From NCBI GenBank assembly GCA_013361685.1, contig JABFXP010000192.1, positions 1-38,623 of the forward strand: a DNA stretch of 38,623 nt. The letters are read 5' to 3'. Position 1 is the stretch's first letter. Every line of letters begins with the position of its first letter. Under the pieces are notes generated by a model. It saw only the letters and a program-made list of their open reading frames with translations, had not been told where the DNA came from and did no database searches. A program made the position numbers and the translations under genes. Shown piece after piece: positions 1 to 38,623 of the stretch. The DNA comes from Catenulispora sp. (lineage in GTDB: Bacteria; Actinomycetota; Actinomycetes; Streptomycetales; Catenulisporaceae).

Positions 1-167
1 CAGGCCGGGTAGCCCCCGGTCCTGACCCGGTCCGGGGCCGGCGCCGCACACCGACGGCCGTCGCCCCAGACCGGGCCCAATCCGGGTACAGACCAGGGCA
101 AACAGCCCATCAAGCCGGGCCGAGACCGGCCCAAGACCGCCCCAACCATGATCGAAAGGACCCAGTA
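1..167. other. Leading non-coding stretch
   Basis: No convincing gene is seen here. The stretch is extremely GC-rich. It holds a short hairpin (CCCCGG at 14-19 pairing with CCGGGG at 32-37) that could be the terminator of a gene left of the window. Two copies of a GACCGG-CCCAA-like element lie at 69-80 and 124-134. The purine-rich GAAAGGA at 154-160 is the ribosome binding site of the first gene. No clear -35/-10 pair was found. Confidence 0.4.
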
Positions 168-359
168 GTGCCCGCCATCCACGGCTACAAGCTCAACCCG
201 CCCGACCGGATCGAAAACGACGACACGCCCGTCTGCTGCCAGAAGGTCATGACCCACAAGGGCAGCCGAGACGAATACCAGGTCTACGAGTGCGGCGGAT
301 GCGGCACCGTCCTTGCCATCGACCCTGACGACCTCATCTACGTCATCAAGGAGGGCTGA
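168..359 (+). CDS. Small Cys-rich protein, probable zinc ribbon (63 aa)
   Basis: Function unknown. The 63-residue product has a Cys pair at 23-24 and a CGGC knuckle at 42-45, an arrangement that could hold one zinc ion in a small ribbon fold. The start is GTG, chosen because GAAAGGA sits seven bases upstream and no other start in the frame has a comparable site. The gene is followed two bases later by another small Cys-containing gene, so the two are probably co-transcribed. It belongs to the run of short accessory genes that opens the window. A nucleic-acid-binding or host-protein-binding role is possible but is only inference. Confidence 0.7.
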   Translation: MPAIHGYKLNPPDRIENDDTPVCCQKVMTHKGSRDEYQVYECGGCGTVLAIDPDDLIYVIKEG

Positions 360-361
360 CC

Positions 362-550
362 ATGGCCGGCTTCATCTCCGCCGCGCAGCAGCGCCGCGAC
401 CACGCCGGGCTGCGCAACGTGTGCACCGCCTGCGGCCACGACGGCACCAACAGCGACCCCCTCGTCAAGTCCGACGACGGCTCCCGCATCCACCGCTCCC
501 ACACCACCGACCCCCACTCCGGCTTCTACGGCGCCGAACAGAAAGGCTGA
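362..550 (+). CDS. Small CxxC/His-containing hypothetical protein (62 aa)
   Basis: Function unknown. The protein has CTAC at 21-24, His26 and a His cluster at 44, 47 and 52, enough ligands for one zinc site. The ATG start is preceded by a near-perfect AAGGAGGG at 348-355, inside the end of the upstream gene, so translation is probably tightly linked. The stop is two bases before the next start, making a three-gene run with the 168 and 553 genes. The product has no membrane segment or signal peptide. Similar short zinc-binding proteins are common in actinobacterial phages and are mostly uncharacterised. Confidence 0.7.
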   Translation: MAGFISAAQQRRDHAGLRNVCTACGHDGTNSDPLVKSDDGSRIHRSHTTDPHSGFYGAEQKG

Positions 551-552
551 CC

Positions 553-684
553 ATGACCGTCATCCCCGAGGAACTCGACGACTACGAGCGCGCCCGACGC
601 GCCGAGATCAACGTCGCCATGGGTACCGGCGACGAAGACAAGGCCGACCGGGCCATGGACGCGGTCAACCGCGCGGCACGCTGA
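553..684 (+). CDS. Very small acidic/helical hypothetical protein (43 aa)
   Basis: Function unknown. The 43-residue product begins MTVIPEELDDYERARRAEIN and is charged and predicted helical throughout. The ATG at 553 was chosen over a longer upstream reading of the same frame for two reasons. The longer version is a run of Arg/Pro that is clearly a shadow of the two preceding genes, and GAAAGG lies just upstream of this ATG. It ends the first three-gene operon, and a 9-bp hairpin follows 11 bases later. It could be a small adaptor or an anti-host peptide, but nothing in the sequence decides this. Confidence 0.6.
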   Translation: MTVIPEELDDYERARRAEINVAMGTGDEDKADRAMDAVNRAAR

Positions 685-695
685 CCACCCCACCC

Positions 696-725
696 GGCCC
701 CCGCCGTCACCCGACAGCGGGGGCC
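696..725 (+). terminator. Hairpin terminator after first small operon
   Basis: GGCCCCCGC (696-704) pairs perfectly with GCGGGGGCC (717-725) around a 12-base loop. There is no T-tract, which is usual for high-GC actinobacterial terminators. It separates the first three genes from the promoter at 742. Confidence 0.6.
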
Positions 726-741
726 GCAGTACGCCCGGGGC

Positions 742-764
742 TTGTCGGGCGGCGGTGGGACACT
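742..764 (+). promoter_or_regulatory. Candidate DNA-damage (PafBC/RecA-NDp-type) promoter 1
   Basis: TTGTCGGGC at 742-750, then eight bases, then GACACT at 759-764. The known actinobacterial RecA-independent damage promoter is TTGTCRGTG-N8-TANNNT, used by sigma-70 with the PafBC activator. This site matches the first six bases, the exact eight-base spacing, and A and T in the key -10 positions. The 16-bp block CGGGGCTTGTCGGGCG (736-751) is repeated exactly at 1781-1796. Transcription would start at about 771, the ATG itself, so the message may be leaderless. Confidence 0.5.
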
Positions 765-770
765 GCGGGC

Positions 771-1067
771 ATGGGACCCCGAGACCGCCCGGCGCGCGAG
801 CCGTACCGCCCCCCCGAGGTCGGCGGCCACGCCTCCGGTGACGCCACCATCCATGACCTCCCGCCGCTTCCCGCCGCGCTCACCCAGCCCGCCGACCCCG
901 ACTCGCCGCGCTGGTGCCCGTGCGGGCACTGGACCGGCGGCGACTACCAGTGCCTCAACGGCCGCATCTACGGGCCCTGCGGCGACGAGAACTGCGGCGG
1001 CGTCTGCGACGACACCCACGGCACCTGCAAAGCAGACGGATGCGCATGCGAGGAGGACGACGAGTGA
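771..1067 (+). CDS. Cys-rich hypothetical protein (98 aa)
   Basis: Function unknown. Residues 1-45 are Pro-rich and low in complexity. Residues 49-93 hold nine cysteines (49, 51, 61, 70, 75, 79, 86, 91, 93), with a CPCGHW motif at the start and an acidic tail EEDDE. This density suggests a zinc-binding or metal-cluster domain rather than disulphides in a cytoplasmic protein. No ribosome binding site precedes the ATG, and the -10 box at 759-764 places the likely transcript start on or next to the ATG, so leaderless translation is plausible. The stop overlaps the GTG of the next gene by four bases, implying translational coupling. Confidence 0.65.
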   Translation: MGPRDRPAREPYRPPEVGGHASGDATIHDLPPLPAALTQPADPDSPRWCPCGHWTGGDYQCLNGRIYGPCGDENCGGVCDDTHGTCKADGCACEEDDE

Positions 1068-1339
1068 GCGGCGACGCGGTGCGGGTGAATGACGACTACG
1101 ACCTGTACGAACAGTTCAACACGATGCCGCCGTCCTGGTGGTTCGACGACGACGCCAACGAGATTGCGCGTGAGCAGGCGGAACGCTGGCGGGCCGAGGA
1201 GGCAGCGCAGGCTGAGGCCCGGTACTGGGGCGAGGCTTCGAAGGAGATGCTCGCCGTCATGAGTGAACGGCGGAACCGGCAGATCGAGGCCCGGATGGCA
1301 GAGATCCGGGCCGGGCTCTACCGCAAGGGGGCCCCGTGA
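1064..1339 (+). CDS. Charged helical hypothetical protein (91 aa)
   Basis: Function unknown. The GTG start at 1064 overlaps the previous stop (GTGA) and has a perfect AGGAGG at 1051-1056, which rules out the longer Arg-rich upstream extension. The product has an acidic, aromatic N-terminus (DDYDLYEQFNTMPPSWWFDDD) and then a long Glu/Arg/Ala helix over roughly residues 35-85, likely a coiled coil. It lies in an overlapping operon with the Cys-rich gene before it and the DUF6221-like gene after it. No enzymatic motif is visible. Confidence 0.65.
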   Translation: MSGDAVRVNDDYDLYEQFNTMPPSWWFDDDANEIAREQAERWRAEEAAQAEARYWGEASKEMLAVMSERRNRQIEARMAEIRAGLYRKGAP

Positions 1340-1776
1340 CCGCCGACCCGCTGGCGTACCTGCACGCCGCCCACGCCGAGGCCCAAACCGAAGCCGAAGC
1401 GGCCCGGAACGAGGCCGGTGACGCCGACTGGTACGCGGGTGATGAAGCCCTGCATGCGCGCAACAGCGGACAGACGATCGTCAACGGCCCGTGGGGGCAC
1501 CTCGACGAGAGGCTCGGCGTCTACCTTGCCCGCCACGACCCCGCCGCCGTCCTCCGCCGCATCACCGCCGAACGGAAGCAGCTCGAACTCCACGCCACCG
1601 TCCCCAACCACGGCCGGTTCAGCGACCACAACGCCTGCCCGGCCCTCTGCGACGGCGAGCACGACGATCCGCCCGTCTGCCGCTCCTGCCGCAACTACGC
1701 CGGCGACCCCATCGACGCCCCCTGCCCCACCGTGGAAATCCTCGCCGAAGGCTGGGGCTGGACACCGGACCAGTAG
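1336..1776 (+). CDS. DUF6221-like protein (146 aa)
   Basis: The product resembles the actinobacterial DUF6221 family, whose role is unknown. Features I recognise are the HLDERLGVYLARHDPAAVLRR block (about residues 55-75), in which HDPA is the family hallmark, a long helix, and a C-terminal Cys/His cluster (ALCDGEHDD, CRSCRNYAGD, PCPTV) that probably binds zinc. Family members are common in Streptomyces genomes and in their phages and integrative elements. The GTG start overlaps the preceding stop by four bases (GTGA), so translation is coupled. It is the last gene of the unit starting at 771. The second damage-type promoter begins five bases after its stop. Confidence 0.75.
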   Translation: MTADPLAYLHAAHAEAQTEAEAARNEAGDADWYAGDEALHARNSGQTIVNGPWGHLDERLGVYLARHDPAAVLRRITAERKQLELHATVPNHGRFSDHNACPALCDGEHDDPPVCRSCRNYAGDPIDAPCPTVEILAEGWGWTPDQ

Positions 1777-1786
1777 CCGCCGGGGC

Positions 1787-1809
1787 TTGTCGGGCGCGTG
1801 CCGCACAAT
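1787..1809 (+). promoter_or_regulatory. Candidate DNA-damage (PafBC/RecA-NDp-type) promoter 2
   Basis: TTGTCGGGC at 1787-1795, then eight bases, then CACAAT at 1804-1809. It shares the 16-bp block CGGGGCTTGTCGGGCG (1781-1796) with the site at 736-751 but diverges completely afterwards, except for the NANNNT -10 at the same spacing. The expected start point near 1816 leaves a leader of about 27 bases, with GGGAG at 1831-1835 and the ATG at 1843. This is a normal layout and supports the call. Confidence 0.5.
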
Positions 1810-1842
1810 ACGGCCAGGACCCGCGCACCTGGGAGTCACGGC

Positions 1843-2166
1843 ATGAGTCACGACGTGTACCTGCAGATCGATACCGGCGGGAAAGAGCCGGTCACCGTCT
1901 TCAGCAGCAACTACACCAGCAACGTCTCCGGAATGTGGGCCGAAGCCCTCGGCTACCCGCTCTCTGAGCTCGACCGTCGGCGCGCCGAAGACGCGATACC
2001 CGAACTTCGCCGCGCGGCCTGGCAGATGGCCAACAACCCAGAGAAATACCAGGCCATGAACCCGCCGAACGGCTGCGGCAACTACGAAGGCGCCCGCGAC
2101 TACCTCGTCGAGATCCTCAACGCCTGCCTGAACCACCCGAAGACCACAATCTCCGTGAGCAGGTGA
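1843..2166 (+). CDS. Hypothetical phage protein (107 aa)
   Basis: Function unknown. The protein opens with a beta-rich stretch (DVYLQIDTGGKEPVTVF), continues SSNYTSNVSGMWAEALG, and ends with two helices that include the conserved-looking GCGNYEGARDYLVEIL. This pattern of a small beta hairpin with Asn-rich loops followed by helices recurs in hypothetical proteins of actinobacterial phages. The ATG at 1843 was chosen over an in-frame ATG at 1798 because the latter lies inside the promoter core and lacks a ribosome binding site, while GGGAG sits seven bases before 1843. The stop overlaps the next gene's GTG (GTGA). Confidence 0.65.
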   Translation: MSHDVYLQIDTGGKEPVTVFSSNYTSNVSGMWAEALGYPLSELDRRRAEDAIPELRRAAWQMANNPEKYQAMNPPNGCGNYEGARDYLVEILNACLNHPKTTISVSR

Positions 2167-2858
2167 CCACCGTGACCGACACCCCCGCCGACGAACAGCA
2201 GCCCGCATACCGCTGCGCCCACTGCCCCCGCCTCCTCCGCAACAACGAACTCCACCGGCAGGTATGCCGCGTCTGCGAAGACCGCGCCACCGAGCAAGTC
2301 CAAGCCCTCCCGGCCCTGTACCGGCAGTTGGAGACCGTCCTCCAGCCCAGCCGCTCCGGCGGCAGCACGGGCCGGACGCCCGCCGGCCGAACCGCACCCC
2401 TCCCTGTCGCCCTGCAACCCCTCAACCTGCGCGGCCCCGGCGGCATCGTGTCCATGCTCCTCGGCATCGAACAACGCTGGCGCATCGCCCTCGACTGGAC
2501 GTACCTGCCGCAGCGCGGAGGCTACGAACCCACGCTCGACGGCACGACCGCCGTCATCGTCAATAACCTGCCGTGGGCCTGCGACCAATACACCGACATA
2601 GCCGCCGACCTGATGCTCATCGGCAGCCTTCACACTCAAGCCGTACAGGCAGTAACCGGGGAGCGGGACGTGCGGGTCCCCGTCGGCGCCTGCCCCGTCA
2701 TCCGCGAAGACACCGGCGTGGCATGCGCCCAGCCGCTGAAGGTGTCGCCGTGGGCATCCGCGATCCGCTGTACTGGGTGCGGAACCTCGTGGCGCCGCGA
2801 CGAATGGCTTTGGCTCGGCGCCGTGATACGCGGCCTGCCTGCGCCCGTTGCGGCCTGA
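2163..2858 (+). CDS. Two-zinc-finger hypothetical protein (231 aa)
   Basis: Function unknown, but it looks like a nucleic-acid-associated zinc protein. Cys18, Cys21, Cys35 and Cys38 form an N-terminal zinc ribbon (CAHC...CRVC). Cys177, Cys188, Cys203 and Cys206 form a second one near the end (GACPVI...GVACAQ...CTGC), followed by a Trp-rich tail with an amphipathic helix that could be a small winged-helix-like recognition element. The centre is helical. The GTG start overlaps the preceding stop; a second in-frame GTG nine bases later is an alternative. The gene is co-transcribed with the 1843 gene and so may come under the damage-type promoter. Confidence 0.7.
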   Translation: MTTVTDTPADEQQPAYRCAHCPRLLRNNELHRQVCRVCEDRATEQVQALPALYRQLETVLQPSRSGGSTGRTPAGRTAPLPVALQPLNLRGPGGIVSMLLGIEQRWRIALDWTYLPQRGGYEPTLDGTTAVIVNNLPWACDQYTDIAADLMLIGSLHTQAVQAVTGERDVRVPVGACPVIREDTGVACAQPLKVSPWASAIRCTGCGTSWRRDEWLWLGAVIRGLPAPVAA

Positions 2859-2870
2859 GCGAGTCGGCAG

Positions 2871-2899
2871 TTGAAATCCTGCCTGACTGAGCGTAATGT
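2871..2899 (+). promoter_or_regulatory. Vegetative-type promoter TTGAAA-N17-TAATGT
   Basis: TTGAAA (2871-2876) and TAATGT (2894-2899) are separated by exactly 17 bases, an excellent match to the main sigma factor consensus and exceptional in such GC-rich DNA. The start point would be near 2906, about 20 bases before the hairpin at 2926. It drives the helix-turn-helix gene at 2970 and probably the two genes after it. Confidence 0.7.
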
Positions 2900-2925
2900 C
2901 TGCTCCGCTGGATCTTTTGTCGCCG

Positions 2926-2951
2926 GGGCCGCCCAACGAGGGCGGCCCTTT
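2926..2951 (+). terminator. Strong hairpin in the leader of the 2970 gene
   Basis: GGGCCGCCC (2926-2934) pairs perfectly with GGGCGGCCC (2940-2948) across the five-base loop AACGA, followed by TTT. It is either the terminator of the upstream operon with a promoter embedded ahead of it, or an attenuator acting on transcripts from 2906. Confidence 0.65.
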
Positions 2952-2969
2952 CGCACACAGGGGGTGAAC

Positions 2970-3194
2970 ATGCCCCCCTTCCTGGTACCAGAGGAACTCG
3001 CCGCCGTATGGACCGGCCGGCCCGCGTCCACCATTCGCCGCTGGGCCGCCGAAGGCCGCATACACCGACACGGACACGGCCGCGGCAACGTCCGCTACGA
3101 CCTCGCCGAACTGCACGCGAAGACAGAAGACGACGACGGCAACGTGATCCCCGGCAAAGCGCCGGCCATGCCGTCCGGCCTCGCCGCCGCGTGA
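2970..3194 (+). CDS. Small helix-turn-helix DNA-binding protein, MerR/excisionase-like (74 aa)
   Basis: A short DNA-binding protein. Residues 4-45 fit a winged helix-turn-helix of the MerR/excisionase (HTH_17) type: LVPEELAAVWTGRPASTIRR, then WAAEGRIHRHGHGRG with the wing and NVRYDLAELHA. Such proteins act as recombination directionality factors, small transcription regulators or terminase-like DNA binders. No integrase is in the window, so a regulatory role is at least as likely. The start is the ATG at 2970 after GGGGG; an in-frame GTG at 2964 is possible. Its expression passes through the hairpin leader described at 2926, which fits a controlled regulator. Confidence 0.75.
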   Translation: MPPFLVPEELAAVWTGRPASTIRRWAAEGRIHRHGHGRGNVRYDLAELHAKTEDDDGNVIPGKAPAMPSGLAAA

Positions 3195-3239
3195 CGGCAT
3201 CACCGCACAACCACCACCATCACCACCAGGAGTACCGAC

Positions 3240-3650
3240 ATGTCCCCTGTGGCTGTACCCGAGATGCGGGTCTTCATCGTGAACACCGGTGAAGTCCCCA
3301 GCCTCCACGCTGGCCGCATTGAAGCCGCCTATTACCAGCACGAGAGCGGCTTCACCACCTTCAAGGACTCCAGCCACCAGGCCGTGTACGCCGTCCGCGA
3401 CGAGCACCTCGTGTCCATCGAGCGGGCCCGCGAAGCCGAACCGATCGTCGCGACGCTCGTGCAGACCCTCAACGACGCGCGCAACCACGGGAACGCCACC
3501 GGGAGAATCACCGAGACCGAAACGGACCCCGACGGCGTCGTCACCGAGACCGGATTCGACATCACCATCCGCTGCTTCGGCGGCGTGGACGCCACCCGAT
3601 CCACCGCGGCACCGATCGGGGTCAGCAGCAGGGCACAGGCCGCGCGATGA
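3240..3650 (+). CDS. Hypothetical protein (136 aa)
   Basis: Function unknown. The product is mixed alpha/beta. An N-terminal strand (MRVFIVNTG) and a middle helix (REAEPIVATLVQTLNDARNH) are followed by a Thr/Asp-rich beta stretch (TETETDPDGVVTETGFDITIR) and a disordered tail. It contains a single cysteine and no membrane segment. The ATG has AGGAG at 3228-3232. The stop codon overlaps the next start (ATGA at 3647), so the two products are likely made in fixed ratio. It shares the transcription unit of the helix-turn-helix gene. Confidence 0.6.
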   Translation: MSPVAVPEMRVFIVNTGEVPSLHAGRIEAAYYQHESGFTTFKDSSHQAVYAVRDEHLVSIERAREAEPIVATLVQTLNDARNHGNATGRITETETDPDGVVTETGFDITIRCFGGVDATRSTAAPIGVSSRAQAAR

Positions 3651-3940
3651 GCGACGAGTACACCGGCCGCGTCATCATCACCTGGCCGCAGCCCCAGGCC
3701 GGGCTCACCCACGGCGCCACCGTCAAGCTGACCGACGCGGACAGCGGCGAGGACATTGTCAGTGCACTCGACCTCACCGTCACCGTCACCCTCGACGCGG
3801 CCATCGTCGCCGAGATGACAATGCTCACCGACGCAGACGGCCACCCGGCAGGCGTAAGCCCGGTCCGCGACGAAGACGGCGAGACCCTGCGCACCGCCCG
3901 GTTCCGCTGGCTCGTCGCCGAGATGCGCACCGTCGCCTAA
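3647..3940 (+). CDS. Hypothetical beta-rich protein (97 aa)
   Basis: Function unknown. The 97-residue product alternates hydrophobic and Thr/Asp residues (RVIITWPQPQ, ATVKLTDADSGEDIVSALDL, VTVTLDAAI), indicating a beta-sandwich. It ends in a short helix FRWLVAEMRTVA. It looks like a small structural or binding module rather than an enzyme. Translation is coupled to the upstream gene by an ATGA overlap. It is the last protein gene before the tRNA cluster, and a 10-bp hairpin at 4008 ends the unit. Confidence 0.6.
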   Translation: MSDEYTGRVIITWPQPQAGLTHGATVKLTDADSGEDIVSALDLTVTVTLDAAIVAEMTMLTDADGHPAGVSPVRDEDGETLRTARFRWLVAEMRTVA

Positions 3941-4007
3941 CCCCCCGAACTGCCGCGCCCGGTGCTGCGCGGCCCGCAGGCCGATGCCAGAAGGCGACGC
4001 CTGCCCC

Positions 4008-4035
4008 GTGCGGCCCGGTGAGGGTCGGGCCGCAC
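4008..4035 (+). terminator. 10-bp hairpin terminator before tRNA cluster
   Basis: GTGCGGCCCG (4008-4017) pairs perfectly with CGGGCCGCAC (4026-4035) around an eight-base loop. There is no T-run. It is placed 68 bases after the last stop and 109 bases before the first tRNA. Confidence 0.6.
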
Positions 4036-4143
4036 GGCCATCCCACTCCCGCCGCCCACGCCTACCGGCCCACGGAACCGGAAGACGGGCGGCGGGAAAC
4101 AACTCGGTCGCCGCGGCGACCAGCAAGCGGCTAGCCTGCACAA

Positions 4144-4216
4144 AGCGCTGTGGAGCAGCTGGTAGCTCGCTGGGCTCATAACCCAGAGGTCGCAGGTTCG
4201 AGCCCTGTCGGCGCTA
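4144..4216 (+). tRNA. tRNA-Met(CAT), initiator-like
   Basis: A full cloverleaf: acceptor AGCGCTG/CGGCGCT (one G-T pair), D stem GAGC/GCTC, anticodon stem CTGGG/CCCAG with loop CTCATAA, five-base variable loop, T stem GCAGG/CCTGT with loop TTCGAGC, discriminator A. The three stacked G-C pairs under the anticodon and the A11-T24 pair in the D stem are hallmarks of bacterial initiator tRNA. The body is almost the actinobacterial initiator as I remember it, but the acceptor stem is different. Position 1-72 is an A-T pair rather than the usual mismatch. CCA is not encoded (ACGA follows). Confidence 0.85.
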
Positions 4217-4290
4217 CGAGGGGCTCTCGCCTCGGACCCCTAACATGCCGGGTCGCGCCCGGCTAGGGCTTCGGCCTGAAGCGAGGCGGT
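4217..4290. other. Spacer between tRNA 1 and tRNA 2
   Basis: No T-arm (GTTCRA) or anticodon arm can be found here, so it is not a fifth tRNA. It contains a small inverted repeat, CGAGG (4217-4221) with CCTCG (4230-4234), directly after the first tRNA's 3' end, which could help processing. Confidence 0.4.
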
Positions 4291-4363
4291 TGGCCCGTAG
4301 CTGAATTGGCAAAGCATCCGCCCCCCGGGCGGGTTGGTGCAGGTTCGAGCCCTGCCGGGTCAG
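4291..4363 (+). tRNA. tRNA with anticodon CCC (nominal Gly), atypical loop
   Basis: The cloverleaf is sound. The acceptor is TGGCCCG/CGGGTCA and the D arm GCTG-AATTGGCA-AAGC. The anticodon stem is TCCGC/GCGGG with a seven-base loop CCCCCGG, and the variable loop is TTGGT. The T arm is GCAGG-TTCGAGC-CCTGC and the discriminator is G. The anticodon by position is CCC (reads GGG, Gly). The body and the G discriminator look like a tRNA-Asn scaffold, and U33 is replaced by C, so charging identity and function are doubtful. CCA is not encoded. Confidence 0.65.
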
Positions 4364-4366
4364 CTT

Positions 4367-4453
4367 GGAGAGGTCCGCCTGTCGGCATAGGCAACGGCCT
4401 GCTAAGCCGTAGGTCTTCGGGCCTCGCGGGTTCGACTCCCGCCCTCTCCGCCA
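4367..4453 (+). tRNA. tRNA-Ser(GCT)
   Basis: A class II tRNA. The acceptor GGAGAGG/CCTCTCC is perfect. The D stem is GCC/GGC and the anticodon stem ACGGC/GCCGT with loop CTGCTAA (anticodon GCT, reads AGC/AGT). A long variable arm AGGTC-TTCG-GGCCT supports Ser. The T arm is GCGGG-TTCGACT-CCCGC, the discriminator G is at 4450, and CCA is encoded at 4451-4453. It is the only one of the four with an encoded CCA. Confidence 0.9.
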
Positions 4454-4454
4454 C

Positions 4455-4537
4455 GGAAGGTCCGGCATTGGCGTGCCAAGCGCTCCCGAAAAGCGTGGCG
4501 GGTAACACCGCTGGGGGTTCGAATCCCTCACCTTCCG
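4455..4537 (+). tRNA. tRNA-Ser(CGA), atypical C33
   Basis: A class II tRNA one base after the previous one. The acceptor is GGAAGGT/ACCTTCC and the D stem GGC/GCC. The anticodon stem is GCGCT/AGCGT with loop CCCGAAA, giving anticodon CGA (reads TCG). The long variable arm has stem GCGG/CCGC. The T arm is GGGGG-TTCGAAT-CCCTC and the discriminator is G. Position 33 is C instead of the near-universal U, and two bases (AA) rather than one separate the D and anticodon stems. CCA is not encoded (CAT follows). Confidence 0.75.
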
Positions 4538-4583
4538 CATCGAATCCGCCGCCGCCCCCCCGCACCCCTGTAGGAGCACCACC

Positions 4584-4862
4584 ATGCCGTTCTCGCTCAC
4601 CGGCATCAAGACCGCCATCACCCACCTGTTCGGCGTCGAGGAGACCAAGGCCCACCACCTCGTGGAAGCCGTCCGGGCCGACCTCACCCCCGTCCTCACG
4701 CAGGCTGAGGAACAGCTCCACGGCCTCATCACCGAAGGCCACAACGACCTCGAAGCGCTCCTCACCAAGGGCCTCGCCGACATCCGGGCCGACCTCGCCG
4801 AGATCAAGGCCGCCCTCGGGTCCGCGCCCGCCCCGGCGCCCGGGCCGAAGCCCGCCGCCTGA
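4584..4862 (+). CDS. Helical hypothetical protein with Ala/Pro tail (92 aa)
   Basis: Function unknown. Residues 5-78 are almost entirely amphipathic helix (HLFGVEETKAHHLVEAVRAD ... LITEGHNDLEALLTKGLAD ... LAEIKAALGS), likely a helical bundle or coiled coil, followed by a disordered APAPAPGPKPAA tail. The ATG has GTAGGAG at 4571-4577. The gene follows the tRNA cluster directly and is two bases upstream of a tiny membrane protein. The layout suggests a small structural or membrane-associated partner, but no family is recognised. Confidence 0.65.
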   Translation: MPFSLTGIKTAITHLFGVEETKAHHLVEAVRADLTPVLTQAEEQLHGLITEGHNDLEALLTKGLADIRADLAEIKAALGSAPAPAPGPKPAA

Positions 4863-4864
4863 CC

Positions 4865-5014
4865 ATGCTCAACCTCCTCTGCTACACGGTCGCCGTGGTC
4901 CTCTTCGGGATCGCCGCGCTCCTGCCGACCGCGCCGTACCGGGACCGCATCGCCTACGCCGGACTCTGCGCCCTCGCTGTACCCCTGTTCGCCCACGCCG
5001 CACAAACCCGCTGA
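4865..5014 (+). CDS. Tiny membrane protein, two TM segments (49 aa)
   Basis: A 49-residue hydrophobic protein. Segment one is LLCYTVAVVLFGIAALL (about residues 4-20), a short loop PTAPYRDR carries the charge, and segment two is IAYAGLCALAVPLFAHAA (about 29-46). The two segments with a short charged turn would fit a small holin-like hairpin. The location far from the lysis genes argues against a main holin. The start is two bases after the previous stop (TGACCATG) and relies on translational coupling. The codon use matches the neighbours, so it is probably a real gene. Confidence 0.6.
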   Translation: MLNLLCYTVAVVLFGIAALLPTAPYRDRIAYAGLCALAVPLFAHAAQTR

Positions 5015-5034
5015 GTTGACCGGGAGGCGGTGTC

Positions 5035-5403
5035 GTGTCCCAACTCCCGCAGAACTGGAACACCTCGGCTGCCGTCGGATCCGAATGGGCGCAGACGTTC
5101 ACCCTGTCCAACAACGGCGTCCCCGTCGACCTGACCGGCTGGACATGGGAATTCGTGATCCGCCCCGACGTCGAAGACCAGACCGCGAACCCGCTCGTCA
5201 AGGTCACCATGACCTCCGGCTCGCAGGGCCAGATCACCGTCGTACCCACCACCGGCACCGTGACCGTCACCCTCACCCCCGCCGCCACAGCCGCACTCGG
5301 CACCGGCTTCAAAACCCACGCGCTCTACGCCAACCCCGGCACCACCACCCAGGCATGCTGGGTCGCCGGGATCTTCAACGCCCAGGCCACCGCCGCACCA
5401 TGA
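5035..5403 (+). CDS. Ig-like/BppU-type structural protein (122 aa)
   Basis: Probably a small virion or fibre-base protein. The sequence is a typical phage beta-sandwich: an N-terminal WAQTFTLSNNGVPVDLTGWT strand pair, WEFVIRPDVED, then alternating strands (VKVTMTSGSQGQITVVPTTG, VTVTLTPAATAAL), and a final AGIFNAQ strand. The LTGWTWEF pattern recalls the N-terminal domain of baseplate upper protein-like phage proteins. The GTG start has GGGAGG at 5022-5027. It lies eight bases before the collagen-like gene. The pair may form a fibre anchor and shaft, but their place upstream of the terminase is unusual for tail genes. Confidence 0.6.
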   Translation: MSQLPQNWNTSAAVGSEWAQTFTLSNNGVPVDLTGWTWEFVIRPDVEDQTANPLVKVTMTSGSQGQITVVPTTGTVTVTLTPAATAALGTGFKTHALYANPGTTTQACWVAGIFNAQATAAP

Positions 5404-5419
5404 CTCGGGGGTGGGTGCC

Positions 5420-5995
5420 GTGACCGTCAACATCTCCACCCCGCCCACCGTGGTCGTCTCAGCCACCGGCGTCCAAGGGCCACCCGGCCCCACCGGACCC
5501 GCAGGGCCAGCGGGACCCGCAGGGCCAGCAGGCGGCACCACCATCCGCACCGCGCTCGCCCGCATCACCGACGACAACCTCTCCGGCCTACCCGCCGCCA
5601 CCACCTGGACGATCGTCAAAACGTCCGCCGGAACCCCCCTCCAAAGCTCCATCGCCGCCACCGCAGGCGACCGCATCATGATCTTCCCCCTGTTCATGTA
5701 CACCGGCGGCCACTACCTCGACTGGGCAGTCCTCAACTCCAGCGGCGGCATCGACGAATACCTCGGATCCGGCACCGCAACACCCCTCGGCGAAGGCAAC
5801 CCCACCCTGTACCCGTCGACATCCTTCTCCAAGGCCACGGCCGCCGACCTGGTCACCGTCACCAGCGGGCAACTCGCCGCCGGGCAAGTCACCATCGCCC
5901 TCGCACACCAAGGCACCACTACCGGCACCGTCTACGCCTACAGCCTCTACCCGTGGCGACTGCGCCTCCACAACATAGGGCCCGAACCTGCGTGA
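5420..5995 (+). CDS. Collagen-like fibre protein (191 aa)
   Basis: A trimeric fibre protein is likely. After a short N-terminal strand (VNISTPPTVVVSATG), residues 18-39 form a collagen Gly-X-Y run ([19 protein letters not shown]). A beta-rich C-terminal domain of about 150 residues (DRIMIFPLFMYTGGHYLDWA, VTVTSGQLAAGQVTIALAHQ) would be the trimer head. The GTG at 5420 has GGGGGTGG (5407-5414) at good spacing; the GTG at 5411 is in frame but overlaps that site. In phages, such collagen segments act as stiff trimerising shafts of head or tail fibres. Here it is placed between an Ig-like protein and the small terminase. Confidence 0.7.
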   Translation: MTVNISTPPTVVVSATGVQGPPGPTGPAGPAGPAGPAGGTTIRTALARITDDNLSGLPAATTWTIVKTSAGTPLQSSIAATAGDRIMIFPLFMYTGGHYLDWAVLNSSGGIDEYLGSGTATPLGEGNPTLYPSTSFSKATAADLVTVTSGQLAAGQVTIALAHQGTTTGTVYAYSLYPWRLRLHNIGPEPA

Positions 5996-6064
5996 AGCGA
6001 CGCGGCACCGACCACCGCTGGCAGAGCATGCAGGAACCAGAGACTTCCAGGGGGGTGGCCCGCC

Positions 6065-6607
6065 GTGCCGGACGTCAGCGCCCGCAATCGCACCTCCCAA
6101 GGTCGTTTCATCCGCGGTAAAGACGAGATCGAGCACGACGCCGAAGCTGCCCGCCTCCGTGGCGAGGGCCTCTCCTACGCCGCCATCGGCAAACGCCTCG
6201 GCATCTCCAAGTCCCACGCCTGGGAGGCCGTCCAAAGGGCATTCCGCGACACACTGCGGGAGCCCGCCGACCAGGCCCGCGCTGTCGAACTCGCCCGCCT
6301 CGAAGCCGCCCACGATGCTGCGATGGCCGTCCTCGAACGCGAACACCTCGCCATCTCCCACGGCCGCGTCGTCGAAGGCCCCGACGGCACACCCCTCGTA
6401 GACGACGCGCCGATCCTGCAAGCCATCAACACGATCATGCGCCTGTCCGAATCGCGGAGACGACTCCTCGGCCTCGACGCACCGCAGCGGACAGAGGTGA
6501 TCCCGATCAGTGTCATCGACGAAGAGATCCGTCTCCTCACCGACGAACTCGCCGCTTTTGACGATGCGGCTGGAACGCCTCCGCCAACTGAAGGCGCTCC
6601 GGACTGA
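6065..6607 (+). CDS. terS: Terminase small subunit (180 aa)
   Basis: The small terminase binds the packaging start site and loads the large subunit. Residues 25-60 hold a helix-turn-helix (AARLRGEGLSYAAIGKRLGI then SKSHAWEAVQRAF). A central helical oligomerisation region follows (residues 70-140), then a C-terminal segment with a short acidic helix. The fold order and the position directly before the large terminase support the call. The GTG start has GGGGGG at 6051-6056. The last 44 bases overlap the large subunit gene in another frame, a common arrangement that couples the two. Confidence 0.8.
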   Translation: MPDVSARNRTSQGRFIRGKDEIEHDAEAARLRGEGLSYAAIGKRLGISKSHAWEAVQRAFRDTLREPADQARAVELARLEAAHDAAMAVLEREHLAISHGRVVEGPDGTPLVDDAPILQAINTIMRLSESRRRLLGLDAPQRTEVIPISVIDEEIRLLTDELAAFDDAAGTPPPTEGAPD

Positions 6608-8213
6608 ATACGAGCAGCGCCGCAACGACGCACGCCCCGGAAGTGAGTCCGCGGCCCGCTTCTACAGCGACCCTGTCGGGTTCGCCACCACCTGCATCGA
6701 CTGGGGCAACGCAGGCGGCCTCACCACTTACCAGTGCGACCTACTCGCGCACCTGCCCACCCACCGGCGAGTAGCCGCCCGCGGGCCCCACGGCCTCGGC
6801 AAGACCACCACCGAAGCCGTGGCCGTCCTGTGGTTCGCCCTCACCCGCGATGCTGCCGGAGTCGACTGGAAGGTCGCGACCACTGCCGGCGCGTGGCGGC
6901 AGTTGGAACGCTACCTATGGCCCGAGATCAAGAAGTGGGCGAAGAAGATCCGCTGGGAAACCCTCGGCCGACGCCCCCTCGACGAGCGCACCGAACTCCT
7001 GTCGCTCAACATGAAGCTCCGGCACGGCACAGCCTTCGCCGTCGCCAGCAGCAACGCCGAACTCATCGAAGGCGTCCACGCCGACTCAGTCTTGTACATC
7101 TTCGACGAGTCCAAAGCCATCGGAGCCGACACCTTCCAAGCCGCCGAAGGCGCCTTCTCCGGTGCCGACCCCGCGGGCGGCATCCCCGAAGCATTCGCCC
7201 TCGCCTGCTCCACCCCCGGCGAACCCAACGGCATCTTCTACGACATCCACCGCCGCGCCCCCGGCCTCGAAGACTGGTGGCCCCGCCACGTCACCCTCGC
7301 CGAAGCCGCGGCGGCCGGACGCGTCTCCCTCGGCTGGGCCGAGCAGCGCAAGAGGCAGTGGGGCGAGAACAGTGCCGCCTACCAGAACCGCGTCCTCGGC
7401 GAGTTCTACACCTCCGACGAAGACGGCGTCATTCCTCTCGGATGGATCGAAGCCGCCAACGACCGGTGGCGCGTCTGGGACGAAGCCGGCCGGCCCGAAA
7501 CGCCAGGACGGCGCGCCCTCGGCGTGGACGTCGCCCGCTCCGGTGCGGACAAGACCGTCATGGCCCTCCTGGACGGCAACATCATCACCGAACTGCGGCG
7601 CACAGACCGCGAGGACACGATGCAGACCACCGGCCGCGTCCACGGCATCATCAACGCCGCCCCCGGCCGCATGCCGGTCGTGGACGTCATCGGAGTCGGC
7701 GCGGGCGTCGTCGACCGGCTGCGAGAGCTGAAAGTCCCCGTGGAGGCTTTCAACGCCAGCGAGAGCACGGGCCGAACCGACCGGTCCGGTGAACTCGGCT
7801 TCGCCAACAAGCGGTCCGCGGCCTGGTGGAACCTGCGGGAACTGCTCGATCCCGCCTACGGCCACGACCTCGCACTTCCACCAGACGATCTCCTCACCGG
7901 TGACCTGACGGCCCCGCACTGGCGCGTCCTGTCCGGAGGCAAGATTCAGGTGGAGTCCAAAGACGACATCCGTAAGCGCATCGGACGATCCACCGACGAC
8001 GGCGACGCCGTGGTGCAAGCCGCATGGGACGACGACACCGGCGCGCAGGCGTGGATCGACTACGCCCGCCGCAAGGCCGAAGCACTCGCCGGGCAGACGG
8101 ACACCAGCGAGACGACCACACCACCACCCGATCAGACCCCCGTTGAGGATCCCGCCGCGGCCCGCAAGGCTGCTCGTGATGCCGCGTTCCGCGCCCAGCA
8201 GCAACGCCGGTAG
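6564..8213 (+). CDS. terL: Terminase large subunit, ATPase-nuclease (549 aa)
   Basis: The packaging motor. Walker A is RGPHGLGKTT (residues 73-82, Lys80). Walker B is VLYIFDE with Asp181 and catalytic Glu182. A coupling motif region follows near FALACSTPGEPNG. The RNase-H-like nuclease has acidic residues Asp322 (LGVDVARSG), Asp374 (VVDVIGVGAG) and Asp481 (DDGDAVVQA). The length is usual for the family. The ATG at 6564 was chosen because it gives the normal N-terminus RLERLRQLK; longer versions only read through the small-subunit gene. The C-terminal 45 residues are Ala/Thr/Pro-rich and disordered. It is followed closely by the portal. Confidence 0.93.
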   Translation: MRLERLRQLKALRTEYEQRRNDARPGSESAARFYSDPVGFATTCIDWGNAGGLTTYQCDLLAHLPTHRRVAARGPHGLGKTTTEAVAVLWFALTRDAAGVDWKVATTAGAWRQLERYLWPEIKKWAKKIRWETLGRRPLDERTELLSLNMKLRHGTAFAVASSNAELIEGVHADSVLYIFDESKAIGADTFQAAEGAFSGADPAGGIPEAFALACSTPGEPNGIFYDIHRRAPGLEDWWPRHVTLAEAAAAGRVSLGWAEQRKRQWGENSAAYQNRVLGEFYTSDEDGVIPLGWIEAANDRWRVWDEAGRPETPGRRALGVDVARSGADKTVMALLDGNIITELRRTDREDTMQTTGRVHGIINAAPGRMPVVDVIGVGAGVVDRLRELKVPVEAFNASESTGRTDRSGELGFANKRSAAWWNLRELLDPAYGHDLALPPDDLLTGDLTAPHWRVLSGGKIQVESKDDIRKRIGRSTDDGDAVVQAAWDDDTGAQAWIDYARRKAEALAGQTDTSETTTPPPDQTPVEDPAAARKAARDAAFRAQQQRR

Positions 8214-8227
8214 AAGGGGGTCCGCCC

Positions 8228-11200
8228 GTGGGCGTCCGCTCCCGCCTCGCCAGCCTCGTCAAGGTCTTCGGCAGCAACATCCCCGCCAGCATGGAAGCCG
8301 GCGAGGCAGCCTCCCAGATGACGCCCACCACGCCGTTCAGCCCGGGCGAGCCCATCGGCCCCTACGACGGCTACCAGCGCAACCCCCGGTCGCAGGACTT
8401 CGTCACCGGCTACAACATCGCGACCCGGCCCCGCACCCACGAGCGCGTCTCCTTCGACACGCTGAAAGGCCTGATCGACGCCTACGACGTCGCGAGCATG
8501 TGCATCTGGCACCGCATCGACTCGATCCGCTCCCTGGACTGGTCGCTGATCGCCGCCAAGGGCTACGGCGGGGACGTCACCGACGCCATCCCCGTCGGCA
8601 TGGCCGCCCTCAAGAAGCCCGACCGGGAGCTGCCGTTCGAGTCGTGGCTGGCCGCATGGCTGTACGACATCCTCGCCTACGACGCCGGCACCCTGTACCG
8701 GCTCCGCAACCGCGGTGGCCGCGCCATCGGGCTGCGCGTCGTGGACGGCACCACCATCGCCCCGCTCCTCGACTACTGGGGCAACAGCCCCGCCGCCGCG
8801 GGCCCGGACAAGCCGGAGCCGCCCGCCTACGTCCAGTACGTGCAGGGCCTGCCGTGGAACTGGCTGACCCGCAAGGACATGATCTACACCCCGTTCCGGA
8901 AGATCCCCGGTTCGCCATATGGCCGGGCGCCACTGGAGAGCATCCTCCTCAACGCGAACACCGACTTGCGGTTCCAGGCGTACTTCCTGCAGCGCTTCAC
9001 CGAGGGCAACATCCCGCAAGCCTTCGCGAGCGCCCCAGAGTCGTGGACACCGCAGCAGATCGAACTGTTCCAGGAGACCTGGGACTCACTCATGCTCGGC
9101 GACCAGTCCGTCAAGTCCCAGATCCGATGGCTTCCCGGCGGCAGCCAGATCGCCTGGTCCAATGAGAAGGACTTCACCGACTCGTTCAGCCTGTTCCTGA
9201 TGCGGAAGACCGCTGCCGCCTACCACGTCGTGCCAGCAGACCTGGGCTTCACCGAGAACGTCAACCGCAGCAGCGGCGAGAGCCAGGCGGACGTGCAGCA
9301 CCGCGTCGGCGACCTGCCCCTCATCAAGCACGTCCAGGGCATCATCAGCAGCTTCCTGCAGGACGACCTCGGCCTGCCCCTGCGGTTCGCGTTCGACCTG
9401 GGCGAGGAGCAGGTCGACCGCCGCGACCAAGCCGAAGCCGACAAGATCTACGTCGACATGGGCGCCATCAGTGCGAGCACCGTTCGCGAACTTCGGTACG
9501 GGTTGCCCGAGCCCGAAGGCCAGCCCGTACCCCGGTTCGTGTTCACCACCCACTCCGGGCCCATTCCCCTGTCGTCTCTGTACGCCGTCGCGGGACAGAT
9601 CGACCCGAACACAGCAGCACCCGCGCCCGGCGCAGAACTGCCGCGTACCGTGTTCAGCGGCGTCGAGGGCACCGAACCGAGCCCGCCGATCAAGGGCTTT
9701 CCGCTCGCCGAGCAGATCTACGGGCCGTCCGCGATGCCCCCCGCCCCGCCGCCGCAACCCGCCACGACCGCGCCGAGCGGGGTGGAAAAGGACGGGGCGC
9801 CCGCTGGGGGTATCACCACCGAGACGGGCATCGTCGGATACGACCTCGCCGGGCGTTACCACGAGGACGACGAGGCCGAGACCGACGAGGCGGATCGCGA
9901 GGAACTGGTCAAGGCCGAACTCGTCGCGTTCCGGCGGTTCCGCAAGGCCCGCAGCCGTGCGGGAGTCTGGCGGGACTTCGAGTTCCGGGCGGCCGACCCC
10001 ATCAAGGGACGACGCCTCAACCAGGCCGGCCGCCTCGCTGTCCGCAAAGCCGCAGGCGAGGTCGCGGTCGCCGGGTTCGCTGTCCGGGCCGCCGACACCG
10101 GGCGCGTCCTCATGCTGCAGCGGGCCCTCGACCCCGACGATCCTGCCGCGGGCTGCTGGGAATTCCCCGGCGGTCACCTTGAGGGCGACGAGACGCCACT
10201 GCAGGGGGCGTGGCGGGAGTGGGCCGAGGAGACCGGGCTCATCCCCCCATCCGGGGAGAAGACCGGTGCCTGGACCAGCGCGAACGGCATCTACCAGGGC
10301 ATCGTGTGGACCGTCGCCACGGAATCATCCGTGCCCGTCAACGGCGACCGGGAGATCACCAACCCCGACGATCCAGACGGGGACTGCGTGGAGGCGATCG
10401 CCTGGTGGGACCCGGAGCAACTCGCCGACAACCCGGCCGTCCGACAGGAACTCCTCGACGACCTTCCCGATGTCCTCGCCGCCCTCGGTGTACCGCAGGA
10501 GCAGGACGACGAGGTGGTCAAGGCCGGCACGGGAAAAGCCGCCGCCCTCGCGACGGGGGCGGACTGGCCCGGCTGGAACCTTGATCTGCACGCCGCTAAC
10601 CACTGGGCGCCACGTATTGCCGGGGCGCTCGGCGGGGCACTGACGGTCCACCATTCGGAGCAGCTCGCCCGCGACTGGGCCGCACAGGCGCCCGCCGCTG
10701 ATGATGGTCAGGCCCCGAAGGCGCGGCAGGCTGCGGCCGGGGCATGGCTGGCGGGGCAGCAGCCCAACCTCGCCGGACCCGTCGCCGCTGTCCTGGCCGG
10801 CCTGTACGCCGACGCCTACCTCATCGGCAGCGCCTCCGCCATCGCCAGCCTCGACGGCGGACAGCCCTCGCTCGGCGACTGGGCCCACGGCGACACCGAC
10901 CAAGCCACCAGCCAAATCGATGCGCTCGGCACCGCCGACGGCCTGCCACTCCTGACCGACACCGCGACCAGCACCGCCCAGGGCATCACCGACGCCCGCC
11001 TGAAGGACATGGCCAAGGTGCTGGCCGTCGGCGGCTCGATCGCCGCCGTGGCGGCAGCCCTGCGGGCCGCGCTCGCCGACCCCGACAGTGCCCTCGCTGT
11101 CGCCCTCACCGAAATCACCCGCGGATCCGCCGCTGGAGCCCTCGCCGCCTACCAGCTGCGGGGCATCACCACCGGGCGCTGGGGACTCGACCCCAGCAGC

Positions 11201-11326
11201 AAAACCTGCCCCCGCTGCATCACCAACGCCGCCGCCGGACCGATTCCGCTCGGCCAGCCCTACCCGTCCGGTGACACGGCCCCGCCGGCCCACCCGCGCT
11301 GCCGGTGCAGTCTCCTCGGCTACTAG
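8228..11326 (+). CDS. Portal-Nudix-MuF triple fusion protein (1032 aa)
   Basis: Three proteins in one reading frame. Residues ~60-430 are a phage portal (SFDTLKGLIDAYDVASMCIW, the GNIPQAFAS region, NRSSGESQADVQHRVGD). A disordered, then acidic linker follows (about 430-600). Residues ~610-755 are a Nudix hydrolase with a complete Nudix box, G649-x5-E655-x7-R663-E664-W-x-E667-E668-x-G670-L. The rest is a MuF/SPP1 gp7-like head morphogenesis domain ending in the typical CPRC ... HPRCRC signature (about 992-1032). The GTG has GAAGGGGG upstream. The portal forms the packaging ring and MuF-type domains are carried into the virion; the Nudix domain presumably hydrolyses a nucleoside diphosphate derivative. 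The frame is continuous with normal codon use throughout. Confidence 0.88.
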   Translation: MGVRSRLASLVKVFGSNIPASMEAGEAASQMTPTTPFSPGEPIGPYDGYQRNPRSQDFVTGYNIATRPRTHERVSFDTLKGLIDAYDVASMCIWHRIDSIRSLDWSLIAAKGYGGDVTDAIPVGMAALKKPDRELPFESWLAAWLYDILAYDAGTLYRLRNRGGRAIGLRVVDGTTIAPLLDYWGNSPAAAGPDKPEPPAYVQYVQGLPWNWLTRKDMIYTPFRKIPGSPYGRAPLESILLNANTDLRFQAYFLQRFTEGNIPQAFASAPESWTPQQIELFQETWDSLMLGDQSVKSQIRWLPGGSQIAWSNEKDFTDSFSLFLMRKTAAAYHVVPADLGFTENVNRSSGESQADVQHRVGDLPLIKHVQGIISSFLQDDLGLPLRFAFDLGEEQVDRRDQAEADKIYVDMGAISASTVRELRYGLPEPEGQPVPRFVFTTHSGPIPLSSLYAVAGQIDPNTAAPAPGAELPRTVFSGVEGTEPSPPIKGFPLAEQIYGPSAMPPAPPPQPATTAPSGVEKDGAPAGGITTETGIVGYDLAGRYHEDDEAETDEADREELVKAELVAFRRFRKARSRAGVWRDFEFRAADPIKGRRLNQAGRLAVRKAAGEVAVAGFAVRAADTGRVLMLQRALDPDDPAAGCWEFPGGHLEGDETPLQGAWREWAEETGLIPPSGEKTGAWTSANGIYQGIVWTVATESSVPVNGDREITNPDDPDGDCVEAIAWWDPEQLADNPAVRQELLDDLPDVLAALGVPQEQDDEVVKAGTGKAAALATGADWPGWNLDLHAANHWAPRIAGALGGALTVHHSEQLARDWAAQAPAADDGQAPKARQAAAGAWLAGQQPNLAGPVAAVLAGLYADAYLIGSASAIASLDGGQPSLGDWAHGDTDQATSQIDALGTADGLPLLTDTATSTAQGITDARLKDMAKVLAVGGSIAAVAAALRAALADPDSALAVALTEITRGSAAGALAAYQLRGITTGRWGLDPSSKTCPRCITNAAAGPIPLGQPYPSGDTAPPAHPRCRCSLLGY

Positions 11327-11336
11327 GAGGTGCCGC

Positions 11337-11912
11337 GTGGCGGAGAGAATCCCTGGCTGGGAAGGCTCGATGGGGCCGTTCCCAGACGAATACTGCGACC
11401 CGCACGTCTACGCCCGCGACATCCACTCGGGTGCGGGCAACTGCGTGTGCGGCGCCGACCTCGGCGACCCCGTCCACGTACAGGCCGCCCCCGGTGTCGA
11501 CGTGCCCGTCCGCCTCATCCACAAAGCGACCGCCCAGGAACAGCGCTACGTCCTCGGCGTCGCCTACCAGGCCGGCCCGGACCCGCGGATCCAGCGCGGT
11601 GCCGACGGCGGACGCGACTACTTCACCGCCGAAGAACTGGAGCGCGCGGCCTGGGGGTTCCTGCAGAAGGGCGCCCAGGTCGGACTGTTCCACGGCCCGG
11701 AATCCACGGTCGGGGCCGCCACCGTCGTCGAGTCGTACATCTGGCGCGGCGAACCCTGGGACCTCGGCGACGGGGTCGTCGTCAAGGCCGGCGACTGGCT
11801 GATCGGTGCGATCCTCGACGAGACCGCGTGGCAGCTGTACAAGTCCGGGCGCGTCACCGGCTGGAGCCCGCAGGGGTCAGCGCGCCGTATCACCCCACGG
11901 AGTAGCCGATGA
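11337..11912 (+). CDS. XkdF-like prohead protease (191 aa)
   Basis: A capsid maturation serine protease. After a short Cys-bearing N-terminus (NCVCGADLGDP), residues 60-185 match the XkdF pattern: YVLGVAYQAGPDPRIQRG, FTAEELERAAWGFL, QVGLFHG with candidate catalytic His119, TVVESYIWRGEP, WLIGAILDETAWQLYKSG, and VTGWSPQG with candidate nucleophile Ser177. This is the herpesvirus-like prohead protease layout. The GTG is placed by AGGAGG at 11325-11330, which overlaps the portal gene's stop. The ATGA overlap with the next, scaffold-like gene suggests the protease cleaves that partner during head maturation. Confidence 0.8.
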   Translation: MAERIPGWEGSMGPFPDEYCDPHVYARDIHSGAGNCVCGADLGDPVHVQAAPGVDVPVRLIHKATAQEQRYVLGVAYQAGPDPRIQRGADGGRDYFTAEELERAAWGFLQKGAQVGLFHGPESTVGAATVVESYIWRGEPWDLGDGVVVKAGDWLIGAILDETAWQLYKSGRVTGWSPQGSARRITPRSSR

Positions 11913-13774
11913 CCACACCGCCCGAAGACGACTTCACCGAGCTCCGAGACGCCGACATCCCCAGGGTGGACCTCGTAGACAAGGCCGCGAACGGAATGCG
12001 GTTCTTGATCGCCAAGCAGGCCGACGGACGCGGGCTCATGGACCCCGACTTCGTTCGTGGCCTGGTTGCCAAGGCCGAGCCCGAGCCGATCCGCGAGGAG
12101 CAGGTGACGATGACCGGCAGTCCAGCGGCGATCGCAAAGATGATCCACGAGGCGGCCCAGCGGCAGGCGACGCAGGCGACCGAGCTCACCCACGAACAGC
12201 TGGTCAAGGCGAAGTACGACACCGACGACCTCAAGCGCATGGCGGCCAACGGTCAGGCCATGGAGGACGAGAGCTATCCGATCGTGGACCGCGAAGACCT
12301 CGAGAACGCGATCCATGCCGTGGGCCGTGGCGGAGCCGACCACGACGCCATTCGGCGCCACATCGAGCGCCGGGCGAAGGCTCTGGGCGCGACCAGCATG
12401 ATCCCCGACAACTGGGCGGCCGACGGCAGCCTGAAGAAGGAGTCCGCCGTGGCCGACGAGGACATGGACCCGACCGCGATCATCGCCGAACCCGACGACA
12501 TCGCCCCCGGCAACCCCACCACCCCCGGCTCCCCGGCGTGGGAGTCGATCGACGCGGCGACCGCCCGCAAGTGGACCGCGATCCTCGCCCGCGCCCGCGC
12601 CGCGATCGACCTGCTCGCCGACCGGGAACTCATGGAGGCCGCCTCCGGGGCCGACCCGGACGACGCCGGGCAGGCTTACGACCTGCAGGACGCCTGCTGC
12701 GCCATCGACTACGCCATCTCAGTGCTCGCCCCGTTCGCTGTCGCAGAGCAAGCCGAGGCGGACTGCGGTGAGGAGATGGCTGCCGTCGGCAAGGCCCTGG
12801 TCGGCTTCGACTCGGCGCAGCTCGACACGATCGAGGCCCTCGGCCACGTCCGCAAGGCCGGGCGGGTCCTGTCCAGCGCCAACGAGGCTGCGATCCGCGG
12901 CGCCGTGGAGTCCCTGCAGAAGGTACTCGCCTCCCTGCCAGCCGCACCCACCGCCGAGGAGGGCGACCGCGCGGTCGCCAAGACCGCGAACGAGGAGCCC
13001 ACAATGCCGACCTCCACCACCTCCGCCGACACCACGGCCGCGTCCGGCCAGGAGCCCGCCATGGGCACCGCCGAAACCGCGCCGCAGCAGCCCGCTGGCA
13101 TCCCCGTCTCGGAGCCGGAGCCCGTCGGCAAGGCCGACGAGGGCAAGACGCCGATGGTCGCCGTATACGACGCCAAGGGCAAGCTCGTCGGCATCGTCGA
13201 CCCCGGCGAGATCACCCCCATCTCCGGCGCCGACGCTAGCGACGAGAGCGACGACGGCAGCAGCGCCGAGGACGACGCCCCCGACACGTCCGACCTCACC
13301 CCGGCACCCCCGGCCGAGGCCGGAACCCCCGCCGACGCCGTACCCGACGACGACGTCAACAAGACCACCACCCCCACCCCGACGCCCGACACCAGCACTT
13401 CGGAAACCGTTGCCAAGAGCAGCATCACGGACGCAGTCCGGGCAGAACTCGACGCCTACAGCGCCACACAGGGGCAGGTCATCGCCAAGCAGGCGGCCGA
13501 CCTCGCTCAGATGGCGAAGAACATCGAGGAGCTGACCGCACTGGTCAAGACGCTGGAAGAGCAGCCGGCCACGCCGAAGGTCTTCACCAACGGAGCCGTC
13601 CCCCCGCGCGACCTGCGCGGCATGGACCACGGGACAACCCCCATCGACGCAGCCCGCGCCCAGGAACTGAAGAAGACCCTGTACGGCGGCGGAACCGCAG
13701 CCGAGCAGAACCAGGCCGCCAACGAGCTGCAGCAGATGTCCATCACCCGGCTCCAGGAGATCCAGCGGCCCTAG
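11909..13774 (+). CDS. Scaffold-like protein with DUF6582 domain (621 aa)
   Basis: Probably the capsid scaffold. The N-terminus has PRVDLVDKAANGMRFLIAKQ, a motif often found at the end of XkdF-type proteases, as if the two were once joined. Residues ~105-165 form a DUF6582-like domain (MEDESYPIVDREDLENAIHA ... RHIERRAKALGATSMIPDNW). A helical core lies at ~210-350. A long acidic Thr/Pro/Ala-rich linker (~370-505) precedes a C-terminal coiled coil (AAAL-type heptads around residues 520-565). Coiled coils and position between protease and major capsid protein are typical of scaffolds. The start overlaps the protease stop (ATGA). Confidence 0.7.
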   Translation: MTTPPEDDFTELRDADIPRVDLVDKAANGMRFLIAKQADGRGLMDPDFVRGLVAKAEPEPIREEQVTMTGSPAAIAKMIHEAAQRQATQATELTHEQLVKAKYDTDDLKRMAANGQAMEDESYPIVDREDLENAIHAVGRGGADHDAIRRHIERRAKALGATSMIPDNWAADGSLKKESAVADEDMDPTAIIAEPDDIAPGNPTTPGSPAWESIDAATARKWTAILARARAAIDLLADRELMEAASGADPDDAGQAYDLQDACCAIDYAISVLAPFAVAEQAEADCGEEMAAVGKALVGFDSAQLDTIEALGHVRKAGRVLSSANEAAIRGAVESLQKVLASLPAAPTAEEGDRAVAKTANEEPTMPTSTTSADTTAASGQEPAMGTAETAPQQPAGIPVSEPEPVGKADEGKTPMVAVYDAKGKLVGIVDPGEITPISGADASDESDDGSSAEDDAPDTSDLTPAPPAEAGTPADAVPDDDVNKTTTPTPTPDTSTSETVAKSSITDAVRAELDAYSATQGQVIAKQAADLAQMAKNIEELTALVKTLEEQPATPKVFTNGAVPPRDLRGMDHGTTPIDAARAQELKKTLYGGGTAAEQNQAANELQQMSITRLQEIQRP

Positions 13775-13795
13775 CCGCCACCTCAGCCAGACTCC

Positions 13796-13828
13796 AGCCC
13801 CCGAAGAGCGCGAAGCGCCCGGGGGCTT
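13796..13828 (+). terminator. Hairpin between scaffold and major capsid genes
   Basis: AGCCCCCG (13796-13803) pairs with CGGGGGCT (13820-13827), with an inner GCGC-GAA-GCGC stem, followed by T. It probably lowers read-through or protects the end of a capsid mRNA. Confidence 0.6.
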
Positions 13829-13849
13829 ACTCATGCCCAGGAGGCATCC

Positions 13850-15349
13850 GTGAGCAACCCGCTCGAAGACACCACCAAGGAGACCCTCTCCGCGATCAGC
13901 AAGGCCCAGACGACCGGCATCACCACCGGTACGGGCATCACCAGCTACGACCTGTCGCCGCTGGTCACGCTGATCCCCGTGGTCACGCCGTTCCGGGACC
14001 GCGTCGCCCGCACCAAGAGCCCCGACGGTAACAAGTACGCCGTGTGGCGCGCGATCATGAACGCGACGAACGCGCAGCCCGACCCGGCCATCCCCTTCGA
14101 CTACGCCGCCAACGAAGTCATCTTCAACGAGCAGGACTTCCAGGCCGCCTACAAGGGCACCGGCATGGCCGGCATGGTCACCCAGGACGCCTACGACCTG
14201 GCCACCGGATACGACGACCCCTACGCCACCGCCACGTTCAACGTCCTGAACCAGGTGCTGATCGGCGACGACCGCAAGCTGCTCGGGGCGCAGAGCTTCG
14301 CGCTCGCGCGCCCGGCCGCGCCGACCCTGACCCAGAAGACCACCGGCGGCACCATCCCCGCCACCACCACCGTGTACGTCGGCGTCGCCGCCCGCACCGG
14401 CTCCGGCTACTACTACGGCAGCGGCAACAGCCAGGGCAACAGCGCGTCCGGCGCGTCCGGCGCCGGCTCCACCAACTCGGTCACCGCGACCGTCCCCTCC
14501 GTCCGCGGCGCTGTCTGCTACGACTGGTTCCAGTCCGCGAACGGCACGACCTGGTACTACTACACGACCACCACGGTCAACACGGTCACCATGACCTCGG
14601 TCATCAGCAGCAACAACGCGCTGCCGACCGGAACCGCCGTCCCGGACCTGACCAGCACCTGGAAGGGCACCGCCAACACGGTCCCCACTTTCAACGCTGC
14701 CGCCGACAACGGCTCCGCGAACGCCGCGGACTACGACGGGCTCCTCGCCTCCCTCGCTGGCGACTACAACGGCACCGGCCAGTGGGTCCAGCCCGGCACC
14801 GGCACCGCCAACCCCTCAATCAACAACTCCCTCGACGGGGCCGCGCTCACCCTGGCCGGCGGTAGCGTCACCGAGATCGAGAACCTCCTGTTCCTGCCCC
14901 TGTGGCAGCAGGTCAAGTGCTCCCCGACCGCGCTCATGATGAACGCGGCGCAGGCGCAGGAGATCGCCAACCTCGTCCTCGGCTCCAGCAGCGCCACCAC
15001 GTTCCTGAACACCGACTCCAGCGGCCGCATCTCCGTGACCGCGGGTGGCCGCGTCGGCGAGCTCGTCAACGCCCCCGCTGGCGGCGTGACCGTACCGATC
15101 GAGGTCCACGTGTCCCTGCCGCCCGGCACGATCGTGGCCCGCACCGACAGGGTCCCGTTCCCGCAGGCCAACATCTCCAGCGTGCTGGAGTACCGGGCGC
15201 TGCGCGACATGGTGCAGTTCGACTACGGCATCAACCGCATCGCCAACACCAGCGGCGGCGGTCCGAGGCGCGAGTTCGAGATAAAATCAATGGGCGCGTT
15301 CTGTAATAAGGCACCGGTCGCGATGGCCGCCCTTCAAAACGTGGCCTAA
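13850..15349 (+). CDS. Major capsid protein, HK97-type with Ig-like insertion (499 aa)
   Basis: Forms the icosahedral shell. An N-terminal arm and the VTLIPVVTPFRDRVAR segment are followed by conserved P-domain and E-loop-like regions. The C-terminal part (VTEIENLLFLPLWQQVKCSP, IEVHVSLPPGTIVARTD, VLEYRALRDMVQFDYGINR) fits HK97-fold actinophage capsid proteins. Residues ~156-263 are a Thr/Ser/Tyr-rich beta domain (VYVGVAARTGSGYYYGSGN ... YDWFQSANGTTWYYY), likely an Ig/fibronectin-type insertion exposed on the shell. The GTG has AGGAGG at 13838-13843. The last 25 codons contain several A/T-ending codons (ATA AAA TCA, TGT AAT) unlike the rest, next to an HNH gene. Confidence 0.85.
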   Translation: MSNPLEDTTKETLSAISKAQTTGITTGTGITSYDLSPLVTLIPVVTPFRDRVARTKSPDGNKYAVWRAIMNATNAQPDPAIPFDYAANEVIFNEQDFQAAYKGTGMAGMVTQDAYDLATGYDDPYATATFNVLNQVLIGDDRKLLGAQSFALARPAAPTLTQKTTGGTIPATTTVYVGVAARTGSGYYYGSGNSQGNSASGASGAGSTNSVTATVPSVRGAVCYDWFQSANGTTWYYYTTTTVNTVTMTSVISSNNALPTGTAVPDLTSTWKGTANTVPTFNAAADNGSANAADYDGLLASLAGDYNGTGQWVQPGTGTANPSINNSLDGAALTLAGGSVTEIENLLFLPLWQQVKCSPTALMMNAAQAQEIANLVLGSSSATTFLNTDSSGRISVTAGGRVGELVNAPAGGVTVPIEVHVSLPPGTIVARTDRVPFPQANISSVLEYRALRDMVQFDYGINRIANTSGGGPRREFEIKSMGAFCNKAPVAMAALQNVA

Positions 15350-15426
15350 CCTGCCTGTTTGATCTTAGCGATACGCCGAATCTGGTACCCTGTTAGTAAT
15401 CGGACTCGATTCCTACAGGGGCCTAC

Positions 15427-16413
15427 GTGACCATTCGGCGCGGCGATCCGTGCACCATCCCCGACTGCGGCAAGCCCGTCATGGGTCGGGGATGGTGCTC
15501 CCGGCACTACGGGATCTGGCGGAAGTTCGGCGACCCGCTTCATCCGGTGCGCAAGTATGAGCGGCGAGATGGGGAGTGCTCCGAGTCTGGATGCACCAAT
15601 AAGCTCAACCGCAACGGAATGTGCCACAAGCACGCGACCCGCATGGAGCGGTACGGCACAACGATGGAGCCCTATGAGCGCCGGTTCTGGGCATCGGTGG
15701 ACCGCCGCGGCGAAGATCAGTGCTGGCCGTGGATGGGGGTTCTCCAGAGCAACGGCTATGGGATGTACGGGTCGATCGGTTCGCGTCTGGCGCATCGTAT
15801 TGCCTACCGCCTGACGGCGGGCCCCATACCGGAGGGTCTGGTCCTCGACCACCTCTGCCATACCCGGGACCGGTCCTGTGCTGACAATGCCAACTGCCCG
15901 CACCGCCGTTGCGTGAACCCCACGCACTTGGAGCCCGTTACTCGCCGGGAGAACATCGCCCGGGGACGTGGCGGTGACTCTTGGGGGTACGCTCGACCAC
16001 AGAGCAAGCCCAGGGCGGAGAAGCCGACCGTCTGCACCAACGGATGTAACCGGCCGCTCTACAAGAGGGACCTCTGCCGCCCGTGCTACCGAAAGTGGCT
16101 TAAGGACCCTGCTGTTGAGCGACCCTCGCAGCGGACCCCAGAGCAACGGTTCTGGGCAAAGGTGAGGAAGACCGACACCTGCTGGCTCTGGACAGCGAGC
16201 ATCAACCGTCACACTGGGTACGCCAGGTTCGGCGTGCGCCATGGCGAGATGGTCGACGGACATCGGTACTCGTACCTTCTTCACCACGGTGCGATCCCCG
16301 AGAAGCACGACGTGCACCACACGTGCCATGTGCGACACTGCGTCAACCCGGCCCATCTGGAAGCTGTGACCCGGGCCGAGAATCTGCGACAACGCAAAGT
16401 GCGTCGCTCCTGA
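15427..16413 (+). CDS. Tandem HNH homing-type endonuclease with zinc knuckles (328 aa)
   Basis: A free-standing mobile endonuclease. Two HNH domains repeat in tandem. The first (about residues 85-180) runs from RRFWASVDRRG to the core GLVLDHLCH ... CVNPTHLEPVTRRENIARG. The second (about 235-325) runs from QRFWAKVRKTDTCWLW to DVHHTCHVRHCVNPAHLEAVTRAENL. Three Cys/His knuckles, CTIPDCGKPVMGRGWCSRHY, CSESGCTN...MCHKH and CTNGCNRPLYKRDLCRPCY, precede or separate them and likely bind DNA through zinc. The GTG start at 15427 has a weak AGGGG. The gene interrupts the head module after the capsid gene, the classic place for a homing endonuclease. It is more AT-rich than its neighbours, indicating later arrival. 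Confidence 0.85.
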   Translation: MTIRRGDPCTIPDCGKPVMGRGWCSRHYGIWRKFGDPLHPVRKYERRDGECSESGCTNKLNRNGMCHKHATRMERYGTTMEPYERRFWASVDRRGEDQCWPWMGVLQSNGYGMYGSIGSRLAHRIAYRLTAGPIPEGLVLDHLCHTRDRSCADNANCPHRRCVNPTHLEPVTRRENIARGRGGDSWGYARPQSKPRAEKPTVCTNGCNRPLYKRDLCRPCYRKWLKDPAVERPSQRTPEQRFWAKVRKTDTCWLWTASINRHTGYARFGVRHGEMVDGHRYSYLLHHGAIPEKHDVHHTCHVRHCVNPAHLEAVTRAENLRQRKVRRS

Positions 16414-16429
16414 CCTGCCACGTTGTGAG

Positions 16430-16463
16430 GGCCGAGGGTTCCGTACTCTCGGCCTCTCGCTTT
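16430..16463 (+). terminator. Hairpin after HNH gene
   Basis: GGCCGAG (16430-16436) pairs with CTCGGCC (16448-16454) around an 11-base loop, then TCTCGCTTT. It is 16 bases after the endonuclease stop and is a likely terminator. Confidence 0.6.
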
Positions 16464-16472
16464 CCCCCGATC

Positions 16473-16514
16473 GTCCTGCGGGGGCGGTACCGCTCCAGGC
16501 CGTCCCCGCAGGAC
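16473..16514. repeat. 11-bp inverted repeat with nested palindrome
   Basis: GTCCTGCGGGG (16473-16483) pairs perfectly with CCCCGCAGGAC (16504-16514). The 20-base interval contains the perfect palindrome GCGGTACCGC (16484-16493). It could be a second terminator, a protein-binding site or an mRNA-stabilising hairpin in front of the 16543 gene. Confidence 0.6.
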
Positions 16515-16542
16515 CACCCATCCCTCGACAAGGAGAGCCGCT

Positions 16543-16893
16543 ATGCGCCTCTACACGCGCACGGGCGCATCAGCGCTCGACCACCCCGAATACGGGCACT
16601 TCGATGCCGACGAGAACGGCGGCTTCGACTTCCCCGACCCGCTCAGCGACGAACTACACCGCTTCCACGCCGGCGGGCGGCCGATGTGGGAGACCGACGT
16701 GGAGCGGCAGAACCGGCTGCTCGCGGAGGAGATGGAGCGCCGCCGGGATCCCGCGACGCTCATGGACGCGGTGCAGCAGCTCGTGAACGCCGCGAGGACG
16801 GTGTCCGAGCCGGCATCGGCCAAGCCTCCGGCGGAGACCAAGCCGCCGGTGAAGCGGACCACAAAACGCGCAGCCACGCACCCCGCCGAGTAG
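16543..16893 (+). CDS. Hypothetical head protein (116 aa)
   Basis: Role not established. An N-terminal acidic, Gly/Asp-rich part (residues 12-40, DHPEYGHFDADENGGFDFPD) is followed by a helix of charged residues (TDVERQNRLLAEEMERRRD, about residues 50-70) and a Lys/Pro-rich disordered tail. Small proteins of this kind are often found between the major capsid gene and the first head-tail connector in actinobacterial siphoviruses. The ATG has AAGGAGA upstream. Its nearest transcription signals are the hairpins at 16430 and 16473, so it may be read from a promoter upstream of the capsid genes. Confidence 0.6.
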   Translation: MRLYTRTGASALDHPEYGHFDADENGGFDFPDPLSDELHRFHAGGRPMWETDVERQNRLLAEEMERRRDPATLMDAVQQLVNAARTVSEPASAKPPAETKPPVKRTTKRAATHPAE

Positions 16894-16945
16894 CCCGCGA
16901 GAGCGGTTGACCAGCCCAGTCCAGCAGTCGAGGGGGTGATGTGCG

Positions 16946-17890
16946 ATGCCCTCGGGGACGCCCTACATTACGCAGGGGCTGCTCACCTCGGCTCCGACAG
17001 GGGTGTCGTGGAAGATCATTCCGGCCCCTGGCTCGACCACGGCGGAGCAGACGGCAGAGATCAACAACGTCTGCTGGCGTGCCACCAGCATCGTCGACAC
17101 CTACTGCAACCAGGTGATCAGGGCGACGGTCGACAACGAGACCCTGACGGGGCCGGGGGCATCGCGGGTGGCTGTGCAGCAGGGCACCTGTAACGGCTTG
17201 CTGGTGATGCGGCGCTGGCCGGTGACACAAGTGCTGGCGATCCAGACCTCGTTGAACCGCGACTTTCCGCGGGCGTGGTCGACGGTCCCGGCTGGCCAGT
17301 ACGACATCGAGCACCCGCTGATCAACCAGTACACGGACACCGCGTCGGCTACGAGCCCGGACGGCGGGGCGTCGATTCTGGTGGCCCCGGGCTATGTGAC
17401 GTGGGCCTATGGGCGGAATGGTCAGCGGATCCTGGTGTCCTACGTGAACGGCTGGCCGCACACGAGCCTGACGCAGGCCGCGGCGGCGGGGGACACGGTG
17501 CTGCGCGTCGATGACGTGACTGGCTGGACTGGGGCGCAGGGTTTCGCCTACGACGGGGCCGGCACCGAGCCGGTGAGTGTTCTGTCCGTGGCCGCCACGA
17601 CGCCACTGCAACTGCCGAACGGGGTGGGCACGGCACAGTCGGGGCCGGGCACGGTCACCCTGTCGGCACCGCTGGCCTACCCGCACGCCGCCGGCGTGGT
17701 CGTCTCGTCGCTGCCCGCGAACGTCATCTGGGCTGCCGCGCTGGCCGCGGCGAGCCAGGCACTGTCCGCCGGGTTCACCTCGATCTCGGTTCAGAACATC
17801 TCCGGCAGCCTCACCGAGGGCGGCAAGGGTGTCGAAGACATGGTCACGGAGTACGAGGTGCTGCTGGAGCCGTACCGCAGGATCGTCTGA
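16946..17890 (+). CDS. Head-tail connector/adaptor protein (314 aa)
   Basis: Likely the adaptor ring that binds under the portal. Its helical N-terminal part (TTAEQTAEINNVCWRATSIV ... CNQVIRATVDNETLTGPG) fits the gp6/gp15-type adaptor pattern. It then has a beta-rich insertion (AAAGDTVLRVDDVTGWTGAQ ... PVSVLSVAATTPLQL), a domain resembling a small beta-barrel, and a helical C-terminus (VIWAAALAAASQAL ... EDMVTEYEVLLEPYRRIV) that closes the fold. The length is greater than typical 100-residue adaptors because of the central beta insertion. The ATG follows AGGGGG at about 16931. It lies between the head genes and the tail terminator in the normal siphovirus order. Confidence 0.65.
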   Translation: MPSGTPYITQGLLTSAPTGVSWKIIPAPGSTTAEQTAEINNVCWRATSIVDTYCNQVIRATVDNETLTGPGASRVAVQQGTCNGLLVMRRWPVTQVLAIQTSLNRDFPRAWSTVPAGQYDIEHPLINQYTDTASATSPDGGASILVAPGYVTWAYGRNGQRILVSYVNGWPHTSLTQAAAAGDTVLRVDDVTGWTGAQGFAYDGAGTEPVSVLSVAATTPLQLPNGVGTAQSGPGTVTLSAPLAYPHAAGVVVSSLPANVIWAAALAAASQALSAGFTSISVQNISGSLTEGGKGVEDMVTEYEVLLEPYRRIV

Positions 17891-17900
17891 GGAGGCCGCC

Positions 17901-18047
17901 ATGGCCCGTAAACGCACGCACCGCCGTGCCGCGCACGCCAAGATGCGCAGCACCAAGGGTCGCCATCACACGGTGAAGCACCAGGCCGACAAGCACGCTG
18001 GGCGCAAGTTGAAGGTCCGCATCGTGAACGCGCCGAAAGCCTGGTAA
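17901..18047 (+). CDS. Very basic 48-aa protein
   Basis: A tiny, extremely basic protein. It has eight Lys, eight Arg and six His in 48 residues and only one acidic residue (Asp30); it starts MARKRTHRRAAHAKMRSTKG. The start is clear because GAGGAGG lies at 17889-17895. Composition alone suggests binding to DNA, RNA or an acidic protein surface. It sits between the adaptor and the tail terminator genes, ten bases after the former. It may be a virion protein that contacts packaged DNA at the neck, or a small assembly factor. It is easily missed because it is under 60 residues. Confidence 0.65.
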   Translation: MARKRTHRRAAHAKMRSTKGRHHTVKHQADKHAGRKLKVRIVNAPKAW

Positions 18048-18084
18048 CCGACCCGTCACCGAGGCCGGGTGAGGGGGCGACGCG

Positions 18085-18615
18085 GTGCCACTGAACAGCC
18101 TGCAGCTTTACGCCCACAGCATCATCAACGGCCTGGTCGTCCCGAGCCTGACGGAGCCATTGCAGGCTTACGTCACCCCGCCCATGGTGGAGGACTTGGA
18201 TGGCCCGCGCGTCTACGTGTGGGGCGGGCGGTTGCGCGGCAGACGGCAGACCGCGCCGCGTGGCCCCGCCGGGCAGGCGGGGTTCAAGCGCTTGGACTGG
18301 GTCATCGACGTGTTCGTGCACTATCTGACGACCCCGGACTCGGCGGACATAGACCAGCAGTTTCCTCTGATCGTGGACGCCATCATGGCCGCCACATGGG
18401 CTGTCGAAATGCCGCTGATCATCGACTCGCAGGGGCAGCGGATCCCCACGGGCACGGGCGCCACGCAGAACCTCCCGGCGGGCGCCTCCCAGATCCTCTC
18501 CATCGGCGAGGACTTCGAACTGGAGTATCCGCCAGAACGCAGCCCCGCCAACCTGCGGATGCTCTACTACACGTGCCGTATCGGCCTGGACATCTACGAG
18601 GCGGTGCAGGCATGA
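18085..18615 (+). CDS. Tail terminator / head-closure protein (176 aa)
   Basis: Likely a neck or tail-terminator protein. The N-terminal helix (LNSLQLYAHSIINGLVV) is followed by beta strands (RVYVWGGRLRG, DWVIDVFVHYLTTPDSADID), a helix QFPLIVDAIMAATWAVEMPL, a flexible loop, and final strands (ILSIGEDFELEYPPERS, MLYYTCRIGLDIYEAVQA). This alpha/beta order and the strand ending in IGLDIYE match the gpU/gp17-type tail terminator fold. The GTG has GAGGGGG a few bases upstream. It overlaps the next gene by four bases (ATGA), so stoichiometry is probably coupled. Head-closure protein is the main alternative. Confidence 0.55.
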   Translation: MPLNSLQLYAHSIINGLVVPSLTEPLQAYVTPPMVEDLDGPRVYVWGGRLRGRRQTAPRGPAGQAGFKRLDWVIDVFVHYLTTPDSADIDQQFPLIVDAIMAATWAVEMPLIIDSQGQRIPTGTGATQNLPAGASQILSIGEDFELEYPPERSPANLRMLYYTCRIGLDIYEAVQA

Positions 18616-19064
18616 GCATCCGGGTCCAGGTCTCCGGCTACAGCCGGCCCCCGTTTCGCCGTTTCACCTTCCCCCGCGAGGCCCGCCGGTGGGTGGTCGA
18701 GGTCGGCCCCGTGGTGCGGGAGACCCTGAAACGGGAAGCGCCCGTCGGCAAGGGGCCGACGGCGGGGAAGCTGCGGGACTCCATCGACTACACGTCCCGG
18801 GTCGGCACCAACAGTGCCCAGATGACCTTCAGTACGCGCGTGCCCTACGCGAAGTACGTGCTGGACGGCACCCGGCCGCACGTCATCCGAGCCCGCAACG
18901 CGCGTGTCCTGCATTGGACCGACGCCTCCGGGGACCGCTTCGCCCGCGTCGTCAACCACCCCGGCACCCGGCCGAATCCGTTCCCGACGCGCGCCGTGCG
19001 GCCCCTGCTACCGGTCATTCAACGCCGCTTCAAAGAGATCACCCAGACGAGTCTGAGGGGCTAG
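18612..19064 (+). CDS. HK97 gp10-like tail completion protein (150 aa)
   Basis: Head-tail joining protein. The family signature is the C-terminal RPHVIRARNARVLHW, then FARVVNHPGTRPNPF (about residues 95-125), preceded by a helix that leads into KREAPVGKGPTAGKLRDSI. HK97 gp10-family proteins help complete the neck after tail assembly. The start overlaps the preceding stop (ATGA at 18612-18615), so the gene probably relies on translational coupling. A short Gly/Arg/Thr-rich end (ITQTSLRG) is followed two bases later by the next gene. Confidence 0.75.
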   Translation: MSIRVQVSGYSRPPFRRFTFPREARRWVVEVGPVVRETLKREAPVGKGPTAGKLRDSIDYTSRVGTNSAQMTFSTRVPYAKYVLDGTRPHVIRARNARVLHWTDASGDRFARVVNHPGTRPNPFPTRAVRPLLPVIQRRFKEITQTSLRG

Positions 19065-19066
19065 CC

Positions 19067-19336
19067 GTGCTACTCCGCTACACCGGCAGTACGCCGGTCA
19101 CGTTCACGCGTCCCGGCGTCGAGGCCGAGCCCGGCGGCACCTTCGAGGTCCCCGATGACGAGGCAGCCGGCTTCCTCGCCCGTGCCGACATCGAGGCCGC
19201 GCCCGACGAGAACCTGCCGACGGACAAAGCCCCGCGCGGGAAGCGCGCCGCGAAGACCACTGACCCCGAGACTCCCTCCGCCGGCGACGGCGCCACTCCT
19301 GCCGGCCAGGTGCCGGACCCGACCGACACCCCGTAG
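19067..19336 (+). CDS. Small neck/tail-associated protein (89 aa)
   Basis: Role unclear. Residues 1-45 make a small beta domain (LLRYTGSTPVTFTRPGVEAE, PGGTFEVPDDEAAGFLARAD). The pattern 'strand - PG - strand - vpde-a-.LL' is common in short phage neck or decoration proteins. The remaining half is Lys/Pro/Thr/Asp-rich and disordered. The GTG start follows GAGGGG at 19056. It sits between the gp10-like protein and the tail tube, ten bases before the latter. A minor tail-assembly protein is the best guess. Confidence 0.6.
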   Translation: MLLRYTGSTPVTFTRPGVEAEPGGTFEVPDDEAAGFLARADIEAAPDENLPTDKAPRGKRAAKTTDPETPSAGDGATPAGQVPDPTDTP

Positions 19337-19345
19337 GAGACCGCC

Positions 19346-20569
19346 ATGGCGTACCCCACGATCATCGAGCGTCCCGGCAGCCTCAGCGCGACCGGCATCG
19401 CCAAGGAGGCCACCTTCGGCACGCCGGCGGCCGCCACCACCTTCCTCCCGATGTCGGACAATACTGCCGACGAGGACCCCGGGTGGTTCTCGCCGACGCT
19501 GATGCAGAACCTGCGGGACAAGCAGGTCTACAACCTGCAGGGCGAGGCCAAGTACGGCGGGGCGCTCACCGGCCCGATCTTCCCAAGCAACGCGATGGCG
19601 CTGCTTGTCGCGTCGATCGGCGCGGACAACATCGCAGGGGCGGGCATCACCGGATCCACCCCGACGAGTTCCACCACCCTGGCGTCCGGCATCACAGCAG
19701 GTACGAACACCTTCAGCCTCACCTCGGCGACTGGCTACGCGGTCGGGTCGATCATCCAGGCGGACGTGAACGGCGCCGGACCGGTCACCACTGCCGAGTG
19801 CCGGAAGATCCAAACACTGACGGGCACCACTGGCACCGTGGACAGCAACTGGACGTACAACCACCTGTCCGGCGCGGCCGTATCGGTGGTCAACGCGCCG
19901 TTCACGCACATCATCAGCCAGCAGAACACCCTGCCGTCGCTCACGGTCGAGAAGAACATGGGCGGCTTCCAGTCGCTCCAGTTCGCAGGCTGCCGGGTCA
20001 ACAAATTCGACGTCAAGGCCCCCGTGGGCAACACCGCAGTCGAGATGACCGCGGACCTGATGGGGCAGTCCGTCGCCGTCCTGGACAGCCCCACTGCGGT
20101 CACCGTCGCCAACGAGCTGCCGTTCGTGTTCGCCGAAGCGTCGGTCAGCCTCTACGGCGGCGCCCGGGCGGACGCCTCCAACGTGACGGTCACGCTGGAG
20201 AACGGCATCAAGGAGACCTACACCTACAGCGGAAAGCACGGACCGTCCTTCCTCACCCCAGTCACCTTCCACGTCGCCGGCAGCCTCGACGTGGTGTGGA
20301 GCTCCCTGGACGACGCCACCTACGGCGACTGGGCCCGCGCCCACAATCAGACCCTCGGCGCCCTCACCTTCACCCTCGCCCACCCCGCGAGCGCAGGCAC
20401 GATCACGATCAGCCTGCCGCAGATCGCCCTGTCCAAGTACGCGGGCGCCATCAAGGCCGAGGACGTCGTCATGTCGACACTCACATACGAGGCCAGCAGG
20501 CCCCTGTCCGGCGCCTCCCAGTACACGATGCAGGCCACCGTCGCGAACTCGGCCTACATGCCCTACTGA
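19346..20569 (+). CDS. Major tail (tube) protein (407 aa)
   Basis: Polymerises into the tail tube. Motifs typical of actinophage tail tube proteins are the N-terminal TGIAKEATFGTPAAATTFLP, FVFAEASVSLYGGARADASN, and the TYSGKHGPSFLTPVTFHVAG stretch that begins the second half of the beta-barrel. Between about residues 105 and 180 is a Gly/Thr-rich Ig-like or linker insertion (SSTTLASGITAGTNTFSLTS ... TTGTVDSNWTYNHLSGAAV). The length fits the larger members. The ATG follows AGGAGA. It lies just upstream of the two tail chaperone frames, as expected, and a hairpin at 20585 follows. Confidence 0.8.
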   Translation: MAYPTIIERPGSLSATGIAKEATFGTPAAATTFLPMSDNTADEDPGWFSPTLMQNLRDKQVYNLQGEAKYGGALTGPIFPSNAMALLVASIGADNIAGAGITGSTPTSSTTLASGITAGTNTFSLTSATGYAVGSIIQADVNGAGPVTTAECRKIQTLTGTTGTVDSNWTYNHLSGAAVSVVNAPFTHIISQQNTLPSLTVEKNMGGFQSLQFAGCRVNKFDVKAPVGNTAVEMTADLMGQSVAVLDSPTAVTVANELPFVFAEASVSLYGGARADASNVTVTLENGIKETYTYSGKHGPSFLTPVTFHVAGSLDVVWSSLDDATYGDWARAHNQTLGALTFTLAHPASAGTITISLPQIALSKYAGAIKAEDVVMSTLTYEASRPLSGASQYTMQATVANSAYMPY

Positions 20570-20584
20570 CCGCACCCTCACCTG

Positions 20585-20612
20585 GAGTCCCGGAGCCGCT
20601 GGCCCGGGGCTC
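20585..20612 (+). terminator. Hairpin after tail tube gene
   Basis: GAGTCCCGG (20585-20593) pairs with CCGGGGCTC (20604-20612) with one G-T pair, around a 10-base loop. It probably lowers transcription of the chaperone and tape-measure genes relative to the tail tube gene. Confidence 0.6.
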
Positions 20613-20645
20613 TCCCGTGTGCCCGAATTACCTGGAGCAAGCACC

Positions 20646-21107
20646 ATGGGTTTCCTGTCCTCCTACTCTGGCGTCCGCCGCGTCCATCTGGACGACCACT
20701 ACTGGGTCGACCTCAAAGAGCACCTGTCCCAGGGCGCGAAGGAGCGAGGCGACCGCGCGCTGCAGCAGATGCAGATCGTCGATGGCAAACCGCACGTCAC
20801 CCCCGACGTTGTGGAGTTCCGTCAGCAGCTCGTCCTCGCGAGCATCGCCGACTGGAATCTGGACGACGACAACGGGCAGGTCTGGCCGATCAGCATGCAG
20901 TCCGTGAAGCGGCTGCCTGTCGCTGTGTTCGACCGCCTGTGGGGCGTGGTCGACGAGACGAACAAGCCCCCGACGACGGCGGAGCGGGCCCAGTTTCCTG
21001 AAGGAACTGTCCGGGGCGATCCGGATGAGGACCCCGGGGCCACCGGCCCTGTCGAGGTTCAGTCTCCGGCAGCAGTTCTGGCAGCGCGTGGGGATGACGT
21101 GGGCTGA
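20646..21107 (+). CDS. Tail assembly chaperone, short form (gpG-like, 153 aa)
   Basis: Chaperone that coats the tape measure during tail assembly. It is a helical/acidic protein: VRRVHLDDHYWVDLKEHLSQ, then MQIVDGKPHVTPDVVEFRQQ, VLASIADWNLDDDNGQVWPI and KRLPVAVFDRLWGVVDETNK. These pieces match the alpha-helical gpG-type first frame of actinophages. The ATG at 20646 has a GGAG ahead; an upstream in-frame ATG is poorer. Reading to the stop gives a low-complexity PEGTVRGDPDEDPGATGP tail, while a fraction of ribosomes is expected to shift at 20994 into the frame ending at 21213. Confidence 0.8.
   Translation: MGFLSSYSGVRRVHLDDHYWVDLKEHLSQGAKERGDRALQQMQIVDGKPHVTPDVVEFRQQLVLASIADWNLDDDNGQVWPISMQSVKRLPVAVFDRLWGVVDETNKPPTTAERAQFPEGTVRGDPDEDPGATGPVEVQSPAAVLAARGDDVG
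20994..21000 (+). promoter_or_regulatory. Probable +1 programmed frameshift site (TTT CCT to TTC CTG)
   Basis: The zero frame reads CAG TTT CCT GAA. Sliding forward one base turns TTT into TTC, which pairs better with the GAA anticodon of tRNA-Phe, and the next codon becomes CTG, which is common here, instead of CCT, which is rare. TTT is also rare in this DNA. The result would be the fusion ...RAQF-LKELSGAIR..., whose second part is typical of gpT. Confidence 0.6.
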
Positions 21108-21213
21108 TGTCGAGGCGATGCCGGCCCGGGAGTTCGACGACTACTGCTTGATCATCCAACTGATCGTCCGCGAAGAGAACGAGCAGCAAAGGCGGGCGAG
21201 CAGTGGGCGTTGA
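20998..21213 (+). CDS. Tail assembly chaperone second frame (gpT-like part of gpGT)
   Basis: This is the frameshifted second half (71 codons) of the chaperone fusion gpGT; the full product would be about 188 residues. From CTG at 20998 it reads LKELSGAIRMRTPGPPALSR, then FSLRQQFWQRVGMTWADVEA and MPAREFDDYCLIIQLIVREE. This order (FLKELSG, then a Trp-Ala-Asp-Val-Glu-Ala-Met segment) is a recognised actinophage pattern. The frame is +1 relative to the first part. An independent start at the ATG at 21025 has a poor ribosome site, which supports frameshifting over separate initiation. It overlaps the tape-measure start by 11 bases. Confidence 0.7.
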   Translation: MKELSGAIRMRTPGPPALSRFSLRQQFWQRVGMTWADVEAMPAREFDDYCLIIQLIVREENEQQRRASSGR

Positions 21214-24200
21214 AGGGTTCACCATCCTGGCGGTCCTGGAAGCCAACGACCGCATCTCCCGGGTGCTGGAGCACGTGGACGGCGCGATGGACCGGTTCTC
21301 CTCGGCGACCGCCCGCGCGGCGGAGACCGCGCAGGCGGCCGGGGAGCGCATCGACACTGGTCTGCTGCAGACCGCGTCGGGTGCGGACGCACTGGAGCTG
21401 GCGGCCGCGCGTACCGCGACCGCGCAGGAGAAGTTGACGGCCGCCACCACGGCTCAGGCCCAGGCCGAGACGGCGCTGCTCGATGCGCGGGCGGCGGCGG
21501 CTTCGGAGGAGGAGCTCGCTGCGGCGGCCGATGCGCTCGCCTCCGCGCAGCAGCGGGCAACAGCCTCCACCACCGAGCTCAAGGAGGCCCAGGCTGCGCT
21601 CGCCACGGCGAAGAAAGCCAAGGTCAGCGAGGCGGAGATCGCGGCCGCCGCAGACGCGGTGACTGCGGCGCAGCAACGTGCCGCCGCCGCCACGGCGGAG
21701 CTGACGGCCGCACAGGAACGGCAGGCCGCTCTCGTCGCGCCGTCCGATATCGCCGCGGCAGCAGCGGCGTTGACGGCGGCGGAGAAGGCGGCTGCGAAGG
21801 CCACGACGGAGGCGAGTGCCGCGCAGGAGCGGCAGGCCGCCGTGGAGCGCGCGCAGGCTGCGGCCAGCGGTGATGCGGCGGCGGCGACCACGACGGCGGC
21901 CGGGGCGCAGTCCCGGCTGGGGACGTCGGCGACGAGCGCCGCGGCGGGCGGTGGTCTGCTGGCCAAGTCCATGAAGTTCGCCGCGGTGGGTGTGGCCGCG
22001 GTCGGTGTGCTGTCGGTGAAGACCGCGGGTGACTTCGAGTCGATGACGCAGCACCTGGTCACTGATGCCGGGGAGTCGCAGAAGAACATCGGCATGATCC
22101 GCGCGGGGATGCTGGCGCTGGCCACCACGACCGGCACCACGACCACGCAGATGGCCCAGGGCATGTACCACATCGAGTCCGCCGGCTTCCACGGCAAGGC
22201 CGCCCTGGACGTACTGAAGGCCGCAGCGGAGGGCGCGAAAGTCGGCGGCGCCGACCTCGACGGCGTCGGCAAGACCCTGACCGGCACCATGAACTCCTAC
22301 TCGGCCGCCGGATACTCCGCGACGCAGATGATGAACATGCTGATCACTACGGTCGGCCAGGGCGACATGAAGATGAACGACCTCGCCTCGTCCCTGGGTA
22401 GCGTCGCCCCCGCAGCAGCGGCGGCCGGTATCAGCTTCGGGCAGGTCGGCGGCGCCATCGCCACGATGACCGCACAGAACATGTCCGCAGCCCGGGCCAC
22501 GATGGACCTCAACCACACGATCCAGTCCCTCGAGAACCCCACGTCGGTGCAGAGCAAAGAGATGCAGGCCATGGGCCTGTCCGCGAACGACGTGTCGAAG
22601 AACCTCGGCAAGCGTGGCCTGTCGGGAACGCTGGACATGCTGGTGTCGGCGATCGCCGCCCACAACAAGAACGGCATGGTCTTCCAGGCCACGCTGAAGA
22701 ACAGCGAGGTCGCCGCAGCAGACGCCAAAACGGCGCTCGCCGCGCTCCCGCCGTCGATTCAGGGCGTAGCAAAGGGCCTGCTCGACGGGTCGGTGACCGT
22801 TACCCAGTACAACAAGGCGATCAAGGACATGCCGCTGGCGCAGAAGGGCCTGGCCCAGCAGTTCGCCTCGCTGGTGCGGCATTCGCAGTCCTTCAACGAC
22901 TTGCTGAAGTCCGGCTCGCCGCAGGCGCAGACGTTCAACGCGGCCTTGGCGAAGATGACGGGCGGCACCGTCGGCCTGACGACGGCGCTGATGCTCACCG
23001 GGGGCAGGGCGCAGACGTTCGCCGACAATGCGCGGAAGATCTCCGAGACCGGCCGGAAGGCCGGCGACTCCGTCGACAACTGGGACAAGATCCAGGGCAC
23101 GTTCAATCAGAAGATCGACCGGGTCAAGGCGTCCGTGGAGGCCGCGGGTATCGCCATCGGCACCGCCCTGCTGCCCGCTGTGTCGCAGATCGCGAGCATC
23201 ATCGCTGCCGTGGTCGGGCCGATGGCGTCGTGGATCAGCCAGCACCAGAAGTGGGTGGGGCTCGCCCTGGCTGTGGCCGGAGCGGTCGGCGCGGTCGTCC
23301 TGGCATTGAAGGCGTGGGAGATCGTCCAAGGCGTCATGAACGGCCTGATGGCGATCTTCGCAGGTGAGGAGACCGCGATCCTCGGCCCGATCGAGCTGGT
23401 CGTCATCGCGATCGCCGCACTCGCGGTCGGTTTGATTTACGCATACACGCACTTCAAGACGTTCCACGACATCGTCAACTCGGTGATGCGCGCCGTGAAG
23501 ATCGCGGTGGTCGACACGGCGCGCGCCATGGAGACCGCGTGGCGTGCCGTGGTGATCGCGGCGCAGGCGACGGGCCGGGCCCTGCAGACGGCGTGGAACG
23601 CCGTGGTGGGTGCGGCGATGGCCGTGTGGCACGCCCTGCAGACCGCGTGGGACGCGGTGTCGTCGGTGACCATGGCCGTGTGGGGTGCGATCTCGGGGTT
23701 CTTCCAGAAGTGGTGGCCCCTCCTGCTGATGATCTTCATGCCGCCGATCGCGCTGCTGCTGGCGATCTGGAACCACTTCCACGAGGAGATCATCGGTACC
23801 GCGAAGGCCGTCTGGAATGCAGTGTCCGCCTTCCTGGCCGGCGCGTGGCACGGGATCGAGACCGTAGCCCGGGTTACCTGGGAACTGGTCAAAACCTTCG
23901 TGATCAAGCCGATGGAGGAGGCGTGGGCGGCGATCCAGCCGATCATCCACGCCGTGGAGTCGTTCCTGTCCGCTGCGTGGCACGGAATCCTGTCGGTCGT
24001 CACCACCATCTGGGACGGCATCAAGAAAGCGATCATCGACCCGCTCACCTCCGCGTGGCACACCGTCACCAGCACCGTCGACCACATCAAGTCCGCCATC
24101 AAAACCGGCCTGGATCAGGCGTGGGCGGCCGTCAGCGACATCGGCAACGAGTTCATCCAGATCGGCCAGGACATCATCAACGGCATCATCCAGGGCGTGG

Positions 24201-24628
24201 AGAACGCCGCGGGGTCGCTGTTCAGTTCCGTGGGCAGCGTCGCTCACGGCGCCCTGCACGCCGCCAAGTCGATCCTCGGCATCGGGTCACCGTCCCGCGA
24301 GTTCGCCGACCAGGTCGGCAAGTGGATCCCTCACGGCATCGCTGCGGGCGTCGACAAGTACGCCGGCGTCGCCCATCAGGCCATCGCGCGCCTGTCCGCG
24401 GGCATGCTGGGCGTGGGCGCCGCAGCCCCCTCCCTGGCGGGCGCGTTCGCGGTGGGCGGCGCGGGCTATGAGGGCGGCAGCACAGGACCCAGCGTGGTGA
24501 ACTTGCACCTGCACATGGAGGGCGCCCGCATCATGTCGGACCGGGACATGACCCAGCTCGTCGACAAGGTCGGCAGGGTCGTGGCGACGAAGCTGCTCCC
24601 GCAGGGCGGGGTGCGCCTCGCTACCTGA
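21203..24628 (+). CDS. Tape measure protein (1141 aa)
   Basis: Sets tail length. It starts with a helical leader, then an Ala/Glu/Thr-rich coiled coil (about residues 30-240). A TP901-type tape-measure core follows (MTQHLVTDAGESQKNIGMIR, GMYHIESAGFHGKAALDVLK). Hydrophobic putative transmembrane segments at about 690-760 (VGLALAVAGAVGAVVLALK, LVVIAIAALAVGLIYAY) may form the membrane channel at DNA entry. A run of Trp-containing repeats (AWRAV, AWNAV, VWHALQTAWDAV, VWNAV, AWHGI) fills about 770-960. The C-terminus has the family's GSPSREFADQVGKWIPHGI. The GTG overlaps the chaperone's second frame. It is convergent with the small leftward gene, whose stop overlaps its own. Confidence 0.9.
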   Translation: MGVEGFTILAVLEANDRISRVLEHVDGAMDRFSSATARAAETAQAAGERIDTGLLQTASGADALELAAARTATAQEKLTAATTAQAQAETALLDARAAAASEEELAAAADALASAQQRATASTTELKEAQAALATAKKAKVSEAEIAAAADAVTAAQQRAAAATAELTAAQERQAALVAPSDIAAAAAALTAAEKAAAKATTEASAAQERQAAVERAQAAASGDAAAATTTAAGAQSRLGTSATSAAAGGGLLAKSMKFAAVGVAAVGVLSVKTAGDFESMTQHLVTDAGESQKNIGMIRAGMLALATTTGTTTTQMAQGMYHIESAGFHGKAALDVLKAAAEGAKVGGADLDGVGKTLTGTMNSYSAAGYSATQMMNMLITTVGQGDMKMNDLASSLGSVAPAAAAAGISFGQVGGAIATMTAQNMSAARATMDLNHTIQSLENPTSVQSKEMQAMGLSANDVSKNLGKRGLSGTLDMLVSAIAAHNKNGMVFQATLKNSEVAAADAKTALAALPPSIQGVAKGLLDGSVTVTQYNKAIKDMPLAQKGLAQQFASLVRHSQSFNDLLKSGSPQAQTFNAALAKMTGGTVGLTTALMLTGGRAQTFADNARKISETGRKAGDSVDNWDKIQGTFNQKIDRVKASVEAAGIAIGTALLPAVSQIASIIAAVVGPMASWISQHQKWVGLALAVAGAVGAVVLALKAWEIVQGVMNGLMAIFAGEETAILGPIELVVIAIAALAVGLIYAYTHFKTFHDIVNSVMRAVKIAVVDTARAMETAWRAVVIAAQATGRALQTAWNAVVGAAMAVWHALQTAWDAVSSVTMAVWGAISGFFQKWWPLLLMIFMPPIALLLAIWNHFHEEIIGTAKAVWNAVSAFLAGAWHGIETVARVTWELVKTFVIKPMEEAWAAIQPIIHAVESFLSAAWHGILSVVTTIWDGIKKAIIDPLTSAWHTVTSTVDHIKSAIKTGLDQAWAAVSDIGNEFIQIGQDIINGIIQGVENAAGSLFSSVGSVAHGALHAAKSILGIGSPSREFADQVGKWIPHGIAAGVDKYAGVAHQAIARLSAGMLGVGAAAPSLAGAFAVGGAGYEGGSTGPSVVNLHLHMEGARIMSDRDMTQLVDKVGRVVATKLLPQGGVRLAT

Positions 24629-24983
24629 CCTCGGGGTGGACAGCGTCCCGCCAGGCGTTGAACGCGATCGCCCACGACAGGGTGCGCTCCCCGAAGGTCG
24701 CTTTCACCCGGTGCTGGAGGGTCTCGCCGGCCGGGGTGGAGAAGATCACGGTGACGGTGCCGGTCTTCTTCTTTGCGCCGAGAGCGAGCAGGCCGACGGT
24801 CAGGGCCCGGGTGACGGTGACGCGCTGACCCATCTGGTCGAGGGTCTGCACTGTCACCTCGCCGGCCGGGTGCCGCCACTTTGAGAAGCCGTGGGCGACA
24901 CACAGGTTCCCTTCCTTGTCGTAGGAGATCTTCGAGCCGTAGGGCGGGCGGGGCGGCTTCGGCGCTTCCGGTGGTGTCGTCAT
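24621..24983 (-). CDS. Leftward moron-like gene, PH-like domain protein (120 aa)
   Basis: The only leftward gene inside the tail module. After a Pro-rich leader (MTTPPEAPKPPRPPYGSK) it has strands and the signature RVTVTRALTVGLLALGAKKK followed by VTVIFSTPAGETLQHRVK, which resembles the bacterial PH-like domain seen in actinobacterial cytoplasmic proteins. It ends in a helix LSWAIAFNAWRDAV. The gene is convergent with the tape measure (8-bp overlap) and divergent from the tail hub. A -10-like GACACT lies seven bases ahead of its ATG, with no ribosome binding site, so it may be leaderless. The position, strand and domain suggest a host-derived cargo gene expressed independently of the virion genes. 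The function is unknown. Confidence 0.65.
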   Translation of the reverse strand: MTTPPEAPKPPRPPYGSKISYDKEGNLCVAHGFSKWRHPAGEVTVQTLDQMGQRVTVTRALTVGLLALGAKKKTGTVTVIFSTPAGETLQHRVKATFGERTLSWAIAFNAWRDAVHPEVR

Positions 24984-25079
24984 GGGCGGCAGTGTCGCTC
25001 ATCACCGGTCTGCACAGGCCCCGCTTCGCCGATCTCGTGCCGATCCCGTGACTCGCCGGACGTCTGTGAGAGGTGGTGA

Positions 25080-26477
25080 GTGGTGGTCGCCACCCCCAGC
25101 CTGACCCTGACCGTCACCCCGCCCGGCGGCTCACCTACCGACTACACCACCAAAATGGCCTGGTCCGGGGCGCTGCAGCAGATGACGATCACGCAGAACT
25201 TCGGGCGACAGGGCGACACCGCCACCATTCCCCTCGTCGACGAGTACGCGGGGACGACCAGCGACTTCTACGTGCCCGTCCTCAGCCGCATCAAGCTGTC
25301 CGACAACCTCGCCGGGCAGACCCTTTTCGCCGGGGTCGTGGACAAGCCGGTCCTCTCGGTGGTCGGCACCAATCTGAACGAGTGGGATCTGAACTGCACC
25401 GACTACACGTTCTACGCCGACAACGCCGTCGTCCACGGGACGTGGATCGGGCAGACCGTCGACCAGATCGTCGTGGCGCTGACCAAGCAGGCCAACTGTG
25501 GCATCGCTGCCGCCACGATCCGCAATGGCGGGTACGTCGCCCCCGGGCCGCAGCTCGCGTCGTTCGTCCTGAACTACGCCACACTGAGCGACGCCTGGCG
25601 CAGGCTCGCTCAGCTCGCCTCCCAGGTCACCCCCTATGGCTGGTACGTGGACGAGAACCTGAACCTGCACTTCTACGACACCTCCACCGCCCAAACCTCC
25701 GGCGTCACGTTCACCACGACCCCCACCACAGCCGGGGCCGGGAGCCTGACCGAGGGGCACTTCGACGCCGAGAACTTCGAGTACGAGTGGGACGGCACGA
25801 GCATCCGCAACCGGATCCTCGTGCAGGGAGCGAACCAGACCATCCCCCACGGGCCGGTCGCCACCACGAAACCCACCGACACGTGGCAGGGCAACGACTC
25901 CCAGACGGCGTGGCCGCTGCGGTACACCGTCACCGGCAGCCCCCAGCTCTACATCAACGGGGTGCAGGCGTCGGTGACGACCGTCAGCGCGGGATCGGCA
26001 GGCAGCGGCACGTGGCAGATCGTGCAGAACAGCGTCGGCTCGTGGTTCCTCGTGAACACCGTCAGCGCTCCGGCGGCGGGGACCGTCATCAAGATCTGGT
26101 ACGACTACCAGGTGCCGGTCGTGGCAGTCGCCAACGACTACGCCTCACAGACCACGTACACGGGCCCCAATGGGGGCATGTACGCCGAGTACATCAACGA
26201 CACGTCCCTGACGACGGTGCCGATGGCGCTCGCCCGGGCGCAGCGGCAGCGCACGGAGTATGCCTTCGCCGCCGAGCGGATCAACTTCACCACCACGGCC
26301 GAGTTCCTCGGCTGGGTCCGGGCCGGCCAAACCTGCCAGATCGTCAACCAGTACATCCCGGACTCAGGCAACCACTACCTACCGGGTCTGAACGACACCT
26401 TCATCGTCATCGCCAACTCCGTGTCCTTCTCGGACGGCGGCTACCGGCAGGCGCAGATCACCGCCGTCCGGATCTGA
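25080..26477 (+). CDS. Tail hub / tail-tip protein (465 aa)
   Basis: A gp27/Tal-like hub at the tail tip. It has the usual order of a small N-terminal beta domain (SLTLTVTPPGG ... MTITQNFGRQGDTATI), a hub beta-barrel with LFAGVVDKPVLSVVGTNLNE and WDLNCTDYTFYADNAVVHGT, a helical dimer/trimer part (IVVALTKQANCGIAAATIRN), and the second barrel (GWYVDENLNLHFYDTSTAQT, then FEYEWDGTSIRNRILVQGAN). The C-terminal FLGWVRAGQTCQIVNQYIPD is also typical. The GTG has GAGAGG at 25069-25074. It follows the tape measure and the leftward gene, and precedes the fibre genes, in standard order. A separate distal tail protein is not seen, so this protein may serve both jobs. Confidence 0.7.
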   Translation: MVVATPSLTLTVTPPGGSPTDYTTKMAWSGALQQMTITQNFGRQGDTATIPLVDEYAGTTSDFYVPVLSRIKLSDNLAGQTLFAGVVDKPVLSVVGTNLNEWDLNCTDYTFYADNAVVHGTWIGQTVDQIVVALTKQANCGIAAATIRNGGYVAPGPQLASFVLNYATLSDAWRRLAQLASQVTPYGWYVDENLNLHFYDTSTAQTSGVTFTTTPTTAGAGSLTEGHFDAENFEYEWDGTSIRNRILVQGANQTIPHGPVATTKPTDTWQGNDSQTAWPLRYTVTGSPQLYINGVQASVTTVSAGSAGSGTWQIVQNSVGSWFLVNTVSAPAAGTVIKIWYDYQVPVVAVANDYASQTTYTGPNGGMYAEYINDTSLTTVPMALARAQRQRTEYAFAAERINFTTTAEFLGWVRAGQTCQIVNQYIPDSGNHYLPGLNDTFIVIANSVSFSDGGYRQAQITAVRI

Positions 26478-26489
26478 GAGGAGAGGCAC

Positions 26490-26696
26490 ATGGCCGGTGT
26501 CAACAGGCCCTACAACCTCGTGGACGTACTGGGCACCCTCAATCAGCAGTCCCAGCCGCAGGCCGATGTCCTCAACGGCTTTGGGGACTTCGCCGAGACC
26601 GACGAGACGGCGACCATGTCCGACTCGGCGAAGCTGACGCACAGCGCCCCGCCAGCCTACGACGCGGGAACTTGGGGGACGTTCACATGGACCTGA
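26490..26696 (+). CDS. Small tail protein (68 aa)
   Basis: Role unknown. The 68-residue product is soluble, Asn/Gln/Asp/Thr-rich, with one helix (LVDVLGTLNQQSQPQADVLN) and an acidic FAETDETATM segment. It lacks membrane or enzymatic motifs. The ATG follows GAGAGGAGAGG. It overlaps the next gene's start by 10 bases, so translation is coupled. It is probably a small baseplate or fibre-attachment protein; short proteins between hub and fibres are frequent in siphoviruses. Confidence 0.6.
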   Translation: MAGVNRPYNLVDVLGTLNQQSQPQADVLNGFGDFAETDETATMSDSAKLTHSAPPAYDAGTWGTFTWT

Positions 26697-27232
26697 CGAA
26701 GCCTCCCGCGGGCCTGGGCATCCACGGCCGACTGTCCCTGACCGTGCTCCGCCCGGACGGCACCATCCGGGACCGGCGCGATGGCGACAACACGATGTGC
26801 ACCGCGGGGCTGACCGTCATCATGGCCAGCCTGGTGTGGTCCGGAATCCAGGACCAGGCAGCCAGCCTCGGCGTCACCACCCCCACCTACCTCACCCCCC
26901 TGTGGGGCGCGGTCGGCTCCGGCGCGGGCACACCGGCGGCCGCCGATACGGCCCTGTTCTCCGAACTCGGCCGCCAGACCGTCGGGGCCGGCGCCTCCAG
27001 CCCGGCCACGCCTTCGTTGAACGCGCAGGCCACGTGGCTGTTCTACTTCGGGCAGCCGCCCGTCACCTGGAACATCACCGAAGCGGGCGTCTTCGCCAAC
27101 GGCACCTCCACAGCGGGCAGCCCCTCCACCGCCGGTATCCTCCTCGACCACTGGGCCGTCGCCCCGAGCGTCGTCGTACCCACCACGGACACGCTCATCC
27201 TGCAGGCGTCGTTCGCCCTCGCAGGGATGTGA
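26687..27232 (+). CDS. Tail fibre-associated beta protein (181 aa)
   Basis: Likely a tail-tip or fibre-attachment protein. The pattern GRLSLTVLRPDGTIRD, then LFSELGRQTVGAGASSP, then WNITEAGVFANGTSTAGSPS and TDTLILQASFALAGM is a common phage module in which a TEAGLF-type turn precedes two antiparallel strands. Such proteins usually sit at the base of a fibre. The ATG at 26687 lies inside the preceding gene (10-base overlap), and the stop is two bases before the next start. No membrane or catalytic motif is visible. The protein could trimerise with the fibres of the 27235 gene. Confidence 0.65.
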   Translation: MDLTKPPAGLGIHGRLSLTVLRPDGTIRDRRDGDNTMCTAGLTVIMASLVWSGIQDQAASLGVTTPTYLTPLWGAVGSGAGTPAAADTALFSELGRQTVGAGASSPATPSLNAQATWLFYFGQPPVTWNITEAGVFANGTSTAGSPSTAGILLDHWAVAPSVVVPTTDTLILQASFALAGM

Positions 27233-27234
27233 CC

Positions 27235-27987
27235 GTGGCCATCTCGCCGGCCTGGCAGCCGGCCGTCGTTGGGGCACAGGGCACGGCCGGGCACGTCAAC
27301 CAGTTCCTCGTCGGTCACGAGTCGACGGTCTCCTACGGTGGGACGCTGCAGGGCTCGTCGGCTCCCGGTAGCGGCGTCTACAGCAGCACGCAGACCCAGT
27401 GGCTCTCCCAGCAGTTCGTTACCGCGGCGGCCCAGACCACGGTCGGCTATGTGCGCCTGCAGATCAGTGACGTCGGCGGTTCTCCCACGCTGGCACTGAT
27501 CCCGTCGCTGACCGTCGAGTTGTACGCCGACTCGCTGGGGCTGCCCACGGGGCCCGTACTCGCGTCGGCGACCGTCACCGGCCAGTACCTGTACTCCCAG
27601 CCGTGGTGGGCGACGATCCCGCTGGCGGCATCCGGGCTCACCGCGGGTACCCCGTACCAGATTGTGACCAGCATGGCCGGGGCCGCGGGCCACTACTACG
27701 TGTGGCAGCACTCCACGACTGCGGGCGGCAGCGGCACCTCACCCGACGGCACCACCTGGACGGCGAACAGCTTCGGGCTGATGTACCAGATCTTCGACCA
27801 GAACGGCGGCGCCAGCACGATGCCCCTGATCCTCGACGAGGACAACGGCCTGCGGGTGACTTCGTTCACCTACAACGCCAGCAACCAACTCGCCTCGATC
27901 TCCACGTACACCACGAGCAGCGCGGGCACGGTTGCCTACGCCGCCTCGCTGACCTACTCCAACGGCCTGATCACGGGGGTGGGCTGA
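27235..27987 (+). CDS. Tail fibre protein, fibre paralogue A (250 aa)
   Basis: One of three related fibre proteins. The shared N-terminal module is PAWQPAVVGAQGTAGHVNQF with LVGHES. Next comes a beta-sandwich (VGYVRLQISDVGGSPTLALI, TVELYADSLGLPTGPVLASA, IPLAASGLTAGTPYQIVTS, then HYYVWQHSTTAGGSGTSPDG). The shared C-terminal TYNASNQLASISTYTT resembles an RHS/YD-like strand pair. The sandwich looks like a carbohydrate-binding fold, so the protein probably contributes to receptor recognition. The start is GTG at 27235 with AGGG at 27223; an in-frame GTG at 27229 has worse spacing. The stop and next start share TGATG. Confidence 0.75.
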   Translation: MAISPAWQPAVVGAQGTAGHVNQFLVGHESTVSYGGTLQGSSAPGSGVYSSTQTQWLSQQFVTAAAQTTVGYVRLQISDVGGSPTLALIPSLTVELYADSLGLPTGPVLASATVTGQYLYSQPWWATIPLAASGLTAGTPYQIVTSMAGAAGHYYVWQHSTTAGGSGTSPDGTTWTANSFGLMYQIFDQNGGASTMPLILDEDNGLRVTSFTYNASNQLASISTYTTSSAGTVAYAASLTYSNGLITGVG

Positions 27988-30020
27988 TGCCGTACCTGGT
28001 TGGCTATGTGACGCCGCAGGACTATGGGGCCGCCGGCGATGGCGTCACGGACGACACGGCCGCGTTCCAGTCGGCGCTCACCGCAATCAGCAACGCGGGC
28101 GGCGGGGTGCTGATGGTCCCCCCGGGTCTCAGTTACCGCCTGAACGGCACGGTCCACGTCGGCTCGAACACCACCATCAACGCCTACGGCGCCACCATGT
28201 TCGCGGGCGCCGGCGCGGGTCAGCCGCTGCTCGACAACTACCTCGGCCAGACCTCGCCCACGGTCTACAACGGCAATGGGAACATCACGATCCTCGGCGG
28301 GATCTGGGACGCCCGCGGGCAGACCTACCCGACCGACAGTGCTGACACGATTTTCTTCGGTCACGCCTCGTACATCACCTGCCGGGACCTCACCATCCGG
28401 AACACCCGCGGATACCACGGGATCGAGGTCAACGCGATCAACCACGCCCTGGTCGCTGGCTGCCGCTTCGAGGGCTACAGCACCGCCGGCCACACCTCCG
28501 ACGGTGAGGCCATCCAGGTTGATGTGGCGATCGCCGGGGCCGGGCTGCCCGCGAACGATGGCACGGAGTGCGCCGACATCACCGTGGACGACTGCTACGC
28601 CGGGCCGGCGGGCGACGGCTCGGGCCTGGGCTCCTACGGCTCCCTCATCGGCGGCCATAGCGCGCAGGGCAACAACTCCTACCAGGGCATCCGCGTTTTC
28701 AACAGCACCGCGGACACCTGTTTGTACTTCGGGATCCACGCCTACAACTGGGCCAAGTGCGAGATCACCGGCTGCACAATCATCAACTCGGGCGACGCCG
28801 GGATCTTCATCGACACGCAGAACACGGGCGGCTACCAGCCGGACTCGATCAGTGTCACCGGCAACAGCGTCACGGGCGCCACCAACTACGGCGTCTTCAT
28901 CAACGGCAGCGGCGCGTTCGCCAGCAACTACGTCGCGGACATCTCCATCACCGGCAACACCATCCGCAACATCACGTCGGGCACGGGCCTCGCCGGGATC
29001 TACGTCCTGTATGCCACGGGCGCAACGGTGTCCGGGAACACGATCTACAACTGCACCACTGACGGCATCCTGTGCAGCAACGACACCTTCCTGACGGTGG
29101 AGTCCAACACTGTCCACACGTGCTCGACTGGGGTGTCGGTCAGCGGCTGCACGCAGGTGCAGATCAACGGCAACGACCTGCAGACGGGCAGCTCGAACGG
29201 CGTGTTCCTCGGACAGACTGCGGGCCTCGTTAATACGAGCGACGTGATCGTCAGCGGCAACACGATCGAGAACTACACTAACGCCCAGGTTCGGGGCGGC
29301 ACGTCCGCGACCGACGTGCTGGTCGTCGGGAACAAGCTGACCAAGGGCGTCAACGGCCAGTTCGGCGTGGAGCTGGTCAACACCAATACGGGCTGGGCGG
29401 TCTACGACAACTACCTCGACGGCTCGTGGACGCTGGCCAACGCCCTGAACGGCATCAACAACACCAACAAGCCCACCGTTTGGCCGGACGGCCGCTACGG
29501 GATCCGGGGCTCCAACACGTGGGGCACGCAGCTCGACCCGCGCCTCACCACGGCCACCGTCGCGAACACTGCCACCGAGACCGTGATCGGGACGTTCACG
29601 ATCCCGGCGAATGACGCGCAGGCCGGCGGGGTCTACCGGGCCACCATGTACGGCACCGCCAGCAGCACCGGCACCCCCACGATCACGTTCAAGGTCCGTT
29701 TGGGGGGCGTCAGCGGGCAGATCCTCGCGTCGTTCCCCGCGGTCACCACGGCATCCGGTGTGGCCTCCGGCGGGTGGCTGGTCGAGACCCGGCTGCTGTG
29801 CATTGTCAACGGCGCCGCCGCGACCTGGTCGGCGAGTTCTGCCCTGAACCAGCAGATCGCCAGCCTCACCGCCGGCACCAGCTCGGTCGCGCTCACGAAC
29901 GGCACCGTCACCGTCGACTCCACCATCAACGAGGCCCTCGTCGTCACCGCGACCTGGTCCGCCGCATCAGCCTCCAACACCGCCAGCAGCACGGCTGGCC
30001 TGCTGTACCGGGACTACTGA
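27987..30020 (+). CDS. Tailspike, right-handed beta-helix (pectate-lyase-like, 677 aa)
   Basis: A receptor-binding or polysaccharide-degrading tailspike. The N-terminal DYGAAGDGVTDDTAAF (about residues 12-27) is the hallmark of the Pectate_lyase_3 superfamily. It is followed by many parallel beta-helix coils with Asn/Gly ladders (ISVTGNSVTGATNYGVFING, ISITGNTIRNITSG, VSGNTIYNCTTDGI, VSGCTQVQINGNDL, VSGNTIENYTN), over roughly residues 10-510. A C-terminal beta domain (about 530-677, FTIPANDAQAGGVYRATMYG ...) likely trimerises or binds sugar. The start overlaps the previous stop (TGATG). Catalytic residues cannot be assigned by eye; a role against host exopolysaccharide or teichoic acid is inference. 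Confidence 0.85.
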   Translation: MPYLVGYVTPQDYGAAGDGVTDDTAAFQSALTAISNAGGGVLMVPPGLSYRLNGTVHVGSNTTINAYGATMFAGAGAGQPLLDNYLGQTSPTVYNGNGNITILGGIWDARGQTYPTDSADTIFFGHASYITCRDLTIRNTRGYHGIEVNAINHALVAGCRFEGYSTAGHTSDGEAIQVDVAIAGAGLPANDGTECADITVDDCYAGPAGDGSGLGSYGSLIGGHSAQGNNSYQGIRVFNSTADTCLYFGIHAYNWAKCEITGCTIINSGDAGIFIDTQNTGGYQPDSISVTGNSVTGATNYGVFINGSGAFASNYVADISITGNTIRNITSGTGLAGIYVLYATGATVSGNTIYNCTTDGILCSNDTFLTVESNTVHTCSTGVSVSGCTQVQINGNDLQTGSSNGVFLGQTAGLVNTSDVIVSGNTIENYTNAQVRGGTSATDVLVVGNKLTKGVNGQFGVELVNTNTGWAVYDNYLDGSWTLANALNGINNTNKPTVWPDGRYGIRGSNTWGTQLDPRLTTATVANTATETVIGTFTIPANDAQAGGVYRATMYGTASSTGTPTITFKVRLGGVSGQILASFPAVTTASGVASGGWLVETRLLCIVNGAAATWSASSALNQQIASLTAGTSSVALTNGTVTVDSTINEALVVTATWSAASASNTASSTAGLLYRDY

Positions 30021-30784
30021 TGGCCACCGCCCCCACCTGGCAGGCCGCCGTCGCCGGCCAGCCCCCACGAGCTGCCCACGTCGACCAACTCCTCGGCCCG
30101 CACGCCACGACCGTGCTGTACCTCGGCACCCAGACGGACGGACAGACCACCAGCGCCGCAGGTACAGTCTCCACCAACGGCACCTGGCTGGCGCAGCAGA
30201 TCACGACGGCTGCTGGGCAGACCGCGATCGGGTCGGTGTCACTGGCGCTGACGTCCACCACCACGACGGGGGCGTCCCTGGCGCCCACGACGGTCAGCCT
30301 GTATGCCAACGCGGGGGGCGCGCCGACGGGCGGACCGCTGATCTCCGTCACCTACACCGCCGAGTACGCCTACCAGGCCAGTAGTGGCGGCGTGTCCACC
30401 ACTCGCATCCGCATCCCGATGCCGGTCTCCGGACTGACGCCCAGTACTACGTACTGGCTCGTGGCCGCCGCGGCCGGGACCGCGGGCAACAACTACGTGT
30501 GGAACAAGTCCAACCAGGTCGCCGGAGCGTCGACCTCCCCGGATGGCGTCACGTGGACGGCGCAGGCTTACGGACTGGTGTACACGGTCAACGACCAGAC
30601 CGCGGCGGGCAACATCCGGACCACGTGGGCGGACGGCGGGGCCCGCTGGGCCATGTACACCTACAACGCTTCCGGGCTGGTCACCGGCTACTTCGAGTAC
30701 ACGGCAGGCCAGACCGCGGCCGGCTACGTGCAGTCGTCCCGGACGTTCACCTACAGCGGTAATGCGCTCGCTTCGATCGCCTGA
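30020..30784 (+). CDS. Tail fibre protein, fibre paralogue B (254 aa)
   Basis: The second member of the fibre family. Its N-terminus PTWQAAVAGQPPRAAHVDQL with LGPHAT aligns with the 27235 protein. The sandwich core follows the same path (TAIGSVSLALTSTTTTGASL, TVSLYANAGGAPTGGPLI, IPMPVSGLTPSTTYWLVAAA, then NNYVWNKSNQVAGASTSPDG, and TWTAQAYGLVYTVND), as does the C-terminal YTYNASGLVTGYFEYT. Identity to the first paralogue is moderate, showing long divergence or exchange. The start shares TGATG with the tailspike stop. The protein probably decorates the same tail tip with different sugar specificity. Confidence 0.75.
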   Translation: MATAPTWQAAVAGQPPRAAHVDQLLGPHATTVLYLGTQTDGQTTSAAGTVSTNGTWLAQQITTAAGQTAIGSVSLALTSTTTTGASLAPTTVSLYANAGGAPTGGPLISVTYTAEYAYQASSGGVSTTRIRIPMPVSGLTPSTTYWLVAAAAGTAGNNYVWNKSNQVAGASTSPDGVTWTAQAYGLVYTVNDQTAAGNIRTTWADGGARWAMYTYNASGLVTGYFEYTAGQTAAGYVQSSRTFTYSGNALASIA

Positions 30785-30795
30785 GGGGGAATCGT

Positions 30796-31275
30796 ATGGC
30801 CACCACCCTTGAGGTGATCAACGCGGCGCAGATTGCGGCGCTGCTTAACCCGCCGATGGTGAACCTGTCGGGTGCGCCGTCGGTCGCGTCGAGTGGGGCG
30901 ACGTACTTCGCGCTGCCCATGACGAGCCGCCTGTCGGGCAGCGGCAACATCACCTGGTCGTCGGGTACGAACCCGTCGAGGGTCACAGCGGTCGTGCCCG
31001 GCACCTACGCCGTAGTCGGAACTATCACCTGGCCGAGCACCCTGGGCACGAACAACGGGCGCGCCCAGATCCAGGTGAACGGCAGCAGCGTCACGAACAC
31101 CAAGTTCTCCACAGCTCAGGGCAGCAGCGGCAACATCGCCTCGTCGTGCTCCGGTCTGCAGGTGCTGAACGCGGGCGACTACCTGGAGATCTACGCCAAT
31201 CAGGCCAGCGGGGCGACCATCAGCCTGACATCGGTGACGCTCGGCGTGTGGTTGGTCAGCCTCGCCACCTCGTAG
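30796..31275 (+). CDS. C1q/TNF-like tail protein (159 aa)
   Basis: A small jelly-roll protein. The pattern PGTYAVVGTITWPSTLGTNN, RAQIQVNGSSVTNTKFSTA and LQVLNAGDYLEIYANQASG is typical of C1q-like trimeric heads (a strand, a loop, a Gly-Asp-Tyr-Leu strand, and a final SVTLGVWLVSLAT strand). The N-terminal 45 residues include a helix (TLEVINAAQIAALLN) that could trimerise or attach to a fibre. In phages such modules form fibre tips or decoration caps. It has an ATG 11 bases after the previous stop, with AGGGGG just ahead. It lies between fibre paralogues B and C. Confidence 0.7.
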   Translation: MATTLEVINAAQIAALLNPPMVNLSGAPSVASSGATYFALPMTSRLSGSGNITWSSGTNPSRVTAVVPGTYAVVGTITWPSTLGTNNGRAQIQVNGSSVTNTKFSTAQGSSGNIASSCSGLQVLNAGDYLEIYANQASGATISLTSVTLGVWLVSLATS

Positions 31276-31302
31276 CCCGGCCACCGACCACCTGGAGCGC
31301 TG

Positions 31303-33606
31303 ATGCCGACCACACCGGCCTGGGAGGCCGCCCGGAACGGGTTCCCCGGGGACCTCGACGCCGTCAACCACGCCACGCAGATCAACCAGCATCTCGGCAC
31401 CCACGCCATCGACTGCGTGTATGCGGGTAACGCCATCGTCACGCCCTACGGAGGCGGCTTCCTTTGGTCGGCGAGTGCCACGCTCAACGACCACAGCCAG
31501 CCGTTCACGATGCCCGCTGGGCACACCGCGATCGGCAGGATCACCGTGCCGATCCTCGCAACCGGCGGGGCCGCTGATCTCGTCGTCAGCCTGTGCCCGG
31601 ACGACGGCTCCGGAAACCCCGTGATCACAAGCCCCCTCGCCACCACTACCATCCCGGCGGACTGGTTCCTCAACCTGTCGACTGTCACCGGGGTCGTCGG
31701 CGCAGGGGAAGATACGACGGCAGCCCCGCTGGCTGCACCCTCCTTCAACAGCACGGCCCTCACCAACACTGTCACCAAGAACTGGAACGTGCCCGCAGTG
31801 GGGCCAAACGGGGCGGGCGCGTACTCAGCTCCCGTCACCTCCGGCAACTACGCCGTCTTCCTCGGCGGCTACGACGCGACGAACGCCACGGCCGAGTCTG
31901 CTGTGGCCACCGTGCAGTACCTGGGGAATCAGAACCTCAGCGGGCCCACACTGCAGCCCTCACTGCCTCAGGCCCTCTACTTCGCGGCAGCGGCGGCAAC
32001 TTCGGGAGCCATCGTCGTCGCGGGCGGCCAGCCCACAACGACCACCACCACCGCGAACGTCTGGGTGGCGAGCTGGAACAACCAGACCGGCCAGGTGGGC
32101 GCCTGGAGCAAGCAGACCTCACTGCCCGTATCGGTCGGCCAGAACACGATGGCCGCCTACGGTGACACCGTCTACATGATCGGCGGCATCAGCGGTAGTA
32201 CCGTCAATCCCAACGTGTACACGGCGACCGTGTCGAACGGGCAGATCGGATCATGGACCGTGGGGCCTCCTCTCCCGGGGCCGCCCCTCTTCGCTCAGTG
32301 TGCCGCCGTGGTCGGCAACTGGCTCATCGTCGCCGGGGGCCAGGATCAGCCGGGCAACGTCTACGCGACGACCTACTACTCGGCGATCAACGCGGACGGC
32401 ATGCTGAGCGGATGGAGGATCGGCCCCAATCTGCCAGTGCCCGTGTACCAGGGCTCCCCGCAGTGGGATGTCACCGTCACCGACACCGCCATGATCATCG
32501 TAGGGGGCGTCACCGCTGGCGCCACCGACACGTCGGCCCTCCAAATCCTGGAGACCTCCGCGGCTGGCGTAGGCGCGTGGCAGCAGCAGAACTACCTGAA
32601 CACACCGGCCTACACGCAGGTTCTGGCCTTTCCGGAATCAGACGCGACCTGGACGGTGATCGTCCCGTCCAACTCGCAGTTCTTCCCCGCCTCCGCGTAC
32701 AAGATGCCATTGGCGTCCGTGCCCCTTCCCGTAAGCGGCCTCACCGCGGGGGCCAAGTACCACGTGTACCTGCACCAGGTGGGCGGCGACAGCAGCAACT
32801 TCCTGCAGTTCGGCCTTGAGGGGAGCGCCCTGCCCGACGGCTTCCTGTTTCGGCCCGTGTACACCACTGGCGCCTGGTCGACGGACGCGCCAACCGCGGC
32901 GGTCATGGCCGTCTTCGACCAGACAGCCACGGGACCGCTCCTGCATATATGGGAGGACCCGTCCAGCATCGGGACGGCGCCCCGGGCCACCACGATGGTG
33001 TACGACGGGGGCGGCAAGCTTCTCGGCCTATGTGAAGCCACCGCCATGTCCAACGAGGCCCTCAACTCGAACCCGACGTTCACCAGCGGCGTCAGTCCGT
33101 GGACCGCGACCAACGGCGCGATCACTCAGTCCAACGCCCAGACCCACGGCGGCCTGCCCTTCTCCGGCCTCCTCACCCCGGCCGGCGGCTCCGCCCAGGC
33201 GTATGCCTCCTCGGAACTCCTCTCCCTTGAGACGAGCAACCCGGCACCCGGCACGCCGCACTGGCTCACCCCCGCCGGCTGGTTCTACTCACCGACTGGC
33301 TGGGCCAGCTTCTCACTGTCCGTGAACTGGTTCGACGCAGGGCGAAACTACCTGAGCACTAGCAGCAACACCGTGACCCTCCCCGCAGCCACCTGGACGA
33401 ACATCTCCAACGCCTTCCAGGCGCCCACCACCGCCGCCTACGCATCGCTCGTCCCCACCGAGAGCGGCAGCCCGGCGGCCAGCAACCTGCTCTACCTTTC
33501 AAACGTCACGCTCACCTACGCGCCGGGCGTCGTCCGCCCGCTGTCCAGCGTGACCGCCGTCGACTACAACGCGGCAAGCCAGCCTGTCGGCACCACGCAA
33601 CTCTGA
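31303..33606 (+). CDS. Large fibre protein, paralogue C with nested kelch-like propeller and CBM-like domain (767 aa)
   Basis: The third and largest fibre family member. It shares the N-terminal PAWEAARNGFPGDLDAVNHA with LGTHAI and the first sandwich strands (HTAIGRITVPIL, LVVSLCPDDGSG). From about residue 178 to 436 the sandwich is interrupted by five kelch-like units (FLGGY, VVAGGQ, MIGGI, VAGGQ, IVGGV; each with a G-x-W and an LP turn). The sandwich then resumes (LPVSGLTAGAKYHVYLHQVG) and is followed by a CBM-like domain (NPTFTSGVSPWTATNGAITQ) at about 590-750 and the shared TAVDYNAASQPVG. The fold argues for sugar or host-surface binding. The ATG at 31303 is in context after CTGGAG. Nothing suggests a frameshift. 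Confidence 0.85.
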   Translation: MPTTPAWEAARNGFPGDLDAVNHATQINQHLGTHAIDCVYAGNAIVTPYGGGFLWSASATLNDHSQPFTMPAGHTAIGRITVPILATGGAADLVVSLCPDDGSGNPVITSPLATTTIPADWFLNLSTVTGVVGAGEDTTAAPLAAPSFNSTALTNTVTKNWNVPAVGPNGAGAYSAPVTSGNYAVFLGGYDATNATAESAVATVQYLGNQNLSGPTLQPSLPQALYFAAAAATSGAIVVAGGQPTTTTTTANVWVASWNNQTGQVGAWSKQTSLPVSVGQNTMAAYGDTVYMIGGISGSTVNPNVYTATVSNGQIGSWTVGPPLPGPPLFAQCAAVVGNWLIVAGGQDQPGNVYATTYYSAINADGMLSGWRIGPNLPVPVYQGSPQWDVTVTDTAMIIVGGVTAGATDTSALQILETSAAGVGAWQQQNYLNTPAYTQVLAFPESDATWTVIVPSNSQFFPASAYKMPLASVPLPVSGLTAGAKYHVYLHQVGGDSSNFLQFGLEGSALPDGFLFRPVYTTGAWSTDAPTAAVMAVFDQTATGPLLHIWEDPSSIGTAPRATTMVYDGGGKLLGLCEATAMSNEALNSNPTFTSGVSPWTATNGAITQSNAQTHGGLPFSGLLTPAGGSAQAYASSELLSLETSNPAPGTPHWLTPAGWFYSPTGWASFSLSVNWFDAGRNYLSTSSNTVTLPAATWTNISNAFQAPTTAAYASLVPTESGSPAASNLLYLSNVTLTYAPGVVRPLSSVTAVDYNAASQPVGTTQL

Positions 33607-33643
33607 CACCCAGGCGCCTGCGGCCCTTCTCTCGGGAGGTCCC

Positions 33644-33883
33644 ATGCGTCTCGTCGTCCGTGCCGCCTGGGCGTTCGCCGCGCTCGGCCTTGTCGCCTTG
33701 TCGTACTACCTGGTGGCGTACCGGTGGACGGATGTCGCGGGCAACCTCGAAGCGCAGGTCGTCATCGTGACACCCGCGTTCGCAGTGCACCACGTCCTGA
33801 TCCGCCGCCACACGGCTCGCCTGCACGAGCAGACCCAGCAGGCCATCGCTGATGCGACCGCATCACCGCCCGCAGACCAGTGA
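33644..33883 (+). CDS. Small membrane protein, holin candidate (79 aa)
   Basis: A small protein with two probable TM segments, RAAWAFAALGLVALSYYLVAY (about 6-26) and AQVVIVTPAFAVHHVLI (about 37-53). A short loop RWTDVAGNLE lies between, and a charged tail RRHTARLHEQTQQAIADATA follows. Size, two membrane segments and a hydrophilic C-terminus fit a holin, and it is the first gene of the lysis region. Holins let lysis enzymes cross the membrane. The ATG has GGGAGG at 33634-33639. Another candidate in the same region, the 35936 gene, has one TM, so the pair may work together. Confidence 0.5.
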   Translation: MRLVVRAAWAFAALGLVALSYYLVAYRWTDVAGNLEAQVVIVTPAFAVHHVLIRRHTARLHEQTQQAIADATASPPADQ

Positions 33884-33892
33884 CCCACCCCG

Positions 33893-33912
33893 CCCCGCCA
33901 CTGTGCGGGGCT
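33893..33912 (+). terminator. Short hairpin between membrane protein and PLD-like gene
   Basis: CCCCGC (33893-33898) pairs with GCGGGG (33905-33910) around CACTGT, followed by CTT. It is only six base pairs, so the termination strength is uncertain. Confidence 0.45.
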
Positions 33913-33933
33913 TCGTCATGAACGGAGGCGGGC

Positions 33934-34476
33934 ATGGCGCTCGCTGACCTCGCACTCCTCGACCACTATGCCGCGGCCCCGTTCCCGCCGGGCTACGCGG
34001 CCGACAGGCGCACCTTCTACTCCCCGGTCGACGACGTCCACCAGGTGCTGCTCGACCTCGTCCGGTCGGCGACTACGTCGCTGGTCGTCGCCATGTACGG
34101 CTTCGACGATGGCGAGGTCGCGGCAGCACTCCACGAGAAGCTCGACGACCAGCACTGCTACGTGCAGTTGACTCTGGACTCCAGCCAGGCCGGCGGGGTG
34201 CACGAGCGGGCGCTGCTGGCCAAGGATCCGTTCCCCGCGAACTCGGTGGCTGTTGGCCGCAGCGAACACGGGGCGATCATGCACATGAAGGTGCTGATTG
34301 TGGACGGCGTTGACGTCGTGGACGGAAGCACCAACTGGTCCACTTCGGGCGAGACCCTCCAGGACAACCAGCTCACTGTGACGCGCGATCCGCTGCAGGC
34401 AGCCCGCGCTCGGGCTCGCGTGGACGCGATCCACCACCACATGCTGGTCAGCGCGGCACGGAAGGCGGTGGCGTGA
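33934..34476 (+). CDS. Phospholipase D-superfamily protein, single HKD motif (180 aa)
   Basis: An enzyme of the PLD superfamily. The full catalytic motif H117-x-K119-x4-D124-x6-GSTN is intact ([20 protein letters not shown]). It is preceded by [20 protein letters not shown], the typical beta-alpha start, and ends in a helix. The single-motif length (about 180) resembles Nuc-type endonucleases, which dimerise to build the active site, but phospholipid cleavage is also possible. It sits in the lysis region, four bases overlapping the endolysin start, after a GGAGG. It could degrade host DNA, RNA or membrane lipid at lysis. Confidence 0.8.
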
Positions 34477-35390
34477 TGGGTATCTACGGTCAGGATTGGG
34501 CGTCGTACCAGTCGACGACCCCGGACACGTCGGGGCTCGGCTTCGCCTTCGTGAAGGTCACCGAGGGGCTGGGGTACGTCAACCCGCATTGGGCGGGTCA
34601 GCGGGATCATGCGAAGGCGAACGGTCTGGTGTGGGGCGCGTACCACTACCCGCACATGGGCAACTCGGTGCAGGCCGAGGCGAACTACTTCCTCAGCCAG
34701 GTGGCGTGGCAGCCCGGCGATCTGGCGTGCCTGGACTGGGAGGGCTACGACGCCGCGGACAAGGGCGTCCCCAAGTCCCAGCAGGCCGCGTACAAGGACG
34801 CGTGGCTGCGGTACGTGCAGGGGAAGCTGCCGCACAACCGGGTCGGCATGTACTGCAACACCGACTACTGGCGGAACGTCGACACCACCTCGTTCTTCGG
34901 GGACTTCCTGTGGATCGCGACCGCCGACGCGCCTGCTGGGCAGCCCGGTATCACGGCCCAGTGGATGTTCCACCAGTACAGCTCGGCGGGCGGACTCGAC
35001 CGCGACTACTGCCCTCTCTCGCTCGCGGACCTTCGGACGTGGGCGCTCATCCAGACACCCCAGGAGATCGACATGACCCCCGCCGAGTCCAAGATGCTCA
35101 CCGAACTCCACGCGGCCCTCGTGCCGTACAAGGGCTGGGACTACAGCCACGGTGACCAGCCTGACGTCCACCAGACCCTGACGACGGCCGCCGCACAGGC
35201 AACCACTGCGGCAACGCAGGCGACCGCCGCCAACAACAACACGAAGGCGCTCGCGGCGAAGGCCGGCACAGCGACGCTCACGGACGCGCAGGTCGCCCAG
35301 GTCGCTGACCGGCTCGCCGCCAACCCGACCTTCGTCCAGGCGCTCTCCACGGCGATCGGCAAGGACATCGCCGCCCGCATGCAGAGCTGA
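34473..35390 (+). CDS. lys: Endolysin, GH25 lysozyme (305 aa)
   Basis: A cell-wall lysozyme. The N-terminal [11 protein letters not shown] gives candidate catalytic Asp8. [20 protein letters not shown] and [11 protein letters not shown] follow, then [10 protein letters not shown] with Asp88 and Glu90, the family's catalytic DWE. Residues ~1-205 are the GH25 barrel. The remainder ([20 protein letters not shown] ... [18 protein letters not shown] ... [17 protein letters not shown]) is a linker and helical region common in actinophage endolysins instead of a recognisable wall-binding domain. No signal peptide is present, so export depends on a holin. Start GTG 34473 or ATG 34476; both follow GGAAGG. 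Confidence 0.9.
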
Positions 35391-35401
35391 GGCGGCCCGG
35401 C

Positions 35402-35905
35402 ATGACGGACACCCAGCCCCTCCCCGGCGACTTCGGGCTGTGCCGCATCACCGGCCCCGTCGGCGTGCTGATCCGGCTCGGGCAGTTCCTGGCCGGCGGC
35501 GGGGACGCCGACTACGAGCACGCCTTCGTGTACGTGGGTGATGGGCGGATCGTGGAGGCGCAGCCTGGGGGCGCCCGGGAGACGGAGATGTCCGAGTATG
35601 CGGACCGGCCGATCCTGTGGTCGACGGGGAAGGTCTTGCTGACCAATGCCCGGCGGCAGGCGGTTGTGGCCGCGGCCCGCAGCCTGATCGGCACCCCGTA
35701 TTCGGCCGTCGACTATCTGGCGATCGCCGCGCACCGGCTGCACCTGCCCCTGCCGGGCCTGCGCCGGTACGTGGCGAGTTCGGGGCACATGATCTGCTCT
35801 CAACTGGTCGATGCCGCATACCAGCGCGCGGGGGTTCAGCTCTATGCCGACGGCCGGTGGGACGGCTACGTGACGCCCGCCTCGTTGGCTGCCCTCGTCC
35901 GCTGA
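35402..35905 (+). CDS. Permuted NlpC/P60-like (YiiX/DUF830-type) protein (167 aa)
   Basis: A papain-like enzyme in circularly permuted order. EHAFVYVGDGRIVEAQPGG gives the candidate His40 with Val/Gly strands. SLIGTPYSAVDYLAIAA is the typical central helix. SSGHMICSQLVDAAYQRAG gives the candidate nucleophile Cys132. The early CRITGPVGVLIRLGQFLAGG fits the N-terminal strand and loop of this family. Members cleave peptidoglycan peptides or acyl bonds, so here it could act with the GH25 enzyme as a second lysis activity. The ATG is 11 bases after the endolysin stop, in the same operon. Confidence 0.75.
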   Translation: MTDTQPLPGDFGLCRITGPVGVLIRLGQFLAGGGDADYEHAFVYVGDGRIVEAQPGGARETEMSEYADRPILWSTGKVLLTNARRQAVVAAARSLIGTPYSAVDYLAIAAHRLHLPLPGLRRYVASSGHMICSQLVDAAYQRAGVQLYADGRWDGYVTPASLAALVR

Positions 35906-35935
35906 CAGCATCACTGCACGATATGAGGGGTGACG

Positions 35936-36277
35936 GTGGCTGATGACGTCTCCGCTGGAGAACTCGACCGTCGCCTGGAGGCGCACGAACGCCGCACTGA
36001 CCGGATCCACGCGGAGACGGACAAGCGGATCACGGATCTCGCGAAGGACACGGTCCCGCTGGCCCTGTATCAGCAGGGCGAGCGGGACAGGGACCGGGAG
36101 ATCCAGCGCCTCGACAACGAGCACGAGCAGGACGTGAAGCGGCTCCGTGACGAGATCAAGGAACTCCGGGACCGCCCGCAGATGACATGGGCCCGCTGGC
36201 TGGGGGTCCTCACGGTGGCGGCCGCGTTCCTGGCGCTGGCCGTGCAGGCTTACGGAACACTACGGGGGGCAAAGTGA
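35936..36277 (+). CDS. XhlA-like coiled-coil membrane protein (113 aa)
   Basis: Lysis accessory protein. A charged coiled coil (about residues 5-75: [20 protein letters not shown], then [33 protein letters not shown]) is followed by one C-terminal TM segment [20 protein letters not shown] (about 86-105) and a short RGAK tail. This layout is that of XhlA-type lysis proteins, which sit in the membrane with a cytoplasmic coil. The start GTG at 35936 has GAGGGG at good spacing; GTG 35930 is in frame but would sit on that site. It overlaps the next gene by four bases (GTGA). Confidence 0.7.
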
Positions 36278-37029
36278 CGGAACCGAAACCGCGGGGCCCC
36301 CGCTGGTCGGGGGTTGTTCCGGCCGCGGTGTGGGCACTGGCGCTGCTGGTCGCCGGGTGGCTGGCACTGGTCCTGCACTCGGTGGAGGCGTCGAATCACC
36401 GCTTGGCGAACGGCCAGTCGGCCCAGGCCACGGTCATCAGGCAACTCTCCACGGGCCTGGACACGACACGGCGCCAGCTCCAGGCGCACGGTGTGACTCC
36501 GTCCGCCCCGCCGGCGCAGTCCATCGTCCGCGGCGTGCCCGGCGTGCCGGGCCTTCCGGGAGCGACGGGAGCGCAGGGTGTTCCCGGGCCGGCGGGGAGC
36601 CCTGGACCGACTGGACCACCGGGGCCGGCGGGCGCGACGGGACGGGCGGGTAGTCCGGGGCCCGTGTCGACCGTGCCGGGTCCCGCCGGTTCGCCCGGTC
36701 CGGCCGGGAGCCAAGGGAATCCCGGAGCGGCCGGCGCCCAGGGCCCGGCTGGACCGGCGGGACCTGCCGGCCCGGCCGGGAAGGACGGCAGCAACGGCGC
36801 CCCGGGCCAGCCGCCGGCGGGTTGGACGTACACGTGGACGGACGCGACGGGTGTGACGCATCACGTGACGTGTACGCGGACTGCGGACTCGCCGGACAGC
36901 GCACCCGAGTATTCCTGCGCGGACGACTCCAGCCCTACCCCGTCGCCGTCGGCCTCTTCGTCTCCGGCGTCCCGGGGCCTCCTCGGTCTCGGCATGCTCG
37001 CCACCAGCGCCGCGTACCGGCGCCTGTGA
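36274..37029 (+). CDS. Membrane-anchored collagen-like protein (251 aa)
   Basis: A membrane protein with a collagen shaft. One TM segment ([21 protein letters not shown], about residues 14-35) is followed by a helix, then Gly-X-Y repeats at about 87-179 with one interruption (VSTV at 131-134). After that comes a small Cys-bearing domain (Cys200, Cys215) with [11 protein letters not shown], and a Ser/Pro-rich stretch ending in a weakly hydrophobic [14 protein letters not shown]. The GTG overlaps the XhlA-like stop (GTGA) and follows GGGGGG at 36264. This is the last rightward gene before the terminator. The role may be as a spacer across the cell wall during lysis, or as a surface factor. Confidence 0.75.
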
Positions 37030-37044
37030 CCCGCCACGACACGA

Positions 37045-37076
37045 ACGGCCCCCACCTTCGGGTGGGGGCCGTCTTT
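37045..37076. terminator. Strong bidirectional terminator between convergent operons
   Basis: ACGGCCCCCACC (37045-37056) and GGTGGGGGCCGT (37061-37072) pair over twelve bases across a TTCG tetraloop, then CTTTG. It lies between the last rightward stop (37029) and the first leftward stop (37094), and can act in both directions. Confidence 0.85.
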
Positions 37077-37093
37077 GCTGTGCTCGGGGGTGG

Positions 37094-37348
37094 TCAGGCT
37101 TCCCCGCCGTGATGGGAGCAGGTCCCGCGACCGATGGAGTGGGATACCCAGCCGTCCCGACACAGGGTGCCACCCCAGGTGTGCGCGGGGTCGAGGGTCG
37201 GCACCGGCGGGGCGCTGTACGGAATCGGCTGAGGAGTGCTATCGGGGCCAGCGGGGTTGGCCCAGAAGATGGCGAGGAGTACCGCGGCGACGCCTGCTAT
37301 GACGGCGTAGCCGATTGCGGCGTCTTTCCAGTTGACCTTGATGTTCAC
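37094..37348 (-). CDS. Membrane-anchored DUF3761-like protein (84 aa)
   Basis: A small leftward protein. An N-terminal TM segment (AAIGYAVIAGVAAVLLAIFW, about residues 9-28) is followed by a Pro-rich linker (TPQPIPYSAPPVPTLDP) and a C-terminal LCRDGWVSHSIGRGTCSHHG block, which is the DUF3761 pattern (Cys, Gly, then CSHHGG). The outside domain is probably stabilised by the two cysteines. The start is set at the GTG at 37348 because AAGGGGGGAT lies directly upstream in the leftward direction; a longer ATG version lacks a site. It is the last gene of the leftward cluster, facing the terminator. Function unknown. Confidence 0.7.
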   Translation of the reverse strand: MNIKVNWKDAAIGYAVIAGVAAVLLAIFWANPAGPDSTPQPIPYSAPPVPTLDPAHTWGGTLCRDGWVSHSIGRGTCSHHGGEA

Positions 37349-37385
37349 TATCCCCCCTTCCGCTGCCGTCATCCTGCCGCGCCTC

Positions 37386-37418
37386 GGGCCGTGTTGTCGG
37401 GTGTCGGCGGCACGGCCC
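37386..37418 (-). terminator. Hairpin after leftward 37433 gene
   Basis: GGGCCGTG (37386-37393) pairs with CACGGCCC (37411-37418) around a 17-base loop, just beyond the stop of the leftward gene at 37433. It is a plausible terminator or processing hairpin. Confidence 0.45.
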
Positions 37419-37432
37419 TGGGGGTGCGGCGG

Positions 37433-37780
37433 TCAGGCGGTGGCGTTGACCCAGGTGACCAGTCGCTCCCGGTGCCGGGCTTTGGCGTCGGCGAGCTTGG
37501 CGTCCGTGTCCGGCAGGAAGCTGTCGAGGCTATCCTCGGCCCAGCCGACCGGGGCGCCGTTGGCCTCTTCGCGTGCGGCGTCGTCGGCCTTGATGAGGTC
37601 GGTCTGCTCCTGGTGGAGCGCGGCGAGCGCGGGGTCGCGTCGCTCGATGTCGCGGACGAGTTCGCGGTCGATGCTGGCGAGGTCGGCCGCTGTTGGGTGC
37701 TCCGCTTGGAAGGTCTTGCGGATGAAGGCCCTTAAGCCGTCGTCGGTGTAGGACTCCCAGCCGGTGGGGTTGGCGGGCAT
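37433..37780 (-). CDS. Helical hypothetical protein (115 aa)
   Basis: Function unknown. The ATG at 37780 (reading MPANPTGWESYTDDGLRAF) is chosen over a longer upstream reading because AGGAG lies just before it. The product is helical and strongly charged (PTAADLASIDRELVRDIERR, LAALHQEQTDLIKADDAARE, DTDAKLADAKARHRERLV). No membrane or Cys motif is present. The gene is one of several short leftward genes, each with its own ribosome binding site, separated from neighbours by about 100 bases. It may be an early or host-takeover gene by location. Confidence 0.6.
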   Translation of the reverse strand: MPANPTGWESYTDDGLRAFIRKTFQAEHPTAADLASIDRELVRDIERRDPALAALHQEQTDLIKADDAAREEANGAPVGWAEDSLDSFLPDTDAKLADAKARHRERLVTWVNATA

Positions 37781-37847
37781 GGTCGGCTCCTGTCGTCTGT
37801 GGTGGTTCTGGTCTACCGGGTGGGTCTGACAGTCGGTCGCGGCGGGG

Positions 37848-37879
37848 GCCCGGGTGCGCGGTGGGGACGGCACCCGGGC
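37848..37879 (-). terminator. Hairpin after leftward 37886 gene
   Basis: GCCCGGGTGC (37848-37857) pairs perfectly with GCACCCGGGC (37870-37879) around a 12-base loop, six bases beyond the stop of the 37886 gene in the leftward direction. It is a likely terminator. Confidence 0.6.
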
Positions 37880-37885
37880 AGGTGG

Positions 37886-38179
37886 TCAGCGGGTCAGCGC
37901 GACGGGCTTGCCGTCGACTGCGGCGGCGATGGTCCGGCCGTCGTGTGCCGTGAAGAAGTGGGTGACCTCGCTCGGGTCGATGCCGCGGTCTTCGAGCTGG
38001 CTCACGGCCCACTCCGGCAGTTCGGTTGCGGGGCGGCCGGGCCTGTGGCGGGCGGGGTCGTCGCCGAGGGCGGCGTGGTGGATGCGCCGTACCACGAGGG
38101 CGACTTCCGGTGTGGGGTTGCTGCGTTCGATGTCGTCGCAGATGTCCAGTACGGCGCGGAGCCGGTTGGTGTCGGTCAT
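37886..38179 (-). CDS. Hypothetical protein (97 aa)
   Basis: Function unknown. The product is alpha/beta. The N-terminal half is helical (RLRAVLDICDDIERSNPTPE with VALVVRRIHHAALGD), and the C-terminal half has a helix and beta hairpin (LPEWAVSQLEDRGIDPSEVT, HDGRTIAAAVDGKPVAL). There is one cysteine and no membrane segment. The ATG has GAGAGGA upstream in the leftward direction. It is preceded by the 19-bp direct repeat at 38198 and followed by a hairpin, so it may be a separate transcription unit. Confidence 0.6.
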   Translation of the reverse strand: MTDTNRLRAVLDICDDIERSNPTPEVALVVRRIHHAALGDDPARHRPGRPATELPEWAVSQLEDRGIDPSEVTHFFTAHDGRTIAAAVDGKPVALTR

Positions 38180-38197
38180 GGCGGTTCCTCTCGGGTC

Positions 38198-38216
38198 GGC
38201 TGAGTGCCTCGCGGGG
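38198..38216. repeat. Intergenic 19-bp direct repeat, copy 1
   Basis: GGCTGAGTGCCTCGCGGGG (38198-38216) is repeated with one mismatch at 38547-38565. Both copies sit between leftward genes, 19 and 30 bases ahead of the starts at 38179 and 38517. They may be regulatory or recombination boundaries. Confidence 0.6.
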
Positions 38217-38250
38217 TGCGCGGGTGGGGTCCGTGCGCCCGCCGTGGCGA

Positions 38251-38517
38251 TCAGGCCGACGGGCGGTGCTCCTCGACGAGGTCACGGAGCCACGTCGGCC
38301 ACTTCTCGGGCTGGTCGAGGTCGGCGGGCTGCAGGAAGTACAGGTTCGTGGCGCTGTCGAACGCGACGGCGGTGGGGGCGCCGTTGACGTAGGTGATGCG
38401 GAGGCCGCTGACCTTGCTGGGGGTCTCGAACTCGTCGGTGATGACGGGCCCGTCGGGGAAGGCGAGTTCGACGTGGGTGCGGGTGCTGACGACGGTGCTT
38501 GCGAAGGCGGTGGCCAT
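38251..38517 (-). CDS. Hypothetical protein (88 aa)
   Basis: Function unknown. The ATG at 38517 (MATAFASTVVSTRTHVELAF) has AAGGAAGGA upstream in the leftward direction; a longer version with a Pro/Gly/Arg leader is rejected. The product is beta-rich (THVELAFPDGPVITDEF, VSGLRITYVNGAPTAVAFDS, NLYFLQPADL), with a short C-terminal helix LRDLVEEHRPSA. It has no Cys or membrane motif. Its arrangement (short gene, own ribosome site, direct-repeat leader) matches that of its neighbours. Confidence 0.6.
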   Translation of the reverse strand: MATAFASTVVSTRTHVELAFPDGPVITDEFETPSKVSGLRITYVNGAPTAVAFDSATNLYFLQPADLDQPEKWPTWLRDLVEEHRPSA

Positions 38518-38546
38518 GGCGGGTGGTCCTTCCTTGTCAGGCGGTG

Positions 38547-38565
38547 GGCTGAGTGCCTCGTGGGG
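38547..38565. repeat. Intergenic 19-bp direct repeat, copy 2
   Basis: GGCTGAGTGCCTCGTGGGG, differing from copy 1 at one position. It lies between the leftward genes ending at 38594 and starting at 38517. Confidence 0.6.
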
Positions 38566-38593
38566 CCCGCGTGCGGGACGCGGACCCGGGCGG

Positions 38594-38623
38594 TCAGGGA
38601 CGGAGGCCGTAGGCACTGCGCCC
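38594..38623 (-). CDS. Partial leftward gene, C-terminus only
   Basis: Only the last nine codons (GRSAYGLRP) and a TGA stop at 38594-38596 are in the window. The call rests on the regular spacing of leftward genes here and on a stop in front of the second direct repeat, so it is tentative. Nothing can be said of function. Confidence 0.35.
   Translation of the reverse strand, partial: GRSAYGLRP

Follow-up and report, generated by a model that had tools for sequence, protein, structure and literature searches.

The 767-aa protein encoded at positions 31303..33606 on the forward strand is a phage fibre sandwich interrupted by a complete six-bladed kelch propeller, located in a loop between two strands. 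The gene was found as an open reading frame in the tail module of the window, as the analysed stretch of 38,623 bp is called here, and has full-length homologues in other phage contigs. The nested architecture was established by computation. With a probability of roughly two in three, this kelch fibre is a minor tail (fibre) protein and acts in adsorption as a receptor-binding head; binding of the host by the fibre, and of a ligand by the propeller, is what we infer from the analysis, receptor binding being the most likely role.

The window is one of 980 contigs that make up the 9.5-Mb draft assembly of an actinobacterium. It carries the genes of a tailed phage, with a terminase, a portal, connector proteins, a minor tail protein, a tape measure, a spike and a GH25 endolysin. 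The kelch gene lies downstream of the tape measure, the spike and two sandwich paralogues, and upstream of the endolysin, which is the location expected of a receptor-binding protein. Paralogue A (27235..27987, forward strand, 250 aa), recognised with the sandwich HMM and by alignment, and paralogue B (30020..30784, forward strand, 254 aa), recognised with the same HMM and modelled with AlphaFold2 (AF2), are stand-alone sandwiches without the insert. Between them, a right-handed beta-helix tail spike is encoded at 27984..30020 on the same strand (phrog_2234 tail spike, E 1e-78; Pfam Beta_helix). A similar gene order was found in five related contigs (L001, L002, L004, L005 and L006), where sandwich A, spike and sandwich B are followed by two genes, for the kelch fibre and a small protein, whose order varies.

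Several other genes of the window were noted. The portal ORF at 8228-11326 (1,032 aa) combines a NUDIX hydrolase domain at aa 614-740 (E 3e-16) with a C-terminus resembling minor head proteins. Shortly 3' of the kelch fibre and directly before the GH25 endolysin, 33934-34476 encodes a 180-aa protein with a single PLD-like (HKD) domain. The product of 35402-35905 is ‘enoyl-CoA hydratase-like’ in PHROGs (E 1e-23), a name that looks misleading; a Pfam match at E 0.001 hints instead at a C92 peptidase of the permuted papain-like type. After the lysis genes, 36187-37029 encodes a protein of collagen-like GPAG/GPPG repeats (Pfam Collagen, E 5e-12), whose N-terminus may hold a membrane segment.

The kelch fibre is divided into nested segments, all on the forward strand. 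The N-terminal half of the sandwich (aa 1-124, 31303..31674; HMM positions 2-121) is followed by the inserted region (aa 125-467, 31675..32703), which contains the propeller itself (aa 149-466, 31747..32700, delimited on AF2 secondary structure). The C-terminal half of the sandwich (aa 468-583, 32704..33051) precedes a CBM-like domain (aa 584-742, 33052..33528), and the last sandwich strands (aa 743-767, 33529..33603) close the protein; AF2 strands 746-755 and 761-766 parallel strands 235-246 and 249-253 of the stand-alone sandwich.

An earlier note on this DNA had described five GG-containing kelch-type units at 31835-32610, and these positions proved exact. The GG doublet of the five blades and the tryptophans at their expected positions show little or no variation among 15 homologues. 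Pfam PF24681 matched aa 178-358 (E 2e-11) with 44.1 bits against a curated cut-off of 50, and Kelch_6 matched below its cut-off (E 6e-4), a curated cut-off being a threshold of detection and not a structural feature. Homologue L025 passes the PF24681 cut-off (51.9 bits), and both L001 and L025 pass that of Kelch_6. A profile of the inserted region, built from six homologues, matched human kelch structures with E-values down to 4e-18.

A model of the full protein was built with AF2 using the 15 homologues (mean pLDDT 83.1, pTM 0.75). The propeller core reached a pLDDT of about 90-95, with most ten-residue blocks from 190 to 430 near or above 90; aa 1-34 were poorly modelled and are unreliable. 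The model is that of a monomer; phage fibres are often trimers. The propeller that the earlier note expected from structure prediction is present: residues 152-445 superimpose on KLHL3 (4ch9) with Z 30.9 and an rmsd of 2.3 over 259 residues, and on Keap1 with Z 30.6. The number of blades had to be revised, as counting the strands of the model gives six. The sixth blade, aa 441-466, lacks the GG doublet and is closed by the N-terminal strand 149-153 together with the C-terminal strands 441-446, 449-455 and 459-466. Since these elements complete the wheel, the insert is larger than the GG-containing units and extends over aa 125-467.

Insertion of the propeller into a loop of the sandwich, and paralogy of the flanks to the products of 27235 and 30020, had also been proposed and were both borne out. 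The HMM of the stand-alone sandwich matched the window protein in two collinear blocks, aa 2-124 (E 2e-13) and aa ~468-594 (E 1.5e-10), with the break in the HMM at 121|125. Excision of aa 125-467 raised the best single-domain sandwich score from 38.8 to 84.6 bits, while 300 shuffles of the joined flanks scored at most 8.8 bits. When a deletion of the same length was scanned every 5 residues, the best score was obtained at aa 125 and scores were lower elsewhere. The gain upon excision was also seen in all 14 homologues tested, and in 20 distinct uncultured-phage contigs the sandwich HMM was split in the kelch protein at about HMM position 120-125. Reciprocally, the stand-alone paralogues matched the kelch-fibre HMM in adjacent blocks (1 to ~121 and ~460 to 580), skipping the insert. 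An alignment of the three products had been suggested in the earlier note; run as a plain three-way global alignment, it misaligned the C-terminal flank and would have mimicked a failure; the claim therefore needed a profile test, and the profile and excision tests were used in its place.

In a tree with 25 stand-alone sandwiches, the sandwich halves of 14 kelch fibres formed one clade (100/100), so a single origin of the insertion suffices. Consistent with this tree, the propeller appears to have been inserted once and kept thereafter. Full-length relatives with the same architecture, 33-43% identical, were found on many independent viral contigs from different metagenomes, and further relatives were retrieved from viral contigs with the propeller alone as query. 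Among cultured phages, the whole protein as query matched through its CBM-like domain only, the sandwich gave no match, and a kelch query from contig L054 hit one remote Paenibacillus phage record. Neither the sandwich nor the propeller was recognised by PHROGs. When the propeller profile was run against 296 genomes of the phylum, the only hits were remote kelch proteins of bacteria, none scoring above 51 bits, and no donor emerged. Genome contigs, when scanned, yielded no relative. Among 294 genomes of the host order, stand-alone sandwich relatives were present as prophages only in the window and in one partial match. Such near-absence would be expected if the phage seldom integrates, or if its contig was binned together with the host genome.

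The earlier note also placed a CBM-like domain near the C-terminus, and the domain found there is, according to the model, itself nested in a loop between the last sandwich strands. It sits between model strands 573-581 and 746-755, which correspond to strands 221-232 and 235-246 of the sandwich without insert; the deletion scan fixes its position less sharply than that of the propeller. The domain is optional, being absent in homologues L025 and L027. By tblastn it matched Streptomyces phage tail proteins at 29-37%. The CBM_4_9 profile gave a weak match to homologue L006 only (E 0.035, below the cut-off) and none to the window protein. The CBM-like domain was also seen in Streptomyces and Actinoplanes phages, on tail proteins that are otherwise unrelated, and in contigs L007-L012, on proteins of 1,200-1,700 aa. 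This occurrence on otherwise unrelated tail proteins indicates a mobile module of actinobacteriophage tails.

The orientation of the wheel was derived from the topology of the predicted secondary structure rather than from measured coordinates. In the model the propeller would be circularly permuted. In blades with strands A to D, the chain is predicted to enter before strand D and to leave after strand C, which places the tether with both ends on the AB/CD face. The BC/DA face would then point away from the tether and be free relative to the scaffold, an exposure that may differ in the virion. In Keap1-type domains the ligand is bound on this BC/DA face. Over the 15 homologues, mean column identity was 0.160 in the BC loops, the most variable part of the propeller, compared with 0.291 in the DA loops, 0.336 in AB, 0.462 in CD and 0.372 in the strands. 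Long BC loops vary in many kelch families, and therefore this variability alone is not proof of a ligand-binding face.

A receptor-binding fibre could be arranged as follows. The N-terminal module and the sandwich would dock the protein on the tail tip with the spike and the paralogues, while the untethered face of the propeller and the CBM-like domain would bind glycans on the host surface, such as cell-wall polysaccharide. The kelch fibre would thus add a second host contact beside the spike. The permuted propeller would have been acquired once, by an ancestor in which the sandwich genes were already duplicated. The neighbouring beta-helix spike is itself an obvious candidate for receptor binding or depolymerase activity, and the kelch protein may be secondary to it.

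The propeller might instead be a connector within the tail, a platform for assembly or attachment of the spike and the paralogues and not a host-binding head. Linking proteins to one another is a classic role of kelch domains, the gene accompanies the spike and both sandwich paralogues in the relatives compared, and the DA loops are moderately conserved. The BC loops, however, are more variable than any other part, the sandwich paralogues of the same phage do without a propeller, and propellers also occur in an unrelated fibre domain of other phages. A connector is for these reasons considered unlikely. An enzymatic wheel (a glycosidase, lyase or mutarotase-like protein) processing host surface sugars is still less probable. 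It would resemble the sialidase propellers of endosialidase spikes, and phage endosialidases do use propellers (PMC4901313). The weak match to the cyclically-permuted mutarotase family TIGR03548 (E 6e-4) points the same way, but its 19 bits fall far below the curated cut-off of 243, so that membership of the family is not indicated. Across the 15 homologues the residues conserved in the propeller have structural roles (GG, W, Y, P), and H, K, R and E all stay below 85% conservation, which argues against a catalytic site. The best structural matches are moreover non-enzymatic, peptide-binding kelch domains, though likeness of fold does not settle function. Finally, an assembly artefact or a fusion of separate ORFs, conceivable in a draft assembly of 980 contigs, is refuted by the same full-length architecture on many independent contigs. 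The receptor-binding head is retained as the preferred role. The phage offers internal controls for it, as the same fibre sandwich occurs with and without the inserted wheel, and the contribution of the insert to adsorption can be asked directly.

A second case of nesting was found with the propeller scan in the large-phage IMG/VR contigs L054-L057 (41-225 kb), which are unrelated to the window in these genes. Contig L054 encodes at 1375-11034 five tandem paralogues of ~600 aa each, in which a kelch propeller is nested in a Tail Collar fibre. Tandem Collar/kelch paralogues are also present in L057 (1-8388 of a 225-kb contig), and a single protein of 1,278 aa with about three kelch arrays is encoded in L055 (4174-8007; also in L056). 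The repeats interrupt the Phage Tail Collar domain, as Pfam Collar (PF07484) matches only the part before them, and joining the flanks raised the Collar score in three proteins (25.1 to 35.5, 30.7 to 36.4 and 22.5 to 30.9 bits). Judged by sequence, a D-type strand (W...LP) opens the nested repeats and strands A, B and C conclude them. This order indicates that a wheel permuted in the same way was placed in two unrelated fibre domains. The kelch-Collar proteins of L054, L055 and L057 look like an expanded repertoire of heads. They share with the window protein the nested propeller and its circular permutation, but the surrounding domain is Pfam Collar instead of the sandwich and a CBM-like domain was not detected. 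Tentatively, phages may more than once have built a receptor-binding head of this kind, with a permuted kelch propeller on a loop of unrelated fibre domains and its hypervariable face turned outward, where it could change without disturbing the scaffold. The recurrence in Tail Collar proteins suggests a general route to binding specificity, in which phages do not only swap fibre ends but also insert a domain that is closed and permuted into a loop at the surface.

The sandwich is comparable in structure to known tail-tip domains. The AF2 model of paralogue B (pLDDT 73) matched the phi812 baseplate (9euj chain G) with Z 16.4 and an rmsd of 2.5 over 152 aa, the aligned residues being spread over 468 residues of the chain. 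Other matches were the central fibre of mycobacteriophage Douge (Z 15.4), the lectin-like domain of Cwp84 (Z 14.3) and the Bxb1 tail tip (Z 12.2). Judging from its length, chain G is most likely gp122, annotated as an adsorption-associated tail protein. The sandwich profile had no sequence match in the PDB and hhalign against phi812 gp122 was not significant, so the relation is one of structure only. By its model, the stand-alone sandwich is lectin-like and resembles tail-tip adsorption domains. Arabinomannan and alpha-glucan of mycobacteria are bound by recombinant tail domains of Douge, the domains tested not necessarily being those that match the sandwich (PMC13033339). Douge gp20, the central fibre, and phi812 chain G match the stand-alone sandwich in structure, but have no significant sequence similarity to it and no known kelch propeller.

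That kelch propellers are rare in phages, as stated in the earlier note, holds for cultured phages, although there are reports of kelch proteins in the virions of giant phages (PMC5259590, PMC7760394). Kelch-like proteins are known from Pectobacterium phage CBB (CBB_550/552/554) and from Pseudomonas and Yersinia giant phages (PMC5259590, PMC7760394), and CBB_552 is a proven virion component (PMC5259590). Searched in BFVD, the kelch propeller matched proteins of PhiPA3, Noxifer and Phabio. The giant-phage proteins share the kelch-type beta-propeller with the window protein; those of CBB, however, are wheels of 265-285 aa that stand alone and are not enclosed by another domain. What the giant-phage proteins do has yet to be elucidated (PMC7760394), and after years in which phage kelch proteins were noted without an assigned role, the nested architecture offers a testable one. 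Other types of propeller occur in the receptor-binding proteins of phi11, PRD1 (P2) and PhiKZ (gp131C) (PMC4901313). A precedent for the proposed role is the receptor-binding protein Gp45 of Staphylococcus aureus phage phi11, likewise a tail protein with a propeller in a phage of a Gram-positive bacterium; a GlcNAc pocket has been proposed in it (PMC4901313). The phi11 propeller is five-bladed and stands in line between stem and tower, unlike the loop-nested wheel described here (PMC4901313). The literature searched, drawn mostly from outside subscription papers and preprints, contained no description of a phage fibre with a nested kelch propeller. Kelch virion proteins as such are already known from giant phages such as CBB and PhiPA3; what differs here is the nesting in a fibre domain.
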